Shown in pieces: positions 1 through 64,000 of a stretch of 64,000 bases of DNA. Positions within the stretch are counted from its first letter, which is position 1. Each line of letters opens with the position of its first letter. The notes beneath the pieces are model-generated. The model was not told the DNA's origin and made no database searches. It was given only the letters and a program-made list of their open reading frames with translations. Location of the stretch: positions 3,303,855 through 3,367,854 of the forward strand of contig OZ038455.1 in NCBI GenBank assembly GCA_964036195.1, in the 5' to 3' direction. The DNA comes from Sphaerolaimus hirsutus. Lineage: Eukaryota > Nematoda > Chromadorea > Monhysterida > Sphaerolaimidae. A program made the position numbers and the translations under genes.

Positions 1-305
1 GTTTTTTTCACTTGACACTTTTTCAAGTGATTTTCAGATATGAGTAAAGTGGAAAAAAGTTGCGCAATGACATTAGTGAACGTTTTTCACTTCACTCATA
101 TCTGAAAATCACTTGAAAAAGTGTTTTTTTCACTTGACACATTTTCAAGTGATTTTCAGATTTTAGTGAAGTGAAAAAAGTTCACTGATGTCATCGCGCA
201 ACTTTTTTCCACTTTACTCATATCTGAAAATCACTTGAAAAAGTGTCAAGTGAAAAAAACGGGCATATATGCGTATCGGGCACGTGTGCGTATCAGTGCA
301 CGCCC
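1..305. repeat. Doubled palindromic MITE (CACTTGACAC family), truncated by window start
   Basis: Arms reading CACTTGACACTTTTTCAAGT followed by GATTTTCAGATATGAGT occur twice in each orientation, so the copy looks like two palindromic units joined head to tail near 125. The right end runs through alternating cgggc/gcgtatc words to about 305. A second, single-unit copy at 61666-61892 has the same arms and the same GCACTGATACGCACA outer end with an 8-bp target duplication. The left end of this copy lies outside the window. Confidence 0.8.
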
Positions 306-482
306 GTTTCAGCGGTCACAAATTACAGCAGGCGGAAAACAAAAGAAAGTTTCAATTCTAAAAAGTTTTAAAATTCGAAACTTATTGCGGTAACTCTGCG
401 AATAGATACTCATAAAGCACCCACAAAAAATCGGTGAACAAAAAATTTACCCTGAGCTAATTAAAATTATTGAAACGCCAAG

Positions 483-690
483 GGCAGTCCGGCAGCCTGT
501 AAAGTGCAGAGCAAAGTGTCAAATTTATTCATAGTGGGTGATTTAGGGGGGTATTTCGAGGTAGGATAGGTAGGTAAAATATAAAAAAATTGTTATTGAA
601 CTTTCGACATTTTGCATGAGACATATGAAAATTTGTATGACATTTACATTTCACACTTTATTTTACACTTTACAAGGTGTAGAACTGTGA
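483..690. repeat. MITE, GGCAGTCC...CCTGTAAAGTG family
   Basis: Inverted ends: GGGCAGTCC...GCCTGTAAAGTG on the left and CACTTTACAAGGTG...AACTGT on the right, rich in the word TGTAAA/TTTACA. Related copies lie near 7462, 10086, 21615, 22720, 28195, 36856, 40100, 49060, 55445 and 56752. Neither protein nor a clear target duplication is visible. Confidence 0.6.
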
Positions 691-819
691 CAAGGAATGT
701 TTCCAGGAAAACTTTTCTAATGTTTTAGCTATATTCATATTTACACATGCAGACAATTTTGAACCAAAAATTTCAAATGACATAGGTATTCAAAATTTCA
801 ATAAAGTAACTCAAATATA

Positions 820-1423
820 AATAGTTATGGGTCATTATCATTTACGCCCCAAGATATGCAGAAAGAATAAAACAAAAAATTTCCAAACAAAATCATTCAT
901 TTCTCACGCTTAAACTGATTGGACAGAACTCAATACAATTTTTATACCGTATTTTGATGAATAAATTCGCCTGACAAAATTGTCCTACAGTAAATAATAG
1001 CTATGTAGTCTTAATAAAAACTATATTAAACTTTCTTTGGTCTTTTTATTCATATATGACATGGTAGATTTCGTTTGATGCGGTATAGATTGTTTCTGCT
1101 GAAATCTCAAGTTCACTTCACTAGAAATTTCACTTCAATAAATTTATTTTTGCCATACCACATTACACAGTCTTCAGTAGAAAATGGAAGAATTTTTATT
1201 TTAGCATATTTTAGCAATTGACTTTATTCATGAAAATATGGTAAAAAGATACATGTATACAAATTTTAAAATTCGCCAATTTGAGCAAAATACGATAAAC
1301 AGACTGGAAACATTCCTAAAATAGCTTAAGGTTTTCCTGGATTTACACGCTCCTGAATAGAAAATACCCTGGCAATTATTTAAAACAGAACAGTAAATCG
1401 TGAATAGTGAATCGAAAAAGTAG
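820..1423. other. Intergenic, no gene seen
   Basis: AT-rich sequence with only short reading frames. It resembles intergenic DNA; no repeat from the window's families is recognised. Confidence 0.5.
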
Positions 1424-1820
1424 TACCGTATTTCCTCGAATTACCCCCGGGGGGTTTATTTTTTCAGAGTGAAAATTTTGAGGAGGGGGGGAGGTTAAAC
1501 AAGGGGGAGGGGGGTATTTCGATGGGGGGTATTTTTCGAAATCCCAGTACTAAATTGTTGTAAGAAACGTACACAAAGGTCGAAAAATGCAACAAAAACA
1601 GCCATTTATAACACTCTGTGGACTTATATACTTTAAATATGTACGTAGGCAGTATATAACCGGTTCTAACATTCTAATTGTTTTTAACATGTGTTCTGCG
1701 TTTCCCGGATCACAAACCGCATTACGTTCTCTATACACTAAATGGGGGGGGGGGTATTTCGGGTGGGTTTATAAGTTCATAGTGCCCATTTTGAGGGGGG
1801 TATTTCGAGGAAATACGGTA
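1424..1820. repeat. TA-flanked MITE, CCGTATTTCCTCGAA family
   Basis: Starts TACCGTATTTCCTCGAATTA and ends with its inverse CGAGGAAATACGGTA. The outer TA is present on both sides, as expected of a TA target duplication (Tc1/mariner-like MITE). The interior has long G runs and a core with ACGTACACAAAGGTCGAAAA shared with the copy at 61079. Other complete copies are annotated separately. Confidence 0.85.
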
Positions 1821-2434
1821 CACATATTCAGTTTTAAGGGTGGGAAAATTTAGATACCATAGCGGTAAATGTGTAACTAACGGCGATTAACGGTAAATGT
1901 GAATATTTACCGGAACTTTACCGTGTCCCATCCTACAGTCAAAAGGATTACCTAATAAAAATGAAGTTGTAATATTTTTCATTCAATACAACCGCACTGA
2001 AATCCTACAAATGTAGGTTTTGAAGAGTTTTTAAGGTTCGCTTTTAAATGTAATTTTTTTATATCAGAACATTTCAATAATTCAACATTATTCACCATTC
2101 TTTCAAAAAATTCAATACATCCGCATTATCTAGAAGAAGGGAGTTTTATCGTGAAAGAAATAAAACCAGTATCTATCACACTGAAAATAATTCAAACCGA
2201 GCAAACTACAAACCAACAAAATTCAAATCCCTAAACAAATATCGCAATGGATACCGGTGCCGATACCGAAACACAATACCGTGCCGAAATTACGGTACAT
2301 GATTTTGTGGTCACTACAGATAAATATCTCATTTTCACAAAAAATATGTGAAATATTCTTATTTTTTCACTGATATTTTTAGGGTTCGGTCGTCGGTCAA
2401 TATTTTTTTCAAAGTTTAAATAACTTATATTGCT
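1821..2434. other. Intergenic, no gene seen
   Basis: AT-rich, no coding signal. It forms the distal 3' flank of the FBPase gene on the minus strand. Confidence 0.5.
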
Positions 2435-2640
2435 TTACAATATTCGAACAGTTAGATAAGAATACTAAAAGTCTAAAATTCTTATTTCACCGGGCGGATT
2501 CCATTCGTTCAATACCCAGTTAATTTTTCAACGTGAAATTAAACTAGGTTGCATTAGTTTGGCACAGTGCCAAGTCTGCATTGGGCATTTGATATTGATG
2601 AGTTGAGGGTGGCTGTGCGCCCTATTGCACTATTTGATTA
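2435..2640. repeat. Repeat with GGCACAGTGCCAAG palindrome
   Basis: Shares the order 'cagttagataag ... gattccattcgttc ... tttggcacagtgccaag ... gcattgggca' with 23660-23830 and 27178-27350, both inside introns of the lambda-crystallin gene. Probably a diverged MITE; the ends are not well defined. Confidence 0.55.
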
Positions 2641-2796
2641 CAAACAATTTGATTTGATTCTATAGCAATAAGTACGCAAGTTTATATTTATTACGACAAA
2701 TATCTCATCCGAACCCAAACCGATACCGGTACCGCACCCAAAATCCGGTTAACCCCGCACACTTTAACACACTGAACAACAACATACTAAACCACC

Positions 2797-5700
2797 TCAA
2801 CCTTTCTTAACATATTCCATAACTTCTTCAACATCTTCCTTACTACCCAAAATGATGGGCGCCCTATCGTGAATAGATTCCGGTTGAACGTCCAAAATTG
2901 GCCCTTTGCCAGTAGTTGCCAAACCGCCCGCTTGTTCTATTATCATAGCCATGGGATTGCATTCGTATAGGAGTCGCAGCTGTGGGGGAAGAGTTACGGT
3001 ATTTACAGTGTTGCCTTGAATAAAACCCCCGGATATAGCGCTCAAAACTCGATTTTATTATAATTTAGGGATCGGGACCACGAAATCCCGAAAAAAAAAT
3101 CGGGATCGGGATCCCGTCTAAACACTTCTAAAAAATTTTTTCTTCAATTCTCCACTTCCGGAAATGGCACCTAACCTTTCCCTTGGGACTGAGACTCGTG
3201 GCGGGGTACAGAAAAACGCCTCCGTTTATCAAAGTTCGGTGGACATCTGCGACCATGCTGCCCACGTATCTCGCTGCGGCGGGCGACTGCGAATTGAAAT
3301 TGAATAAAAATTGTGAATTTTGAATGTTGAGGGGAGAAAGTTGGAGTGTGGGGGTGGGAAGTGATTATCTATGACTCTATAAAAACTGGTTTTCTACCGA
3401 AATTTCGTTTTGAAGTTTTGAAATATCATTTATCACCCTTCAAAGTATTTGAGTTGACCAGAATGAGGTGTTGAAATTTTCAAAAAAATTAGTTTTCAAC
3501 ACATTAGAGTTGATAGGAGTTAAAAAGCACTCATTCCGGTAAAATCAAATGCGTTCAACGCTGATTTATAAATGTTCCAATTTTTTAAATAAATATTCGG
3601 TAGAACCAGGAACGTATCCAGAATTTTGGAGCGGGGCTGTTTGTTTACGGAGGCCGGCGAAATTTCCCCATGGGGGTTTATTATTTCTCCAGCAAAATTT
3701 GAGGGGGGTTAATTCGAGGGGGGGTTATTATTTCGTCATTAATTTTCGTAAGTATCGTAGTATAGTAAGCTTTGCGTACACAAAACAGGTAATAAATGTA
3801 TCCAAACAGGATATATTTGGACATAAAAACGTAGATAGCTACACAAACTAGTCTATGTGTAGCTGCAATGCAAATTAGCAGTAATATACATAATGTACAT
3901 TGCATAAATGACGTATTTATTACGTACATGACGTACATCATTCCGAAGGGGGGGGTTTATTATTTCCCCAGCCCATTTTGAGGGGGGTTAATTCGAGGTA
4001 ATACGGTATGTCATTTAGAATATGGTTTTTGGGAGTTGTTGTATTTTGCGTTTGTATCACATCGATTTGCAAAAACATTTTTCTGGCGCCAATTCCGCAA
4101 GCGGCGAAAGTAAACGACTACTTAAAAGTGGCTATTAACCAGTTTTTGTATATACTTAAACGTCTGGTCGCTATACAGAGAATACTACTGTATTTTGATG
4201 AATAAATGCACGAGCTGATTACGAAGCGAACTCACCCATAGTGAAATGAGAAAAATGCGAAGAGAAAAAAGTTTGCTTTTTATTCTGATGGGATATGGTA
4301 TACTCCGGTTACTTTACACCCTGCACGCGTGGTTCCCGCTGGAAGTGTGCCAACGATGGTTAACGCGTGCGACTTTCATCAAAAGATGACAAAATTTATT
4401 GTTGTTATAATGGTATTCATTAACATATTCACATCGATGAATTTTTGTCATTTTTTTACGGAAATCACATGATTAAATAATCATTGGCACCTTTCCAACA
4501 CGAGACATAAATCAGTGCGAGGGCAGAGTATCATGTACGTCGAGTATACCTATAGAGTGACGTAATAGCGCCAGGGCGCTGGATAGAACGAAACATTCCA
4601 TCATGACGTGATCGTTATATTTAAAATCAATGAGGAAACATGAAATGAATTTGCAGACTGCAATATTAATTTTCCAATATCACAGGGATCCAGGATTTTT
4701 GAGCGGGGGGGGCTGCTTGTTTACGGAGGCCGGCGAGGGGGGGGGGGGGGCTCAGCCCCCCCCCCTAAAATTTTAGCTACATAGTGCCGGAATGGCGCCA
4801 TGGCGCTGGCGCCATTAGTAGGCGCCACGCCATGGCGCGATTGACGTTGGCGCCAGCGCCATGAAACGCTGTATATGTATGTAAATATACATACAAAACA
4901 GCAAAAAGCACAACATTGAGTGTATTTATAGCGATAAGCAGCCACTTGGAGCAAATTTGATGATAACACCTTATGTCTGGTGAAGAATGCGCGCTGGCGC
5001 GCAAAAATTTTCACGCTGACGTTAAAAAAGTCGCATTTTCCGGTCACTTTCTGGTCTCGCCCCGGGAGGGGGGGGGGGGGCTGCAGCCCCCCCCCCCCGC
5101 CCCCCCCCCTGGATACGGCCCTGCAATATCACACAAAACCTACGAATTCAAACCTGCATTAAACGGGGCAGCGCATAAAAAATACCCCCCCAAAAAAAAA
5201 AAAATTAAAAAAACAACGGGCAACCCGACAAAAAACTGTCGGGCAACTGAAATTCCCCCACAAAAAAAATCTAACTTTTCCTTCCTTTGGGTATTTCCGA
5301 TCGTGCACATACTTCTTAATACCCTCGTCCCAATGTTGTTCGTTTCCCTCGTTGCAACTGTAAATTTTGCCCCTTTTTGGCATTTTCATGTGCCTGTGGG
5401 TCAGGATGAATTCGCCCAGGGCCTGCGAGAAAATTTATTTATTATAAAATGATGTGATTTTTGTGTTCGAACATGGCGACACCCAAACCTCCATCAAAAA
5501 TTAGTCACTTAACAGGGCACTTTACAATCAAGTGCGCACTTAACAACCAACAGTAACCACTTAAAAAACGCACCGGGTCCAAAGTGAATCCATTAACCCC
5601 CGATCCAGTAGTGAGCACTACCATAGTCGCGCTACCGTATAACGCGTAACCAGCCGCTACCATATTCCTGCCTGGCTGGAGGACATCTTCTTTTGTGGCC

Positions 5701-7729
5701 TGGGATTTGGGGGATGGGGGTTGTATTTGAGCGGGGGTTCTTATTTGGGGGTTGGCACTTGGGGACATGGGAGTTGCATTTGCTCGGGGCTGTGTTTGGG
5801 GTTTTTGGGGGCTGGTAAATATTTGGGGACATGGGATAACTAGGGAAGTCGACAAATGAGGATAAAGTTGTAAGTGTATTTATGTTTGGAAGTGAAGTAA
5901 AATTCTGATTAAAAATGAGTGTTGCTTATACTTCGTTTACTTGTTGACTTACAAAACTTGACTTGTCACTTACAACTTTTTTGTCAGTTATGAAATTGTA
6001 GAATTGGGGTAAATAAAACAGTCAAAATGGGAATATGCACTCAATAAACATGCCAAACAAAAAACTTTTCAACCCACCGGCCCATCGGATTTTTTCCTCC
6101 ACACCCCAAAAATGGTGCCAATAGAAATGAGTACATCTATATTGCTGGAACCGTCCAAGGGATCAAATGCCACTATGTACTTGCCGCTGTGGCCCATGTC
6201 AACCTGAAATTTTTGGGGGTTCAATAAATTGTGAAAATAGCGTAAGTGCAGGGGTCTTGAATTCTGACCCCCCGGGGGTTGGATAGATAGCAAATCGCTC
6301 CTCCGGCGGGATAAATAGCTGAAAAAATCTTTTTTTTCCGGGGGTCGGGAAACTGTTCACATTTGCATTGGAGTAGAGTGCATGGAGATGTTCACATGCA
6401 CCTAGGGTTATAACACGATGGACATGGCTGTCCTGTTGTTGAAAAAAATATACATTTAGATATTCAAACCATTTATTTCGGTGATGATTTTCAATGTGGA
6501 AAAACATTTTTACAAAAAATCCACATCGTGGTAAAGAAATATCTGTCGATACCTGATGTCAACTTTGGCAATTTACCAATTTTCGTTATCGATAATCGAC
6601 TGTGTGAAATAATCTCAATTCCACACAAACATCATTCCATCCAACCTAACCCATGACCAATCACAAAACTGCTAAACTCCGCCCACCTCAATAACATCCT
6701 TCTCTTCCTCGCTGACCAGAACGCAAGTCGTCAGGCTAGATTTCAACATGTTGATCATGAGTTCGTTGGATAAAACGTCCAGTTTTTTAACTTCTTCACC
6801 CTGGTAAATTTAAAAAAAGAATTGAAAATTGAGTTTTGCCGTTTAGTGTGATGGAAAAATTACCGTGAAATTAATCTTTTTGATTAATCCGATAAATCAA
6901 TTTTCTGTCTTAATTGAGCGGATGGCAGCTTTTACAGCCTTTCAACTATTATATAAATCATACTCTTTTTAAACTTGGTTTTAAAAACTTTTTAGGAAAT
7001 TTTCAAAGTAAATAATTATAAAATGGTAACCACTGAAAAGACTGCCCGATTAAAAAGTATATATCAACACCTCACAAAAATATCCGGCATACACATCTAA
7101 AACGTGTGAGGTGCACAGAACAGACCCCTCTAAACAGCAAACCCGTAAATTACCGGAAAATCTTTACATCTACCGGAATCACATCTACCGGTACGGTAAA
7201 CTCCGCCCACAAACCTGCACATTGGTCTGGCCAGCGATACCGAACAAATGCGCCAATCCCGCCTTGCGCACGGCGGAGGAAATGGCCTTTACCGCGGTAA
7301 GCAGAGATTGCAGCAACGTGGTCAGATCTCCGGTGGCGTGCGGCAGCTGCAAATGTTTTTTTTGTTGATTTTTTGGCTGACAGAAAAACTCCGACCATCT
7401 ATCTATCCCAAAGCAAAATTTGATGCCTACTGTCGCCTGAACACCCTCCCCCCAAACCGACCAGGGGGCACTCCCAGACACTGTAAAATGTCAAATGTCA
7501 TGTCAAAAGTAATGGAAAAGTGTCAAAAGTCGTGGAAAATGCACTGAAAAATGGCAACACGGTTTTTAGCATGCAAGTGCAACGAGTAATTGCCCGCAAA
7601 TAAAACACTAAAAAGATGAAAGATAAAACGATATTCACCCACCTTTCTCTGTTCATTGAGCACATATCTGGTCAACGTGATACAATCAGTTTCGATCCCA
7701 TATCGATTTTTATTATTTTCTTCTGCCAT
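2797..7729 (-). CDS. FBP1: Fructose-1,6-bisphosphatase, 8 exons
   Basis: Cytosolic gluconeogenic enzyme hydrolysing fructose 1,6-bisphosphate to fructose 6-phosphate. Coding exons (minus): 7729-7643, 7346-7215, 6800-6687, 6203-6078, 5699-5574, 5422-5276, 3286-3176, 2979-2797; all junctions are phase 0 with GT-AG borders. The joined 341 codons match the animal family length (about 338). Visible motifs: [11 protein letters not shown] (metal ligands D125 and D128), SEEEK near 103-107, [15 protein letters not shown], and LYECNP (metal-ligand Glu about 287). The AMP-site motif is TGDL where vertebrate enzymes have TGEL, a conservative change. The start is the ATG in AAAATGG at 7729; an upstream in-frame ATG lies outside the homologous region. 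Intron 6 (about 2 kb) holds a complete hAT-like MITE (4683-5123). A minus-strand AATAAA at 2692-2687 is a plausible polyadenylation signal. Confidence 0.96.
3064..3123. repeat. Small CCCGAT-family hAT-like remnant in FBPase intron 7
   Basis: TTAGGGATCGGGACCACG ... GGGATCGGGATCCCGTCTAAAC is a miniature of the TAGGGTTCAAACGGGATCCCG elements at 49945 and 53696. Confidence 0.6.
3607..4008. repeat. Chimeric junction: hAT-like fragment fused to a TACCGTATTACC MITE
   Basis: 3607-3660 is the left end of the CAGGGACGTATCC family (up to ACGGAGGCCGGCGA). From about 3661 the sequence is the interior and right half of the TACCGTATTACCTCGAATTA family, ending CGAGGTAATACGGTA at 4008. The left terminus of the second element and the remainder of the first are missing. 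Lies in FBPase intron 6. Confidence 0.7.
4683..5123. mobile_element. hAT-like MITE, CAGGGACGTATCC family, with 8-bp TSD
   Basis: Ends CAGGGATCCAGG and CTGGATACGGCCCTG, flanked by the perfect 8-bp duplication CAATATCA (4675-4682 and 5124-5131). An 8-bp duplication and CAGGG ends are hAT hallmarks. The interior has GGCGCCA words, a GTATATGTATGTAAATATAC palindrome and a gcgcgcaaaaattt block shared with copies at 42193, 47819 and 62143. No transposase is encoded. Lies in FBPase intron 6. Confidence 0.9.
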
Positions 7730-8105
7730 TTTTAGTTGTATCCGAATGGAATGGAATTGTATCCGTCGACCCTCCAACAAAATCTGAAATGGAATCCAGT
7801 TGACACATGATGGCAATGTCAACTCACTTTGAGTTTGCGTATGGCTAAAATGGCAAATTGTGGATAGAAAAGAGTAGTTATGCCTAGCTTTACAAGTGGC
7901 AAAAGCTGGAAAAAAGTGGCAAGTGACAGGCCAAGTGACAAAAAACCTAAACGGTGACAGGAATTTTGTTTGGAAATATAGCAGTCACTTCTAAGTTTAC
8001 TTATCACTTACTATTTAACTTTCTTGCCTCTTTTCACCATTCATTCCACAGGAAAAAAAATCTCTCATTTCTTCAGCGATAAATATTCTTCAGAGTGCAG
8101 CTGCG

Positions 8106-8483
8106 TTGTGATGGAAAAGCGCCATGATACTGGCGCTAAAGGAAAAAGCGCCAAGGCGCTAGGCGGTATTTCGCTATAGCGCCATTAGCGTTTGGCGCCC
8201 ATGAAAGGCGCCATGGCGCTATTCTTTCCAGGCGCCAGGGACAAACCGCCTGGTGCTGGCGCTAGCGCCAAAGCAAAAAGCGCCATGGCGCTAATTAGCT
8301 ACAGCGCCATTGGCGCTTGGTGTCACACCCATGAAAAGCGCCATGGCGCTTTAGGCGCTATTTTTTCATGGCGCCAGGCACAAACCGCCTGGTGCTGGTG
8401 CTTTGCGCTGGCGCCAAAGCAAAAATCGCGTGGCGCTTGGCGCCATTTTGATCTGGCGCTATTGGCGCTTTTTCCATCACCAA
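8106..8483. mobile_element. hAT-like MITE, GTGATGG / GGCGCCA-word family
   Basis: Ends TTGTGATGGAAAAGCGCC and GGCGCTTTTTCCATCACCAA; the interior is an array of GGCGC, GGCGCCATGGCGC and CGCCAGG words. Flanks cagctgcg/aagcggcg agree at 6 of 8 positions. The related copy at 22598-22716 has the same ends with a clearer duplication. Confidence 0.75.
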
Positions 8484-8967
8484 AGCGGCGCACTGAAACC
8501 GCAATAAAAATTCGCATTAAAGAAAATGTCGCCCTTTTCTGGCAGACATTTCTAGAAATCAAATAAAAAACGACAAAAACGAAACTTAAAAGTGGCAAAA
8601 ATAGTGTCCCAGTTAACGATGGCAAACAGTCGAAAAAAAAGTATTTAAATTTTTAAGTGTTTTTTCTGAAGTGAATTTTCGAATTTTCGAATTTTTCTCC
8701 AAAATAATTTTCGAATTTCGAATTTAATTTTCGAATTTCGAATTTTCGAATCTTTTTTTGCAATTTTCGAATTTTTTTGGCTATTTTTCGAATTTTTTCA
8801 GATAAATTTCGAATTTTTTCAGAAAAATGTCGACTCTGAAGCTTTAAACACAGATTTTGGACTGTTTTCATGTTGTGATCACTTTTTAATGTTATTTTCA
8901 CCATAATTTAGCGTAAAAAATAATGGAATGAGTCATGTGTTGCATTGTGTGTTTGCACATTGCGACG

Positions 8968-9331
8968 CTATTTTCCCTGGGCCTGGGGCTGAATGCCTTC
9001 CAAAAAATGCCCTTTGGATGACCCTTGAATGATTTTCTTTGATGTAGCGTCTGTCTCTGCGGAAGTAGAGCGCAGCGGTTGGGATAGTTCGGTTGGCACA
9101 GTGCATTCCTCAAAGGATGTGTCGGGGTTAGTGATGGAAAAGTGCCATGGCACTTTTGGTGTTTGGCGCCATGGCACTTTTTTCATCACTAGTCGTTGTC
9201 CGCCTCTTCGACAATTCTACATTTTTTGATGTTTTTTATGTTACATTTCGCTTTTTCATACGCGCCGCGTATCAATTGCCAATTTTTGTAGCACGTTGAA
9301 CTTGACTGTGCGTACTGTTGCCTTGAATTCC
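8968..9331 (-). pseudogene. Putative captured gene fragment (two terminal exons) inside a hAT-like element
   Basis: Minus strand: a possible exon 9331-9262 (after ttttcag, before gtatga) and a last exon 9216-8968 (after atgtag) ending in TAG. The two are in phase with each other. The last exon reads as an acidic, low-complexity C-terminus including TSFEECTVPTELSQPL and RSTSAETDATSKK, and is interrupted by the 63-bp mini-MITE at 9129-9191. A minus-strand ATTAAA follows the stop (near 8889). The protein is not recognised. Because the whole stretch lies between the ends and target duplications of the 8614-9508 element, it is best read as host sequence picked up by the element; a real gene is the alternative. 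Confidence 0.38.
9129..9191. mobile_element. 63-bp mini-MITE, TAGTGATGG family, nested
   Basis: Ends TAGTGATGGAAAAGTGCCA and its inverse ...TTTTTTCATCACTA around one GTGTTTGGCGCC core. Flanks gtcggggt/gtcgttgt match at 6 of 8. It sits within the exon-like centre of the 8614-9508 element. Confidence 0.75.
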
Positions 9332-9516
9332 CTGAAAAATTCGAAAAGTATTTTCGAATTTTTTAATTTTCGAATTTTCGAATTTTTTTAAAAATAAATC
9401 GATTTTTAAGTGTTTTTTCTAGGGGTGAAATAAAAATTCGAAAATTCTGAAAAAATTCGAAAATTCGAAAATGTTTTCGAATTTTCGAATCTTTTTTTGC
9501 CATCGTTAGTCCCAGT

Positions 9517-10085
9517 ATGTTAGGGATTAGAACAGAAAAACGCACTGAAAATAAGTTCATACAAGGTAAATACTGTTAATGATGAGTTTGTAGTTCATTT
9601 CACGTAAACTGAATGAATGTTTTGCCTACAGAGAATGTTACCATATTTTTGTGAATAAAGTCACGTGAGAAATTACACAGCGAATGCACTGACACTGAGA
9701 ACTATATCAAATGATGAGAAAAAATCTAAGGATTGGTTCGTTATTCAGAATAATATGGTAGATTTCACTATAAAGTGCACACAGCAAACTTTAATATATT
9801 TCATCCATTTTTTCCACACAGAAATCATCGCTAAATGGTATTTAGCTGAAAATGTAGGACAGCAGGCAGCAGAAATTTTCGTTACACATAAGTTGAAATG
9901 CAAATTTGCAAATAAAAGGTATATATTTGCAAATAAAAGGTATATATGTAAGTGCATAAAACACACTCGTACACAATACGTATGCAAAATATAATTTGCA
10001 GAATCATAACTGTGCAGTTAGACTAATTTTTTTTAAATTAAATTTATATGACAGCAAAACAACGGCGCAGACAAAAACAAAGGTA
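9517..10085. other. Intergenic, no gene seen
   Basis: AT-rich, with a short direct repeat of aaataaaaggtatata near 9905-9945. Reading frames here are short and uncharacteristic. Confidence 0.5.
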
Positions 10086-10230
10086 GGCACCCTGTAAAGT
10101 AATGTGCCAAATGCAATGTAAAATATCAATCGAAATAAACAGGAAAGATTTTATTATATTTGACAAATTTTGATAATTGACAAATCATTGTATCACCTTT
10201 TACACTTTACAGGGTGCGGGACTGCCACCT
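10086..10230. repeat. MITE, CCTGTAAAGTG family
   Basis: Inverted ends GGCACCCTGTAAAGTAA and TTTACAGGGTGCGGGACTGCC. Same family as 483-690 and 21615-21810. Confidence 0.7.
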
Positions 10231-10292
10231 GATTGACAGGTATGATATTGCAAATCTAATTTTGCATATGCAAGCGTATGCTCACTGCATAC

Positions 10293-10725
10293 CAGGGGTA
10301 TTCTAGATTTTGACCATCCGGGGGGGGGGGGGGGTTGGATAAACAAATAAATAGCTGAGCAGCCACCGAGATAGATAGATAGGTAGGTAGAAAAAATTTG
10401 GGGGTGGGTTTGGGGGGGGGGTTGCGGGGGTTCGATGTATAGGCTTTTGCAAGGTATATAAGGAAGAAAAGGGAGAAAAATCACTAAAAGCAGGTGAAAA
10501 ATGGCTAAAAATGTGTATATAAGCGCATGTAAAGTACTAAAAATAGGCAGTTAGACACAAACTAGTGATTTTGGATGTGAAAATCATAAAAAGGTATAAA
10601 TTATAGCGATTTTGAGCGAAAATTGTGGTTAAGTTTCCCAAACATCGCTCAAGATAGGTAGATAGCTGGCCGATCTGGGGGGGGGGGGGTTACGGGTTAG
10701 TAGCCCAAAATTTTGCCTCCGCGAT
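10293..10725. mobile_element. hAT-like MITE, CAGGGGTCTCC family (right end missing)
   Basis: Begins CAGGGGTATTCTAGATTTTGA and contains the family's tctatcta/tagatagg words, the cgattttgagcgaaaatt core and ...ATTTTGCCTCCG, but the terminal ...GACCCCTG is not present. Complete copies: 13913-14411, 56260-56645. Confidence 0.7.
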
Positions 10726-11208
10726 AGACCTTGCGCGTCTATTGGAATCAATTGAAAAGCACAAATTTCATCTCAAAACAGTATTCAATAATTTGTGAGT
10801 GTTCAGTGTGACATTTGCAAACAAATTCCGTGCCCGTATTGGTAAACAATTTCAGATTATTTCACTGATAACTTGTGTTGTTCAACTGATAAAATGTGGA
10901 ATAGTGATGGGAAAAAAAATTATTTTACAAAATAGTCATCTCAAACACGATTTTCATGCAAATGTCAGACCATATTTACCATGGAGCTTTTCTAAAAAAA
11001 TTTTTTTTCATTTTTATATTATTTTAGAGTAGCTAATATGAACTTCGCAGCAAATAAACAGAAGCAAAACTAATTTTCCCAACGCTGATTATAATCTATA
11101 AACAAACAAGAGCAAAACCTGGACACAAAATTTCGACATGAGAAAGTTTACAATGTATATTATGTATTTACGGTGTACATTATTTTGCATAAATATTGAA
11201 ATTACACG
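10726..11208. other. Intergenic, no gene seen
   Basis: AT-rich with no convincing coding or repeat structure. Confidence 0.5.
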
Positions 11209-11567
11209 TACCGTATTTCCTCGAAATACCCCCCCCCCTCGAGACCACTATGAAACAATCACCCCCCCCCCCAAATTGAGTGTAAATAGAACGTACATGA
11301 CAAATACTGCAGTTTCTGTTCTGTGTACTGCAGAACACACGTTAAAACAATGTCGGAATCACGTTAGAACAGTGTTTATACCATCTACGTACTACTATTA
11401 GTCTACAGGATTAGTTATTGATGCATTTTTCTACCCCAGTGTACATCACAAACAACGATTTTGTACTAGGATTTCAAACAAAGTTCTTGCGAAATAATAC
11501 CCCCCCCCCTCTCGGGAGCACTTTGAAACAATCACACCCCGGGTGGGTATTTCGAGGAAATACGGTA
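11209..11567. repeat. TA-flanked MITE, CCGTATTTCCTCGAA family
   Basis: TACCGTATTTCCTCGAAATA at the left and CGAGGAAATACGGTA at the right, C-rich left arm and GGGTGGGTATTTCG right arm. The TA dinucleotides at both borders fit a TA duplication. Confidence 0.85.
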
Positions 11568-11889
11568 AATGTGTATCTACCTTGTGTTCTAAGAATTATT
11601 GTATGTATCAGTAAAATGCATGGATACATATTTACAATATTGTTCTGGTGGGAAGTAAATAACAAAACAATTTTAAATGGTAAGTAAAGAGTTAAAAGAA
11701 ATATAAATTTATAAGTGGGAATTGAAATGGCATGTAAAAAGTCAAAAATTTTTTTGCGTTTTCTGCTCACTTGTCATTTGTTTTTACTTTCTACTAGCCA
11801 TTTCACTTCTCACCTCTAAATTTACGTTTGTTATAATTTTCCACTTCTCATTTATAAATTTTTTACTTCTCCGCTAACTGAATTTGCAC

Positions 11890-12032
11890 CTGGTGTCAAT
11901 TCCGCAAGTGTTCAAGTGACAAATTCTGATCAGTGGCAATAGTTCTAAGTGTTAAGTGAATTATTTACTGAAAATTATGTTTAACACTTTAAACCTTACT
12001 CATAGCTTGTCTACCTGTGAAATTGACACCTG
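11890..12032. repeat. MITE, CWGGTGYCAATTCCGCAAGTG family
   Basis: Ends CTGGTGTCAATTCCGCAAGT and AAATTGACACCTG. Same family as 19661-20389 and, most importantly, as intron 3 of the lambda-crystallin gene (22183-22504). Confidence 0.65.
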
Positions 12033-13387
12033 CTTATTCATGCTTCAAGGTAAAAGTGAAAACTCAGAATTTTTTTTACAAAATCCAACATCTCATGCAA
12101 TTTGAGGGTGCATTATGCTACATTATCGAAGTACACTATGTATTCATGTATCCATAGTTATACATTTGAGTATTTCATCTATTCAATATTTACATCTAGT
12201 GTACATTAAAATCGACAACTGATACAAATTGAAATGAGTATATGATATGAAAGTAGCTGGCTAAATAACTTAATAAGAAAAAACACAACCTAAAAGCATA
12301 GCGAATCACAAACTTCCTTCATAAGCAACACGCTGCGGGGTAAAGATTTGAAAAGGATTATTTACTCATGATTTAGGAACATTTGGGACTTTTTAACGTA
12401 GTGCCTAAAAAATCCCCCGTTTGTTTTTCATCAAGAAAACAGATCGTAATAAATGTACCATCTTAACTAGCAAAAATGAATAGTTCTTCAAAGTTGGCAC
12501 AGTGCCAGGATATTTTTCGGAATAAACATGAGGAATTGCATCCTGCAGATTACAAAATTACTTTCAATTTTAACTGCAGTTTTCTAAGGTACAAGGACAA
12601 ATTGAATCTGCCGCGTTCCAAAAATCATGTGGAATATATCCACAAAGTTTGATAAGCTGCAAAATATCACACATTGACTAGAAAAAGTATTTACAGCGAA
12701 ACAAACGCACATCAGTTTTAGATGGAAAAAAATTTAGAAATATTTGGATGACAAAATATTTTTGCGGGTGGTGATTGTGGAAATAAGACGATCTTTGAAT
12801 TGAAGTGATGAATGAAAGGGTTCAAAAATAGCCCCAGTAACAATCGTCAAAAAAAGTTTCCATTTCAATTTCAAAAAATCAAATGAACTTTTCATGACAT
12901 TGATAAATCACCATCCAAACAAAAACAGTGAGTCACCTGGCAAAGTGCCAAAAACTGCAAAAAACATCACATCAAACAAAAAAACTATTATTAAAAACCT
13001 GTTTCTGCCTCAAAAATCAGAAACTTTACAAACTTGGAACTTTTTCAATCATCATCATCATCATCAGGGACGAAAATCTCATTTTCCTCTAGCCAAGAAG
13101 CGCCATGTTTCGCTAACATACCGCCCACGTAAATTGTCGCAATCGAGACTATTGTAGCCTGCAAATTTTGTAGGGTGTGTAGGGATTAAGGGTGAGTAGG
13201 GCGTGATACAATTCATCGGCATTCTTTTTACGATGTTTATGATCAAGTGCCAAAAATTCGACTTGAATACTCTTTGTGATTTTGATTCAGATACGTTTTG
13301 TACTTCGCATACACATACTTTAAATACAAGTTTGCGACATATTCACAATATTTTTGGCTCTGCTGAGGCTCAGGCTTAGGTCTGAGT
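12033..13387. other. Long intergenic stretch, no gene seen
   Basis: AT-rich. A short (ATC)n run lies at about 13046-13063. Small open frames show no recognisable domain. Confidence 0.5.
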
Positions 13388-13787
13388 TAGGGCGTCACAA
13401 ATTTTTTTTACGGAAAACGGAAACTGAAAAAAAATTTCAGCGGCCAGAAAACGGAAAAAAATTGCAATTGGCGGAAAACGGAAACTGAAAAAAATTTCAG
13501 CGGCCGGAAAACGAAAAAAAGGGGCCGGAAAAACGGAAAAATGCCAATCTGCATGAATGTTTACCAGTTTGGCTGGAACGGAAAACAGAAAGTTGAGCCA
13601 GAAAAAGGTAAAATTTAGGCGGAAAACGGAAAATGAGACGGAAAAACGGAAACAGAAAAAGAAGTCCCGGAAAACAGAACGGAAAACGGGAAAAAAATTC
13701 AGCAGCCGGAAAACAGCACGGAAAACGGCACGGAAAAAGGAAAAAATACTTCCTGCGGAAAATGGAAAACGGAAATTTGGCACCCTA
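13388..13787. mobile_element. hAT-like MITE, TAGGGYG ends / CGGAAAA-word family
   Basis: Starts TAGGGCGTCACAAATTTTTT and ends AAATTTGGCACCCTA; flanks gtctgagt/gtctgcgt agree at 7 of 8 (target duplication). The interior is almost wholly CGGAAAA and CGGAAAACGGAAA words in one orientation. Sister copy: 29545-29785. Confidence 0.85.
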
Positions 13788-13912
13788 GTCTGCGTGTTTT
13801 GGTGACACGCTCATTCTCTGGAAGGAGGTACGAGTGTCACTTGGACTTAAGCTAATCAGTAAACGAACAGTGACAAATTGTTTGCCCATTCCCGACTAGG
13901 GCTAAAAAGGAG

Positions 13913-14411
13913 CAGGGGTCTCGAATGGTGGGGTTGGGGGGGGGGGGGGGTTACCCCCCCCCAAACCGCCCAGCTATCTATCTATCCATGAGGCCGCTCA
14001 TCTATCTATCTATCCCGGAGGCAAAATTTTGGGCTACTACCCACTAAACACCCCCCCCCTCCAAATCGCTCAGCTATCTACCTATCTAGAGCGATTTTTG
14101 AGAAACGATACCCCAATTTTCGATCAAAATCGCTATTTTTTATACCTTTTTATAGATTTTCACCTCCAAAATACTAGTTTTTGTTCATTTTTACCTATTT
14201 TTAGTACTATATGCTATTGTATATGCATTTTGGGCTATTTTACACCTACTTTTAGCGATGTTTCTCCCTTTTCTTCCTTCTACACCCTGAAATAGCCTAT
14301 ATATCGAACCACCACAACCCCCCCCCCATTTTTTCCAGCTCTCTATCTATCCCGAAGGCCGCTCAGCTATCTATCCAAGAACTCGGAGGGTCAAAATTCA
14401 AGATACCCCTG
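13913..14411. mobile_element. hAT-like MITE, CAGGGGTCTCC family, 8-bp TSD
   Basis: CAGGGGTCTCGAATGG ... TTCAAGATACCCCTG flanked by the perfect 8-bp duplication AAAAGGAG (13905-13912 and 14412-14419). Contains ctatctatctatccc arrays and a conserved core around atttttagtactatatgc. Confidence 0.88.
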
Positions 14412-15960
14412 AAAAGGAGTCTAGGATAGGGGTCTCCAATGGGAGGGGGGTTGGGGGTCGTTACGGATAGGGGTTGGAGACCCCGGATAGGGGTTGGATA
14501 GGGGTTGGAGATGCGGGGGTTAAGTTGGGGGGCGTTATCCCTAACCGAGGTTACAGGCTCCAGCTATACTGCATACCATTTAGCTATACGGTTATCCAAA
14601 TTTAGGTTAGGCAAATTTTTGGCTGCTCAATTACGTGGCCGGGGGAGGGAGTTTCAAGCAAACATTGAAGCAACATTTTGTACATATTGGAGATCGCTCC
14701 AGATATTGGAGGGGTTCAGCAGATAGTAGACAAAATATTTGCATCGGCACAAATGGAAAGCCGGAGCGTTTGCGGGACCAACACATGTACACAAATATCA
14801 TGTCACTTAAAATAGGAACAAAAAACAACAACATGGAAACCGAACCTTTGTAAATCCAAAATGCATGCGAAATGGTTCCTGGCTAATAAAAGTCGTATCT
14901 CCACCATACAAAAATCGTCGGCCGGACGGAAGGGCTGAAAAATTGAAGATTTTGTGAATTTTGGACACGAGCCAAATAAACAAAACAGAAAAGGATTAAA
15001 GACACAGAAAACTCCAAAAAAATGTCAATCAAATCGTACAAACCTTTCAAACAATGCCTGGCGCTCAAAAGCCGCGTGGCCGCAAAGCGAAAAAGTACAG
15101 AATTCATTAGGAGGTGCCTCGTCTCTGGAAACAAAAATGGGGACAGGCTACAAAAATGAGGATGTCAGTTATACGAAAAGAAAGGTTTTCAAATTGATGA
15201 TAAAATTACAATTAATAACTTCAAAACACAGAAATATTCGGTGAATGTAGGTTGTCAAAATAAGTTCATTAAAAACAATTATCATTTTTTCAGAACATGC
15301 GATGAATTACCAAGTTGAAGCAAAATTTTCGCAATGCGTATAATTTCATCCTTTTAAAATGTTTTCTATTTCTAAAAACAAAACGCACGTCTGATGAAAA
15401 CTACATTTTGTCCCTGAAAATCAAGGAAATTTTGTCTAAATTCACATGTCTAAATTCCACTGTTGCCATTGGCAATGACTAGTGGAGAAATTTGGTAACT
15501 AAAATGTAACCAAGTGTTTCCATAGAACTGACATTTTGAGAAGATTTTCTAGAAATTAGATTGGTCCATTTTATCAAGTAAATTATCTAAGTGATGGCAA
15601 ATTTTACCAACTCAACAGTTTACTTGTCAGTTACTTCACTTAACATATTTCAGTACTTTTGTCACTTTCCACTAGTGAAATTGCTACGTTGTCTCATTTT
15701 ACTAAAACATTGTAGATTTGTAGAAAATTTGTACACAAACAGACTCTATTTTAACTAGTTTCACACAAATTAGAAAATATTTAACACTATTCATATTTAT
15801 GTCACAATTTATGTATTCAATAGAAATTTGAGCTGTTAAATTTCTGGAATAACAAAAGGTTTCTTTCTGTCAACAACATTCACATTTTTCAGCCTAAAAC
15901 AAAATCAGTGCCTTATTCCTATCTCTTCCAATTTCACTCACTGCAACCTCCTTTAAAAAA
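14412..15960. other. Intergenic; CAGGGGTCTCC-family fragments then no gene
   Basis: 14425-14540 holds broken GGGGTCTCCAATGGG fragments. The remainder, up to the TRAP-beta start, shows only short frames (one at 14954-15244, unrecognised, lysine-rich). Confidence 0.5.
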
Positions 15961-17029
15961 ATGAAGAAATGCAACTACTTCTGCTCAATTTTAACAATAA
16001 CTTTTTTGGCACTCATCCAATGTGGGATGTGTGCAAAACAGAGAAAAAGTAAGGATGAGAAAATACTAAAAAAAGACTTTGGAATACCACCAAATTATGG
16101 AGCAGAACAGGAACAGCAGCAAAAATGGCTGGATTTGGTGGTGAAATTTTTTTATTTTAATTTTTTGTCTATAAACACAACTTTTTCCTTCAAAACACAG
16201 GAACTTAGAATGCCAGAAGTAAAAATGAATGAGACAACAGGAGAAAACACTGAAAATAATGTACCAAAGTGCAGAATCTTGGTACACAAAGAAATCTTGT
16301 CAACAGTTTTGGTTGCTGGGAGGGAGATTGCTGTCAGATATGATTTGTTTAATTTGGCCCCTGTGGTGAGATTTTAAATTTGAAAAAATTGAAAAACAAT
16401 AGATTAAATGGATTAAAAATACTCACAGGCATGTGTTAACATTCATCTTAATGATGCCAACAGTTTTCCTATATCTGATTTTGAAATAGTATTTGGGAAT
16501 GTACAGGTAAATTATATTATCAGTTTATCTATTTTTATACATATTTTACTTTAAATTAACTGAGAAACACAGGCAAAATGGAATCACCTAAAATCACAGT
16601 CAAACATAACACATTCAGTTATTTTGAAAATAAAAGCACATAAAACAGAAGGGGAAATTGCAAATGGCCCAGCTATGGTTACCTACATGACTGAAGGAAT
16701 AAATTTGGATGAAAATGGAGAAATACATGAGGGGTTCAGCAAAAGGACAGTTTACAGTAATCTACCTGAAATGGGTGAGTGTTGGTTGAAAATAAAAATA
16801 AACTTTTGTACAATCCCCCACCCACACAGCACCCCTGCTTCCACCATCAAAATTCAAGCGTTTTTATATACCCAATCCAATAGCCTGGGTAACATTTGGC
16901 TGCATGGCAGCTATCAGTACACTGGTGCCAATGTTTATGGCTTGGAAAAGTGCCAAAAAATACGAAAATGTGAAAAATAAATTCGGTGCAGGTTTTAGGG
17001 GACTTAAGGTGAAGGGTAAAAGGGAGTGA
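15961..17029 (+). CDS. SSR2: Translocon-associated protein subunit beta (TRAP-beta), 5 exons
   Basis: ER membrane protein of the TRAP complex, which assists translocation at Sec61. Exons: 15961-16140, 16201-16365, 16429-16506, 16573-16774, 16830-17029; 275 codons. Residues 1-25 form a signal peptide (hydrophobic SILTITFLALIQCG). Family landmarks follow in order: LVAGREIAVRYDLFNLAPV, DANSFPISDFEIVFGN, WNHLKSQSNITHSVIL (the sequon NITH aligns with the family's glycosylated NVSH), then FKRFYIPNPIAWVTFG and a single membrane segment with a basic cytosolic tail. The protein is about 90 residues longer than the vertebrate form (183 aa), mostly a charged region of about 60 residues after the signal peptide and a short C-terminal extension. 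Intron 1 is exactly 60 nt, in frame and without a stop, so its retention would add 20 residues. A candidate ATTAAA lies at 17072-17077. Confidence 0.92.
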
Positions 17030-17522
17030 TTGCTTTGTTTAGTATTTTTTGACCGCTCACTTTGCACAGAAATTAAATACCATAGACAATCTGTGAATAA
17101 GAAACTGAAGATTTTATATACCTGGGTAGGTATATCTATATTATTAACGATGATGGCATAATGTGCAGTGTCTTCACTGTGGAATAATTTAGCACAAACT
17201 TTAAAGCATAATTTTATTCATTTTGTGATGATAAAATTCTTGGCAGAGCAAGGGGTCCATGTCCACTTGGTATGTGTTTTTTGGGGATTTTTCTGTGTCT
17301 TATACTCTCATGTTATGTAACAGTGGAAAACTAACAACAAAATTTGGAGACAACCTGAGTGAGTTCCATAAAAACAAAACCATTTTTATCGAACTTTTAC
17401 TGTTTTAATATCATCTTAGGATAGTTGGTAGGAAAAAATGCCTCAATTTTGAGGCAAAAAATCTGAAATTACGTCGCTCAATGTTGTTTCTGTTTCATTC
17501 AGTTAGGTATTTTTAGGTATTA

Positions 17523-17789
17523 TATACTCGACGGACCATGCTAAGAAATTTTTCTGAAGGAAACACTCCATCATGACGTCATCATTAAAAAAATAAAAAA
17601 TACTTCCAGCAAAAAAGGAAAAAAAAGATTGCCGGGAAAAAACATTCCTTGTTTGTACGCGACTCCGCCTTTTCCTTTTTTAAAAATATTTTTCCTTTTG
17701 TGAAAGTGCAAACATAAGTATCCAGCTCTCGCGTTATCGACCAAGACATAAATAATTTTGGGCGCATACCTTGCGGTCCGCCGAGTATA
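17523..17789. repeat. TA-flanked MITE, TATACTCGGCGGACCGCA family
   Basis: Ends TATACTCGACGGACCATGC and TTGCGGTCCGCCGAGTATA. Contains the family core ...catcatgacgtcat... and ...cgactccgcc.... Copies at 36322-36561, 37203-37394, 38730-38948 and 58393-58658. Confidence 0.82.
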
Positions 17790-18186
17790 TATACTTGTCT
17801 AGCCTTGTGCCTTTGGAAAACCCGTGTTTAGATTTTGTACGTGTTGATTGGTGATTGGTGAATTTTGCACTTTTTGTGACAAGTCAAAAATAAACAGAAA
17901 AGTGACAATTACAGAAGTATCCATAGACAAAATGTCTTCACCGAAAATTTGGCGACTTTTCTGTGGCCATGCATTAGGTATCTCACGGCCGAAACTAGGG
18001 AAACTATTAGATCTGTGTTAAACAACGTTCAGTTCACCAGAATGAATAATTTTCGATCTCCACCAACAGTAGTTGACAGACTCCGCATTCCGGTAAACTT
18101 AAATGCGTTCAAAGCTCACCTATCAGTTTCCGAAATTTCACTTGTAAACTAATGTGCGTGGAGCCAATAATTGGGGCGAACGGTTA

Positions 18187-18331
18187 CCGTATTTTTCTCA
18201 TAGAACGGCTCACCTCCAATAGAAGGGCACCTTTAATAGAACGGCAGGTTTCGAGTTAGACACGTTTTTGTACCCACCAGAAAATATAACGGCAACTTCC
18301 ATCCAATAGCATGGCAGGTAGAACGGCACGT
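18187..18331. repeat. Repeat, CCGTATTT...AATAGAACGGCA family
   Basis: TACCGTATTTTTCTCATAGAACGG with repeated AATAGAACGGCA words. Similar pieces at 18852-18953 and 26422-26522. Shares the TACCGTATTT terminus with the larger TA family. Confidence 0.55.
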
Positions 18332-18689
18332 TGGAAGAGTGCCAAAACGGAGAAATATTTCAAACATGGTTTGTTAGAACATCCTAGATGTTCAGAGCTA
18401 TGGTTCAGGGGTTGTTTTCACATTTGGTTTTGTTTGAATTGATGCTCTTATAATGAAACGTTTCTAATGTTTAATGTACAAATGTAAAATGTGTGAAAAA
18501 ATAGAAGTTTGAAATTTGAAAATAGAAGTTTGAAGTTTTTAGAAAGACAGATTTTACGAGATCCTAAAAAACGATCGTCAACAAAAATCTCCTCAAATCC
18601 GATGCGATTCTCAAAAATCGCCCAAAATTTACTAACACCCCCAAAATCCGCCTTCATTCAAATCCATTTTTAAACACTGCACACTCAAC

Positions 18690-18761
18690 GGTTTCATGGT
18701 GTAGCGGTTAGCACTCAGGACTCTGAATCCTGCGACCCGAGTTCGAATCTCGGTGAGACCT
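18690..18761 (+). tRNA. tRNA-Gln (anticodon CTG)
   Basis: 72-nt cloverleaf: acceptor stem GGTTTCA pairs with TGAGACC; D arm with TAGCGGTTAGCA (A box); anticodon loop CT-CTG-AA closed by AGGA.../TCCT; T arm CCCGA-GTTCGAAT-CTCGG (B box GTTCGAATC). Anticodon CTG decodes CAG (Gln). No intron. CCA is not encoded, as in eukaryotes. Confidence 0.95.
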
Positions 18762-18766
18762 AAGAA

Positions 18767-18773
18767 TTTTTTT
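18767..18773 (+). terminator. RNA polymerase III terminator of tRNA-Gln
   Basis: Run of seven T residues 5 nt downstream of the tRNA 3' end, the standard Pol III stop. Confidence 0.85.
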
Positions 18774-18851
18774 GCACTTTTTTGGGGGGAATTGGATTTG
18801 GAAGGGTTTAGATGAATTGAATTTATCTAGGTAAGATCTTTTGTTAAAATA

Positions 18852-18953
18852 TACCGTATTTTTTCTAATAGGAGAGCGCAGTTCTTGTTTTGTCAACATT
18901 TTTCCTGCCATTCTATTAGAGGCTGCCGTTCTATTAGAAGAAGTACGATATAT
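18852..18953. repeat. Repeat, CCGTATTTTTTCTAATAG family
   Basis: TACCGTATTTTTTCTAATAG at the left, inverted GCCGTTCTATTAGAAGAAGTA at the right. Same group as 18187-18331 and 26422-26522. Confidence 0.6.
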
Positions 18954-19127
18954 GGGTACTTTCGAATTACATGGCCAATTACACATGTTTATACTAATGA
19001 ATACATAGAAGATAAAAAATCTTTAGTTGATATTTACCGCTAGTTATTTTGATTTTTGATCTGAAAATAATCATTCTTCCGTTGCAAATTGAGTCATAAT
19101 TAGACTTTTAGGTACTAAAATAAGAAT

Positions 19128-19634
19128 CAGAGTTGTTAGAATTACTGAACTTTTTTCAAAAGTATATGTAAATGTAAGTATTGATTTTTTACTCACCAAA
19201 AAGTATAGAAAATGTAAAATACTTTTTTTTACTCGTACTCATGCTCATGCGTAAATGTGAGTCAAATACTTTTTGCCAGGAAAATGTAAAAGCGAGTAGT
19301 TTCCCCTGGAAAACGTAATAGCTACTACTTTTTACAGTCAGTTTTACACTAGAGAGTGGGTTTTACACTGGAAGACATAATAGATGTCGTTTTTTAGTGA
19401 TTATTTAGTATTTTTTTTAGAAAAATTATTTGATTTCTTCAAAAAAAATTATTTTAGCAACAGAAAATTGGGATTTTAGCAACAAAAATACATTTTCTCC
19501 GTACGCGTGTACGTTTAAAATGTACGCGTAAAAGTAAGTACATTACTTTTTTTTAAAGTATATGTAAATGTATTTACCGCGTACTCGCGTACGCGTATTT
19601 TTCGAGTAAATGTACGTACATTTTAACAACTGTG
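19128..19634. mobile_element. hAT-like MITE, CAGAGTTGTT family, 8-bp TSD
   Basis: Ends CAGAGTTGTTAGAATTACTG and ACATTTTAACAACTGTG, flanked by the perfect 8-bp duplication ATAAGAAT (19120-19127 and 19635-19642). The interior alternates tactcg, gtacgcgt and gtaaatgta words. Copies: 43305-43785 and 58689-59197. Confidence 0.88.
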
Positions 19635-19660
19635 ATAAGAATGCGAAACAACATCTCTGA

Positions 19661-20389
19661 CCAGGTGCCGGTTCCGCAAGTGGACAAGTTAAGAGTTAAA
19701 AGTTATCAGTTGAGTAAAATGACTAATGGCGAGTTGAGAGAAAAGTTAAAGTTAAAGAGAAAAGTTAAAATTTAAGAGTTGAGTTAAAGGTTGAGTTAAA
19801 TGTTAAGAGTTGAGTTAAAGGTTAAAAGTTGAGTTAAGAGTTAAGAGTTGAGAGTTAAGAGACAAGTGGAAAATGATGGTAAAAAAATATAAAATAAAAA
19901 AATGTAAAATTGGTATCGATACGGCTGTTCGCTGGCATGGTGCCAATGTTGTATGCATGTCATTTGAAAATGATGTATCCAAAAAAAATTATCGCTAAAA
20001 AAAGAAAAAATCGCGGAACATTGTTTCAAATCTAACGCTCTCAAGATCCAAATTCATTTTTTTAATTTTTTAATTATTTTTTATTACATTTTCCCCCATT
20101 TGTCTTTTAAATCAACTTTTAACTCACCTTTTAACCTTTAACTCAACTCTTAACTCAACTCTTAACTCAACTTTTAACCTTTAACTCAACTCTTAACATT
20201 TAACTCAACCTTTAACTCAACTCTTATCATTTGACTCAACTTTTAACTCAACTCTTAAATTTTAACTTTTCTCTTAAACTTAAACTTTTCTCTTAAACTT
20301 TAACTTTACTCTTAACTCGCCATTTGTCATTTTACTAAACTCTTAACTGTTAACTCTTAACTTGTCCACTTGCGGAACTGGCCCCAGAT
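19661..20389. repeat. Large MITE, CAGGTGCCGGTTCCGCAAGTG ends / TTAACTC words
   Basis: Left end CAGGTGCCGGTTCCGCAAGT, right end the inverse CACTTGCGGAACTGGCCCCAG. The left flank is an array of GAGTTAAAGG / AAGAGTTGAG, the right flank its inverse CTCAACTCTTAACTC, around a centre of about 220 bp. Same terminal family as the intron at 22186-22504. Confidence 0.78.
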
Positions 20390-20541
20390 CAAATTAATTC
20401 TGGTAAAATGTGAAAAGCACGTATAGATCAAGCATGGATTTTTCTGTGCAAACTCTTCCTACAAAAACGGAAAATATTCCAAAATTATTGTAATTAATTA
20501 TAATTCGTCCATTATTCAACGAATTAAATGCTTTTAGGCTC

Positions 20542-20745
20542 TACCGTATTTCCTCGAAATACCCCCCGGGGGTGATTGTTTCATAGTGGTCCCGAGAGGG
20601 GGGGGGGGGGTTTAACAAGGGGGGGTATTTTGAGGGGGGGGGGCATTATTTCGCCAGAAATTTTTTCAAATCCTAATACAAAATCGTCGTTTGTGATTTC
20701 GTGATTTGTGATTGGGGGGGGGGGGTATTTCGAGGAAATACGGTA
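20542..20745. repeat. TA-flanked MITE, CCGTATTTCCTCGAA family
   Basis: TACCGTATTTCCTCGAAATA ... CGAGGAAATACGGTA; short copy with long G runs. Confidence 0.83.
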
Positions 20746-20862
20746 TATTCACAAACATCGGAAGCAATTTGGCCAAAAGGTCACATTGCTATAGCTATAG
20801 GTGATGGTCGATGGAATGGCGCCATTGGCGCCGCACACACAATAGTATTTTAGACACTCGGT

Positions 20863-21016
20863 CTCGAATGTCAACTGCAATTAATTTCAATTCAGATTTT
20901 AGTTGACGTGTCGCAAAACGATCTTTAAATGCATCCGTAATATTGCATGTTCAACGTCTCCAGTTGACATTAGAACCAGTTGACATTTGGTGTCGTTGTC
21001 AACTAGTGTGTGTGGG
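20863..21016. repeat. MITE, GTCAACTGGTGCC family
   Basis: Contains paired, inverted GTCAACT/AGTTGAC words and ends TGTCAACTAGTGTGTGTGGG. Copies at 29343-29512, 31733-33020 (interrupted) and 39943-40090. Lies just upstream of the lambda-crystallin gene. Confidence 0.6.
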
Positions 21017-21275
21017 TGGGGAATATGCCGCAAAAAGACTGTATGGCGCCATTTTCTTTGGCGATTTTTTGTCACTACGTGTGAAAGTTGTGATAAGATA
21101 GCAATGAAAAGTAAATAAATAGTGATAATTATCTGAACGTGTACAAATGCAGTAGAAATGTGAAAAATAGATTCCGATTATTGTTGCATATTTGAAGGAC
21201 AAAACCATAATTAAAACTTACCTATATTTATTTACGTAATTGTCCAGGTTTAGGAATCCAACACACTTCAGAACA

Positions 21276-24200
21276 ATGGAAAACAAAGGAAAAGTTGCCA
21301 TTATTGGATGGTAAATTTCTCTCAACAGAAAAATTAAGGTGGGTATATTTTTTCCAGAAAGATTAACTACCTATATTTTTACAGCGGACAAATAGGACAC
21401 AATTTCGCTTTGATGTTCGCCGCCGCTGGACATCAAGTTTCCATTTGTGATCTCGAAAAAGAAAAACTTGAAAAATCTTTGGAATGGATAGAGGAAACAT
21501 TGAAGCAGTTAGAGGTAAATTTGTGTTGCTTTGAATAAAAAAATTTTAAGAAAAGATTTGTCAGATTTCTTGTGACAATTGAGCAATAGAATTGACAAGT
21601 GACAAGAAAAATGGTCAGGGGGCAGTCCCAAGCCCTGTAAAGTGTAAAGTAAAGTGCCAAATGTAAAGTCAAATGCAAAGTAAACTGTCAATCAAAACAA
21701 AAAAGAAAAGATTTTATTACTGAACTTTGCATGACAATTGACAGTTTACTTTGCATTTGACTTTACATTTGACACTTTACTTTACCTTTACAGGGCTTGG
21801 GATTGCCACCAGTTGTCAGTAACGATGGGAAACCCTCTAGTACAACGTGTTTAAATTTTTTAAACGTTTTTTTCTGTGTCTTTTTCTAAAACAACTTTTC
21901 TGATTTCGATTTTTTTTCGACAAGTTTTCGAATTTTCCAATCTTTTTGATTACTTTTTAAATTTTCGAAAACTTCAGGGAGCAATTTCTCTCGACCACTT
22001 TACAGGAGGATGGCTTATCATTGTCAAAAGAGCCAATAAATATTCAAATGAGCAGAATGAAATTGGACACTAGTTTGGAAAAGTGTCTCAATGGTGCAGT
22101 TTATATACAAGAGGCAATACCGGAAAATTTGGCTGCAAAACGGGAGATTTTTGCAAAAATTGACGGAATTGTGAAAAGTGACCAGGTGGCAATTCTGCAA
22201 GTGGATAAGTGAAGATTAAAGTGGTAAGTGACAAGTAAGGGGGAATTCACAATGATTTTGCTTGATGGCAATGACAGCACATGAAAAAGTTCCAATGTCG
22301 AGTGAAAAGTTCCATATTTGTGTGAAAATTTAGGTGAAGTATTGACGAAATTTTTGTGAACGACCTCAAAGTTGTTAGTGGTAGGTGAGGTGACTAGTTT
22401 TTACAATTTCAATTTTCCACTTACATTTGCAAGTTCACACTTATCACCATACCTTTCACTTAAAACTTTTCTTGTCACTTATCCACTTGTTGGATTAGCT
22501 CCAGGTGATATTGGCATCATCAACCTCTGCAATTTTGCCAAGTGTACTTTTTGAGAAGATGGAAAGAAAGTAAGTTTAACTTTGTGCTGGTGAAAACTAG
22601 TGATGGAAAAGCGCCAGGAAAAGTGGCGCCATGGCGCCATTCAAAAATTGGTGCCGGGCACCAAAGGGCGCCAGAGAAACTTAAGGGTGCCATTTAAGGA
22701 CGCCATTCCATCACTAGTGACAACCCACTCACAGACCATATAAAATGCCCTATAAATTGTCATGCAAAGTGTCTTACATCATGTAAAATGCACTGTAAAA
22801 TACCAAATATCATGCAGTGTCATAAGTCATGTAAAATGTGATGAAGGATGTCAAACATCCAGTAAAGAAATTGACCCATTACAGGGCATTTTACATGACT
22901 TTTGACACTTTGCACGACTTTTCAATTCTTACAAGGCATTTTACAGGGTCTGGGAGTGGCCCCTGATCATACTGTGTTGGGGTTTTGATTGAACTTTTGA
23001 TGAATAAAGTCACACACAAAGAAAATCAGAGAAAAAATATCAGATCGCAATGTTTGGTGGTGCACCCTGTAAATCCGCCAGTTTACTGCCGCGAAATTGA
23101 ACTGGTGCCTTCAAAATGGACAAATGAAAATATTATGCAGGGTGCAGCGGAAATTGTCAGGAATATTGGGGTGGTTAGTATTTCGGTTGTTTATTTTATT
23201 TTATTGTAAACACATTTCAAATCCCTTTTTACTCTTTTGCCCGATAAGCTTTTTCGGGCAGCCCGATTTTTTTTAAATGAAATTTTTCTCTGTAAATTTG
23301 TAAAACTTTTTTTCAAACATATTGAATATAATTATATAATTATAATATAATACATATAATGCCATTTTATAGCGCCATTACATTCACTCACACATAGGCA
23401 CATTTCCCCCTGCAGCAACCAGTAATCTTCCACAAGGAAATCTTAGGCTTCGGAATAAACCGACTGCAATACGCGATTATGGTAGAAGCATGGCGTCTTA
23501 CGGTAGTTGAAAAAGTGATTACGGTAGCAGATTTGGAGAAATTGTTTACTAATGGATTGGGCAATAGATACGCATTTTGTGGGCCGCTGGGCGCTCAGCA
23601 TATTAATATTGATGGGGGTGAGGATTTTTTTGTTTGAGTGACTGATTTATTGCTATGCAAACTTTGGACCAGTTAGATGTGAAAATAATACTTTGTGTAA
23701 AATTCACATGTAACTAATTGGACCAATCCACTCAATTTGTTGTTAATTTGTTTAGTATAGCTCGCTAAGTTTTAAGTGAAATTAAACTGCATTGCATTTG
23801 TTTGGCTCAGTGCCAAGTTTGCATTGGGCATATTTTACATTGAAATCTTTCATACCCCATATGCATATTGTAAATAGGTATGAAAAACCTTACAGACAGG
23901 GTTGGCAAAATCTCAGGAAAAAATAAAAATAAAATGGAATATTGAAGAATAAAATAAATAAAAAACACAATTTTTATACAATTTTATTAAAAAGAATTTT
24001 ACAAAAACCAATTCTGGTCATGATCTAACAAAAATAAAAATGAAATAAAAATAACAATAAAATGGAAAATTGAAGAATAAAATAAAAATAAAATACAATT
24101 TTGTACAATTTTACTACAATTATAGAAAAAATAATTTTACTTAAACCAACCCTGCTTACAAATTTATCCTCATAATTCGTCCATCACTATATGATTATCT

Positions 24201-27200
24201 TTATACAAAATTTAATCACATCAGTTATCTCAAAATATGGTACTATTCTGTGCAAGGCAAGGCATGCCAATACACTAGCGTGCTGAATAGTTGGGACTGT
24301 GCGTGCTGTACGATAAACATTGCCAAAATTTCAAAACATTGAATGTGCAAACACAATGTTTGGATACCATTGGTGGGTACTGTGGGCTGTTGGCTACATG
24401 TGCCTGGGATGACCAGCCCTCAAGTTTGTATGTGCATATGTTCTTAGTGCAGTAACTAAATTCACTCAGTTTCTTTGTGTTTCATAATAGTTGGGACTTT
24501 TCTTGTTTTGGCCAGTAGCTGCCTAGAATCATATTTTTTAGACTGTATCATACACCTACATTCATTTTTAAACAAAATTTTCAATATGGCAACTGCCTGT
24601 CTGTGTTGCTGAGCTCTGTGTGCAGCATAGAACATTCTAAGCATGAACAGCAAATGGTTTTGCATGTGGAAATGTGGCATGTATTTATTTCAGCCACAGT
24701 TTTGCATCCATTGCCAGCCACTCAGAAATGGAGGTAGGTATACTAGTCTGTGTGGCTATTTGGTGTGTAAATTTGAGATATTCTCTTGGCTCTATTGATG
24801 AGAAAACTTGGCTCAACTCTCGATATGTAATGTGCAAGTATTTTGTAAGGGAAAGACAATGGAAGTTTGAAGTGCTATAACTTTTGATTGGAAAGATATA
24901 TTGAAATAATTTTTGTTGCATATTAATTCTAGCTGTCTAAAGTATATGATAGCGTGCTCAAAAATTCGTCAAGTTGGAAACCATATCAGTTAAATCAGCA
25001 TAAGGCATTTAGACATCACTGATAAGTTTGAAGTGCTATAACTTTTGATTGGAGAGAGATATTTAACTCATTTTTGTTTTATGTTAATTCTCAATGTCCA
25101 AAGTATATGAGAGCATGTTCAAAAAATTTAATTTTCGTGTTTAAAAACGGGGTCAAATCGGCATACGAAGACAGACCTCGCTAATCGGACCACAAAAATG
25201 GCATCTTCAGGTTTTGCCGATTTTTTTAAGTGTTGAACGAGCCAAATCGGCCCAGAAATGGGCGAGTTATCAAGCTTCAAATTCAATCATGCAGATTGGC
25301 CATTTTTGAATTTTTATCAAACACCTTTTCATAGACCCCCCTTATCTTGGGCATGGGTGATTATTTGAGCAAACGAAAATTTTCAGTCATAGCTCCAACC
25401 TCAAACCCCAACATATTCAAACAGAATCAAAATTTGGCAAGGTTCAATGGAGAAGGGAGCAATAAAAGTTTGATGGACCAGCAGCCCCCCATTTCTCCAT
25501 GCAGTGAAAAGTCCCAACTTTTCTGCACGGTAGTGTATAATTCAATTTATGTATCAACACAAATTCATAATATTTACACAGGTATGAAGGGTCACAATAA
25601 GACCTATGGTGAAAGTTTGCACACTGTTTGCAGGGATTTTGGACAACCCCCTGATTTTATGGATAAGGAAAATATTGAATTTATGAAACAACAGCTGGAA
25701 CAATTGGTGATTTCATATTAAAACAGCAAATCATAAAATAAAAAAAACACAGTAAACAATGTTTTCCAGTTTCCAGAAGAGACAACAGAAGAATTCAGAG
25801 TGTACAAAATGAAGGCACTATGTGCTCTGGCAAAACTGAAAAAGGAATGTAAATTTGATGAATTTAATTCCAAGAAAACTGAATGTGGTTATTCATATGA
25901 AGACACTGATGAAAAAACTGTGCCAGAAATTTGTGTGGAATCAAAGGGAAAAGTGGCAATTATTGGGAGGTTAAAATTTAATAGGAAAAAATTATAACTG
26001 CACTCGAACTTAATCCCAAATAATTTATTCGCTTGAATAAGACCCCAGTGAGGAAAAATCCCACTGTTGGGATTCGTGATGTTTGTTCTATGCAACTACT
26101 TCCCATTTGATTCAATATACCTGTGTGATAGCAGTCACTGGGAGAACACTATGAAGTACTAACCAACCAAAACCACTCAACCCTCAAATCCAACACCACC
26201 AACACATATAAATTGGGTATATGACGTGAAAATGGGCTCAATGTAAAATTTGTACCCTCCGTGAGATACTACAACAAGCTTCATGCATTTCTTGGAAAAA
26301 TCCTGAAAAAAATTATGTTTTCCAATATCAATTTTACGAAATCTTAAAAATTGTGACAACTCGGACTTGGCTCGATGAAGTATTCAAGCAATATTTTTTA
26401 TTGGCAAAATATTTTCTTAGGTACCGTATTTCTTCTAATAGAACGGCACCTCCAATAGATGGCAGGTAAAAAAGTTAACGAAAAAAATACCTAGAACTCT
26501 TCTATTCGAAAAAAATACGGTAAATAATTTTTCAGCGGCATGATAGGCCACAGCTACGCGCTGATGTTTGCAGCGGCAGGGTACGATGTTTGTTTGCACG
26601 ATATTTCAGAGGAAATGCTGCAAATAGCATTGTTCAGAGTTAAGGAGGCACTCGTTCTTCTCAAGGTACCGTATTTCCTCGAAATACCCCCCCGGGGGGT
26701 GATTGTTTCATAGTGGTCCCGAGAGGGGGGGGGTTAAACGAGGGGGGGGGGTATTTCGAGGGGGGGGGGTTATTATTTCACAAGGAAATTTTTGAAAACC
26801 AAGTACGAAATTGTCGTCTGAAACGTACGCAGACGTCGAAAAATGCAACAAAAACCGCCATTTATAAGGTTCTGTAGACTAATATTAGTACGTAGATGGT
26901 ATAAACACTGTTCTAAAATGATTCCGACATTGTTTTAACGTGTGTTCTGCACTACGCAGAACACAAACTGCAGTATTTGTCATGTACGTTCTCTTTACAC
27001 TCAATTTGGGGGGGGGGTATTTCGAGGGGGGGGGTGATTGTTTCATAGTGGTCTCGAGAGGGGGGGGGGGTCAAACGAGGGGGGGGGGGTATTTCAAGGG
27101 GGGGGTGATTCGAGGAAATACGGTAGTATCATTTTTACTTACTAGACTTAGGTACTGATGCCTAGGACAGATACAGCTTTGGACCAGTTAGATATGAATA

Positions 27201-30200
27201 CTTATGTTTCAATGCGAATTTTTTATGCCGATTCCATTCGTTGTTCATCATGTTATTATATTATTGTATTCACTCCGGTCTTTTTAAGGAAAATTAGGGC
27301 ATTTTATTTGGCTTAGTGTCAAGTGCTTTGTTGCACTTTTTCATAACAAACAATTGTAAAGATAATAATAGTTCTTTTCATTATACACACAAATTTCTGA
27401 AGAGTTCCGAAATGTCTGAAACTGATAATCAATCAGCTTTGAGCACCTTTGAATTTCCCAACCGGAATAAAGAATCCGTCAACTACTATTGACGGTGATG
27501 AAAAATATTCATTCTGGTGAACTCAAATGTGTTTCAAACGGATTTATTAGTTTCGGAAAAATTGGAAATTTACAATTTGTGGTCATGTAAAAATTCAAAA
27601 ATAATATTTTATAATTGCAGAAACAAGGGCTGGCCAGGTCAAATGAGAAAATTGACACACAAATGACAAGAATAACAACATCATTGGATCTTGAATCAGC
27701 GATGGATGGTGCCAACTTTGTTATGGTAACTTTTGGTCTACATTTTAGTTTTTACTTAAATTTATAAATCAGTTTTGAAAACATTTGAGTTTGCCAGAAT
27801 GAGGTTTCTTTTAACTACTGTTGATGGAGATTGTAAATAACTTATCCTGGTAAACTCAAGTTCGTTCAAAGTTGATTTATGAGCTCTCCCATTTTGTTGT
27901 TGAAATTTCGGTTAAAAATTATTGTGCAGCTTTGTGAATTTCACATAAATACGATTTGGTTTAACATATTCAAAGTGTGTAACATTAGTGAATATTTCTG
28001 AAAATAAAGACAAAAATTTCCAGGAATGTGTACCGGAGAGAATTGAACTAAAAAGGATCATCTTTGAGAAAATCGACAAACTTGTCAAAAATGAAAATGT
28101 GGTAGTAGTGAGCAGCACATCAAACATATGCCCATCAAAGATTATGAATGGACTAAAGCACAAGTGAGTAAAAAAATTTATCTGGACCTGGGGATGGGGT
28201 CACTCCCAGACTGTGTAAAGGAAAAGTCAAATGTCACGCAGTGGCAAAAGTCAAGTAAAATGCCCTGTAAAATGCCCGGTTTTCTTTTCTTTTTAACAGG
28301 ATATTTGACATTTTGCATGACATCTGACATTTTACATGGTCTGACTGGCACCTCAATGCTCAATGTGTCGTTGATTTACTAAGTGAATCCAGGTGCCACT
28401 CCCAGTTCCTGTAAAATGTCATGCAAAATGTCAAGTCATCTAAAATGTCAAATATTTCATGTCAAATTCATCAAGTACCATTCCACATTTTGTACTAACT
28501 CAATGTGGCCCTAAATGCTAACCATGCTGGTTTACCTACAACTGAAATTTCGGAAACTCCTATATCTAGCTTAAACAGATTTGAGTTTACCGGAATGAGG
28601 AGTCTGTCAACTACTGTAAGCAATTTTCACTTCGCAGATCCCAGTATTTAGTGTGCCACCCCGTAAGTCCGCCGATTTACATGCCCACTGTAGAAATTGT
28701 GCCTTCTCAATGGACTTTACAAAGTGCCGTGGACAAAACGAGACAAATTGTGGAGGAAATTGGACAGGTTTGAGGGTTTTTTTTTAGAATTTGCAATTGC
28801 TTTGTTTGATTATTGGAAAAAGTAAACTTTTCACATCAGTAGCAGATGATTCTAAATAAAAATTGAAACGAAAAATTCCCGGAAGTTCTTTATCAGATTT
28901 TGATTACTGAGGAATCTTCGAAGAAAGAGGGGAAATGTTCTTAATGAAAAATGAAAATCGGACAGAATGTTACCATAATTCGATTAATAATTGACGTTGC
29001 AAATTCTGTGCTAGACTCTCCTCAAGTGCGTCCACTGTTTTGAGAGGAACATGTAAAAAAATTCCCAATTTATTCAGATGGGATACGGTAGATGACAGTG
29101 ATAAATGTTGATAATCATAAAAATATGAAATCAATTTGAACTGCCAAACCAGCCCTCATAACACCCCAGGTGCCAGCCGTTATCAATAAAGAAATACCAG
29201 GTTTTGTTCACAACAGATTACAGTACGCGATAATGGCAGAAGCTTGGCGCCTTGCCAAAAATGGCATACTTTCTGCTGCCGACGCAGATAGATTGGTTGA
29301 AGATGGCAAGTTTTATTAATTTTTTAGACAATGGCTCTAAACACACTAATTGGCAAGGACGCCTGATGTCAACTGGTTCCGATCCCAATTCAAAGCTTGC
29401 TGCCGAGTAGCATCAAGCATTATTGTATTGGCTGCTCAGCAAACTTTGAATTCGGATTTGAACCAGTTGACATTTGATGAACTTGTCAACTGGTGTGCGC
29501 AGGGCCAATGTGGGTAGAAATATGTGCGCAAAGCGGGTGGCGATTGGGGTGTCAAATTTCCGTTTCCGTTTTCCGCAGGAAAATTTTTTACCTTTCTGTT
29601 TTCCGTTTTCCGGCAGCTGAAATTTTTTTACCTTTCCGTTTTCCGTTTTCCAGCAGCTGAAATTTTTTTACCTTTCCGTTTTCCGGCAGCTGAAAATTTT
29701 TTACCTTTCCATTTCCGTTTTTCCGTTTTCTGGCTGAAAATTTTTTACCTTTCCATTTTCCGTAAAAAAATTTTTTGACACCCTAGTGGCGATGGCGCTA
29801 TTTTGTCATCGCGCCATTGGCGTTTGGCGCTGGGGGTTAGAAACAATCAAGTTATTTTGGCATTTGGCACCAAGGTCATGCCGTTTTTTACATCACTAGC
29901 CATGACGCTTTAACGCAACCATAATAATCACACCCTTTTCCGATTATGGTAGGCAGGGGTTTCCTTCAAAGGGGGGCTGCCCCCCCCCTTAAATCCAGCT
30001 ATCTATCTATCCCAGAGACAAATTTTTTGCCTATCTATCTAGGGTTCAAACAATATATTGTATCGAATATCGAATATAGGACATCGACCATTTTTTAATA
30101 TCGAATATCGATATCGAAAATTTTGAAAAAATATCGAATATCGAATATCGATATCGAAAATTTTGAAAAAATATCGAATATCGATATCGAATATCGACCA

Positions 30201-33184
30201 TTTTTTCGATATATCGAACCTATATTGTGTCCCTAAAAAAGTTATCATTTTCATTTTGAGATATTTATGATTGATCTGATGTGCTTGATCTGATCTGAGA
30301 ATTGTATTAGATGAGTAAAAGTACTGTACTTATAATGTCATTTTTGTTGGAGTGCTAAATTTGAAGCCAGAAAATGCTGATATTCTATTTTTTGCAACAT
30401 GCCCTTAAGCAATCAGGTTATCAGTATGAACTGTAATATCTACAAATTGTTATTTGTCTGATACACATTGATTTATCATGTTTTGTTCTACATGTTCTAC
30501 TTTTGAGTGATGTAAACCTTGTTAAAATCACTTGTACCATTCACATTTAACTAAAGAGATGATTAACTGTGTGTGCAACCACATGAAAATACAATATGTC
30601 ACTTGAAATATGCCTTGCTATACCAAAAGCAAATCGCAATATCGAATATCGAAAATATCGAAATATCGAATATCGAATATCGACCATTTTTTAATATCGA
30701 ATATCGAATATCAATATCGAGGTTCCATATCGTATCGATATCGAATATCGAGTTTCAGAAAAAAATATCGAATATCGAATATCGATATCGAAAATTCATA
30801 TCGTTTGATCCCTATATCTATCCCCAAAATAGGCCAGCTATCTACCTATCTGGAGCGATTCTTGAGTAAATTTGCCCCAATTTTCGCTTAAAATCGTTAA
30901 TTTTCATACATTTTATAGTTTTGCACCTTCAAAATCGCGGCTTTCGCCTATACACATGTTTATATACCTATTTTAACTACTTTTAACCTGTTTGTAGCGA
31001 TTTTTTTCCCGTTTCTGCCTTCTATGCACTGAAAAGCCTATATATTTTGCCCCCGCAAACCCCCCCCCCCAGGAAATTTTTCAGCTATCTATCCCTCCGG
31101 ACGAGCGATTTGCTATCTATCCAGCCCCCCGCGAGGGCCAAAATCTTGGAGACCCCTGGTGATACGGAAGGTATCCTACGTAAGCACAAAATATGCTTTT
31201 GGACAACCTGTATTGTAAAGTGCACACAAATAAATACAACCATTTTCAGGTCTGGGCATGCGCTGGGCATTTATAGGCCCGTGGGAAAATGCCATGCACA
31301 ACGCGTATACCGGTTTACCCATTTATTGCCACAAATTTGGGGCGGCAATGAAAAAAATAGCTGAAACGCAAATTGAGGTGCCAAATGTTTTGGATGAAAA
31401 TGATTTGGACAAAATTCACGCAGAGCTGGAGAAAAGGGTAAGTATATTAAAATTATTTGGCGGACAATTTGTACCGTATTTACTCAAAAAATCCCCCACT
31501 GATAGAAGAAAGATATAATACTACACATAATCTCTTTTAAAGACCCACTTGTATAATTCCCTTCCATTGAATGGTACTCCCTTCAAAAAATCAGTTGGAA
31601 GAAAAATCCTCCAGGGGAATTTTCGAATAAATACTATAGGTACTTGAATAACCCATGCTTGTGCACGAATGGACCATTTCCCACATTTCACATATGCCCA
31701 TGAAAATCGATATAGGCATATAGAATATATGCACAAACCAGTTGACAAGGACGCAATGTGTCAACTGGTTTCCAATTCAAAGGCTACTCATGTGTTAAAT
31801 AATATTTCAAATGAAACTGTAATCTTGAAATAAATAGTTCGGCATATGGATTTTAGAAGGCGGGCATGAAGTAAATGTGGATGTTATACAATAATGAGTA
31901 GCGATACTTGTTAGCAAGCTTTCAGTTCGGATGGGAACCAGTTGACATCTAGGCGGTACAGTACATTTAGTGACGATGCGACCATTTTTGTTAAGTGTCA
32001 TATCTCAATGGAAAAGTTCCGTATTTTCGTGAAAAGGCAGTGAACTGTAGATACTATATAGGAATATACATGCATGCAAAGTTTCAGCTGATTTCTTCTT
32101 GTCGTTTGTAAGTTATAAACTTTTTTTTAAAAATTAGATGTCGCAAATTTGTTGCGGGTTGCGACAACAAATTTTTGTTGTTGAGCCTATAACATACGAA
32201 CGACAAGAAGAAATCATCTGAAACTTTGCATGCATGTATATTCCTATAGTATCTATAGTTCACTACCTTTTCACGAAAATATGGAACTTTTCCATTGAGG
32301 TGACACCTTTAAAAAAAGTCGCATCGTCACTAAATTTACTGTAAACACCGCCCTAGGGCCAGATTTAATACTCCCTACAGATTTGTAGGGTAGGGCGTAC
32401 GGGCGTAGGGCCCGATAGATTTTTTTAAATTCAGCCGCGTCGACGCACATGCACCGAGAGCAAGGCGGTTCGTAAAATACACGAAAATATCCCTTAAGGT
32501 CGCCGATATTGCAATATGACGTATATCGCTTCGATTTTGGTCCGGAAATCACGATTTCGTCATTTCTTGGCCGTCTGCCAATTCGTTTTTTATTTTATTT
32601 TGTCGGGCAGGTTACTCGCATAAGTCGCGCTTTTGTACGCTCGTGCATGGATTTCTTTCTTGTCGCTGCCCTCATGGTTTCGGTTGCAGACAGTGAACAC
32701 TAAAAAAGTGACCAATTGACTATACAAAAGCGCGACCTATGCGAGTAACCCGCCCGACAAAATAAAATAAAAAACGAATTGGCAGACGGCCAAGAAATGA
32801 CGAAATCGTGATTTCCGGGCCAAAATCGACGTGGTATACGTCATATTGCAATATCGGCAACCTTAAGGGATGGTTTCGTATATTTTACGAACCGCCTTGC
32901 TCTCGGTGCATGTGCGTCGATGCGGCTGAACTTTAAAAAATATGTCGGGCGTACGCCCTACCCTACAAATCTGTAGGGAGTATTAAATCTGGCCCCTAGT
33001 GTCCTTGTGAACTAGTTTGAGTAGTGCCATACTTTGCTTACTCACTTAGTTTCACAATTTTTTCCCAAATTTCCAGTGGCCACTCTCAAAAATAGACGAG
33101 ATCAGAGAATGGCGTTCAGAAACACTGGCGAAATTGGCGAAATTAAAATTGGAATTGAAGAAGGAACATCCGTTGACAAAATAA
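21276..33184 (+). CDS. Tandem-fused lambda-crystallin / L-gulonate 3-dehydrogenase-like protein, 15 exons
   Basis: NAD-dependent 3-hydroxyacyl-CoA-dehydrogenase-family enzyme, related to vertebrate CRYL1 (319 aa). Exons: 21276-21310, 21385-21514, 22006-22185, 22505-22569, 23044-23173, 23416-23617, 25582-25706, 25770-25969, 26536-26665, 27621-27725, 28024-28163, 28638-28767, 29170-29305, 31250-31437, 33077-33184; 2004 nt, 667 aa. Two full units are joined by a linker of about 27 residues (322-348). Unit 1: Rossmann KVAIIGCGQIG, ASSTS, HPVNPP (His144), NRLQYAI, GLGNRYAF. Unit 2: KVAIIGSGMIG, VSSTS, HPVSPP (His488), NRLQYAI, LGMRWAF. Both keep the expected cofactor and catalytic residues, so both may be active. 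Exon 8 contains no stop and splices in frame into unit 2. Intron 3 coincides with a MITE; intron 13 is GC-AG. ATTAAA at 33278-33283 is a candidate poly(A) signal. The exact substrate is inferred from family only. Confidence 0.94.
21615..21810. repeat. MITE, CCTGTAAAGTG family, in lambda-crystallin intron 2
   Basis: Left GGGGCAGTCCCAAGCCCTGT, right inverse ACAGGGCTTGGGATTGCCACC, with TGTAAAGT/ACTTTACA words. Confidence 0.75.
22183..22504. mobile_element. Introner-like MITE forming lambda-crystallin intron 3
   Basis: Left end CAGGTGGCAATTCTGCAAGT then GGATAAGTGA; right end, read inverted, CTGGAGCTAATCCAACAAGT then GGATAAGTGAC. These match the terminal family seen at 11890 and 19661. The intron (22186-22504) starts at the GT inside the left end and finishes at the AG of the right end. 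The border words ccaggtgg and ccaggtga agree at 7 of 8, so they could also be an 8-bp target duplication carrying AG/GT. The homologous position in the second protein unit has no intron. Confidence 0.75.
22598..22716. mobile_element. hAT-like MITE, TAGTGATGG / GGCGCCA-word family
   Basis: Ends TAGTGATGGAAAAGCGCCA and CGCCATTCCATCACTA; flanks gtgaaaac/gtgacaac agree at 7 of 8. Lies in lambda-crystallin intron 4. Confidence 0.85.
22720..22970. repeat. MITE, CCTGTAAAATG family, in intron 4
   Basis: Inverted ends CCCACTCACAGACCATATAAAA... and ...TTTTACAGGGTCTGGGAGTGG, with arrays of ATGTAAAATG/CATTTTACAT. Confidence 0.7.
23618..25581 (+). other. Lambda-crystallin intron 6 (about 2 kb) contents
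   Basis: Holds a GGCTCAGTGCCAAG repeat (23660-23830), AAATAAAAATAAAATG-rich stretches (23930-24140) and a direct repeat of about 100 bp: 24863-24965 and 25024-25125 both start AAGTTTGAAGTGCTATAACT, 161 bp apart. The open frame upstream of exon 7 is not homologous to the family. Confidence 0.6.
26422..26522. repeat. Repeat, CCGTATTTCTTCTAATAG family, in intron 8
   Basis: TACCGTATTTCTTCTAATAG ... CTTCTATTCGAAAAAAATACGGTA. It ends 13 bp before the exon 9 acceptor border. Confidence 0.7.
26667..27125. repeat. TA-flanked MITE at the 5' splice site of intron 9
   Basis: TACCGTATTTCCTCGAAATA ... TTCGAGGAAATACGGTA. The host exon ends ...CTTCTCAAG at 26665 and the intron begins with host G (26666) plus the MITE's own T, so the GT donor spans the insertion border. 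Confidence 0.85.
27178..27350. repeat. GGCTTAGTGTCAAG repeat, in intron 9
   Basis: Same word order as 2435-2640 and 23660-23830 (ggaccagttagatatgaa ... gattccattcg ... gcttagtgtcaagtg). Confidence 0.5.
27765..27890. repeat. MITE, ATAAATCAG..GAGTTTACCAGAATGAGG family, in intron 10
   Basis: Inverted ATAAATCAGTTTTGAAAAC.. and ..AAAGTTGATTTATGAG around GAATGAGG/ACTACTGTTGA. Better copies at 39180-39372, 49525-49760, 57816-57995 and 58046-58252; fragments near 3390-3560, 18020-18160 and 28525-28625. Confidence 0.65.
28195..28480. repeat. Two adjacent MITE copies, CCTGTAAAATG family, in intron 11
   Basis: 28195-28352 has both inverted ends (TCACTCCCAGACTGTGTAAA and TTTACATGGTCTGACTGGCACC); 28390-28480 begins GGTGCCACTCCCAGTTCCTG and is partial. 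Confidence 0.65.
29343..29512. repeat. MITE, GTCAACTGGTTCC family, in intron 13
   Basis: GATGTCAACTGGTTCCGATC at the left; inverted GGATTTGAACCAGTTGACAT and GTCAACTGGTGTGCGC at the right. Confidence 0.7.
29545..29785. mobile_element. hAT-like MITE, CGGAAAA-word family, 8-bp TSD, in intron 13
   Basis: TGGGGTGTCAAATTTCCG ... TTTTTTGACACCCTA with the perfect 8-bp duplication GTGGCGAT (29537-29544 and 29786-29793). Interior is TTTCCGTTTTCCG words, the inverse of those in 13388-13787. Confidence 0.9.
29954..31158. mobile_element. hAT-like MITE, CAGGGGTCTCC family, interrupted by a second element
   Basis: Ends CAGGGGTTTCCTTCAAAGG and ATCTTGGAGACCCCTG. Interrupted at 30040-30814 by an ATATCGA-word element. 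Flanks atggtagg/gtgatacg agree only at 5 of 8, so the outer insertion is older. Lies in lambda-crystallin intron 13. Confidence 0.82.
30040..30814. mobile_element. hAT-like MITE, TAGGGTTCAAAC ends / ATATCGA words, nested, 8-bp TSD
   Basis: TAGGGTTCAAACAATATATTG ... CATATCGTTTGATCCCTA with the perfect 8-bp duplication TATCTATC (30032-30039 and 30815-30822). Both flanks are ATCGAATATCGA arrays; the 350-bp centre is non-repetitive and AT-rich. Confidence 0.9.
31951..32352. repeat. Near-perfect long inverted repeat (about 400 bp), in intron 14
   Basis: Arms of about 165 nt, starting GGCGGTACAGTACATTTAGT and ending with its inverse TAAATTTACTGTAAACACCGCC, with a short loop near 32125-32175. No other copy in the window. 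As RNA it would fold into one long hairpin. Confidence 0.85.
32355..32996. mobile_element. PIF/Harbinger-like MITE, GGGCCAGATTTAAT family, 3-bp TSD
   Basis: Ends GGGCCAGATTTAATACTCCC and the inverse ...AAATCTGGCCC, flanked by CTA on both sides. GGGCC ends with a 3-bp duplication fit PIF/Harbinger. Second copy 45044-45660, flanked by CTG. The two arms (about 300 nt each) are near-perfect inverses. Confidence 0.78.
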
Positions 33185-33385
33185 TGATTTTGTGTGAAAG
33201 TTGTGATGAACACTTGTTTGATGAAATTTTTTGACTATTTACATAGTCGACGAGTTTTACCTTCACTACTCAAATATATTAAAGTTTTATATTCATTGTT
33301 GAATGGTGCTAGCGTAACGGTATAAATTTACAAATTAAAAGACGATACTCAATCTAAATCAATCAATTTACCACACAAAAAAACT

Positions 33386-36300
33386 TCACTTATTCCCATC
33401 ATCATTTCCAGAATTCCCGCTAGGACCAGTTTTCTCCGTCGCAAAAATTGTCGCACTTTCGAATACAATACCACTAGTACTGGGGTTCGTGCCGCCTTTA
33501 CTAGCATTCTGCTGCTGAGTGGGCTGCGGCCCGCTTTTTGCCATTCCAGTTGCGATTGCGCCCAATGTTTGAGTTTTGTTGGCTGGCTGGAAAGTCGGAG
33601 GACAAAGGACGGAGGACGGAGGAGGTTTTGGGTTTTTAAAAACAAACAAACGAATATTTCATTGAAAATTGCAAAAAATTGTAGTTCAAGACGGAATTTG
33701 GATAGTTTCTCATTTTTGATTTTGCTTATGTCTGTTTTGGGGCATTTCGGAAAGGGCTAATCGCATTAAGCGAGTCTGGTAAATTTCTGGTATTCAAAAA
33801 ATATACCTTTGCCCTAGATCCGGGTGTGTTTCTCCTTGGCGCAGCGCGTTTAACTTTTGGCCCGCTGCCAGGTTCTAAATTTCTCGCCATTGCTGCTGCC
33901 CTGCGAAAAATTGATAACTTATTTGTAGACGAACGTATTTATCGATCAAAATAACTTAAACATATTTTGCGACGACACCCGCAGACAAGAAAAGTTATTT
34001 ATATTTTTTTATTTTGGGAATTCTCCAAATTTATTTATATTTTTTTTGTGATTTATCGAAGAAAATTGAAACTTGGAAATTGATAAAGTGAAGAAGAAAT
34101 TTGGGACGATATACATATCATATCGAATATCCAACTATTCCTTCAAATGGAATGTCGATATTTTATATCAACTATTTTTTCATATCGAACATCGGATATC
34201 GACCATTTTTCCTAATAAATGAATATTGATATCGAGGTACCATATCGAATATCGGTTTTATAGAAAAATATCGAATATCGATATCGAAAAGTCATCTTCC
34301 CAATCTCCCCCCCCCCCAAAAAAAAATATATTAACCTTGTGTCTGTGATTATACTGTCAATAATACCTGCCACGCTGTCACGGGCATCTTGGCTGTACTG
34401 TCTGCGATTTAAAAAAATATTTATAATTCAGAATTTTTGAGAATTACATAAAACCCGAGTTAATCAATAAACCAGTGTGCATAGCGTCATCATGACGTCA
34501 GTTTGTTCAAACCGTAGTTGAATTTTTCCAAAATAAAATTTAAAAAATTAAATAAAAAACACCTGTAAACTGCTTCTGAGCGTCGCCTAGACTCTGCTTT
34601 CGATATTTTAGTCACATTTGGTTCGTTTGCATTTGAAACACTGGCCAGTGAAGCAGAAAATTCAACATTTCCGGCAGATGTGTTTGGGCTGAATTGAGAC
34701 GTTTGCGGCTGTTGAGGGGCGACCTGAGTTTTTTAAAATTATTAAAAAACTGTTTTTTTGTAAAATTTTTTAGCCAGTGCTTACTTTTATACAAAGAACT
34801 TTTTCATATCTAAGTATCCAAATTAACTTGACAACGGTGTCGAAATCTAAATCGATACAAACGCATCGAGTATCGAGCATCGTTGCCCGCTAATATGGGC
34901 ACAGGTTATCGCTATAAAATACCATGTCAATTGTGCCAAAAAATGTAAATTACCGATACCAAACATAAAAATATCGTTACATAACATAACATAAACATAT
35001 CGTTACATAACATAACATAAACATATCGTTACATAACATAAACACAACGGAAATACATACAAACATTATAACCTGCATTTTTGTCACACCTCTAGGAGGA
35101 CAAGTTGGACTAGTGCCAACTTTTTGCATTGAACTCTGTGAAAATCCGCCCTCGGACATGCCAATGACTTTTTCAGAAATGGATGCTGCACTCATAGGGT
35201 GAAAATCGGTGTCTCTGCAATTGAAGAGTTTCATCCAAAAAGTGCACAAGTTCAAAACATTCAAAATCGCATTTGAAAGTTAAATTTTTCGTTTTCCCGA
35301 CAGCGACAAAGCTTGCCCTGCACTTTTCAGATGACTGAAGAATTTATCTATACTTTTGTAACTGAACTCTGTTGACCATCAAATTTTTTTTAGGAGTTAA
35401 GGAGATTTTAAAAACCACACAAAACCTAGTAAAGTTAAAAAACTTCTAAAATCCTAATTATTTTGTGACAGTGTTAAAAATCCAAAATTGAACGCACTGT
35501 GATACGAATTTCGGAGTTTGACCTCGCCAACTGGTTGATTCCTGTGCATTTTTATAAACCTATAAAGTTCTCATGAATATCATCCATGTACAGAATCATA
35601 CTCGGATCAATTTTGGCGCTATAAATAGGGCTGAAAAAAGTTTTTGTGAATATTGGTTACCGTATTACCTCGAATTACCCCCCCCCCCTTCAATTAACCC
35701 CCCCCCCCTCAAAATGGGCTGGGGAAATAATAAACCCCCCCCTCGAAATACCCCCCCCCTTCGGAATGATGTACGTCATGTACATAATAAATACGTCATG
35801 TACGCAATGTACATGATGTATATTACTGTTAATTTGCATTGCAGCTACACATAGAGTAGTTTGTGTAGCTATCTACGTTTTTATGTCCAAATATATCCTG
35901 TTTGGACACATTTATTACCTACTTTTGGTACGCAAATGCCTACTATTTACTACGATCCTTACGAAAATTTCTGACGAAATAATAAACCCCCCCTCGAATA
36001 AACCCCCCTCAAATTTTGCTGGCGAAATAATAAAACCCCATGGGGTATTTCGAGGTAATACGGTATATTGATTTTTGAAGAGAACAGATTTTTAGAGCAG
36101 ACCAATTTTTTAAACTGTACCTGCATTTCTTAGTAAATACTTATTACCTAGTTTCTAATGCAGGAATGTGATTTTGCACACATTGTTCTCTGTAAACTAG
36201 GTCATTTAAAAGGAGAGGTAAAATGTAAAAAAAAGTACCAAACTCGCTATATTTCCATACTCCAAACTTAAAAATTGAAAGTACAATCTCCAACTTCCAT

Positions 36301-37622
36301 ACAGAAAATTATAAAACAAGCTATAGTTAGCGGACCGCAAAGTATGCATACAAAATTACTTATGGCTTAGTCGATCGCAGGATACTTATGTACGCACCAT
36401 TTAAATACAAAAAATTCAAGAAGAAAAAGGCGGAGTCTCGTACTAGCGACGGATATTTTGTAATGAAATATTTTTGGGGCGAATTTTGACTTAATAAATG
36501 ATGACGTCATGATGGAGTGTTGCATTCATAAATATGCATAGCATGCGGTCCGCAGAGTATAAATACCTGCATTTCGTTCGGACTATACCCCCAGTTTTTG
36601 GAAAGTTGCTGTTGATACAAAGACTCTGAATCTGATTCCAATTCATTAGCGCCCGTATCGGATTCAGAATTATGGGTAGAGTCAGGTTTTGTAGCCATCG
36701 CTGTTTTTACTACCTGAGAAAGATGTGAAATGATTGTGCAGATACTGATTTTACTTTAATTTTCTGTATAAATGAGACACTAAAAGTTGTTTGTTATTGA
36801 TCAGATGTTAGAAAAATCAACATTTGTTTTCAGTAGTTTGTACCTTTTGTCACATGAGGGCAGTCCCAGAACCTGTAAAATGCCAAATTTTTATTTTATA
36901 TTTAGTGGTACTTTTGACACTTTTAAATATTTACATTTCACATGACTTTCGCCACTTTGTATGACATTTGACATTTTCAAGGGCATGGAAGCTATTAAAA
37001 TAATAAAAGACGACGGCCATAAAAAGGTGATAAAAATTACCTGCGCAATTATTTGATCAGCGATATTGGCACCCGGTTCTGAATCGGGAATTTCCAGCCA
37101 TGATTCGTTAAATCTATCCGCGTGGCTCGCCAAACGTTGAACTTGAAGCCTGAGAAACGTTGAATTTTTCCGAACGTTTAACGTTGCGAAACGTTATGTT
37201 AGTATACTCGATAGACATCACACTTATTATGGAAACCTACCATAACGCATCTGAATGATGAACCAGAATTTTACAGGTTTTCATCATAATATTTCATTTT
37301 TACTATGAAACATTTAATTACAAAATTTATGACAAGTATTTATTCATCAAATTATGGTAGGATTCTGCGCATACTTTGCGGTCCGCCGAGTATAGCTGGT
37401 AAATAACGAACCTTTTGATTTTCTTGAGATACTTGATTTCCTTTTTGATGTAGTATATTCGATTTCGCAGCTTGTCATTTTGCTGCACAAAAGAAATCAG
37501 TATAAACGTTTGCTCACGTTAAAAATTTCGAAGCATAACTATACCTGAGATATAAAATCGAAACGTTTGCGCAATAATTTGTATTTCTTCGCATACTGGG
37601 CTTCGGCTATTTGAACGGCCAT
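33386..37622 (-). CDS. TFPT/INO80F-like coiled-coil protein, 9 exons
   Basis: Probable INO80 chromatin-remodelling complex subunit related to TFPT (INO80F). Exons (minus): 37622-37545, 37482-37412, 37149-37041, 36713-36589, 35214-35073, 34723-34563, 34401-34336, 33900-33807, 33586-33386; 348 aa. The N-terminal region with KKYKLLRKRFDFISQQNDKL, KKEIKYLKKIKR and RLASHADRFNESW has the spacing of the TFPT coiled coil (RYELKRK..NERVLNRL..RRFLMRVLDSYGDDYR type). The rest is Ser/Gln/Pro-rich and acidic (SDTGANELESDSES), with a basic patch (GPKVKRAAPRRNTPGSR) near the C-terminus. The exon 4 donor is set at GG/gtatag (36589) because the alternative CAG/gtattt (36567) is out of phase with exon 5; a missed microexon is the other explanation. 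Family assignment rests on remembered pattern, moderate confidence; gene structure is firmer. Convergent with the crystallin gene. Confidence 0.72.
34974..35045. repeat. Short tandem repeat TTACATAACATAACATAAACATATCG
   Basis: About 2.5 imperfect copies of a 27-bp unit made of CATAA words, in TFPT-like intron 5. Confidence 0.7.
35658..36065. repeat. TA-flanked MITE, CCGTATTACCTCGAATTA family
   Basis: TACCGTATTACCTCGAATTA ... TTCGAGGTAATACGGTA. C-rich arms, core with tacgtcatgtacataataaa. Same family as 3661-4008 and the outer element 47441-48941. In TFPT-like intron 4. Confidence 0.85.
36322..36561. repeat. TA-flanked MITE, GGCGGACCGCA family, beside a 5' splice site
   Basis: TATAGTTAGCGGACCGCAAAG ... 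GCATGCGGTCCGCAGAGTATA. On the gene's strand it starts within a few to about 25 nt of the exon 4 donor, depending on which donor is used. Confidence 0.82.
36856..36990. repeat. MITE, CCTGTAAAATG family, in TFPT-like intron 3
   Basis: GGGCAGTCCCAGAACCTGTA then TTTTACATT-like words; the right end is degenerate. Confidence 0.55.
37203..37394. repeat. TA-flanked MITE filling most of TFPT-like intron 2
   Basis: TATACTCGATAGACATCAC ... CTTTGCGGTCCGCCGAGTATA occupies 192 of the 262 nt of the intron. Confidence 0.75.
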
Positions 37623-37947
37623 TTTTACTGAAAAAGTCAGTTCAGTTTGGAACAGTGCCAAAATGAAAGAAAACACTTGTCCACTTTTTCCGGAAAAATG
37701 ACTGATCAGTGTTTAAAATATTGTGTTCTGTGTTCAGAAAGAAAACAATGCCGTCGGACTAGAATTTGCAGAATTTTACAAATAAATATTGCAGGCAAAG
37801 TAGTAGAGAAAATTAAACATTTCTCCACCTAATTTCTAACTTTCAGTTTCTGAATTAATTCTCATTCATGTATCCAAAACACGACTTGCTTCCACATTTT
37901 CGAAAAAATAAAAAATAAACTTAAAAAATTCAAGCAAAATCTGGACG
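37623..37947. promoter_or_regulatory. Shared 5' interval (candidate bidirectional promoter)
   Basis: The 325 bp between the start codons of two divergent genes (TFPT-like, minus; mitochondrial ACP, plus). No complete MITE of the window's families lies in it, unlike most gaps of this size. No TATA box or named factor site is claimed. Confidence 0.45.
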
Positions 37948-39803
<1,856 letters not shown>

Positions 39804-39942
39804 ACTTTTTTAAATACCTATTTCAGGTTATAGTTTTTTTAAAACTATTTTCCAGGCGTGTGCATTTGTTTGATTGTGTGTTACTTGTATTCCCTTGAAT
39901 AGGCTTGTAAGATTCGTGTAAAATGCCCTGTAATGGCCCCAC

Positions 39943-40090
39943 ACACGCTAGTTGACATCGACACCAAATGTCAACTGGTGCCGATCCCAATTCAAAGACC
40001 GCGTTTGAACGCCGTTCGTCCACTCGTCAGCAAGCTTTGAATCGGGATCGGCACCAGATGACATTTGGTGTCGATGTCAACTATGTGGGC
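39943..40090. repeat. MITE, GTTGACATCGACACCAAATG family
   Basis: GTTGACATCGACACCAAATG ... inverse CATTTGGTGTCGATGTCAAC, flanked by CACACACGCTA/TATGTGGG. Near-perfect palindrome, downstream of the ACP gene. Confidence 0.82.
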
Positions 40091-40215
40091 CCAATATGGC
40101 AAATGTGATGCCAAGTGTCCAAAGTAAATGCCCTGTAAAACATCAAATTTTATTTTTTACCGGTAATTTATTTTTTTACAGGGCACAGGATATTTTACAT
40201 GGTCTGAGAGTGCCC

Positions 40216-41110
40216 CCCCCCCCGAAATAGTAGTTTACGTTATAATTGAATTTGTGTTCATTTTCGTAGTTTAAATAACGATGTGGACAGTTTTTCGAAT
40301 TGTCAGAAAATTTTTGTGGCTGGAAAGTAAACTTTACCTATATCGGGAATTTTATATTGTTGCTTTCAATTTGTTGTTATTCAAGGGAATACGGTAAATA
40401 ATTTTCGTTGTCAGTTCAATGAAATAGTCAACGTTGAAATAAGGTTTCAATTGAATATTTATAGGTTTTTTGGATGGTCAATTATTATAAATTGCGCCGT
40501 TGAATTTGCAGAATCCTGTTTTGCCGAATCGTTAGGTATATATTTATTTATATTTGCAAGTATTTTATTAATCGCCAATTTTTGGTTTGATGAGTTTAAA
40601 TGACGAAAGGATTGATAAAAACATTCGAAAGAAACGATTTTTTTGGTGCGCTCAATATTTAGGTACAATGTGAACGTGTATTGAGTCAATGTGTAAATGT
40701 TTACCCTTGTTTAGGTTCACTTTTGATTGAAAAGAAAATAAACCAATAAAATTTGACTCCGTTTGATGTATGTATGGCATTGATATTAGTTTTAGAAGCT
40801 CTGCAATGTGCTTATTTTCTGCATGCGTTTATCTAAAAAAAATTTGATGAGAGGTTAAGAAGAACAAAATTATTTTTTTGGCGCATGGCTTGCACTAATC
40901 CCTGACTTAATTGACTAATATTTCATTAAATTTTGTCGAATTTCCGGTTACCTAATATTTATATACTGTATTTCCTTGAATTGAATCTCTCCCGAATAAA
41001 CCCACCTCTCAATTACCCCCTTGGAATAAGTTCATTAAGAACATACGTAGAATAAAAAGTGTAAATGTGATGCGTTTTTGGCTGTTAATTCGCATCTCAG
41101 CTACAGATCG
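40216..41110. other. Intergenic, no gene seen
   Basis: AT-rich; no recognisable frame or repeat beyond short runs. Confidence 0.5.
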
Positions 41111-41403
41111 ACCGGGTTGGATAACTATTCCGAATCCCGAGAATTTTCGGTATTTTGTGGTCCCGAAACCTCAATCCTGATCACAATTCCGAAATCTCAA
41201 ATAATGAATCCCTATCCCGAAAGTTTTGAAATCCGAATCCTGATCCCGAAATATCTAAAAAGTGAATCCTGATCCCGTGACTCTAATCCCGATCCCAAAA
41301 TCTCAAAAAAAAAACAATCCAGAAATCTCAAAAAGCCAATCCCGATCCCGAAATCTCAAAAAGCCAATCCCGATTTTGAAAAGTCAATCCCGTTTGGACC
41401 CTA
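41111..41403. mobile_element. Degenerate hAT-like element, CCCGAT-word family
   Basis: Arrays of AATCCCGATCCCGAAATCTC with right end ATCCCGTTTGGACCCTA; the left end is decayed. Family copies 49945 and 53696. Confidence 0.7.
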
Positions 41404-41564
41404 CCCCACGCCAATGTTAGTGTGAGCTGACGAAAAATTATTCCCCCTCAGCTATTGCTAGGAAATACGGTGTGTGTTTTTTGCACGAATCTGGCAAATT
41501 TTTGCCAGATGAAAAATCTTATGAATGAAAAAAGCTAAAGCTATGGTGAGATAGTTAATATATT

Positions 41565-42032
41565 TACCGTATTTCCTCGAAATACCCCCCCCCCTCAAAA
41601 TGTACACTATGAATTTATAACCCACCCCCACTCGAAATACCCCCCCCCTCAAAATGAACACTACGAATTTATAACCCACCCCCCCACTCGAAATACCCCC
41701 CTCCCCCACAATTTCAGTGTATAGAGAACATAGATGACGAAAGGTCCGGGAAACGCAGAACTCACGTTAAAAACAATGAGTTTGTTATGTAAGATCAGGT
41801 TTTATACCGTCTACGTACTTATATAAGTCAAGAGTCTTATAAATGGTGGTGTTTATTGCATTTTTCGACGTCTGTGTCGACTGTGTCGACGATACAAACA
41901 ACGATTTATGACTGGAATTTCAAAAAAAAATTGGCGAAATAATACCCCCCCCCCCTTCGAAATACCCCCCTCAAAATTTCCACTCTGAAAAAATACCCCC
42001 CGGAGGGGGGGGTAATTCGAGGAAATACGGTA
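41565..42032. repeat. TA-flanked MITE, CCGTATTTCCTCGAA family
   Basis: TACCGTATTTCCTCGAAATA ... TTCGAGGAAATACGGTA; the left arm carries three tandem TATGAATTTATAACCC-like units. Confidence 0.85.
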
Positions 42033-42192
42033 TGTCTATTGAGTTTTCGTGAGATGCCGTATCATTTTTCCGATTTCCGGGATAAAATTTTCCTAAATGT
42101 TTTCCAATTAGGCAGCTAGGATTGGAAATTTTTGGAAACCACATTTTACGTGTAATTTATACATTTTTGTGACATCTACATGTGCAGACAGC

Positions 42193-42635
42193 CAAGGACG
42201 TAGCCAGGGGGGGGGCGGGGGGGGCGGCCGCCCCCCCCCTTCCCGTGCCGGACCAAAAAATGTGCCAGAAATGGCACTTTCAGACGACGATTTTGTCGAC
42301 AGTTTGAAAAAATTTTGCGCGCAAGCGCGCATTCACCCTTCACAACATATCTTTTTTGCTGACCAGTCTCCGCGGCCTAAAAACCAGTGAAAATGGACTC
42401 AATTTCTGTCCATGTCGCTGTATATGCCTGTAAAATACAGACGTATACTGCTGTTTTAGCTCCAATGCCAACGCCAGTGGCGCCATGGCGTGGCGCCTAC
42501 GAATGGCGCCAGCGCCACGGCGCCATTCCCCTACAACAGGGGTAAAATTTTAGGGGGGGGGCGCCGCCCCCCCCCGTTCGCCGGGCTCCGTATACAATCC
42601 GCCCCCCCCGCTCAAAAATCCTGGCTACGTCCCTG
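42193..42635. mobile_element. hAT-like MITE, CAGGGACGTAGCC family, 8-bp TSD
   Basis: CAAGGACGTAGCCAGG ... CTGGCTACGTCCCTG with the perfect 8-bp duplication CAGACAGC (42185-42192 and 42636-42643). Inverse orientation to 4683-5123. Confidence 0.92.
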
Positions 42636-42643
42636 CAGACAGC

Positions 42644-43304
42644 CCCCAGAAGTCTTAATTCCCTCTCCACGATTCATTCCTAAATATAAATGCATTAATA
42701 TTCACCATATGCCACCCACAGGGCTGAATTTATATAGGCACCTAAATCTTAATATAAAAAGGTAAATGGGTAAGAAAGTGCATACCTCTATATAATACAT
42801 ATCCCCAACAACTGTTACAAATGTTTCTGTTATTTACAATTACTCACTTTACTACCTATAGAAGGTTACCTAGAACTGGAACTTTATGCTGTGCATATGT
42901 TGTAAAGTTTGACATTATAAGCCCTGGTAAAGGTTCCATTTCTATGTGTGTTTTTTCTGTGTTACTTTTTCTGAACGGATTACAGTGTGTTTCATTTTGT
43001 TTTGGCATGTTTAATCTGTGGATTTGGTGTTTTCTCTGCGTGACCTGTGCTTTCGATCGAATTAAGTTTAATTTTTTTGGGCCACGTTTAAGTAAATACA
43101 TAGATCTATATCAACAGATTATTTACATATATTTACCACTCAAAATATCACACAAAAATACTTCTGATCGGCTATATTTTTTCCAGATTTTTGCATTATG
43201 TTTTGAATACGAAATTACACTTTTGTGATAATTTTGAGGTGTCATGAGATAATCCCTGCCAACGAAATTTTAGCGCTGATGCGTAAGTGATGGCACGTTT
43301 TCAA
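42644..43304. other. Intergenic, no gene seen
   Basis: Contains a 135-codon open frame (42821-43228) rich in Phe/Cys/Ile with no recognisable family; AT-rich chance frame is more likely than a gene. Confidence 0.5.
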
Positions 43305-43785
43305 CAGAATTGTTAAAAGTACTGAACTTTTTTGAATGTAAACGTAAACGTAAAGTATTTATTTTTTACTCACTGCTGAGTACAGAAAACGTAAGGTAAA
43401 TTTGATTGCTTTTACTCACTAAAGTGAGTAAATTACTGGGTATTTTATTTAATGTGGGTATTTTTGAGAAATTTTGCCTCAAATTTTGCTCAAAACCACA
43501 AATTCCCAAAATTTTCACCCTCAAATTCACTAGTTAACTTAATTTTAAGTGATTTTGGATATTTATTTTTACCTATTTCTGGTTTTTCTCCCTTTTTCTC
43601 CCCTTTTTGCATATAAAAAGCCAATATAAAAGTCTATCTGAAATACGTTTTCTGTACTTGCGTGCTTTCAAAAAGTATGCGAGTAAGCGAGTACTAGTAT
43701 TTTTGAGAGGAAACTTGAACGTATTTACGCAGTACTCGAGTATACGTATTCATCGAGTAAACGTAAATACGTTTTAACAAACATG
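43305..43785. mobile_element. hAT-like MITE, CAGAGTTGTT family
   Basis: CAGAATTGTTAAAAGTACTG ... AATACGTTTTAACAAACATG; interior GTAAACGTAAA and tactcg words. No clear duplication. Confidence 0.72.
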
Positions 43786-43995
43786 ATTTCTAGACAAAAT
43801 AGCACCAATCAATGGCATCGTCGCAACTAAATCGATTTGCATGTGCAAATTAGATTTGTCAGAATTTGTGACTTCACAAGAGTTTTTTTTGTTTTCCATA
43901 CGGGACTTTTCTTTTGGACTGGCATTTCGAACTTGTTGGGACCAAAAAGGGTGAAAATTCAAACATTTTGCCATTTTCTGGATCGGGATTCCATT

Positions 43996-44241
43996 GTGCC
44001 TACACACACTAGTTTTCACCGTGACTTCGTGTGAAAACTGAAATTTTTTCAAATGCAAATTAAAAATCACAGTTGAATGATTCGATTTTATTTAAATTTG
44101 AGTTTAAATAAATGATAGTTAAACTTTAAAAATTTGAAAACTAAAACACAATAAGCATACAAAATGAGTAGGCTGGATGTCGCCATGTCGCCATTTCAGT
44201 TTTCACATCAGTCACGGTGAAAACTAGTGTGTGTAGGGCCA
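43996..44241. repeat. MITE, CACACTAGTTTTCACCGTGA family
   Basis: GTGCCTACACACACTAGTTT ... inverse AAACTAGTGTGTGTAGGGCC. Second copy 46957-47190. Confidence 0.82.
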
Positions 44242-44419
44242 TTTGAGCTTTTGTTATTTTGTTACTATGATGACAATTTAATTGAAAAATCAGTTAAATT
44301 GTGTCGGAAGAAAATTGAAATTCAATGTTTTTACTGTGATAATTTGAATATCAGATTTTACACATGAAGTGTTATTCAAGGAGGACTCTTATAGTTTATA
44401 CATGGAACCTATTTTCAGC

Positions 44420-44820
44420 TACCGTATATCCTCGAATAAGTCCCCCGGGGAGTTATTTTTTTGTCAGAGTTTTTGAGGGGGGAGTTATTCAAGGGTGGGG
44501 AGTTATTCAAGGGGGGGGAGTTATTTTTTCATCATAACTTTCAGGAAAACTTGCAGGTAGGTAGGTGTGTATACACTGCGTAAAATACACACTCTGCATC
44601 CGGCTTTCGCTGCGTAGGCTAACATCCTTTTGTATTTTTTGTCTCATACACAGCACTGCATTTGTACTTCGTTTTTTTTTCACTTGTATCTTCTCCATTG
44701 ATCATAGGGGGGAGTTATTCAAGGGTGGGGAGTTATTCAAGGGGGGGGGGAGTCATTTTTTCGTCAGTGTTTTTGATGGGGGAGTTATTCAAGGGGGGTC
44801 TTATTCGAGGATATACGGTA
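44420..44820. repeat. TA-flanked MITE, CCGTATATCCTCGAATAAG family
   Basis: TACCGTATATCCTCGAATAAG ... CTTATTCGAGGATATACGGTA; interior is GGGGAGTTATTCAAGG repeats. It has truncated the left part of the following CAGGGGTCTCC-family copy. Confidence 0.83.
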
Positions 44821-45041
44821 TTTTTAGTACTATATGCTCTTGTTTACCCATTTTGAGCTATTTTACACCTACTTTTAGCGATTTTTCTCCCTTTTCTTCA
44901 TTCTACACCCTGAAATAGCCTATATATCGAACCACCACACCCCCCCAACCCCCAAAAATGTTTTCCCAGCTATCTATCTATCCCGAAGGCCGCCCAGCTA
45001 TCTATCCAACCACCCGGAGGGTCAAAATTCAAGATACCCCT
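44821..45041. mobile_element. Right half of a CAGGGGTCTCC-family MITE
   Basis: From the tttttagtactatatgct core to the terminal AAGATACCCCTG; left half absent. Confidence 0.7.
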
Positions 45042-45043
45042 GG

Positions 45044-45660
45044 GGCCAGATTTAATTCTCCCTACAGATTTGTAGGGTAGGGCGTACGCCCGATAGAAGT
45101 TCAGCCGCATCGACGCACATGCACCAAGAGCAAGGCGGTTTGTAAAATATACGAAACTATCCCTTTAGGTCGCCGATATTGCAATATGACGTATATCACT
45201 TCTATTATGGCACGGAAATCACTATTTCGTCATTTCTTGGCTGGCTGCCAATTCGCTTTTTAATTTATTTTGTCGGGCGGGTTACTCGCATAAGTCGCGC
45301 ATTTGTACGCTCATGCATGCATTTCTTTGTTGTCGCTGCCCTCATGGTTTCGGTTGCAGACAGTGAACACTAAAAAAGTGACCACCTGACTACACAAAAG
45401 CGCGACTTATGCGAGTAACCCGCCCGACAAAATAAAAAAAAAACGAATTGGCTGACGGCCAAGAAATGATGAAATCATGATTTCCTTGCCAAAATCGAAG
45501 TGATATACGTCATATTCCAATATCGGCGGCCTTAAGGGATGGATTCGTATATTTTACAAACCGCCTTGCTCTCGGTGCATGTGCGTGGATGCGGCTGAAC
45601 TTAAAAAAATTTATCGGGCGTATGCCCTACCCTACAAATCTGTAGGGAGAATTCAATCTG
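45044..45660. mobile_element. PIF/Harbinger-like MITE, GGGCCAGATTTAAT family, 3-bp TSD
   Basis: GGGCCAGATTTAATTCTCCC ... GGGAGAATTCAATCTGGCCC, with CTG on both sides. It lies exactly against the CCCCTG terminus of the preceding element. Confidence 0.78.
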
Positions 45661-46956
45661 GCCCCTGGTGATAAGTGCCGCTTCATTCAAAAGTTGTGCC
45701 CTCTTTCACACTAAATTGCAAAATTACGTCAGAATATGCAACTTTATCAAAATGCGATAAAGACTTATATTTATTTTGCATTCCAACAACAGCATTTGAT
45801 CCATGAATCAAATCGGTTTCACAGTAGCTATATATTGATCCTGGTATAAAATCATGAATTATGCATGTGTTCAGTGCGCACCGCAGGTGGTTACGTACTA
45901 GTGGTGGGAAAATGGTTTCGGGTACCCGGGATTCGTCTCGGGTTTTGAATTTTTTGGTTGAAATATAAATACATTGGATATATTGATGCAAAATTAGCAG
46001 TTACAAAATTTACTTGAATAATTCCCCCTCTTGAATAATTTGTCCCTGTCAGACAAGTGAGGAACAAATAATTCCCCCTAAACAATAACCCCCTTTAGGC
46101 ATATGATTAATTTGTGTGTATTATTGTGAATAAAGCATATTTCATGAAATGAATGGCTCGAAATGCTTGAAGATTTTGACCAAAAATCATTCCCACCTTG
46201 AATAATCCCCCCTCGAAAAGTCTCACGAAAAATAATTCACCAGCAAATGAGGCCCTACCATATTTGCTCAAATAATTCTCATTGGGAATTATTTTTCTGT
46301 CAGACTTGAGCAGTGGACTACTCAAGTATGAAATTATTACTTCCTCACAATTTTCTAGCATGTTTCTATAAACTCATTTCATAAAATATGTGTTATATGT
46401 AAATATCATTATATGGCCCCTATAAAAACATGAATATTATTATTTTCTGAACCTCTAAACCCGCGAAATTTCCCAACGCTAGTGTGGCTTTCACAATGCG
46501 CGTTCAGAATGTCATTGGCATTTTGCCATCTGGCCACATTGCACGCATACCGCTTTTTTTCGCTTTTTTCGCTTTTTGTGAGTAAATGTGTTTTCTATTT
46601 TACCTAGGTAGTTCATTTTTTATTTATGTGCTTTTGTTCTGAAACGGGTACTTTAACGCGTGAGATTTGACATTTTTGTTAACGTAGGATATTTATTGTC
46701 ATAGTTTGCTGCTTTTAGTGCACAAAAATGTTTTGTTTTCAATCAATCACACTGCAAAAATCACGTTTTTCTTTCCCTCATGTTATCTTGATTTTGACCC
46801 CCAGGAGCTTAGCTACCATAAACCATCAAATACAAACGTTGTTTGATAAAATGCTGTTTGATATAAAATGTTTTGAAATGGTGTTTGATGAAAATTGTAT
46901 TCCCACTGAAATGTGGTAAAATTCACAAAATTTCATAAGTATACAGTAGAAAATTT
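45661..46956. other. Intergenic with degenerate repeats
   Basis: 46010-46345 has scattered TTGAATAATTCCCCC and TACCATATTTGCTCAAATAA words, probably a decayed TA-family MITE. No gene recognised. Confidence 0.5.
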
Positions 46957-47190
46957 GTGCCTACACACACGTGACTTCGTGTGAAAACTGAAATTTTTTC
47001 AAATGCAAATTAATGAACACGGTTGAATGATTTAATTCAAAGTCAATTTGAATTTAAATTTATGAAAGTTAAAGTTTGAAAATTTGTCAACTAAAACAGA
47101 TAAAGCATACGATAAGAGTAGGCTGTATGTGGCCATGTGACCATTTCAGTTTTCACACAAGTCACGGTGAAAACTAGTGTGTGTAGGGCC
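46957..47190. repeat. MITE, CACACTAGTTTTCACCGTGA family (left end shortened)
   Basis: GTGCCTACACACACGTGACTT lacks the tagttttcacc stretch; right end is AAACTAGTGTGTGTAGGGCC. Otherwise collinear with 43996-44241. Confidence 0.78.
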
Positions 47191-47600
47191 ATTATGTACT
47201 TAAGTCTCAGCATGTGATTTGAGAACCATTCCTTGAGAAAGTCATGTTTTTGCATTTTATTTCTCTGTGGAAGTACAGAGTCTCTAGTGCTAGTTTTGTT
47301 TGTCTCTGCATTTTTATGTGTCTATTGTTCCAATTTTCAAGTCTGGATTACCTAAATGGGGTCAGTTCTGTAAATGGATATGTTACGAGAAAAGTGATTA
47401 GTCAAGTATGTAAAGACAAGTATTTAAGTTGAAGTAGGTATACCGTATTACCTCGAATTAACCCCCCCCTTAAACCCCTCCCCCTCGAATTAACCCCCCC
47501 CCCCCCTCAAAATGGGCTGGGGAAGTAATACCCCCCCTCGAAATACCCCCCAAATACAGTGTAAACAGCATGTACACAACAAATACCACAATGTGTGAAC

Positions 47601-48669
47601 TAGGGTTGGGGAACCGAACCGAGAACCGAGCACTATTTTGGAACCGAGAACCGAGAACCGGAACCGAAAAAAATACCCGAACCGGAACCGAGAACCGACA
47701 CTTAGACCCGGAACCGAACAAAAGAACCGAAAGAACCGAAATTTTTTACAATAATCCTATCAAAATGCAACATTTGCACCATTGCGTTTTGGACATTTTC
47801 CTCCCACAGATGTAGGGGCAAGGACGTATCCAGGGGGGGCTGCAGTCCCCCCCTTCCCGGGCGAGACCTAAAAAAGTTGCTGAAAACGAAACTTTTAGTA
47901 CAACTTTTGAAGGTGTAGTGAAAAAATTTTTGCGCGCAAGCGCGCATTTGTCCATCATACAAGGGTATTTTGAAAGAATCTGCCCTGTACTCTTTTAATT
48001 AGATGAAATGGCCGGGTTGTCGCTATATGAATATGTATGTATATTTACATAGATATAAGCGATTTTTGGCGCCAGCGCCCATGCCAATGGCGCCATGGCG
48101 TGGCGTCTTCGAATGGCGTCAGCGCCATGACGCCATTCCGCCACCACATAGGAAAAATTTTAGGGGGGGGGGCTGAGCCCCCCCCCGTTCGCCGGGCTCC
48201 GTAAACAAGCAGCCCCCGCTCCAAAATCCTGGATACGTCCCTGTGTACGGGTGATTGCATGTTACAAAAAATAAAAAAACTTGTTCAAATTCAAATTTTA
48301 TGGGTTGCCTTGTCGCGGGTTAGCTGCGGCAGAATATCCAGGGCACTTTGAAATGAGATTGAAACAGCTGCTTTGTTTGGATTTGCACATGGTTTCATGT
48401 ATGATGTTTGCTACACTACAACTGTATGTTGTTTTTCCTTTATTCAGCTTATTATTGCCCAATACCCGATTTTTTCATTACCCAATACCCGATTTTTTCA
48501 TTACCCGGAACCGAAATTTTTTTAAATTTGGAACCGAAAGAACCGAACCGGAACCGAACTTAAGAACCGAACCGAGAACCGGAACCGAAAATTTTTTGGA
48601 ACCGAGAACCGAACCGAAAATTTTTAGAACCGAGAACCGGAACCGAAAATTTTGAAATTCCCAACCCTA
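47601..48669. mobile_element. Middle element: hAT-like MITE, TAGGGTTGGG ends / GAACCG words
   Basis: TAGGGTTGGGGAACCGAACC ... TTTTGAAATTCCCAACCCTA; flanks gtgtgaac (47593-47600) and ctgtgaac (48670-48677) agree at 7 of 8. Both arms are GAACCGAACCGAGAACC arrays in the same orientation. Confidence 0.88.
47819..48243. mobile_element. Inner element: hAT-like MITE, CAGGGACGTATCC family
   Basis: CAAGGACGTATCCAGG ... CTGGATACGTCCCTG; flanks tgtagggg (47811-47818) and tgtacggg (48244-48251) agree at 7 of 8. Confidence 0.9.
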
Positions 48670-48941
48670 CTGTGAACTGTATTATGCAGAACACACGTTA
48701 AAACCGATGACTGAGTGACGTTAGGGAAGGGTTTATGTGTATATACACTTGTATATACCTATAAACACCCATACGTCTCTGACAATCTTGTATTTTTCTA
48801 TGTCTGAGTATGGGAAATTTCGCAAAATTTCTGGCGAAATAATAGACCCCCTCGAATAAACCCCCCCCTCGAATTAACCCCCCTCAAAATTTGCTGGCAA
48901 ACTAATAAACCCCCATGGGGGTATTTCGAGGTAATATGGTA

Positions 48942-49524
48942 TTTATCAATGAAAATACTTGTCATTTGCGAGTTTGGCTGTCACTTTTAAATTACAAATT
49001 TATTTATCGCTCGCCTATTCGTGTCATCTGTCCGAAAAGGGAAACTTTCAAATGTCGAAATTTATGTAAAATGTCCTGGGAAATGTCAAATTTGTTTCTA
49101 TTTTTTACTGGTCGTTTAACATTTTTCATGCCGTTTTGCATGACATTTGACATTTTATGAGGAATTTTACTGAGTGGCAACTTGTATTTATCGTTGTATT
49201 TTTGGTGTCCTGTAAGACACCGAAAAAATTATTACCAGCTTACTTTATCGATACCCACCAAATTTCTTCACTATATAGCAAAATACATGGACACTGGAAA
49301 CCATATTTCCATGCGAAAATGGTGTTCTGTTATGTATTTAGGCATTTGGATTGGAACACTCGAATTTGTTTGTATTACTACGCGCGTGTGTTATTGTCCC
49401 ATCTGAATGTTTGTACACTGGAATTTGACATTTGGAACTGTGCCAAGTGCCTTTTGTTGTGTTCAATTTGATTTTCTCGACCCTGGACGGGGAATTTTTG
49501 GTATTTTGGAAACGTATTGGCGGC
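48942..49524. other. Intergenic with CCTGTAAAATG-family fragment
   Basis: 49060-49180 carries the ATGTAAAATGTCC / GACATTTTATGAGG words. The rest shows no gene. Confidence 0.5.
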
Positions 49525-49760
49525 GCTGCGCACACTAGCTAGTAAATACACCATCGAAATTTGGGAAACACAAATTTGTTTTGAAACCATTTGAGTTTAC
49601 CAGAATGAGGAGTCTGTCAACTACTCAATTGTCTGTCTGTCTCTCAACTGTCTGTCTGTCAGTTGACGACGATCAAAGATCATTCTGGTAAACTCAATTG
49701 TATTCAAAATTTATTTATTTATTTCCCAAATTTCTATTTGTACTAGTGTGTATGGCAAAA
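49525..49760. repeat. MITE, GAGTTTACCAGAATGAGG family
   Basis: Left CACACTAGCTAGTAAATACAC, inverse right CAAATTTCTATTTGTACTAGTGTG, with inverted GAGTTTACCAGAATGA / TCATTCTGGTAAACTC inside and a CTGTCTGT tract at the centre. Confidence 0.78.
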
Positions 49761-49944
49761 ATAGAATAAAGCTTTTTGCATGCATTTTGAAAGTAAACCC
49801 TGCAAAATCTAAGTGTAATGAATAGTTCTCAACTCTGAGAGATCGTTTTTTTAGAAATATACATGACTTTTTCGCGTGAAATTTTTTTCCCTTTACTGTT
49901 ATAATTTTACATAATGTAAACCCGCAAATTCCCTGGACCATAAA

Positions 49945-50407
49945 TAGGGTTCAAACGAGATCCCGATCCCGGATCCCGTGAAATTCCGGGATTGAGCAGT
50001 CCCGATCCCGATCTCGAAACCCCAATCCCGATCCCGAAATCCAAAAATACCAATCCCGATCCTGAAAACTTTCAAATCCCGATCCCGGAAAAAATAGTGA
50101 AAATTATAAAAAGTGAAAAAATGACAGAAGAACACAAACCCCCAGCGTCCATTTTATGTCACTTTTCTGGCATCCAACAGTGTTTTGAGACCTTTATGAA
50201 CAACTGTGAATGCCAGAACAGGGACGAAAATCCCTATCCCTAGACCCCAACCCCGATCCCGAAAAAATGCCAGTCCCGATCCCGATCCCGTGACCCCAAT
50301 CCCGGCCAATCCCGATCTCGAAATCTCAAAATACCAATCCCGATCCCAATCCCGAAACCTCTATCCCGATCCCGAAATCTCAAAAAGTGAATCCCGTTTG
50401 AACCCTA
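49945..50407. mobile_element. hAT-like MITE, TAGGGTTCAAAC ends / CCCGAT words, 8-bp TSD
   Basis: TAGGGTTCAAACGAGATCCC ... GAATCCCGTTTGAACCCTA with the perfect 8-bp duplication ACCATAAA (49937-49944 and 50408-50415). Arms are ATCCCGATCCCGA arrays; the centre of about 120 bp is shared with 53696-54083. Confidence 0.93.
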
Positions 50408-50803
50408 ACCATAAATGCCAATTCATAAAAAATGTTAAAATTTTCCGCCCACGCCGCTTAATAAAATTCAGAAGATCTCTGGAATTAAATCTTAGCTTAT
50501 AGCGTGATTCGAAATGAAGCATTTTAAGCTTTGGTAAACAGACTTTATTTATGCGTTGACATGTGTAAAGTGCCAACGATATTGTATTTATTTCACAATG
50601 CCTTTGTTTGTTATTTTGAAGATTGGAACAATAATGCAGAGCAATAATCCAATATCCATTGCTTTAAAAATGCAATTCTGTACTTTTTGGGGTTTTTTTT
50701 GTATTTGGGGCTCCATAGTACACCATCTAAATTTGGTCACTCATGGTTTTGAAAACATTCCAGTTTAACAGAGTGAATGGTTTTTGAACGCGATAAAAGT
50801 ACC

Positions 50804-51186
50804 TACCGTATTTGCTCGAAATACCCCCCGGGGGTGAATGTTTCATAGTGATCCCGAGAGGGGGGGGGTTATTATTTCGCCAGAAATTTTTTCAAATCCT
50901 AGTACAAAATCGTTGTTTGTGATGTACACTGGGGTAGAAAAATGCATCAATAACTGACATGTATAGACTCCTGTAGACTAATAGTAGTATGTAGATGGTA
51001 TAAACACTGTTCTAATGTGATTACGACATTGTTTTAACGTGTGTTCTGCACTTCGCAGAACACAAACTGCAGTATTTGTCATGTACGTAATCTTTACATC
51101 CAATCTGGGGGGGGGGTATTTCGAGGGGGGGTGATTGTTTCATAGTGGTCTCGAGAGGGGGGGAGGTATTTCGAGGAAATACGGTA
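50804..51186. repeat. TA-flanked MITE, CCGTATTTCCTCGAA family
   Basis: TACCGTATTTGCTCGAAATA ... TTCGAGGAAATACGGTA. Confidence 0.84.
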
Positions 51187-52337
51187 GTTGACAGATTCCT
51201 CATTATGGTAAACTCAATTTTTTTCTTGACAGATTTACGAATTTCCCAAGTTTCTGTGCGCAGCGCCATTTGATCGAAGTGTGGCCATCTGGTGCCTAAT
51301 TTTATTCATTGATTAAATTCTAACTATTTAGCTAAATATTATTTTGGCAAATCTTTTTCGTGAAAATAAAATCACAAGCTATTTCATTGTGTACAAATTG
51401 GTTTGCATGTGCAAATATGGGAGATGTGGGAATAGCCATAATGCTTGTGCTAGAATCAGCCCATTTCACACATCGTACATTTGCAGTGCAAATTAATTTG
51501 CACTGGCACCCTACATCACACTTTATACGTGAGCCACCCTGTACACTGTTTGCATGTAAAATGCATCTACACAATGCAAATTTATGTATGTGTTTTATGA
51601 GTGACCACTGGTCACTCTAAGTCACAACATTCTGGTGTTTGCATTCTGCATGCATTATTCGCCCATTTTGGGAGTTTGATGTCTTCATAGGGTTTATATT
51701 TCATGGATTCATGTTGGTGTAATAGAGTATATTTTGACATGACTTTGACATGAATGATTGATATTTTTGAAAAGTCTACTTGATATACAATATGATATAT
51801 ATGTAGAAAAGTGAGCAGAATTTTGAATTACCTTAGACAAAAAATTAGCAGCACATTTTGTTTGTGAGAAGGTTGTCCTACCACTTGGCGATTGGAAATG
51901 AAATATAATTTTCATTTCCATATGTTACTTTTATTCACTTGGTTATCTTGATCAAATAACTGACATATTATATTGCTATTGCAGTGTATTTTCTGCCAGA
52001 TGTTCTTGTTCAAATTGATGAATTTTACTGAATTTTTCCACCAATGATTATTCTCAGTGAGAAATTTAGTGGCTATAAGGGTGCTGATATAATCACTCAT
52101 AAATGATTGCTGTTATCTGAGATTTTTTATTTGTGTAATGGCTTTGGTTGTTCTTAAAGTTGTGCACATCCTGATATCAATCATTTTGTGGACTTTGTGG
52201 TAACCATAAATTGAATGGTTTTTTAGAAACTCATTATATTGACACTTAAAAAGTATTTGAAAACATGCCGTGTTTTGAAATATTTTGAAACTATGACAAA
52301 AACTGAGTGAATGATTGTGATACTGTAACTTTTATAC
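51187..52337. other. Intergenic, no gene seen
   Basis: AT-rich, short frames only; a TTTGCATG/GCAAATTTATG-rich patch near 51390-51590. Confidence 0.5.
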
Positions 52338-53038
52338 ACTGTATTGGCTTGTTTTGAACCCTGGGAATTGTATTTTTTCACAAGGCCCTTACAGTGGGGC
52401 TCTATTCGAGCATGGTACTCAATTTGAGCATGGTATTGTATCATTTCATAATATATTTTGTACATATTTCTATTCCATTATAGATAAATTTTCTGTTTTT
52501 ACCAGCTTTCAACTGAAGACAATGTATGTAGGTACATATAAAAATTTTTTCTGACAGTGCACATGCAGTGCATATTGCCACCGATGCCCACCCATTAGCG
52601 AATTTGCGGGCAGTAGGGCGGCCTGTGCCTCTGAATTTGTGTGCCTTTGTTTCCCATTGCCCAGTTGGGTGGCCAGATTAGCCCAAGTTTGCGGCTGAGT
52701 CTATCAGCTCAGCGCGTGTGACAGATAAGACCGATCAGTCACTTTGATCTGTTGTGATGCAACAGGCACATTTTTCTACGTGTCTGTTTGCTTTTTGCAT
52801 CACATCAAAGTGATTGATTAGTTGGGAAAATTAACAGAAATTAAATTAACGGCATGTAACACAACAGCAGGGATTTGAGACACATTAAAAAAGTATATTG
52901 TGTTTTGCACATCACTCTTCTATTTAGTTGTTGGGGGCACTCAATTCAAGCATGGTACTGTATTGTTTCATACCCTGGTACTCTATTTGAGCATGGTACT
53001 CAATTCAAACATGGTATTCAAAACATGCCAATACAGTA
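52338..53038. repeat. MITE, CTGTATTGGCWTGTTTTGAA ends / GCATGGTACTC words
   Basis: Left ACTGTATTGGCTTGTTTTGA, inverse right TTCAAAACATGCCAATACAGT. Inside both ends lie GAGCATGGTACTCAATT units. Only copy seen in the window. Confidence 0.72.
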
Positions 53039-53695
53039 AGCTTTTTATATTTTTAAATATCAACTTCATAGTGGGATTCCAGTAATTTCACACTCAATTG
53101 ATTCATTTGCATCATTGTGAAATTGAATAATAACTACCATATTTCCTCAAAATACCTCCCCTTGCATGAACCCCACTCAATGCACACCCTGTCTCAGTGA
53201 GCCAAGGAAAAAAATAACCCCACGCTGAATACACCCCCATTTAAATCAAATTGAGCCTGTTCCAATTTTTCAAGTGAAATAACATACCCCTTGAGTTTGA
53301 TAAAAGGCAATAGGTGCACTGCACTTCTCCATTTAAAATTGAAAAAGTTACACGATTCTCACTCAATGAAGGTTGCACAATGAAAATAGAAATCCTTTTT
53401 ACTTTTTATATGATTTAACAAAAAAATCTCACCACTGCACTTTTCTTCATGCAATGTGCACTACTTTCAGATCACCCCAAAATTCCAATATTTTGCTCCC
53501 TTTTGTGCACATGAGGCCTTCCTTTGATGATTTATGATTATGATAGGTGAAGTGATTTTTGTATGTGAAAAGAGATATCGTAATGTTTGATTATTAGTGA
53601 CTATGTTCAGTTGAAAGAAAGCTGATTCAATTTTTCTGCCGTTCTGTTTTTTTAACGTTCTGATTACAAATTGCAGATCGATTGGGTGTAGGTAG
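53039..53695. other. Intergenic with decayed TA-family words
   Basis: 53140-53300 has TACCATATTTCCTCAAAATA and related C-rich pieces. No gene. Confidence 0.5.
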
Positions 53696-54083
53696 TAGGG
53701 TTCTAACGGGATCCCGATCCCGATCATGATATATTTCGGGATTTTTCGGTTCCGATCCCGATCCCGAGAGTTTGAATAGCCAACCCCGATCACGAAAATT
53801 TACATATCCCAATCGCGATAAAAATCTCCTTAATCCCAACCCCAGAAAAGTTTTCCGAATTTGCAAAATGACCTTTTTGTACTGAAAAGTGTGAACGGAA
53901 ACCTCCAGTGTTCATTTTATGCCACTCCCTGGCATTCAAATTTCAAATGTGTTTTGGACCCTTTTTTTAAAAAATTATCAGGAACCCCAAATTCCAAACT
54001 TTTTTGGCCAAAATTCCGATTCCGAAAATTCGAAAAGCCAATCCTGAACTCAATCCCGAAAAGTCGATCCCGTTTGAATCCAT
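53696..54083. mobile_element. hAT-like MITE, TAGGGTTCWAAC ends / CCCGAT words, 8-bp TSD
   Basis: TAGGGTTCTAACGGGATCCC ... GATCCCGTTTGAATCCAT with the perfect 8-bp duplication GTAGGTAG (53688-53695 and 54084-54091). Confidence 0.92.
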
Positions 54084-54204
54084 GTAGGTAGATAGTAAAG
54101 TATATTCAAATGTTTATGTCTTTTGTGTGAAGGACACATTTACGTTTTCTCATTTGTCTGAAAGTAGTAACTACTGTGTACTTAACGGTGTATGGTGTGG
54201 TATA

Positions 54205-54450
54205 TACCGTATTTCCTCGAAACCCCCCCCCCTCAAAATGGGCACTATGAATTTGTGGTCCGGGAAATGCATAACAGACGTTCAAAACACTACTGTGTTA
54301 CGTTAGAATATCGTTTATACCATCTACATCCTTATATAAGGCTGTAAAACTTACAAATGAAGGTTATTGTTGCATTTTTCACGTTTTTCTCTCAAAATTT
54401 TCACTCTGAAAAAATAACCCCCCCTGGGGGTATTTCGAGGAAATACGGTA
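54205..54450. repeat. TA-flanked MITE, CCGTATTTCCTCGAA family
   Basis: TACCGTATTTCCTCGAAACC ... TTCGAGGAAATACGGTA. Confidence 0.84.
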
Positions 54451-55444
54451 TGTGTATGGTGTGCATACAAAGCGCTTACTTCTTTCCAAATTTCTAACGC
54501 TAGGTTGATTTCTATGGTAGTTTATTTTTTTTCTTCTATTTCTAAGGTAAGCACACGCCTTCGTTTCTTTTCACTTTCAAGTGCGAAAATTAATGTTCAT
54601 CGGAATGTCAACTTTCCCGTAATGATGATGTGAAATGTTTGACACTATTTACATAGATTCGATATGGGAACGCATGCGGACATCTTGTAAAATACAGTGT
54701 GGTTCAGATTTATGACAATTTTGCTATTTTATTTTTAAATGTTTGTTATGATGAGTATTGCGTAATTAGTGTATTGCGGACTATTTTAGCATTGAATATT
54801 TATAGTGTGATGCATATGACTATTTTGTGGGTGTTCATTTTATGTTTTTATAAGGTTAATACAACACATTGGCAAAATATTTTACTTCCATCACATTATT
54901 GCCTTAAAAACTGTTTTTGAAAAGCAACCAGAAAAGTACATAAAAACAAAGTTGTGAAAGAAACCAAAATATGAAATGTTCCAAAACTCAAGCTATGCTT
55001 TTTACAGACACATAAATGGTTAACTGACTACCATTTAATCAACCACATTTAGATGAAATAATTTTTTTTCTCTGCATATTACATTGTTCTCACTAAGGGT
55101 GAATTCTTCTACATAATTTTTTCACGTGACTCTGTTCATCAAAGTATGGTAACACAAGTTTACTTTGCTTTTAACTTTAAAACTTGACATTTAATTTCTC
55201 ATTTCTGTCTCACATCAAAATAGTTTTTTTTATTCCTAACTTGAAAATTGACATCCGATTACCATATTCCATCGATTATGGGCCACCCTGTATTTTTGTG
55301 TGGTCACTTTTACATGGAATGGTGGAAGTGACTCATAAAATGTGTAAGTAGGCAATTACCATTCTGAACATCTAAATCTGTTGGAAATTATGGCAGAACC
55401 TGTTGCTTTTATTCTAACGTAAAGTTTTTGTTCAGACTTGGCAA
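54451..55444. other. Intergenic, no gene seen
   Basis: AT-rich; no recognisable coding or repeat signal. Confidence 0.5.
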
Positions 55445-55668
55445 ACGGGGCGCATTCCCGCACCCTGTAAAGTGTCAAGACAAGTGTCAAGTGTCGTGCA
55501 AAAAGTCGATTGAAAAGAATAGATTTTATCGCTGAATTTTTGATATTTTGCATGACGTTACACAATTTTGTATAACATTGGCATGACATTTCACAAATAA
55601 GATAGCATTTTTCATGATATTTGACACTTTACTTTACACTTTACGGGGTGCGGGAGTGCTAATTATGG
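55445..55668. repeat. MITE, CCTGTAAAGTG family
   Basis: GGCGCATTCCCGCACCCTGT ... inverse ACGGGGTGCGGGAGTGC. Confidence 0.75.
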
Positions 55669-56259
55669 TGACTGGTAGGGGGTTACCCCGAAATACCATA
55701 TTGCGTAGGCATTTTCAACTATTTCAAGTAATATTTATTTAAATTGGATACTTACGCTTAGTAAAAATCAATGATTTTTCCATTTTTTGCCTTTCATGCT
55801 TAAAAAAATCTTGTTTATTGAGCGCGCAATCCCCCCCCCCCTTCCGCACAAAAAAATTGTCTCCGCTGTTTGAATATTTTTGTCATAAAGTTGTCACTTC
55901 ACAGCGCACTTAACAAGTTGCGGGAGTTGTTCCCATGGATCAAACTGAAGTGAATTTATTTTTTTCCAAAAAAGTGACGCCAAAATTTTCGGCGACACTT
56001 TTCTAAACAGCAAAATCCGAATTTTCACGCCTGAAAAAAATGCTTTTTAGCGGTGGAAATTTAACGGCGCAAGAGAAATGACACAAAAATGACCGCTCTC
56101 TGAATCCTGATTCATTTTGTCTTTCCTTTTCTGTAAAAAAAGCTTTTCTTTTTATGATTCAGCTCATTCAGTGTGGTTTTCTGTTTCAGTTAATACCTTT
56201 TTCAGTGTGTGTTTTTCTCAAAATGTGCGTACCGTAAATCCTTGATCCTCCCTTGTCCC
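55669..56259. other. Intergenic, no gene seen
   Basis: Short frames only; a CACTTAACAAGTTGCGGGAG piece near 55907 recalls the CCGCAAGTG terminal family. Confidence 0.45.
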
Positions 56260-56645
56260 CGGGGGTCTCCTAGGAGGGGGGGCTGCCCCCCCAAATCCGC
56301 TCAGCTATCTATCTATCCCGAGGCAAAATTTTTTGGCTACTACCCCCTTAGCCCCCCCCCCCCCAAATCGCCCAGCTACCTACCTATCTGGAGCGATTTT
56401 TGAGAAATTTTGCCCAATTTTTGCTCAAAATCGTTAATTTTCATACCATTTTATACCTTTTAACCTTCAAAATTGCGGCTTTCGCCTATACACATGTTTA
56501 TATACCTATTTTTAGCCATTTTTAGCCTATTTGGGCTACTTTTAACATGTTTTTAGCGATTTTTTTTCTCCTATTTCTGGCTTCTATGCACTGAAAAATC
56601 CAATATATTTTGCCCCCGCGAGGGCCAAAATCTTGGAGACCCCTG
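56260..56645. mobile_element. hAT-like MITE, CAGGGGTCTCC family, 8-bp TSD
   Basis: CGGGGGTCTCCTAGGAGG ... AATCTTGGAGACCCCTG with the perfect 8-bp duplication CTTGTCCC (56252-56259 and 56646-56653). Confidence 0.92.
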
Positions 56646-57104
56646 CTTGTCCCTTGAATTACCCCCTTGAACGACAAATCATAATAATTTATTGTTCATT
56701 TAACATGGAAAATTTGGTAAAAATAATAACTAAACTGGGCGGGGGGGCTGTACTTTGTCAAGTGCAAAATAAATTGTAAAATTTCATACAATTTGTCAAT
56801 GAAAAGTTAAAAAGACAAGAGTTTATTATCGAACTTTTGGCATTTTTCCCAACATTTATTATCGTCCATCAAATTTACTCAGAAATGTAATGCGATGGGA
56901 AAAATAATTTCTGCTTCTTTATTCAGATGGCATATGGTGTATTTTATTTAAAGGTGTGCGCTCAGTGTACTTTATGTCGGTATTCTCCCACACAACGATA
57001 TATACAGAAGTTTTGATGAATTCTTGCACATTTTGAATTTTACAAAACATCTCAAATATCTCAGACGCTTAATTCCTAATTCATCTATTTATTCACGACA
57101 AAAA

Positions 57105-57752
57105 ATGGCGGCCGCAGTTTACGAACGAAACAAAATGGACCAGAATTGCACCGTGCCGGAAAATGTCCGGTACACCGATACCGAAGATTCCATACCGTAC
57201 ATGGACGATACGGTGGGCAGTGACAATGATAAGGATAGCGTTACTAACGATTCAAATACGCTAACCAGTAATTCGAATAGCTGCAATGAAAATCTGACTG
57301 AAAAGTGTGCAGATAATGGAGAGAGGAATTGCGATGTGGTCCGTTTTTTTGTTGTAATTTTGAATTTAAAAAGTTCCAAATACCTCTCCAAATACCTCCC
57401 CCAAAATACCCCCTCGTAATAGCCCCCCGCCACTTTTGCACATGCACTTGCATACAAACATGAATTCATAAAAAATCACTTATCGAATCTGTAATGGCTT
57501 AATTTAAAATACCAAAATACCCACAGAACGGCAACCCCAATATGCCGACATCAAATAGCTGCGATTCCGGCGTATCAAACGTGACAAATCAATTTTTACC
57601 CCCAAAAAGTACCGACGTTGAAAAAAGTCTTGTCGCCGATTATTTCGGCGACAAGACTTTCTGCGATGATGAAAATGGATTGGCTGAGGCTGAAGCAATG
57701 TTGGACGATGCGTTGATACAACTTGACGAAATTATTGCCACTGGATTTCCCG
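57105..57752 (+). CDS. Unidentified acidic protein, first two coding exons (3' part not found)
   Basis: Exon 1 57105-57338 starts at ATG in AAAATGG; exon 2 57527-57752 follows ccacag and ends before gttgga in phase 1. Together about 153 codons: MAAAVYERNKMDQN..., then an acidic Ser/Asn/Thr-rich region (DTEDSIPYMDDTVGSDND), then AEAEAMLDDALIQLDEIIAT, a likely acidic helix. No domain is recognised. Non-random codon use and GC-richer sequence against an AT-rich background argue for coding; the donor could also be 3 nt earlier (GAT/gtggtc). Following exons are not visible in the remaining 6 kb, so the gene either continues beyond the window or uses exons that were missed. Confidence 0.6.
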
Positions 57753-57815
57753 GTTGGATATTTTTGTTTTGTTTTTTTTTGTTTTGGTTTGAGGGTATGA
57801 TGAAATTAAAAAAAT

Positions 57816-57995
57816 TTGGTGAACTCATAAAACAACCTTGAATGTATTTGAGTTTACTGCAATGAGTTGTTCTCCTCTCCACCAACTAGTTGACGAATAC
57901 TCAATTCCAGAAAACTCAAATGCCATTCGAAGTTGACTCATGAGTTGACCAAGTTTTTAGTTTACTGGCAGTGATGTACCTAGTGTGCGCAGCGC
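57816..57995. repeat. MITE, GAGTTTACTGCAATGAG family
   Basis: AACTCATAAAACAACCTTGAA ... AAGTTGACTCATGAGTTGACC inverted around ACTAGTTGACGA; in the presumed intron of the 57105 gene. Confidence 0.6.
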
Positions 57996-58045
57996 CATAG
58001 CGAGTAATTGAAAAAATTAGAATTTGTCTGGTTCATTCTAATTAA

Positions 58046-58252
58046 TAGCCCTACACATTAGTTTACCGCCAAAATATTGAAAACTCATAAATCAGCTTTG
58101 AATACATTTGAGTTTACCGGAATCACATGTCAGTCAACTGCTGTTGACAGACTTTCAAATGAAGTAAATGAACTTTTTGTAAGCTAAAATGGGTTCAAAG
58201 CTGATTAATTAGTTTTCGAAATTTTTGCTGTAAACTGGTCTGTTTAGGGACA
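58046..58252. repeat. MITE, CCCTACACATTAGTTTACCG family
   Basis: GCCCTACACATTAGTTTACCG ... inverse GCTGTAAACTGGTCTGTTTAGGG; inverted ATAAATCAGCTTTGAA inside. Confidence 0.72.
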
Positions 58253-58392
58253 ATAAGTTTTTTAAGCTTGCAATATGTGATGGATGCATGTGAACTTGAC
58301 TATTTATCACTATTTTATATCGCGTCGGCGGCAATTTGTATGTATCAAACTAATGAGGTTTGCAAATGGCGCCTTGGGTGCAAATTCAATTG

Positions 58393-58658
58393 GTCTACTC
58401 GGTTGACCGCAAGGTATGCGTCCAAAATTACTTATGTCTTAGTCGATAACGCGCCAGCAGGATTCTTATGTACGCACATTCATTAAAGAATGATATTTTT
58501 AAAAGAAAAGGCGGAGTCCAACCAACATATGTTTATGGCGGAAATCTTTTTTTTTATTTTTTGACTACGACGATGTTTATTTTGTGTATTTACGATGTCG
58601 TCATGATGGAGTGTTTCCTTCAGAAAAATGCTTAGCGTGCGGTCCGCGGAGCATATTA
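58393..58658. repeat. TA-type MITE, GGCGGACCGCA family (degenerate ends)
   Basis: TCTACTCGGTTGACCGCAAGG ... TAGCGTGCGGTCCGCGGAGCA; core cgtcatgatggagtgtttcc shared with 17523-17789. Confidence 0.72.
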
Positions 58659-58688
58659 ACTTAAAGCGCCCGACAAGCGTATAGGTCC

Positions 58689-59197
58689 CATAGTGGTTAA
58701 AACGTATTTACTTTTACTCGATAAATACGTATACTCGAGTACAGAGTAAAAACGTTTACGTTGCCTCCGAAAAAAGTTCTGGTACTCGCTTTTACGTATA
58801 CTTTTTGAAAGTACTCGAGTACAGAAAACGTATTTTAGGTCGTCTTTTATATAGGTTTCAAAGGCATAGAATGGAAAAAGGGAGAAGATGTGCTAAAAAA
58901 ATGGGAAACTAGTTGAAAATGGGTGGAGGAACCAAATATATAATCAAAGATCGCATAAAATAGGCAAAAAGTTATGAAAATGAGCGATTTCGAGCGACAT
59001 TTCTCGAGAATTTTGGCGACATTTCTCAAAAGTACTCACGTTTACGTTTTCTGCAGGGAAAAGTACGTTTACTCACGTTTACTCATGAGTAAAAGTAAAA
59101 AAATTACTTTACGTTTCCTGTACTCAAGGGGTCAGAAAAATAAATACTTTGCGTTTACGTATACTTTGAAAAAAGTTCGGTACTTTTAACAACTCTG
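58689..59197. mobile_element. hAT-like MITE, CAGAGTTGTT family
   Basis: CATAGTGGTTAAAACGTATT ... GGTACTTTTAACAACTCTG; flanks ataggtcc/gtaagtcc agree at 6 of 8. Confidence 0.8.
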
Positions 59198-60097
59198 GTA
59201 AGTCCTTGCGGTCGAATTGAGTTTGACTCCAAGTGCTAGTTTTTACTACTTTAATACATATATTTTAAATGTTTTAAAAAAGCTCAGCCTTTGTCCATAT
59301 GATTATTACATTTGGTAGAATGTCAATTTTATTCTGTGCAAAATGAAGGAAAGTTCTTTTCTATTGAGACGTCGACATCTCTTTAAATAGTTCATTTGAA
59401 ATTTCCATTTCTTTCAAGCCTTATTTCTTATTTATTTCAAAGTTCTCATGGAGTACCTATTACCAGAGAGTACCCAAAGGTACTCAGAGAGTACCACACA
59501 TTGTGCATAATGTCGGTATGCAAATATGTATCTATTTGTTATACATACTTAAATATATAGAAATTGTTCTGAAAGTATTGGGACATTCTTTTGCTGGCAT
59601 TGAAATGCATGGAAGTGACAAAAATTGGGCATATGCATCCGTTTTAGTTTTATCTTGTATGGCCAATTTTTTATCTCAGTAAATGGTAGTTGACGGACAC
59701 CTCGTTCCGATAAACTGAAAAGCATTAATTGGGATTTTGAAATTTCGGTATCCGGATAGAGGTTTCGGGATCGGGATCGGAATCGCAAAATCCCGGAATT
59801 TTTCGGGATCCGGGATTCGGATCCCGTTTGAACCCTACTGGGGCCAATACTGACAATACTTCATTTGTAAATTCAAAAAACTTGTCAGTTATCAAATGTT
59901 GATAGTCAGTTGACAGACCACTTTAAACTTTACTTAGCACTAACCACTTATTGTCACTTTTCCACTTGAGAAATTTCTCCCTGACCGACTATTTCCGCAA
60001 CAAACAAAGTGCAATACATTTGTTTGCATGTATATATTTAGCGTTTGGCGCATGCTTTCACAGGTAGCTATTTGCTATAGAAATTGCATGTACCTAT
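59198..60097. other. Intergenic; CCCGAT and CAAGTGG-type fragments
   Basis: 59745-59838 is a small CCCGAT-family remnant ending CCCGTTTGAACCCTA; 59839-59983 has CTGGGGCCAATACTGACAAT and inverted TTTCTCCCTG ends of the CAAGTGG type. No gene. Confidence 0.5.
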
Positions 60098-60756
60098 TGG
60101 GGATGGCAGGAGGTTTTTCAAACGGTTTTTAAAAAAACGTTGTTTTTTAAGAATGCAAGCATCGATTCGACACCGTATAGGAAATAAAAAAACCAGAACC
60201 ACAATTTGTAGTGTTTATTCACTTGGTATTTTGCAATTTTCATTTCATTCGTTGTGAGGCATTTTTAGTGTAAGAGCTTCCATTTGTTTATGCTATTGTG
60301 TCATAATAAGCCATGATATGTTAGTGTAGTATATAATATCCAGCCAATGTGCTCCCACATATTTCTACACTGTAAAACATCACGGTCAATGTATTAGCCT
60401 TATCTTATAACCTTATTTGAGCACTATTCCGTGCCCAACTTCACCTGAAGTCACAGACGTTTAACAAAGTCGACATAAAAGGTAGATTTTTTGATAGAAA
60501 TCAACTCTCATAATGCTATCCCTTGGCTCCACAGCCATTCTATAGATATATATAACATCACAAAGTACTGCCACTTGTCTGATATAACTTGTCTTGATTT
60601 TTTTTAAAGCTCTCAAACATAATTATGAGTCGGCATATAAATACCTACATGCCGACTCATAATTATATTTGAGAACTTTTTAAAAAACCCGTTTTTCTTA
60701 AAACACTTTTTACCTCAAATAAAAGCGGGTCATTAAAAAACTTTTTTCCATCACTA
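60098..60756. mobile_element. hAT-like MITE, TRGTGATGG ends, 8-bp TSD
   Basis: TGGGGATGGCAGGAGGTTTTT ... AACTTTTTTCCATCACTA with the perfect 8-bp duplication GTACCTAT (60090-60097 and 60757-60764). Carries a strong internal hairpin at 60608-60681. Confidence 0.9.
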
Positions 60757-61078
60757 GTACCTATGTTTGTTTTTGACATTTGTATGCCGCTTGGATATTT
60801 TCTCCGGTTCTGGGAGTCCATTTTTATAATGCACTTGAGGTCATATTTTCTTCTTTTCATCTAATGTTCATTTTTTGTTTTCCGAAATTTTACCACCTTT
60901 GATGATGCGTTTTTAAGTGCGAGACTTTTTAGTGTGATGGAAAATGTAAATGTATTCCGAGTGTCCTTTTGTGGAAATGCAATTTTCACAGTTTTTGTTG
61001 ACAGTTATTCAAAATATCATTTAGTGTGTGACCTTGTATTCAAAATTCATTGAAATTTCGTACAAAAAGATAATTATG

Positions 61079-61509
61079 TACCGTATTTCCTCGAATTACC
61101 CCCCGGGGGGTGATTGTTTCATAGTGGTCCCGAGAGGGGGGGGGGGGGTTAAACGAGGGGGGTTATTATTTCACAAGAAAATTTTTGAAAACCAAGTACG
61201 AAATTGTCGTCTGAAACGTACGCAGACGTCGAAAAATGCAACAAAAACCGCCATTTATAAGGTTCTGTAGACTAATATTAGTATGTAGATGGTATGTACA
61301 CTGTTCTAACGTGACACCGACATTGTTTTAACGTGTGTTCTGCAGTACACAGAACACAAACTACAGTTATTGTCATGTACGTTCCCTTTACACTCAATTT
61401 GGGGGGGGGTATTTCGAGGGGGGGGGGGTGATTCTTTCATAGTGGTCCCGAGAGGGGGGGTCAAACGAGGGGGGTATTTCGAGGGGGGGTATTTCGAGGA
61501 AATACGGTA
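61079..61509. repeat. TA-flanked MITE, CCGTATTTCCTCGAA family
   Basis: TACCGTATTTCCTCGAATTA ... TTCGAGGAAATACGGTA; the core tcgtctgaaacgtacgcaga is nearly identical to 26667-27125. Confidence 0.86.
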
Positions 61510-61665
61510 TTTGATTTGAAATTTGAAAAATGTGAAGTAAAAAGTTTCATACAAAATTTTCGGTCATATTTTTCGGTCAACAATGGATTTGAAACTTCAC
61601 TCGGTTCACTTCACTAAAAGTTATTTGTGGCATTTTACATGAAATCTATAGCCACTTATATGAAC

Positions 61666-61892
61666 GGGGGTGCACTGATACGCACATCTGCCCGTTACGC
61701 ACATTCGCCCGTTCTTTTCACTTGACACTTTTCCAAGTGATTTTCAGATATGAGTGAAGTGAAAAAAGTTCACTAATGTCATTGCGCAACTTTTTTTCAC
61801 TTTACTCATATATGAAAATCACTTGAAAAAGTGTCAAGTGAAAAAAACGGGCAAATGTACGTACGGGCAGATGTGCGTGTCAGGCCTGCCCC
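61666..61892. mobile_element. Palindromic MITE (CACTTGACAC family), 8-bp TSD
   Basis: Outer ends GGGGGTGCACTGATACGCAC and inverse GTGCGTGTCAGGCCTGCCCC, flanked by the perfect 8-bp duplication ATATGAAC (61658-61665 and 61893-61900). Same family as 1-305. Confidence 0.9.
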
Positions 61893-62142
61893 ATATGAAC
61901 CATCTATTTACGTAAGGTGCCAGGCGCCATACTGTCTCACATGAAACAAATGCATCATTTCACGTTATGGAACTTATGTATTTTTCATGTTCTTGACTTT
62001 GACATTGACCTATTGTCTTCATATTTGCATTGTCGAAATGAATTAGGCTCTAGTAATTATTAATAAGTTACGAACTCGCGTAAGCTGATTGTGGTGTGAG
62101 GACGCCAGTCTAAATTGGCGAAAACGCCAATATGGCTCCGCG

Positions 62143-62532
62143 AAGGGACGTATCCTGGATTTTTGACCGGGGGGGGGGGGGGCTGCTTGTTTACGGAGGC
62201 TGGCGAATGTGGGGTGGGCTCAGCCCCCACCCCCATAAAATTTTACCTACAAAATGGCGGAATGGGGCCATGGCGCTGGCGCCATTACTAAGCGCCACGC
62301 CATGGGCCATTGGCGTTGGCGCCAGCGCCATGGAACGCTGTATATGTAGGTAAATATACATACAATAACAGCAAAAAGCACACCATTGAGTGTATTTATA
62401 ACGATTTTAGGCCACATTTTACGAATTTTTTACGCTGACGTTGAAAAATTCGCATTTTCCGGTCACTTTCTGGTCTCGCCCCGGGAAGGGGGGGGCTGCA
62501 GCCCCCCCCCGCCCCCCCTGGATACGGCCCTG
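62143..62532. mobile_element. hAT-like MITE, CAGGGACGTATCC family
   Basis: AAGGGACGTATCCTGG ... CTGGATACGGCCCTG; flanks gctccgcg/gcgccacg agree at 6 of 8. Same orientation and interior as 4683-5123. Confidence 0.88.
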
Positions 62533-63123
62533 GCGCCACGGAAAATTGGCGTTATAAAAATGGCGTCATGAAAAATGGCGTCATGAAAAATGGCGTTTCG
62601 TTTTGCTGCTACCTCATCCGGAAAAAATGGCGCCATAATCCTTTCAGAAATATTGGCACCATGCCAGTGTGAATGTAATTTGATAAATGTTTGTCATCGC
62701 TTACTTTGAAAGCTCAGAAATTGCTTAATATTAGGACCACTTATGGGGTTATTTTTGGAGGTCACTTTCTGTCTCTTTGTTCAAACTTTTTTTTAAATGA
62801 CTCTGTGTTTTGATGTCATTTTGTTTGACGGGGGTTTTACTGCCTTAAATATTGCAAAAAACATTTTTGAGTTTTGAAAAAATGTGTTTGTGTCGATCTT
62901 GATTGGGACAATCTTTTTTACTGATTTCTTTAAGAAAGTAAAACAATTTCCCTTATGAGCTTAACTAGGTATGTCAAGGCATTATTTTCATTCCTAAAAT
63001 TATTTCTTCATTTACAGCAAATCTAAAGCATCGCCGATAAATTAATCGCTCAATTAAATCCCAGGGAAAACCGGCCAATCTAAATTTTCCAAAATTCAAA
63101 AATAAATTTAAAAAACACGAAAA
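62533..63123. other. Intergenic / possible 5' UTR
   Basis: Starts with ATGGCG(T/C) words left by GGCGCC-type repeats, then AT-rich sequence. tttacag at about 63010-63017 could be a 3' splice site for the leader of the following candidate exon. Confidence 0.4.
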
Positions 63124-63840
63124 ATGGCCCTAACACCGGCAAATCAAAATGAATTTTTCCGCCTGCAAAATGGCTGGAAACAGGGCAAGCTAACGTTATC
63201 AGAATTTTTGCACAATTTGCAACGACTTTACGATGGTCGGGGGTCTCCAGGATTTTGACCCCCGAGGGGTTGGATCGATAGCAAATTACTCCTCCGGAGC
63301 GATAAAAAGCTCTAAAATTTTTGTTTTCTTTGGGGGGGGGGTTCGCGGGGGTTTAATATATAGGCTTTTTCGAGGTATAGAATGAACAAAAGGTAAAAAA
63401 ATCGCTTAAAGTAGGTTAAAAATAGCCAGAAATGGTTAAAAATAGGTATATAACCACATGCATAACCAAAAATAGCTAATTTCAAAGTGATGATAAAAAT
63501 GGAACAAAAATTAGCGATTTTTACTGAAAATTGAGGAAAAATCGAAATTCGAAATTTTCTCCACGTAAATAGGTAGATGTAGATGCTCAGCCTTTTTTTG
63601 AGAGGGGGGTTCAGGGGATAGTAGCCAAGAAAATTTGCCTCCGGAAAAGATGAGATAGGTGGGCGATTTGAAGGCGGCTGTCCCCCCCCATTGGAGACCC
63701 CTGGTGCCGGTGAGCTCGGTGTCCATGGCGCCGGACTGGTTCAAGCGCAAAAGTTGCGACAGGCCATTTTTGCTAGAATGCATGCTACCAGTGCGTTTTT
63801 TTACTTGTTTGGAAGTTTTTCACAGATTTTTTTTAAATTG
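63124..63840 (+). pseudogene. Possible coding exon interrupted by a MITE, unidentified
   Basis: ATG at 63124 (AAAAATGG) opens MALTPANQNEFF...KLTLSEFLHNLQRLYDG, ending at the MITE border (63237). After the MITE, GC-richer sequence from about 63704 can be read in the same frame as AGELGVHGAGLVQAQKLRQ and on to about 63840. The product is not recognised. If both halves are one exon, the MITE breaks it; alternatively the left part is a genuine short exon and the right part is unrelated. Confidence 0.33.
63238..63703. mobile_element. hAT-like MITE, CAGGGGTCTCC family
   Basis: CGGGGGTCTCCAGGATTTTGA ... CATTGGAGACCCCTG. No clean 8-bp duplication; only GGT is shared across the borders. Confidence 0.8.
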
Positions 63841-63852
63841 TAAGGACAGCGT

Positions 63853-63923
63853 TAATCCTCGAATAAGTCATCGGGGAGACAGTTTTCTATCATATATTTT
63901 TGAGCTGTGAGTTATTCTAGGGA
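63853..63923. repeat. Fragment of CCGTATATCCTCGAATAAG-family MITE
   Basis: CCTCGAATAAGTCATCGGGG ... GTGAGTTATTCTAGGG. Confidence 0.5.
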
Positions 63924-64000
63924 TGGACCCTGGAGTTTTGATATTCGTGTTCATGAAAATAAACTGTAAAAGACGTAAAAACTGCTCCTTTCAAGAAATT

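Follow-up and report, generated by a model that had tools for sequence, protein, structure and literature searches.

The window analysed here is a stretch of 64,000 nucleotides from the nematode Sphaerolaimus hirsutus (contig OZ038455.1). It contains a plus-strand tandem of two lambda-crystallin-like units of the 3-hydroxyacyl-CoA dehydrogenase family, fused in one reading frame. The homology-based model of this gene spans 21276-29307, with a last exon probably near 31200, and comprises 13 exons, 12 introns and 578 stop-free codons. Its 13th exon was given an arbitrary end, and the final part of unit 2 was left out. Unit 1 is colinear over its length with the lambda-crystallin chains 3ado and 3f3s in a PDB alignment, and one of its introns measures 1,964 nt. 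A Tegillarca protein, P0002 (562 aa), also looks like a lambda-crystallin tandem. A fructose-1,6-bisphosphatase (FBPase) gene of 8 exons, nearly full-length, was identified by tblastn on the minus strand at 2803-7693. A translocon-associated protein beta-like gene was observed at 15898-16980 (tblastn 4.9e-9); when its ORFs were compared with Pfam, one scored 23.3 bits against a cut-off of 22.4, and the next 20.0.

The proteins encoded in the window are likely of nematode origin, judging from sequence comparison. A midpoint-rooted FBPase tree of 35 rows combined the window sequence with rows chosen among 120 matches listed of 3,004, 26 of them from named relatives and 8 environmental. The window sequence fell into one group (99/98) with each of the 11 named nematodes and each of the 8 environmental rows; within that group it stood beside ten named nematodes, with Romanomermis outside, at a support (92/92) below the starred level. 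For the lambda-crystallin-like protein, the best match was the nematode Plectus, and two more nematodes were present in the top four; the corresponding tree of 48 rows does not place the window sequence.

Intron 3 of the tandem gene (22186-22504, plus strand, 319 nt, GT-AG) separates exon 3 (21982-22185, with an uncertain acceptor, GGGAG|CAA) from exon 4 (22505-22569) of unit 1. Its borders coincide, base for base, with those of a MITE and its short target duplication. The left border reads CAG|GTGGCAATTC at 22183, and the right border reads GCTCCAG|GTG at 22504/22505. The NuwaI-like body of the element, delimited by a leave-one-out end model and TIR comparison, occupies 22186-22501 on the plus strand and opens with GTGGCA, the predicted 5' splice site. 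The first copy of the duplicated CAG (22183-22185) is the last codon of exon 3, and the second (22502-22504) supplies the AG of the 3' splice site. The sequence-only reading had equated both intron borders with MITE ends; the coincidence is indeed exact, but the acceptor AG derives from the duplicated target and not from the element end.

The exact inverted repeat described earlier at the two ends was recovered as the 15-mer CAAGTGGATAAGTGA, with its left arm at 22198-22212 (plus) and its right arm at 22475-22489 (minus). With up to 3 mismatches allowed, this 15-mer has 10 matches in the window, compared with 1.76 expected. The arms of the element are 79% identical over 43 nt. Its start matches that of a related element at 19662 at 82% over 39 nt, the longest terminal match within the element set. 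Local searches of the window returned no close full-length copy of the intron 3 element.

To score the borders, an end model was assembled from the six other elements described below (12 ends), with the intron 3 element excluded. The donor border ranked 5th among the 63,982 positions of the plus strand, and each of 5 shuffles gave 0 hits; on both strands, 6 other positions scored at least as high, all of them ends used in the model. The acceptor border is much weaker in the same model: scores at least as good are reached at 86 positions on the plus strand and 98 on the minus strand, with 56-77 per shuffle, and the right end of the element, GAGCTAATCC, matches the family poorly. The predicted fold of the element RNA reaches -91.1 kcal/mol, compared with -71.6 +/- 4.7 for 100 shuffles (z -4.15), and is more stable than all 100. 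Since the two ends are paired near each other in this fold, it may aid splice-site pairing or hide internal donors.

Joining CAG (22185)|GT...AG (22504)|GTG yields ...KSDQ|VILASSTS..., which is open and colinear with lambda-crystallin. The loop at this place was measured in 78 homologues, of which 14 did not fit the pattern used. Among the 64 parsed, it has 7 residues in 57, 8 in three (corals, by their names), 11 in one, and 3 in three others where the pattern had caught a later anchor. When unit 1 is spliced at the MITE borders, both units of the window have an 8-residue loop, so that the loop length in homologues supports precise removal of intron 3. The equivalent position in unit 2 lies within an uninterrupted exon (28024-28163, plus strand; gene model and unit alignment), and the local coding length is the same in both units, as the sequence-only reading had noted. 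Read from the sequence, the next in-frame donor, at 22201, would lengthen the product by five residues.

The splice sites themselves bear on whether the element is removed cleanly. Scores were computed leave-one-out within the lambda-crystallin-like gene, using its 11 other introns. The border donor of intron 3 scored 4.0 (others 1.6 to 8.0) and its acceptor -0.3 (others -0.8 to 10.9), while two internal plus-strand donors, GTAAGT at 22224-22229 and GTAAGG at 22235, scored 10.4 and 6.6. An in-frame TGA at 22210-22212 precedes both. These two stronger donors, although they lie past the stop codon, are a genuine caveat to border splicing, and together with the weak acceptor they would suit a MITE sitting in coding sequence that is not cleanly spliced, so that unit 1 is disrupted or an internal donor leads to an early-stop transcript. 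This outcome appears unlikely to us, given that the modelled exons of unit 1 are open and conserved and that splicing at the borders would give a loop of a length known in homologues. Moreover, weaker donors (1.6, 2.9 and 3.4) are found at other introns of the gene, as is one weaker acceptor (-0.8, at intron 2, itself an uncertain acceptor).

Six related elements, to which no strand is assigned, were identified in the window, including the ends previously seen at 11890 and 19662 (earlier placed at 19661). They are located at 11890-12032 (duplication CTG/CTG), 19662-20387 (CAG/CAG), 21616-21812 (CAG/CAG, wholly within intron 2), 32353-32998 (CTA/CTA), 45040-45667 (CTG/CTG) and 59838-59983 (CTG/CTG). 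The ends of 19662 and of 21616 match at 18 of 20 positions, and 19662 has inverted arms of about 200 nt at 83%; 59838 is diverged, with a TIR of 7/20. The elements at 32353 and 45040 are two copies, about 90% identical, of a single element; their TIRs are near-perfect, and their 3-bp duplications differ. Counting intron 3, the triplets flanking the two ends are equal in direct orientation at all seven elements and inverted at none. Five of the seven had been picked by a scan in which direct repeats of CAG or CTG were a condition. Element 32353 was found through its similarity to 45040, and 59838 through one end, its other end being placed by eye. The duplications are CAG at three elements (19662, 21616 and 22183), CTG at three (11890, 45040 and 59838) and CTA at one (32353). 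The alternative that CAG belongs to the inverted repeat itself was rejected: a TIR that included it would show CAG at one end and CTG at the other, a pattern present at 0 of 7 elements.

The length of the duplication was compared across the same set. The exact direct repeats measure 3 bp at 21616 and 59838, 4 bp at 19662, 6 bp at 11890 and 32353, and 7 bp at 22183 and 45040, and 3 bp is the sole repeat length common to all seven. Thus, the target duplication is best read from these sequences as 3 bp, with CAG at intron 3; the exact repeat at intron 3 itself is 7 bp, like that of 45040, and the 3-bp length therefore rests on the elements with shorter repeats. The longer partial matches fit targets that resemble element ends: at intron 3, the element begins with GTGG and the target goes on with GTGA, and C is both the last base of the element and the base ahead of the target.

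The sequence-only reading had favoured a duplication of about 8 bp (CCAGGTGR) carrying both splice sites, on the basis of the border words CCAGGTGG and CCAGGTGA. These words do match at 7 of 8 letters, and the best 8-letter match is equally 7 of 8 at 11890, 32353 and 45040. At the remaining three elements it falls to 5, 5 and 4 of 8, and an exact 8-bp repeat, as in hAT-like elements, occurs at none of the seven. Elements 19662 and 21616, with their well-kept ends, show repeats of just 4 and 3 bp, and 59838 one of 3 bp. We consider the longer duplication very improbable.

The flanks were also examined by scans with less selection on the repeats. An initial pair scan without a repeat condition gave 1,036 pairs, which was too loose, and it was then tightened with a strict end word that itself came from the known elements. 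This less biased scan gave 16 pairs. Five had direct 3-bp repeats (CTG twice, CAG twice, CTA once), all already in the set, and the other 11 did not, 4 of them having inverted flanks; the intron 3 element and 59838 are missed at this setting. With a 6-of-7 end word, 65 pairs were obtained. Eleven had inverted flanks and 7 had direct ones, AAA and TTT being added here to the 5 already known. Applied without any flank condition, the end model gave matches preceded most often by CTG (10) and CAG (10), then by AAA (7), where up to 10 of the 20 CTG/CAG matches are model-building ends that were themselves chosen by their CWG flanks.

Beyond the duplication, the target half-sites (n=14) show G beside the duplication in 8 of 14 (p 0.0015) and T next to it in 9 of 14 (p 0.012), in a small sample that includes intron 3 and two closely related elements, at positions chosen after looking. 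The sequences suggest a target preference of roughly ACCWGGT, with the proto-splice site AG|GT inside. The target of the zebrafish Harbinger3 transposon, AAAACACCWGGTCTTTT, likewise has a CWG duplication within a palindrome close to ACCWGGT; this string had no match in our literature search, and zebrafish Harbinger3 is not known to form introns. At the element ends (n=14), the terminal triplets are GGG (7), GTG (5), GAG (1) and GGA (1), with GTG and GAG at the intron 3 element. Three of the seven elements have GT at one border and AG at the other when read in one orientation (11890 on the minus strand, 19662 and 22183 on the plus strand), and one of them is seen as an intron. The family may be predisposed to form introns, because AG|GT lies within its preferred target, approximately ACCWGGT, and GT is the start of some of its termini.

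The two units of the tandem gene are 45% identical and are sisters in the 48-row tree (94/96), on long branches. Four intron positions are common to both, after unit 1 residues 11.67, 55, 144.67 and 188. The MITE intron is present in unit 1 alone, and an intron at residue 442 in unit 2 alone. The intron specific to unit 2 (27726-28023) has no element ends at its borders. As the intron is the element, a gain in unit 1 after the tandem duplication is the simplest reading of these sequences, loss from unit 2 being possible. With intron content differing in both directions, one could also envisage an older intron at this codon, lost from unit 2, whose interior was later replaced or overwritten by the MITE. 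Host sequence would then be expected between the splice sites and the element, and instead both borders coincide exactly with it, making such a history highly improbable.

We consider it probable that intron 3 is a MITE-born intron, whose splice sites came from the insertion of a NuwaI-like MITE into the coding sequence of unit 1. That the intron is made of the MITE and that the insertion supplied both splice sites agrees with what had been proposed from the sequence. A non-autonomous NuwaI-like (PIF/Harbinger-related) MITE would have inserted into GTGAC-CAG-GTGATA of unit 1, and duplication of the 3 bp CAG would have given CAG|GTGGC...GCTC CAG|GTG. The first bases of the element, GTGGCA, would then serve as the 5' splice site, the donor GT belonging to the element, and the duplicated target CAG would serve as the 3' splice site, the acceptor AG being its second copy. 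Splicing would take out the element together with one copy of the target and restore the original codons. We infer that splicing occurs, that the units were already duplicated when the element inserted, and that the transposase, missing here, is of the NuwaI type. Autonomous NuwaI copies have a DDE transposase and a Myb/SANT protein; in the window, neither an autonomous copy nor a Myb/SANT gene came to notice, and none of the 10 ORFs run against Pfam is a transposase.

The duplications and termini resemble those of the NuwaI group of PHIS transposons, described from 16 animal genomes with CWG duplications, mostly GGG termini and TIRs of 12-61 bp (PMC4482050). The window elements share with this group the 3-bp CWG duplications (CAG at three, CTG at three) and an animal host, with repeats reaching 6-7 bp at 4 of the 7 elements; of their 14 ends, 7 begin with GGG and 5 with GTG. 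They differ in the single CTA duplication and in the arms of 19662, which exceed the reported 12-61 bp (PMC4482050). Published NuwaI hosts include bony fish, crustacean, mollusc, anthozoan and beetle; the host section of that report lists no nematode, and introns are not mentioned in its accessible text (PMC4482050).

Introners have been reported in 175 of 3,325 genomes, with two animal groups, copepods among them (PMC9860276); the word "nematode" is absent from the main text of that survey. In the alga Chrysochromulina, an introner brings its own 5' splice site and uses a co-opted 3' site (PMC9860276). Introners and intron 3 are alike in being derived from an element, in taking one splice site each from the element and the duplication, and in keeping the coding length (PMC9860276). 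By sequence and homology, the borders of intron 3 are those of the element and its duplication, and the mRNA length would be kept. The known introners differ in forming families at many genes (PMC9860276), whereas a single intron is observed here. Intron 3 is probably a variant of the introner kind. A literature search, with most subscription papers outside its reach, found no paper connecting the creation of introns with CWG-type Harbinger elements or with the target of these elements.

Related observations exist for the wider superfamily. PIF/Harbinger sequence was found among recently gained fungal introns (PMC8476143), which likewise links the superfamily to gained introns; but that case concerns fungi, and exact borders, CWG duplications and a proto-splice target are not described in the accessible part of the report. 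It has been proposed that transposons landing at AGGT could be intronized, the weight of target preference being left open (PMC3443670), and Harbinger is known as an origin of domesticated genes (PMC3257199). A transposon group with a proto-splice site in its preferred target makes the bearing of the target on intron creation directly testable, and in animals, for which introners are reported in two groups only (PMC9860276). A bolder and rather doubtful reading is that CWG-type Harbinger (NuwaI) transposons constitute a built-in intron factory of animals, in which coding insertions become precise introns far above chance, here and elsewhere. The palindromic target would hold CAG|GT, the duplicated CAG would provide the acceptor AG in one orientation, and GT termini would provide the donor.

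Of the 19 modelled introns, 12 in the lambda-crystallin-like gene and 7 in the FBPase gene, intron 3 is the one bounded by an element. An exact element end at either or both borders was found at 0 of the 11 other lambda-crystallin-like introns and at 0 of the 7 FBPase introns. With one element-bounded intron in 19 and a best terminal match of 82% over 39 nt, the description of the family as an active or recent intron generator, made in the sequence-only reading, is not upheld. Equal triplets at both intron ends occur at 4 of the 19 modelled introns, intron 3 included, and two of the others are also CAG, so that such triplets alone are not telling.

Several other candidates were evaluated and set aside. 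An inverted-repeat element of 77 bp at 39978-40054 has ends that resemble the TIR word; its flanks continue the inverted repeat (caaatgtcaactg / caaatgtcatctg), and it probably belongs to another family. Eleven stretches in viral contigs that match one 16-base end were taken for chance, without a computed expectation. In the FBPase gene, the intron at 2980-3175 begins 5 nt ahead of a relic of an element end of the same type (GTGCCATTTCCGGAAGTGG, score 13.9); its far end scores -14.7, and in place of a second element-bounded intron we read it as an intron with a relic inside.
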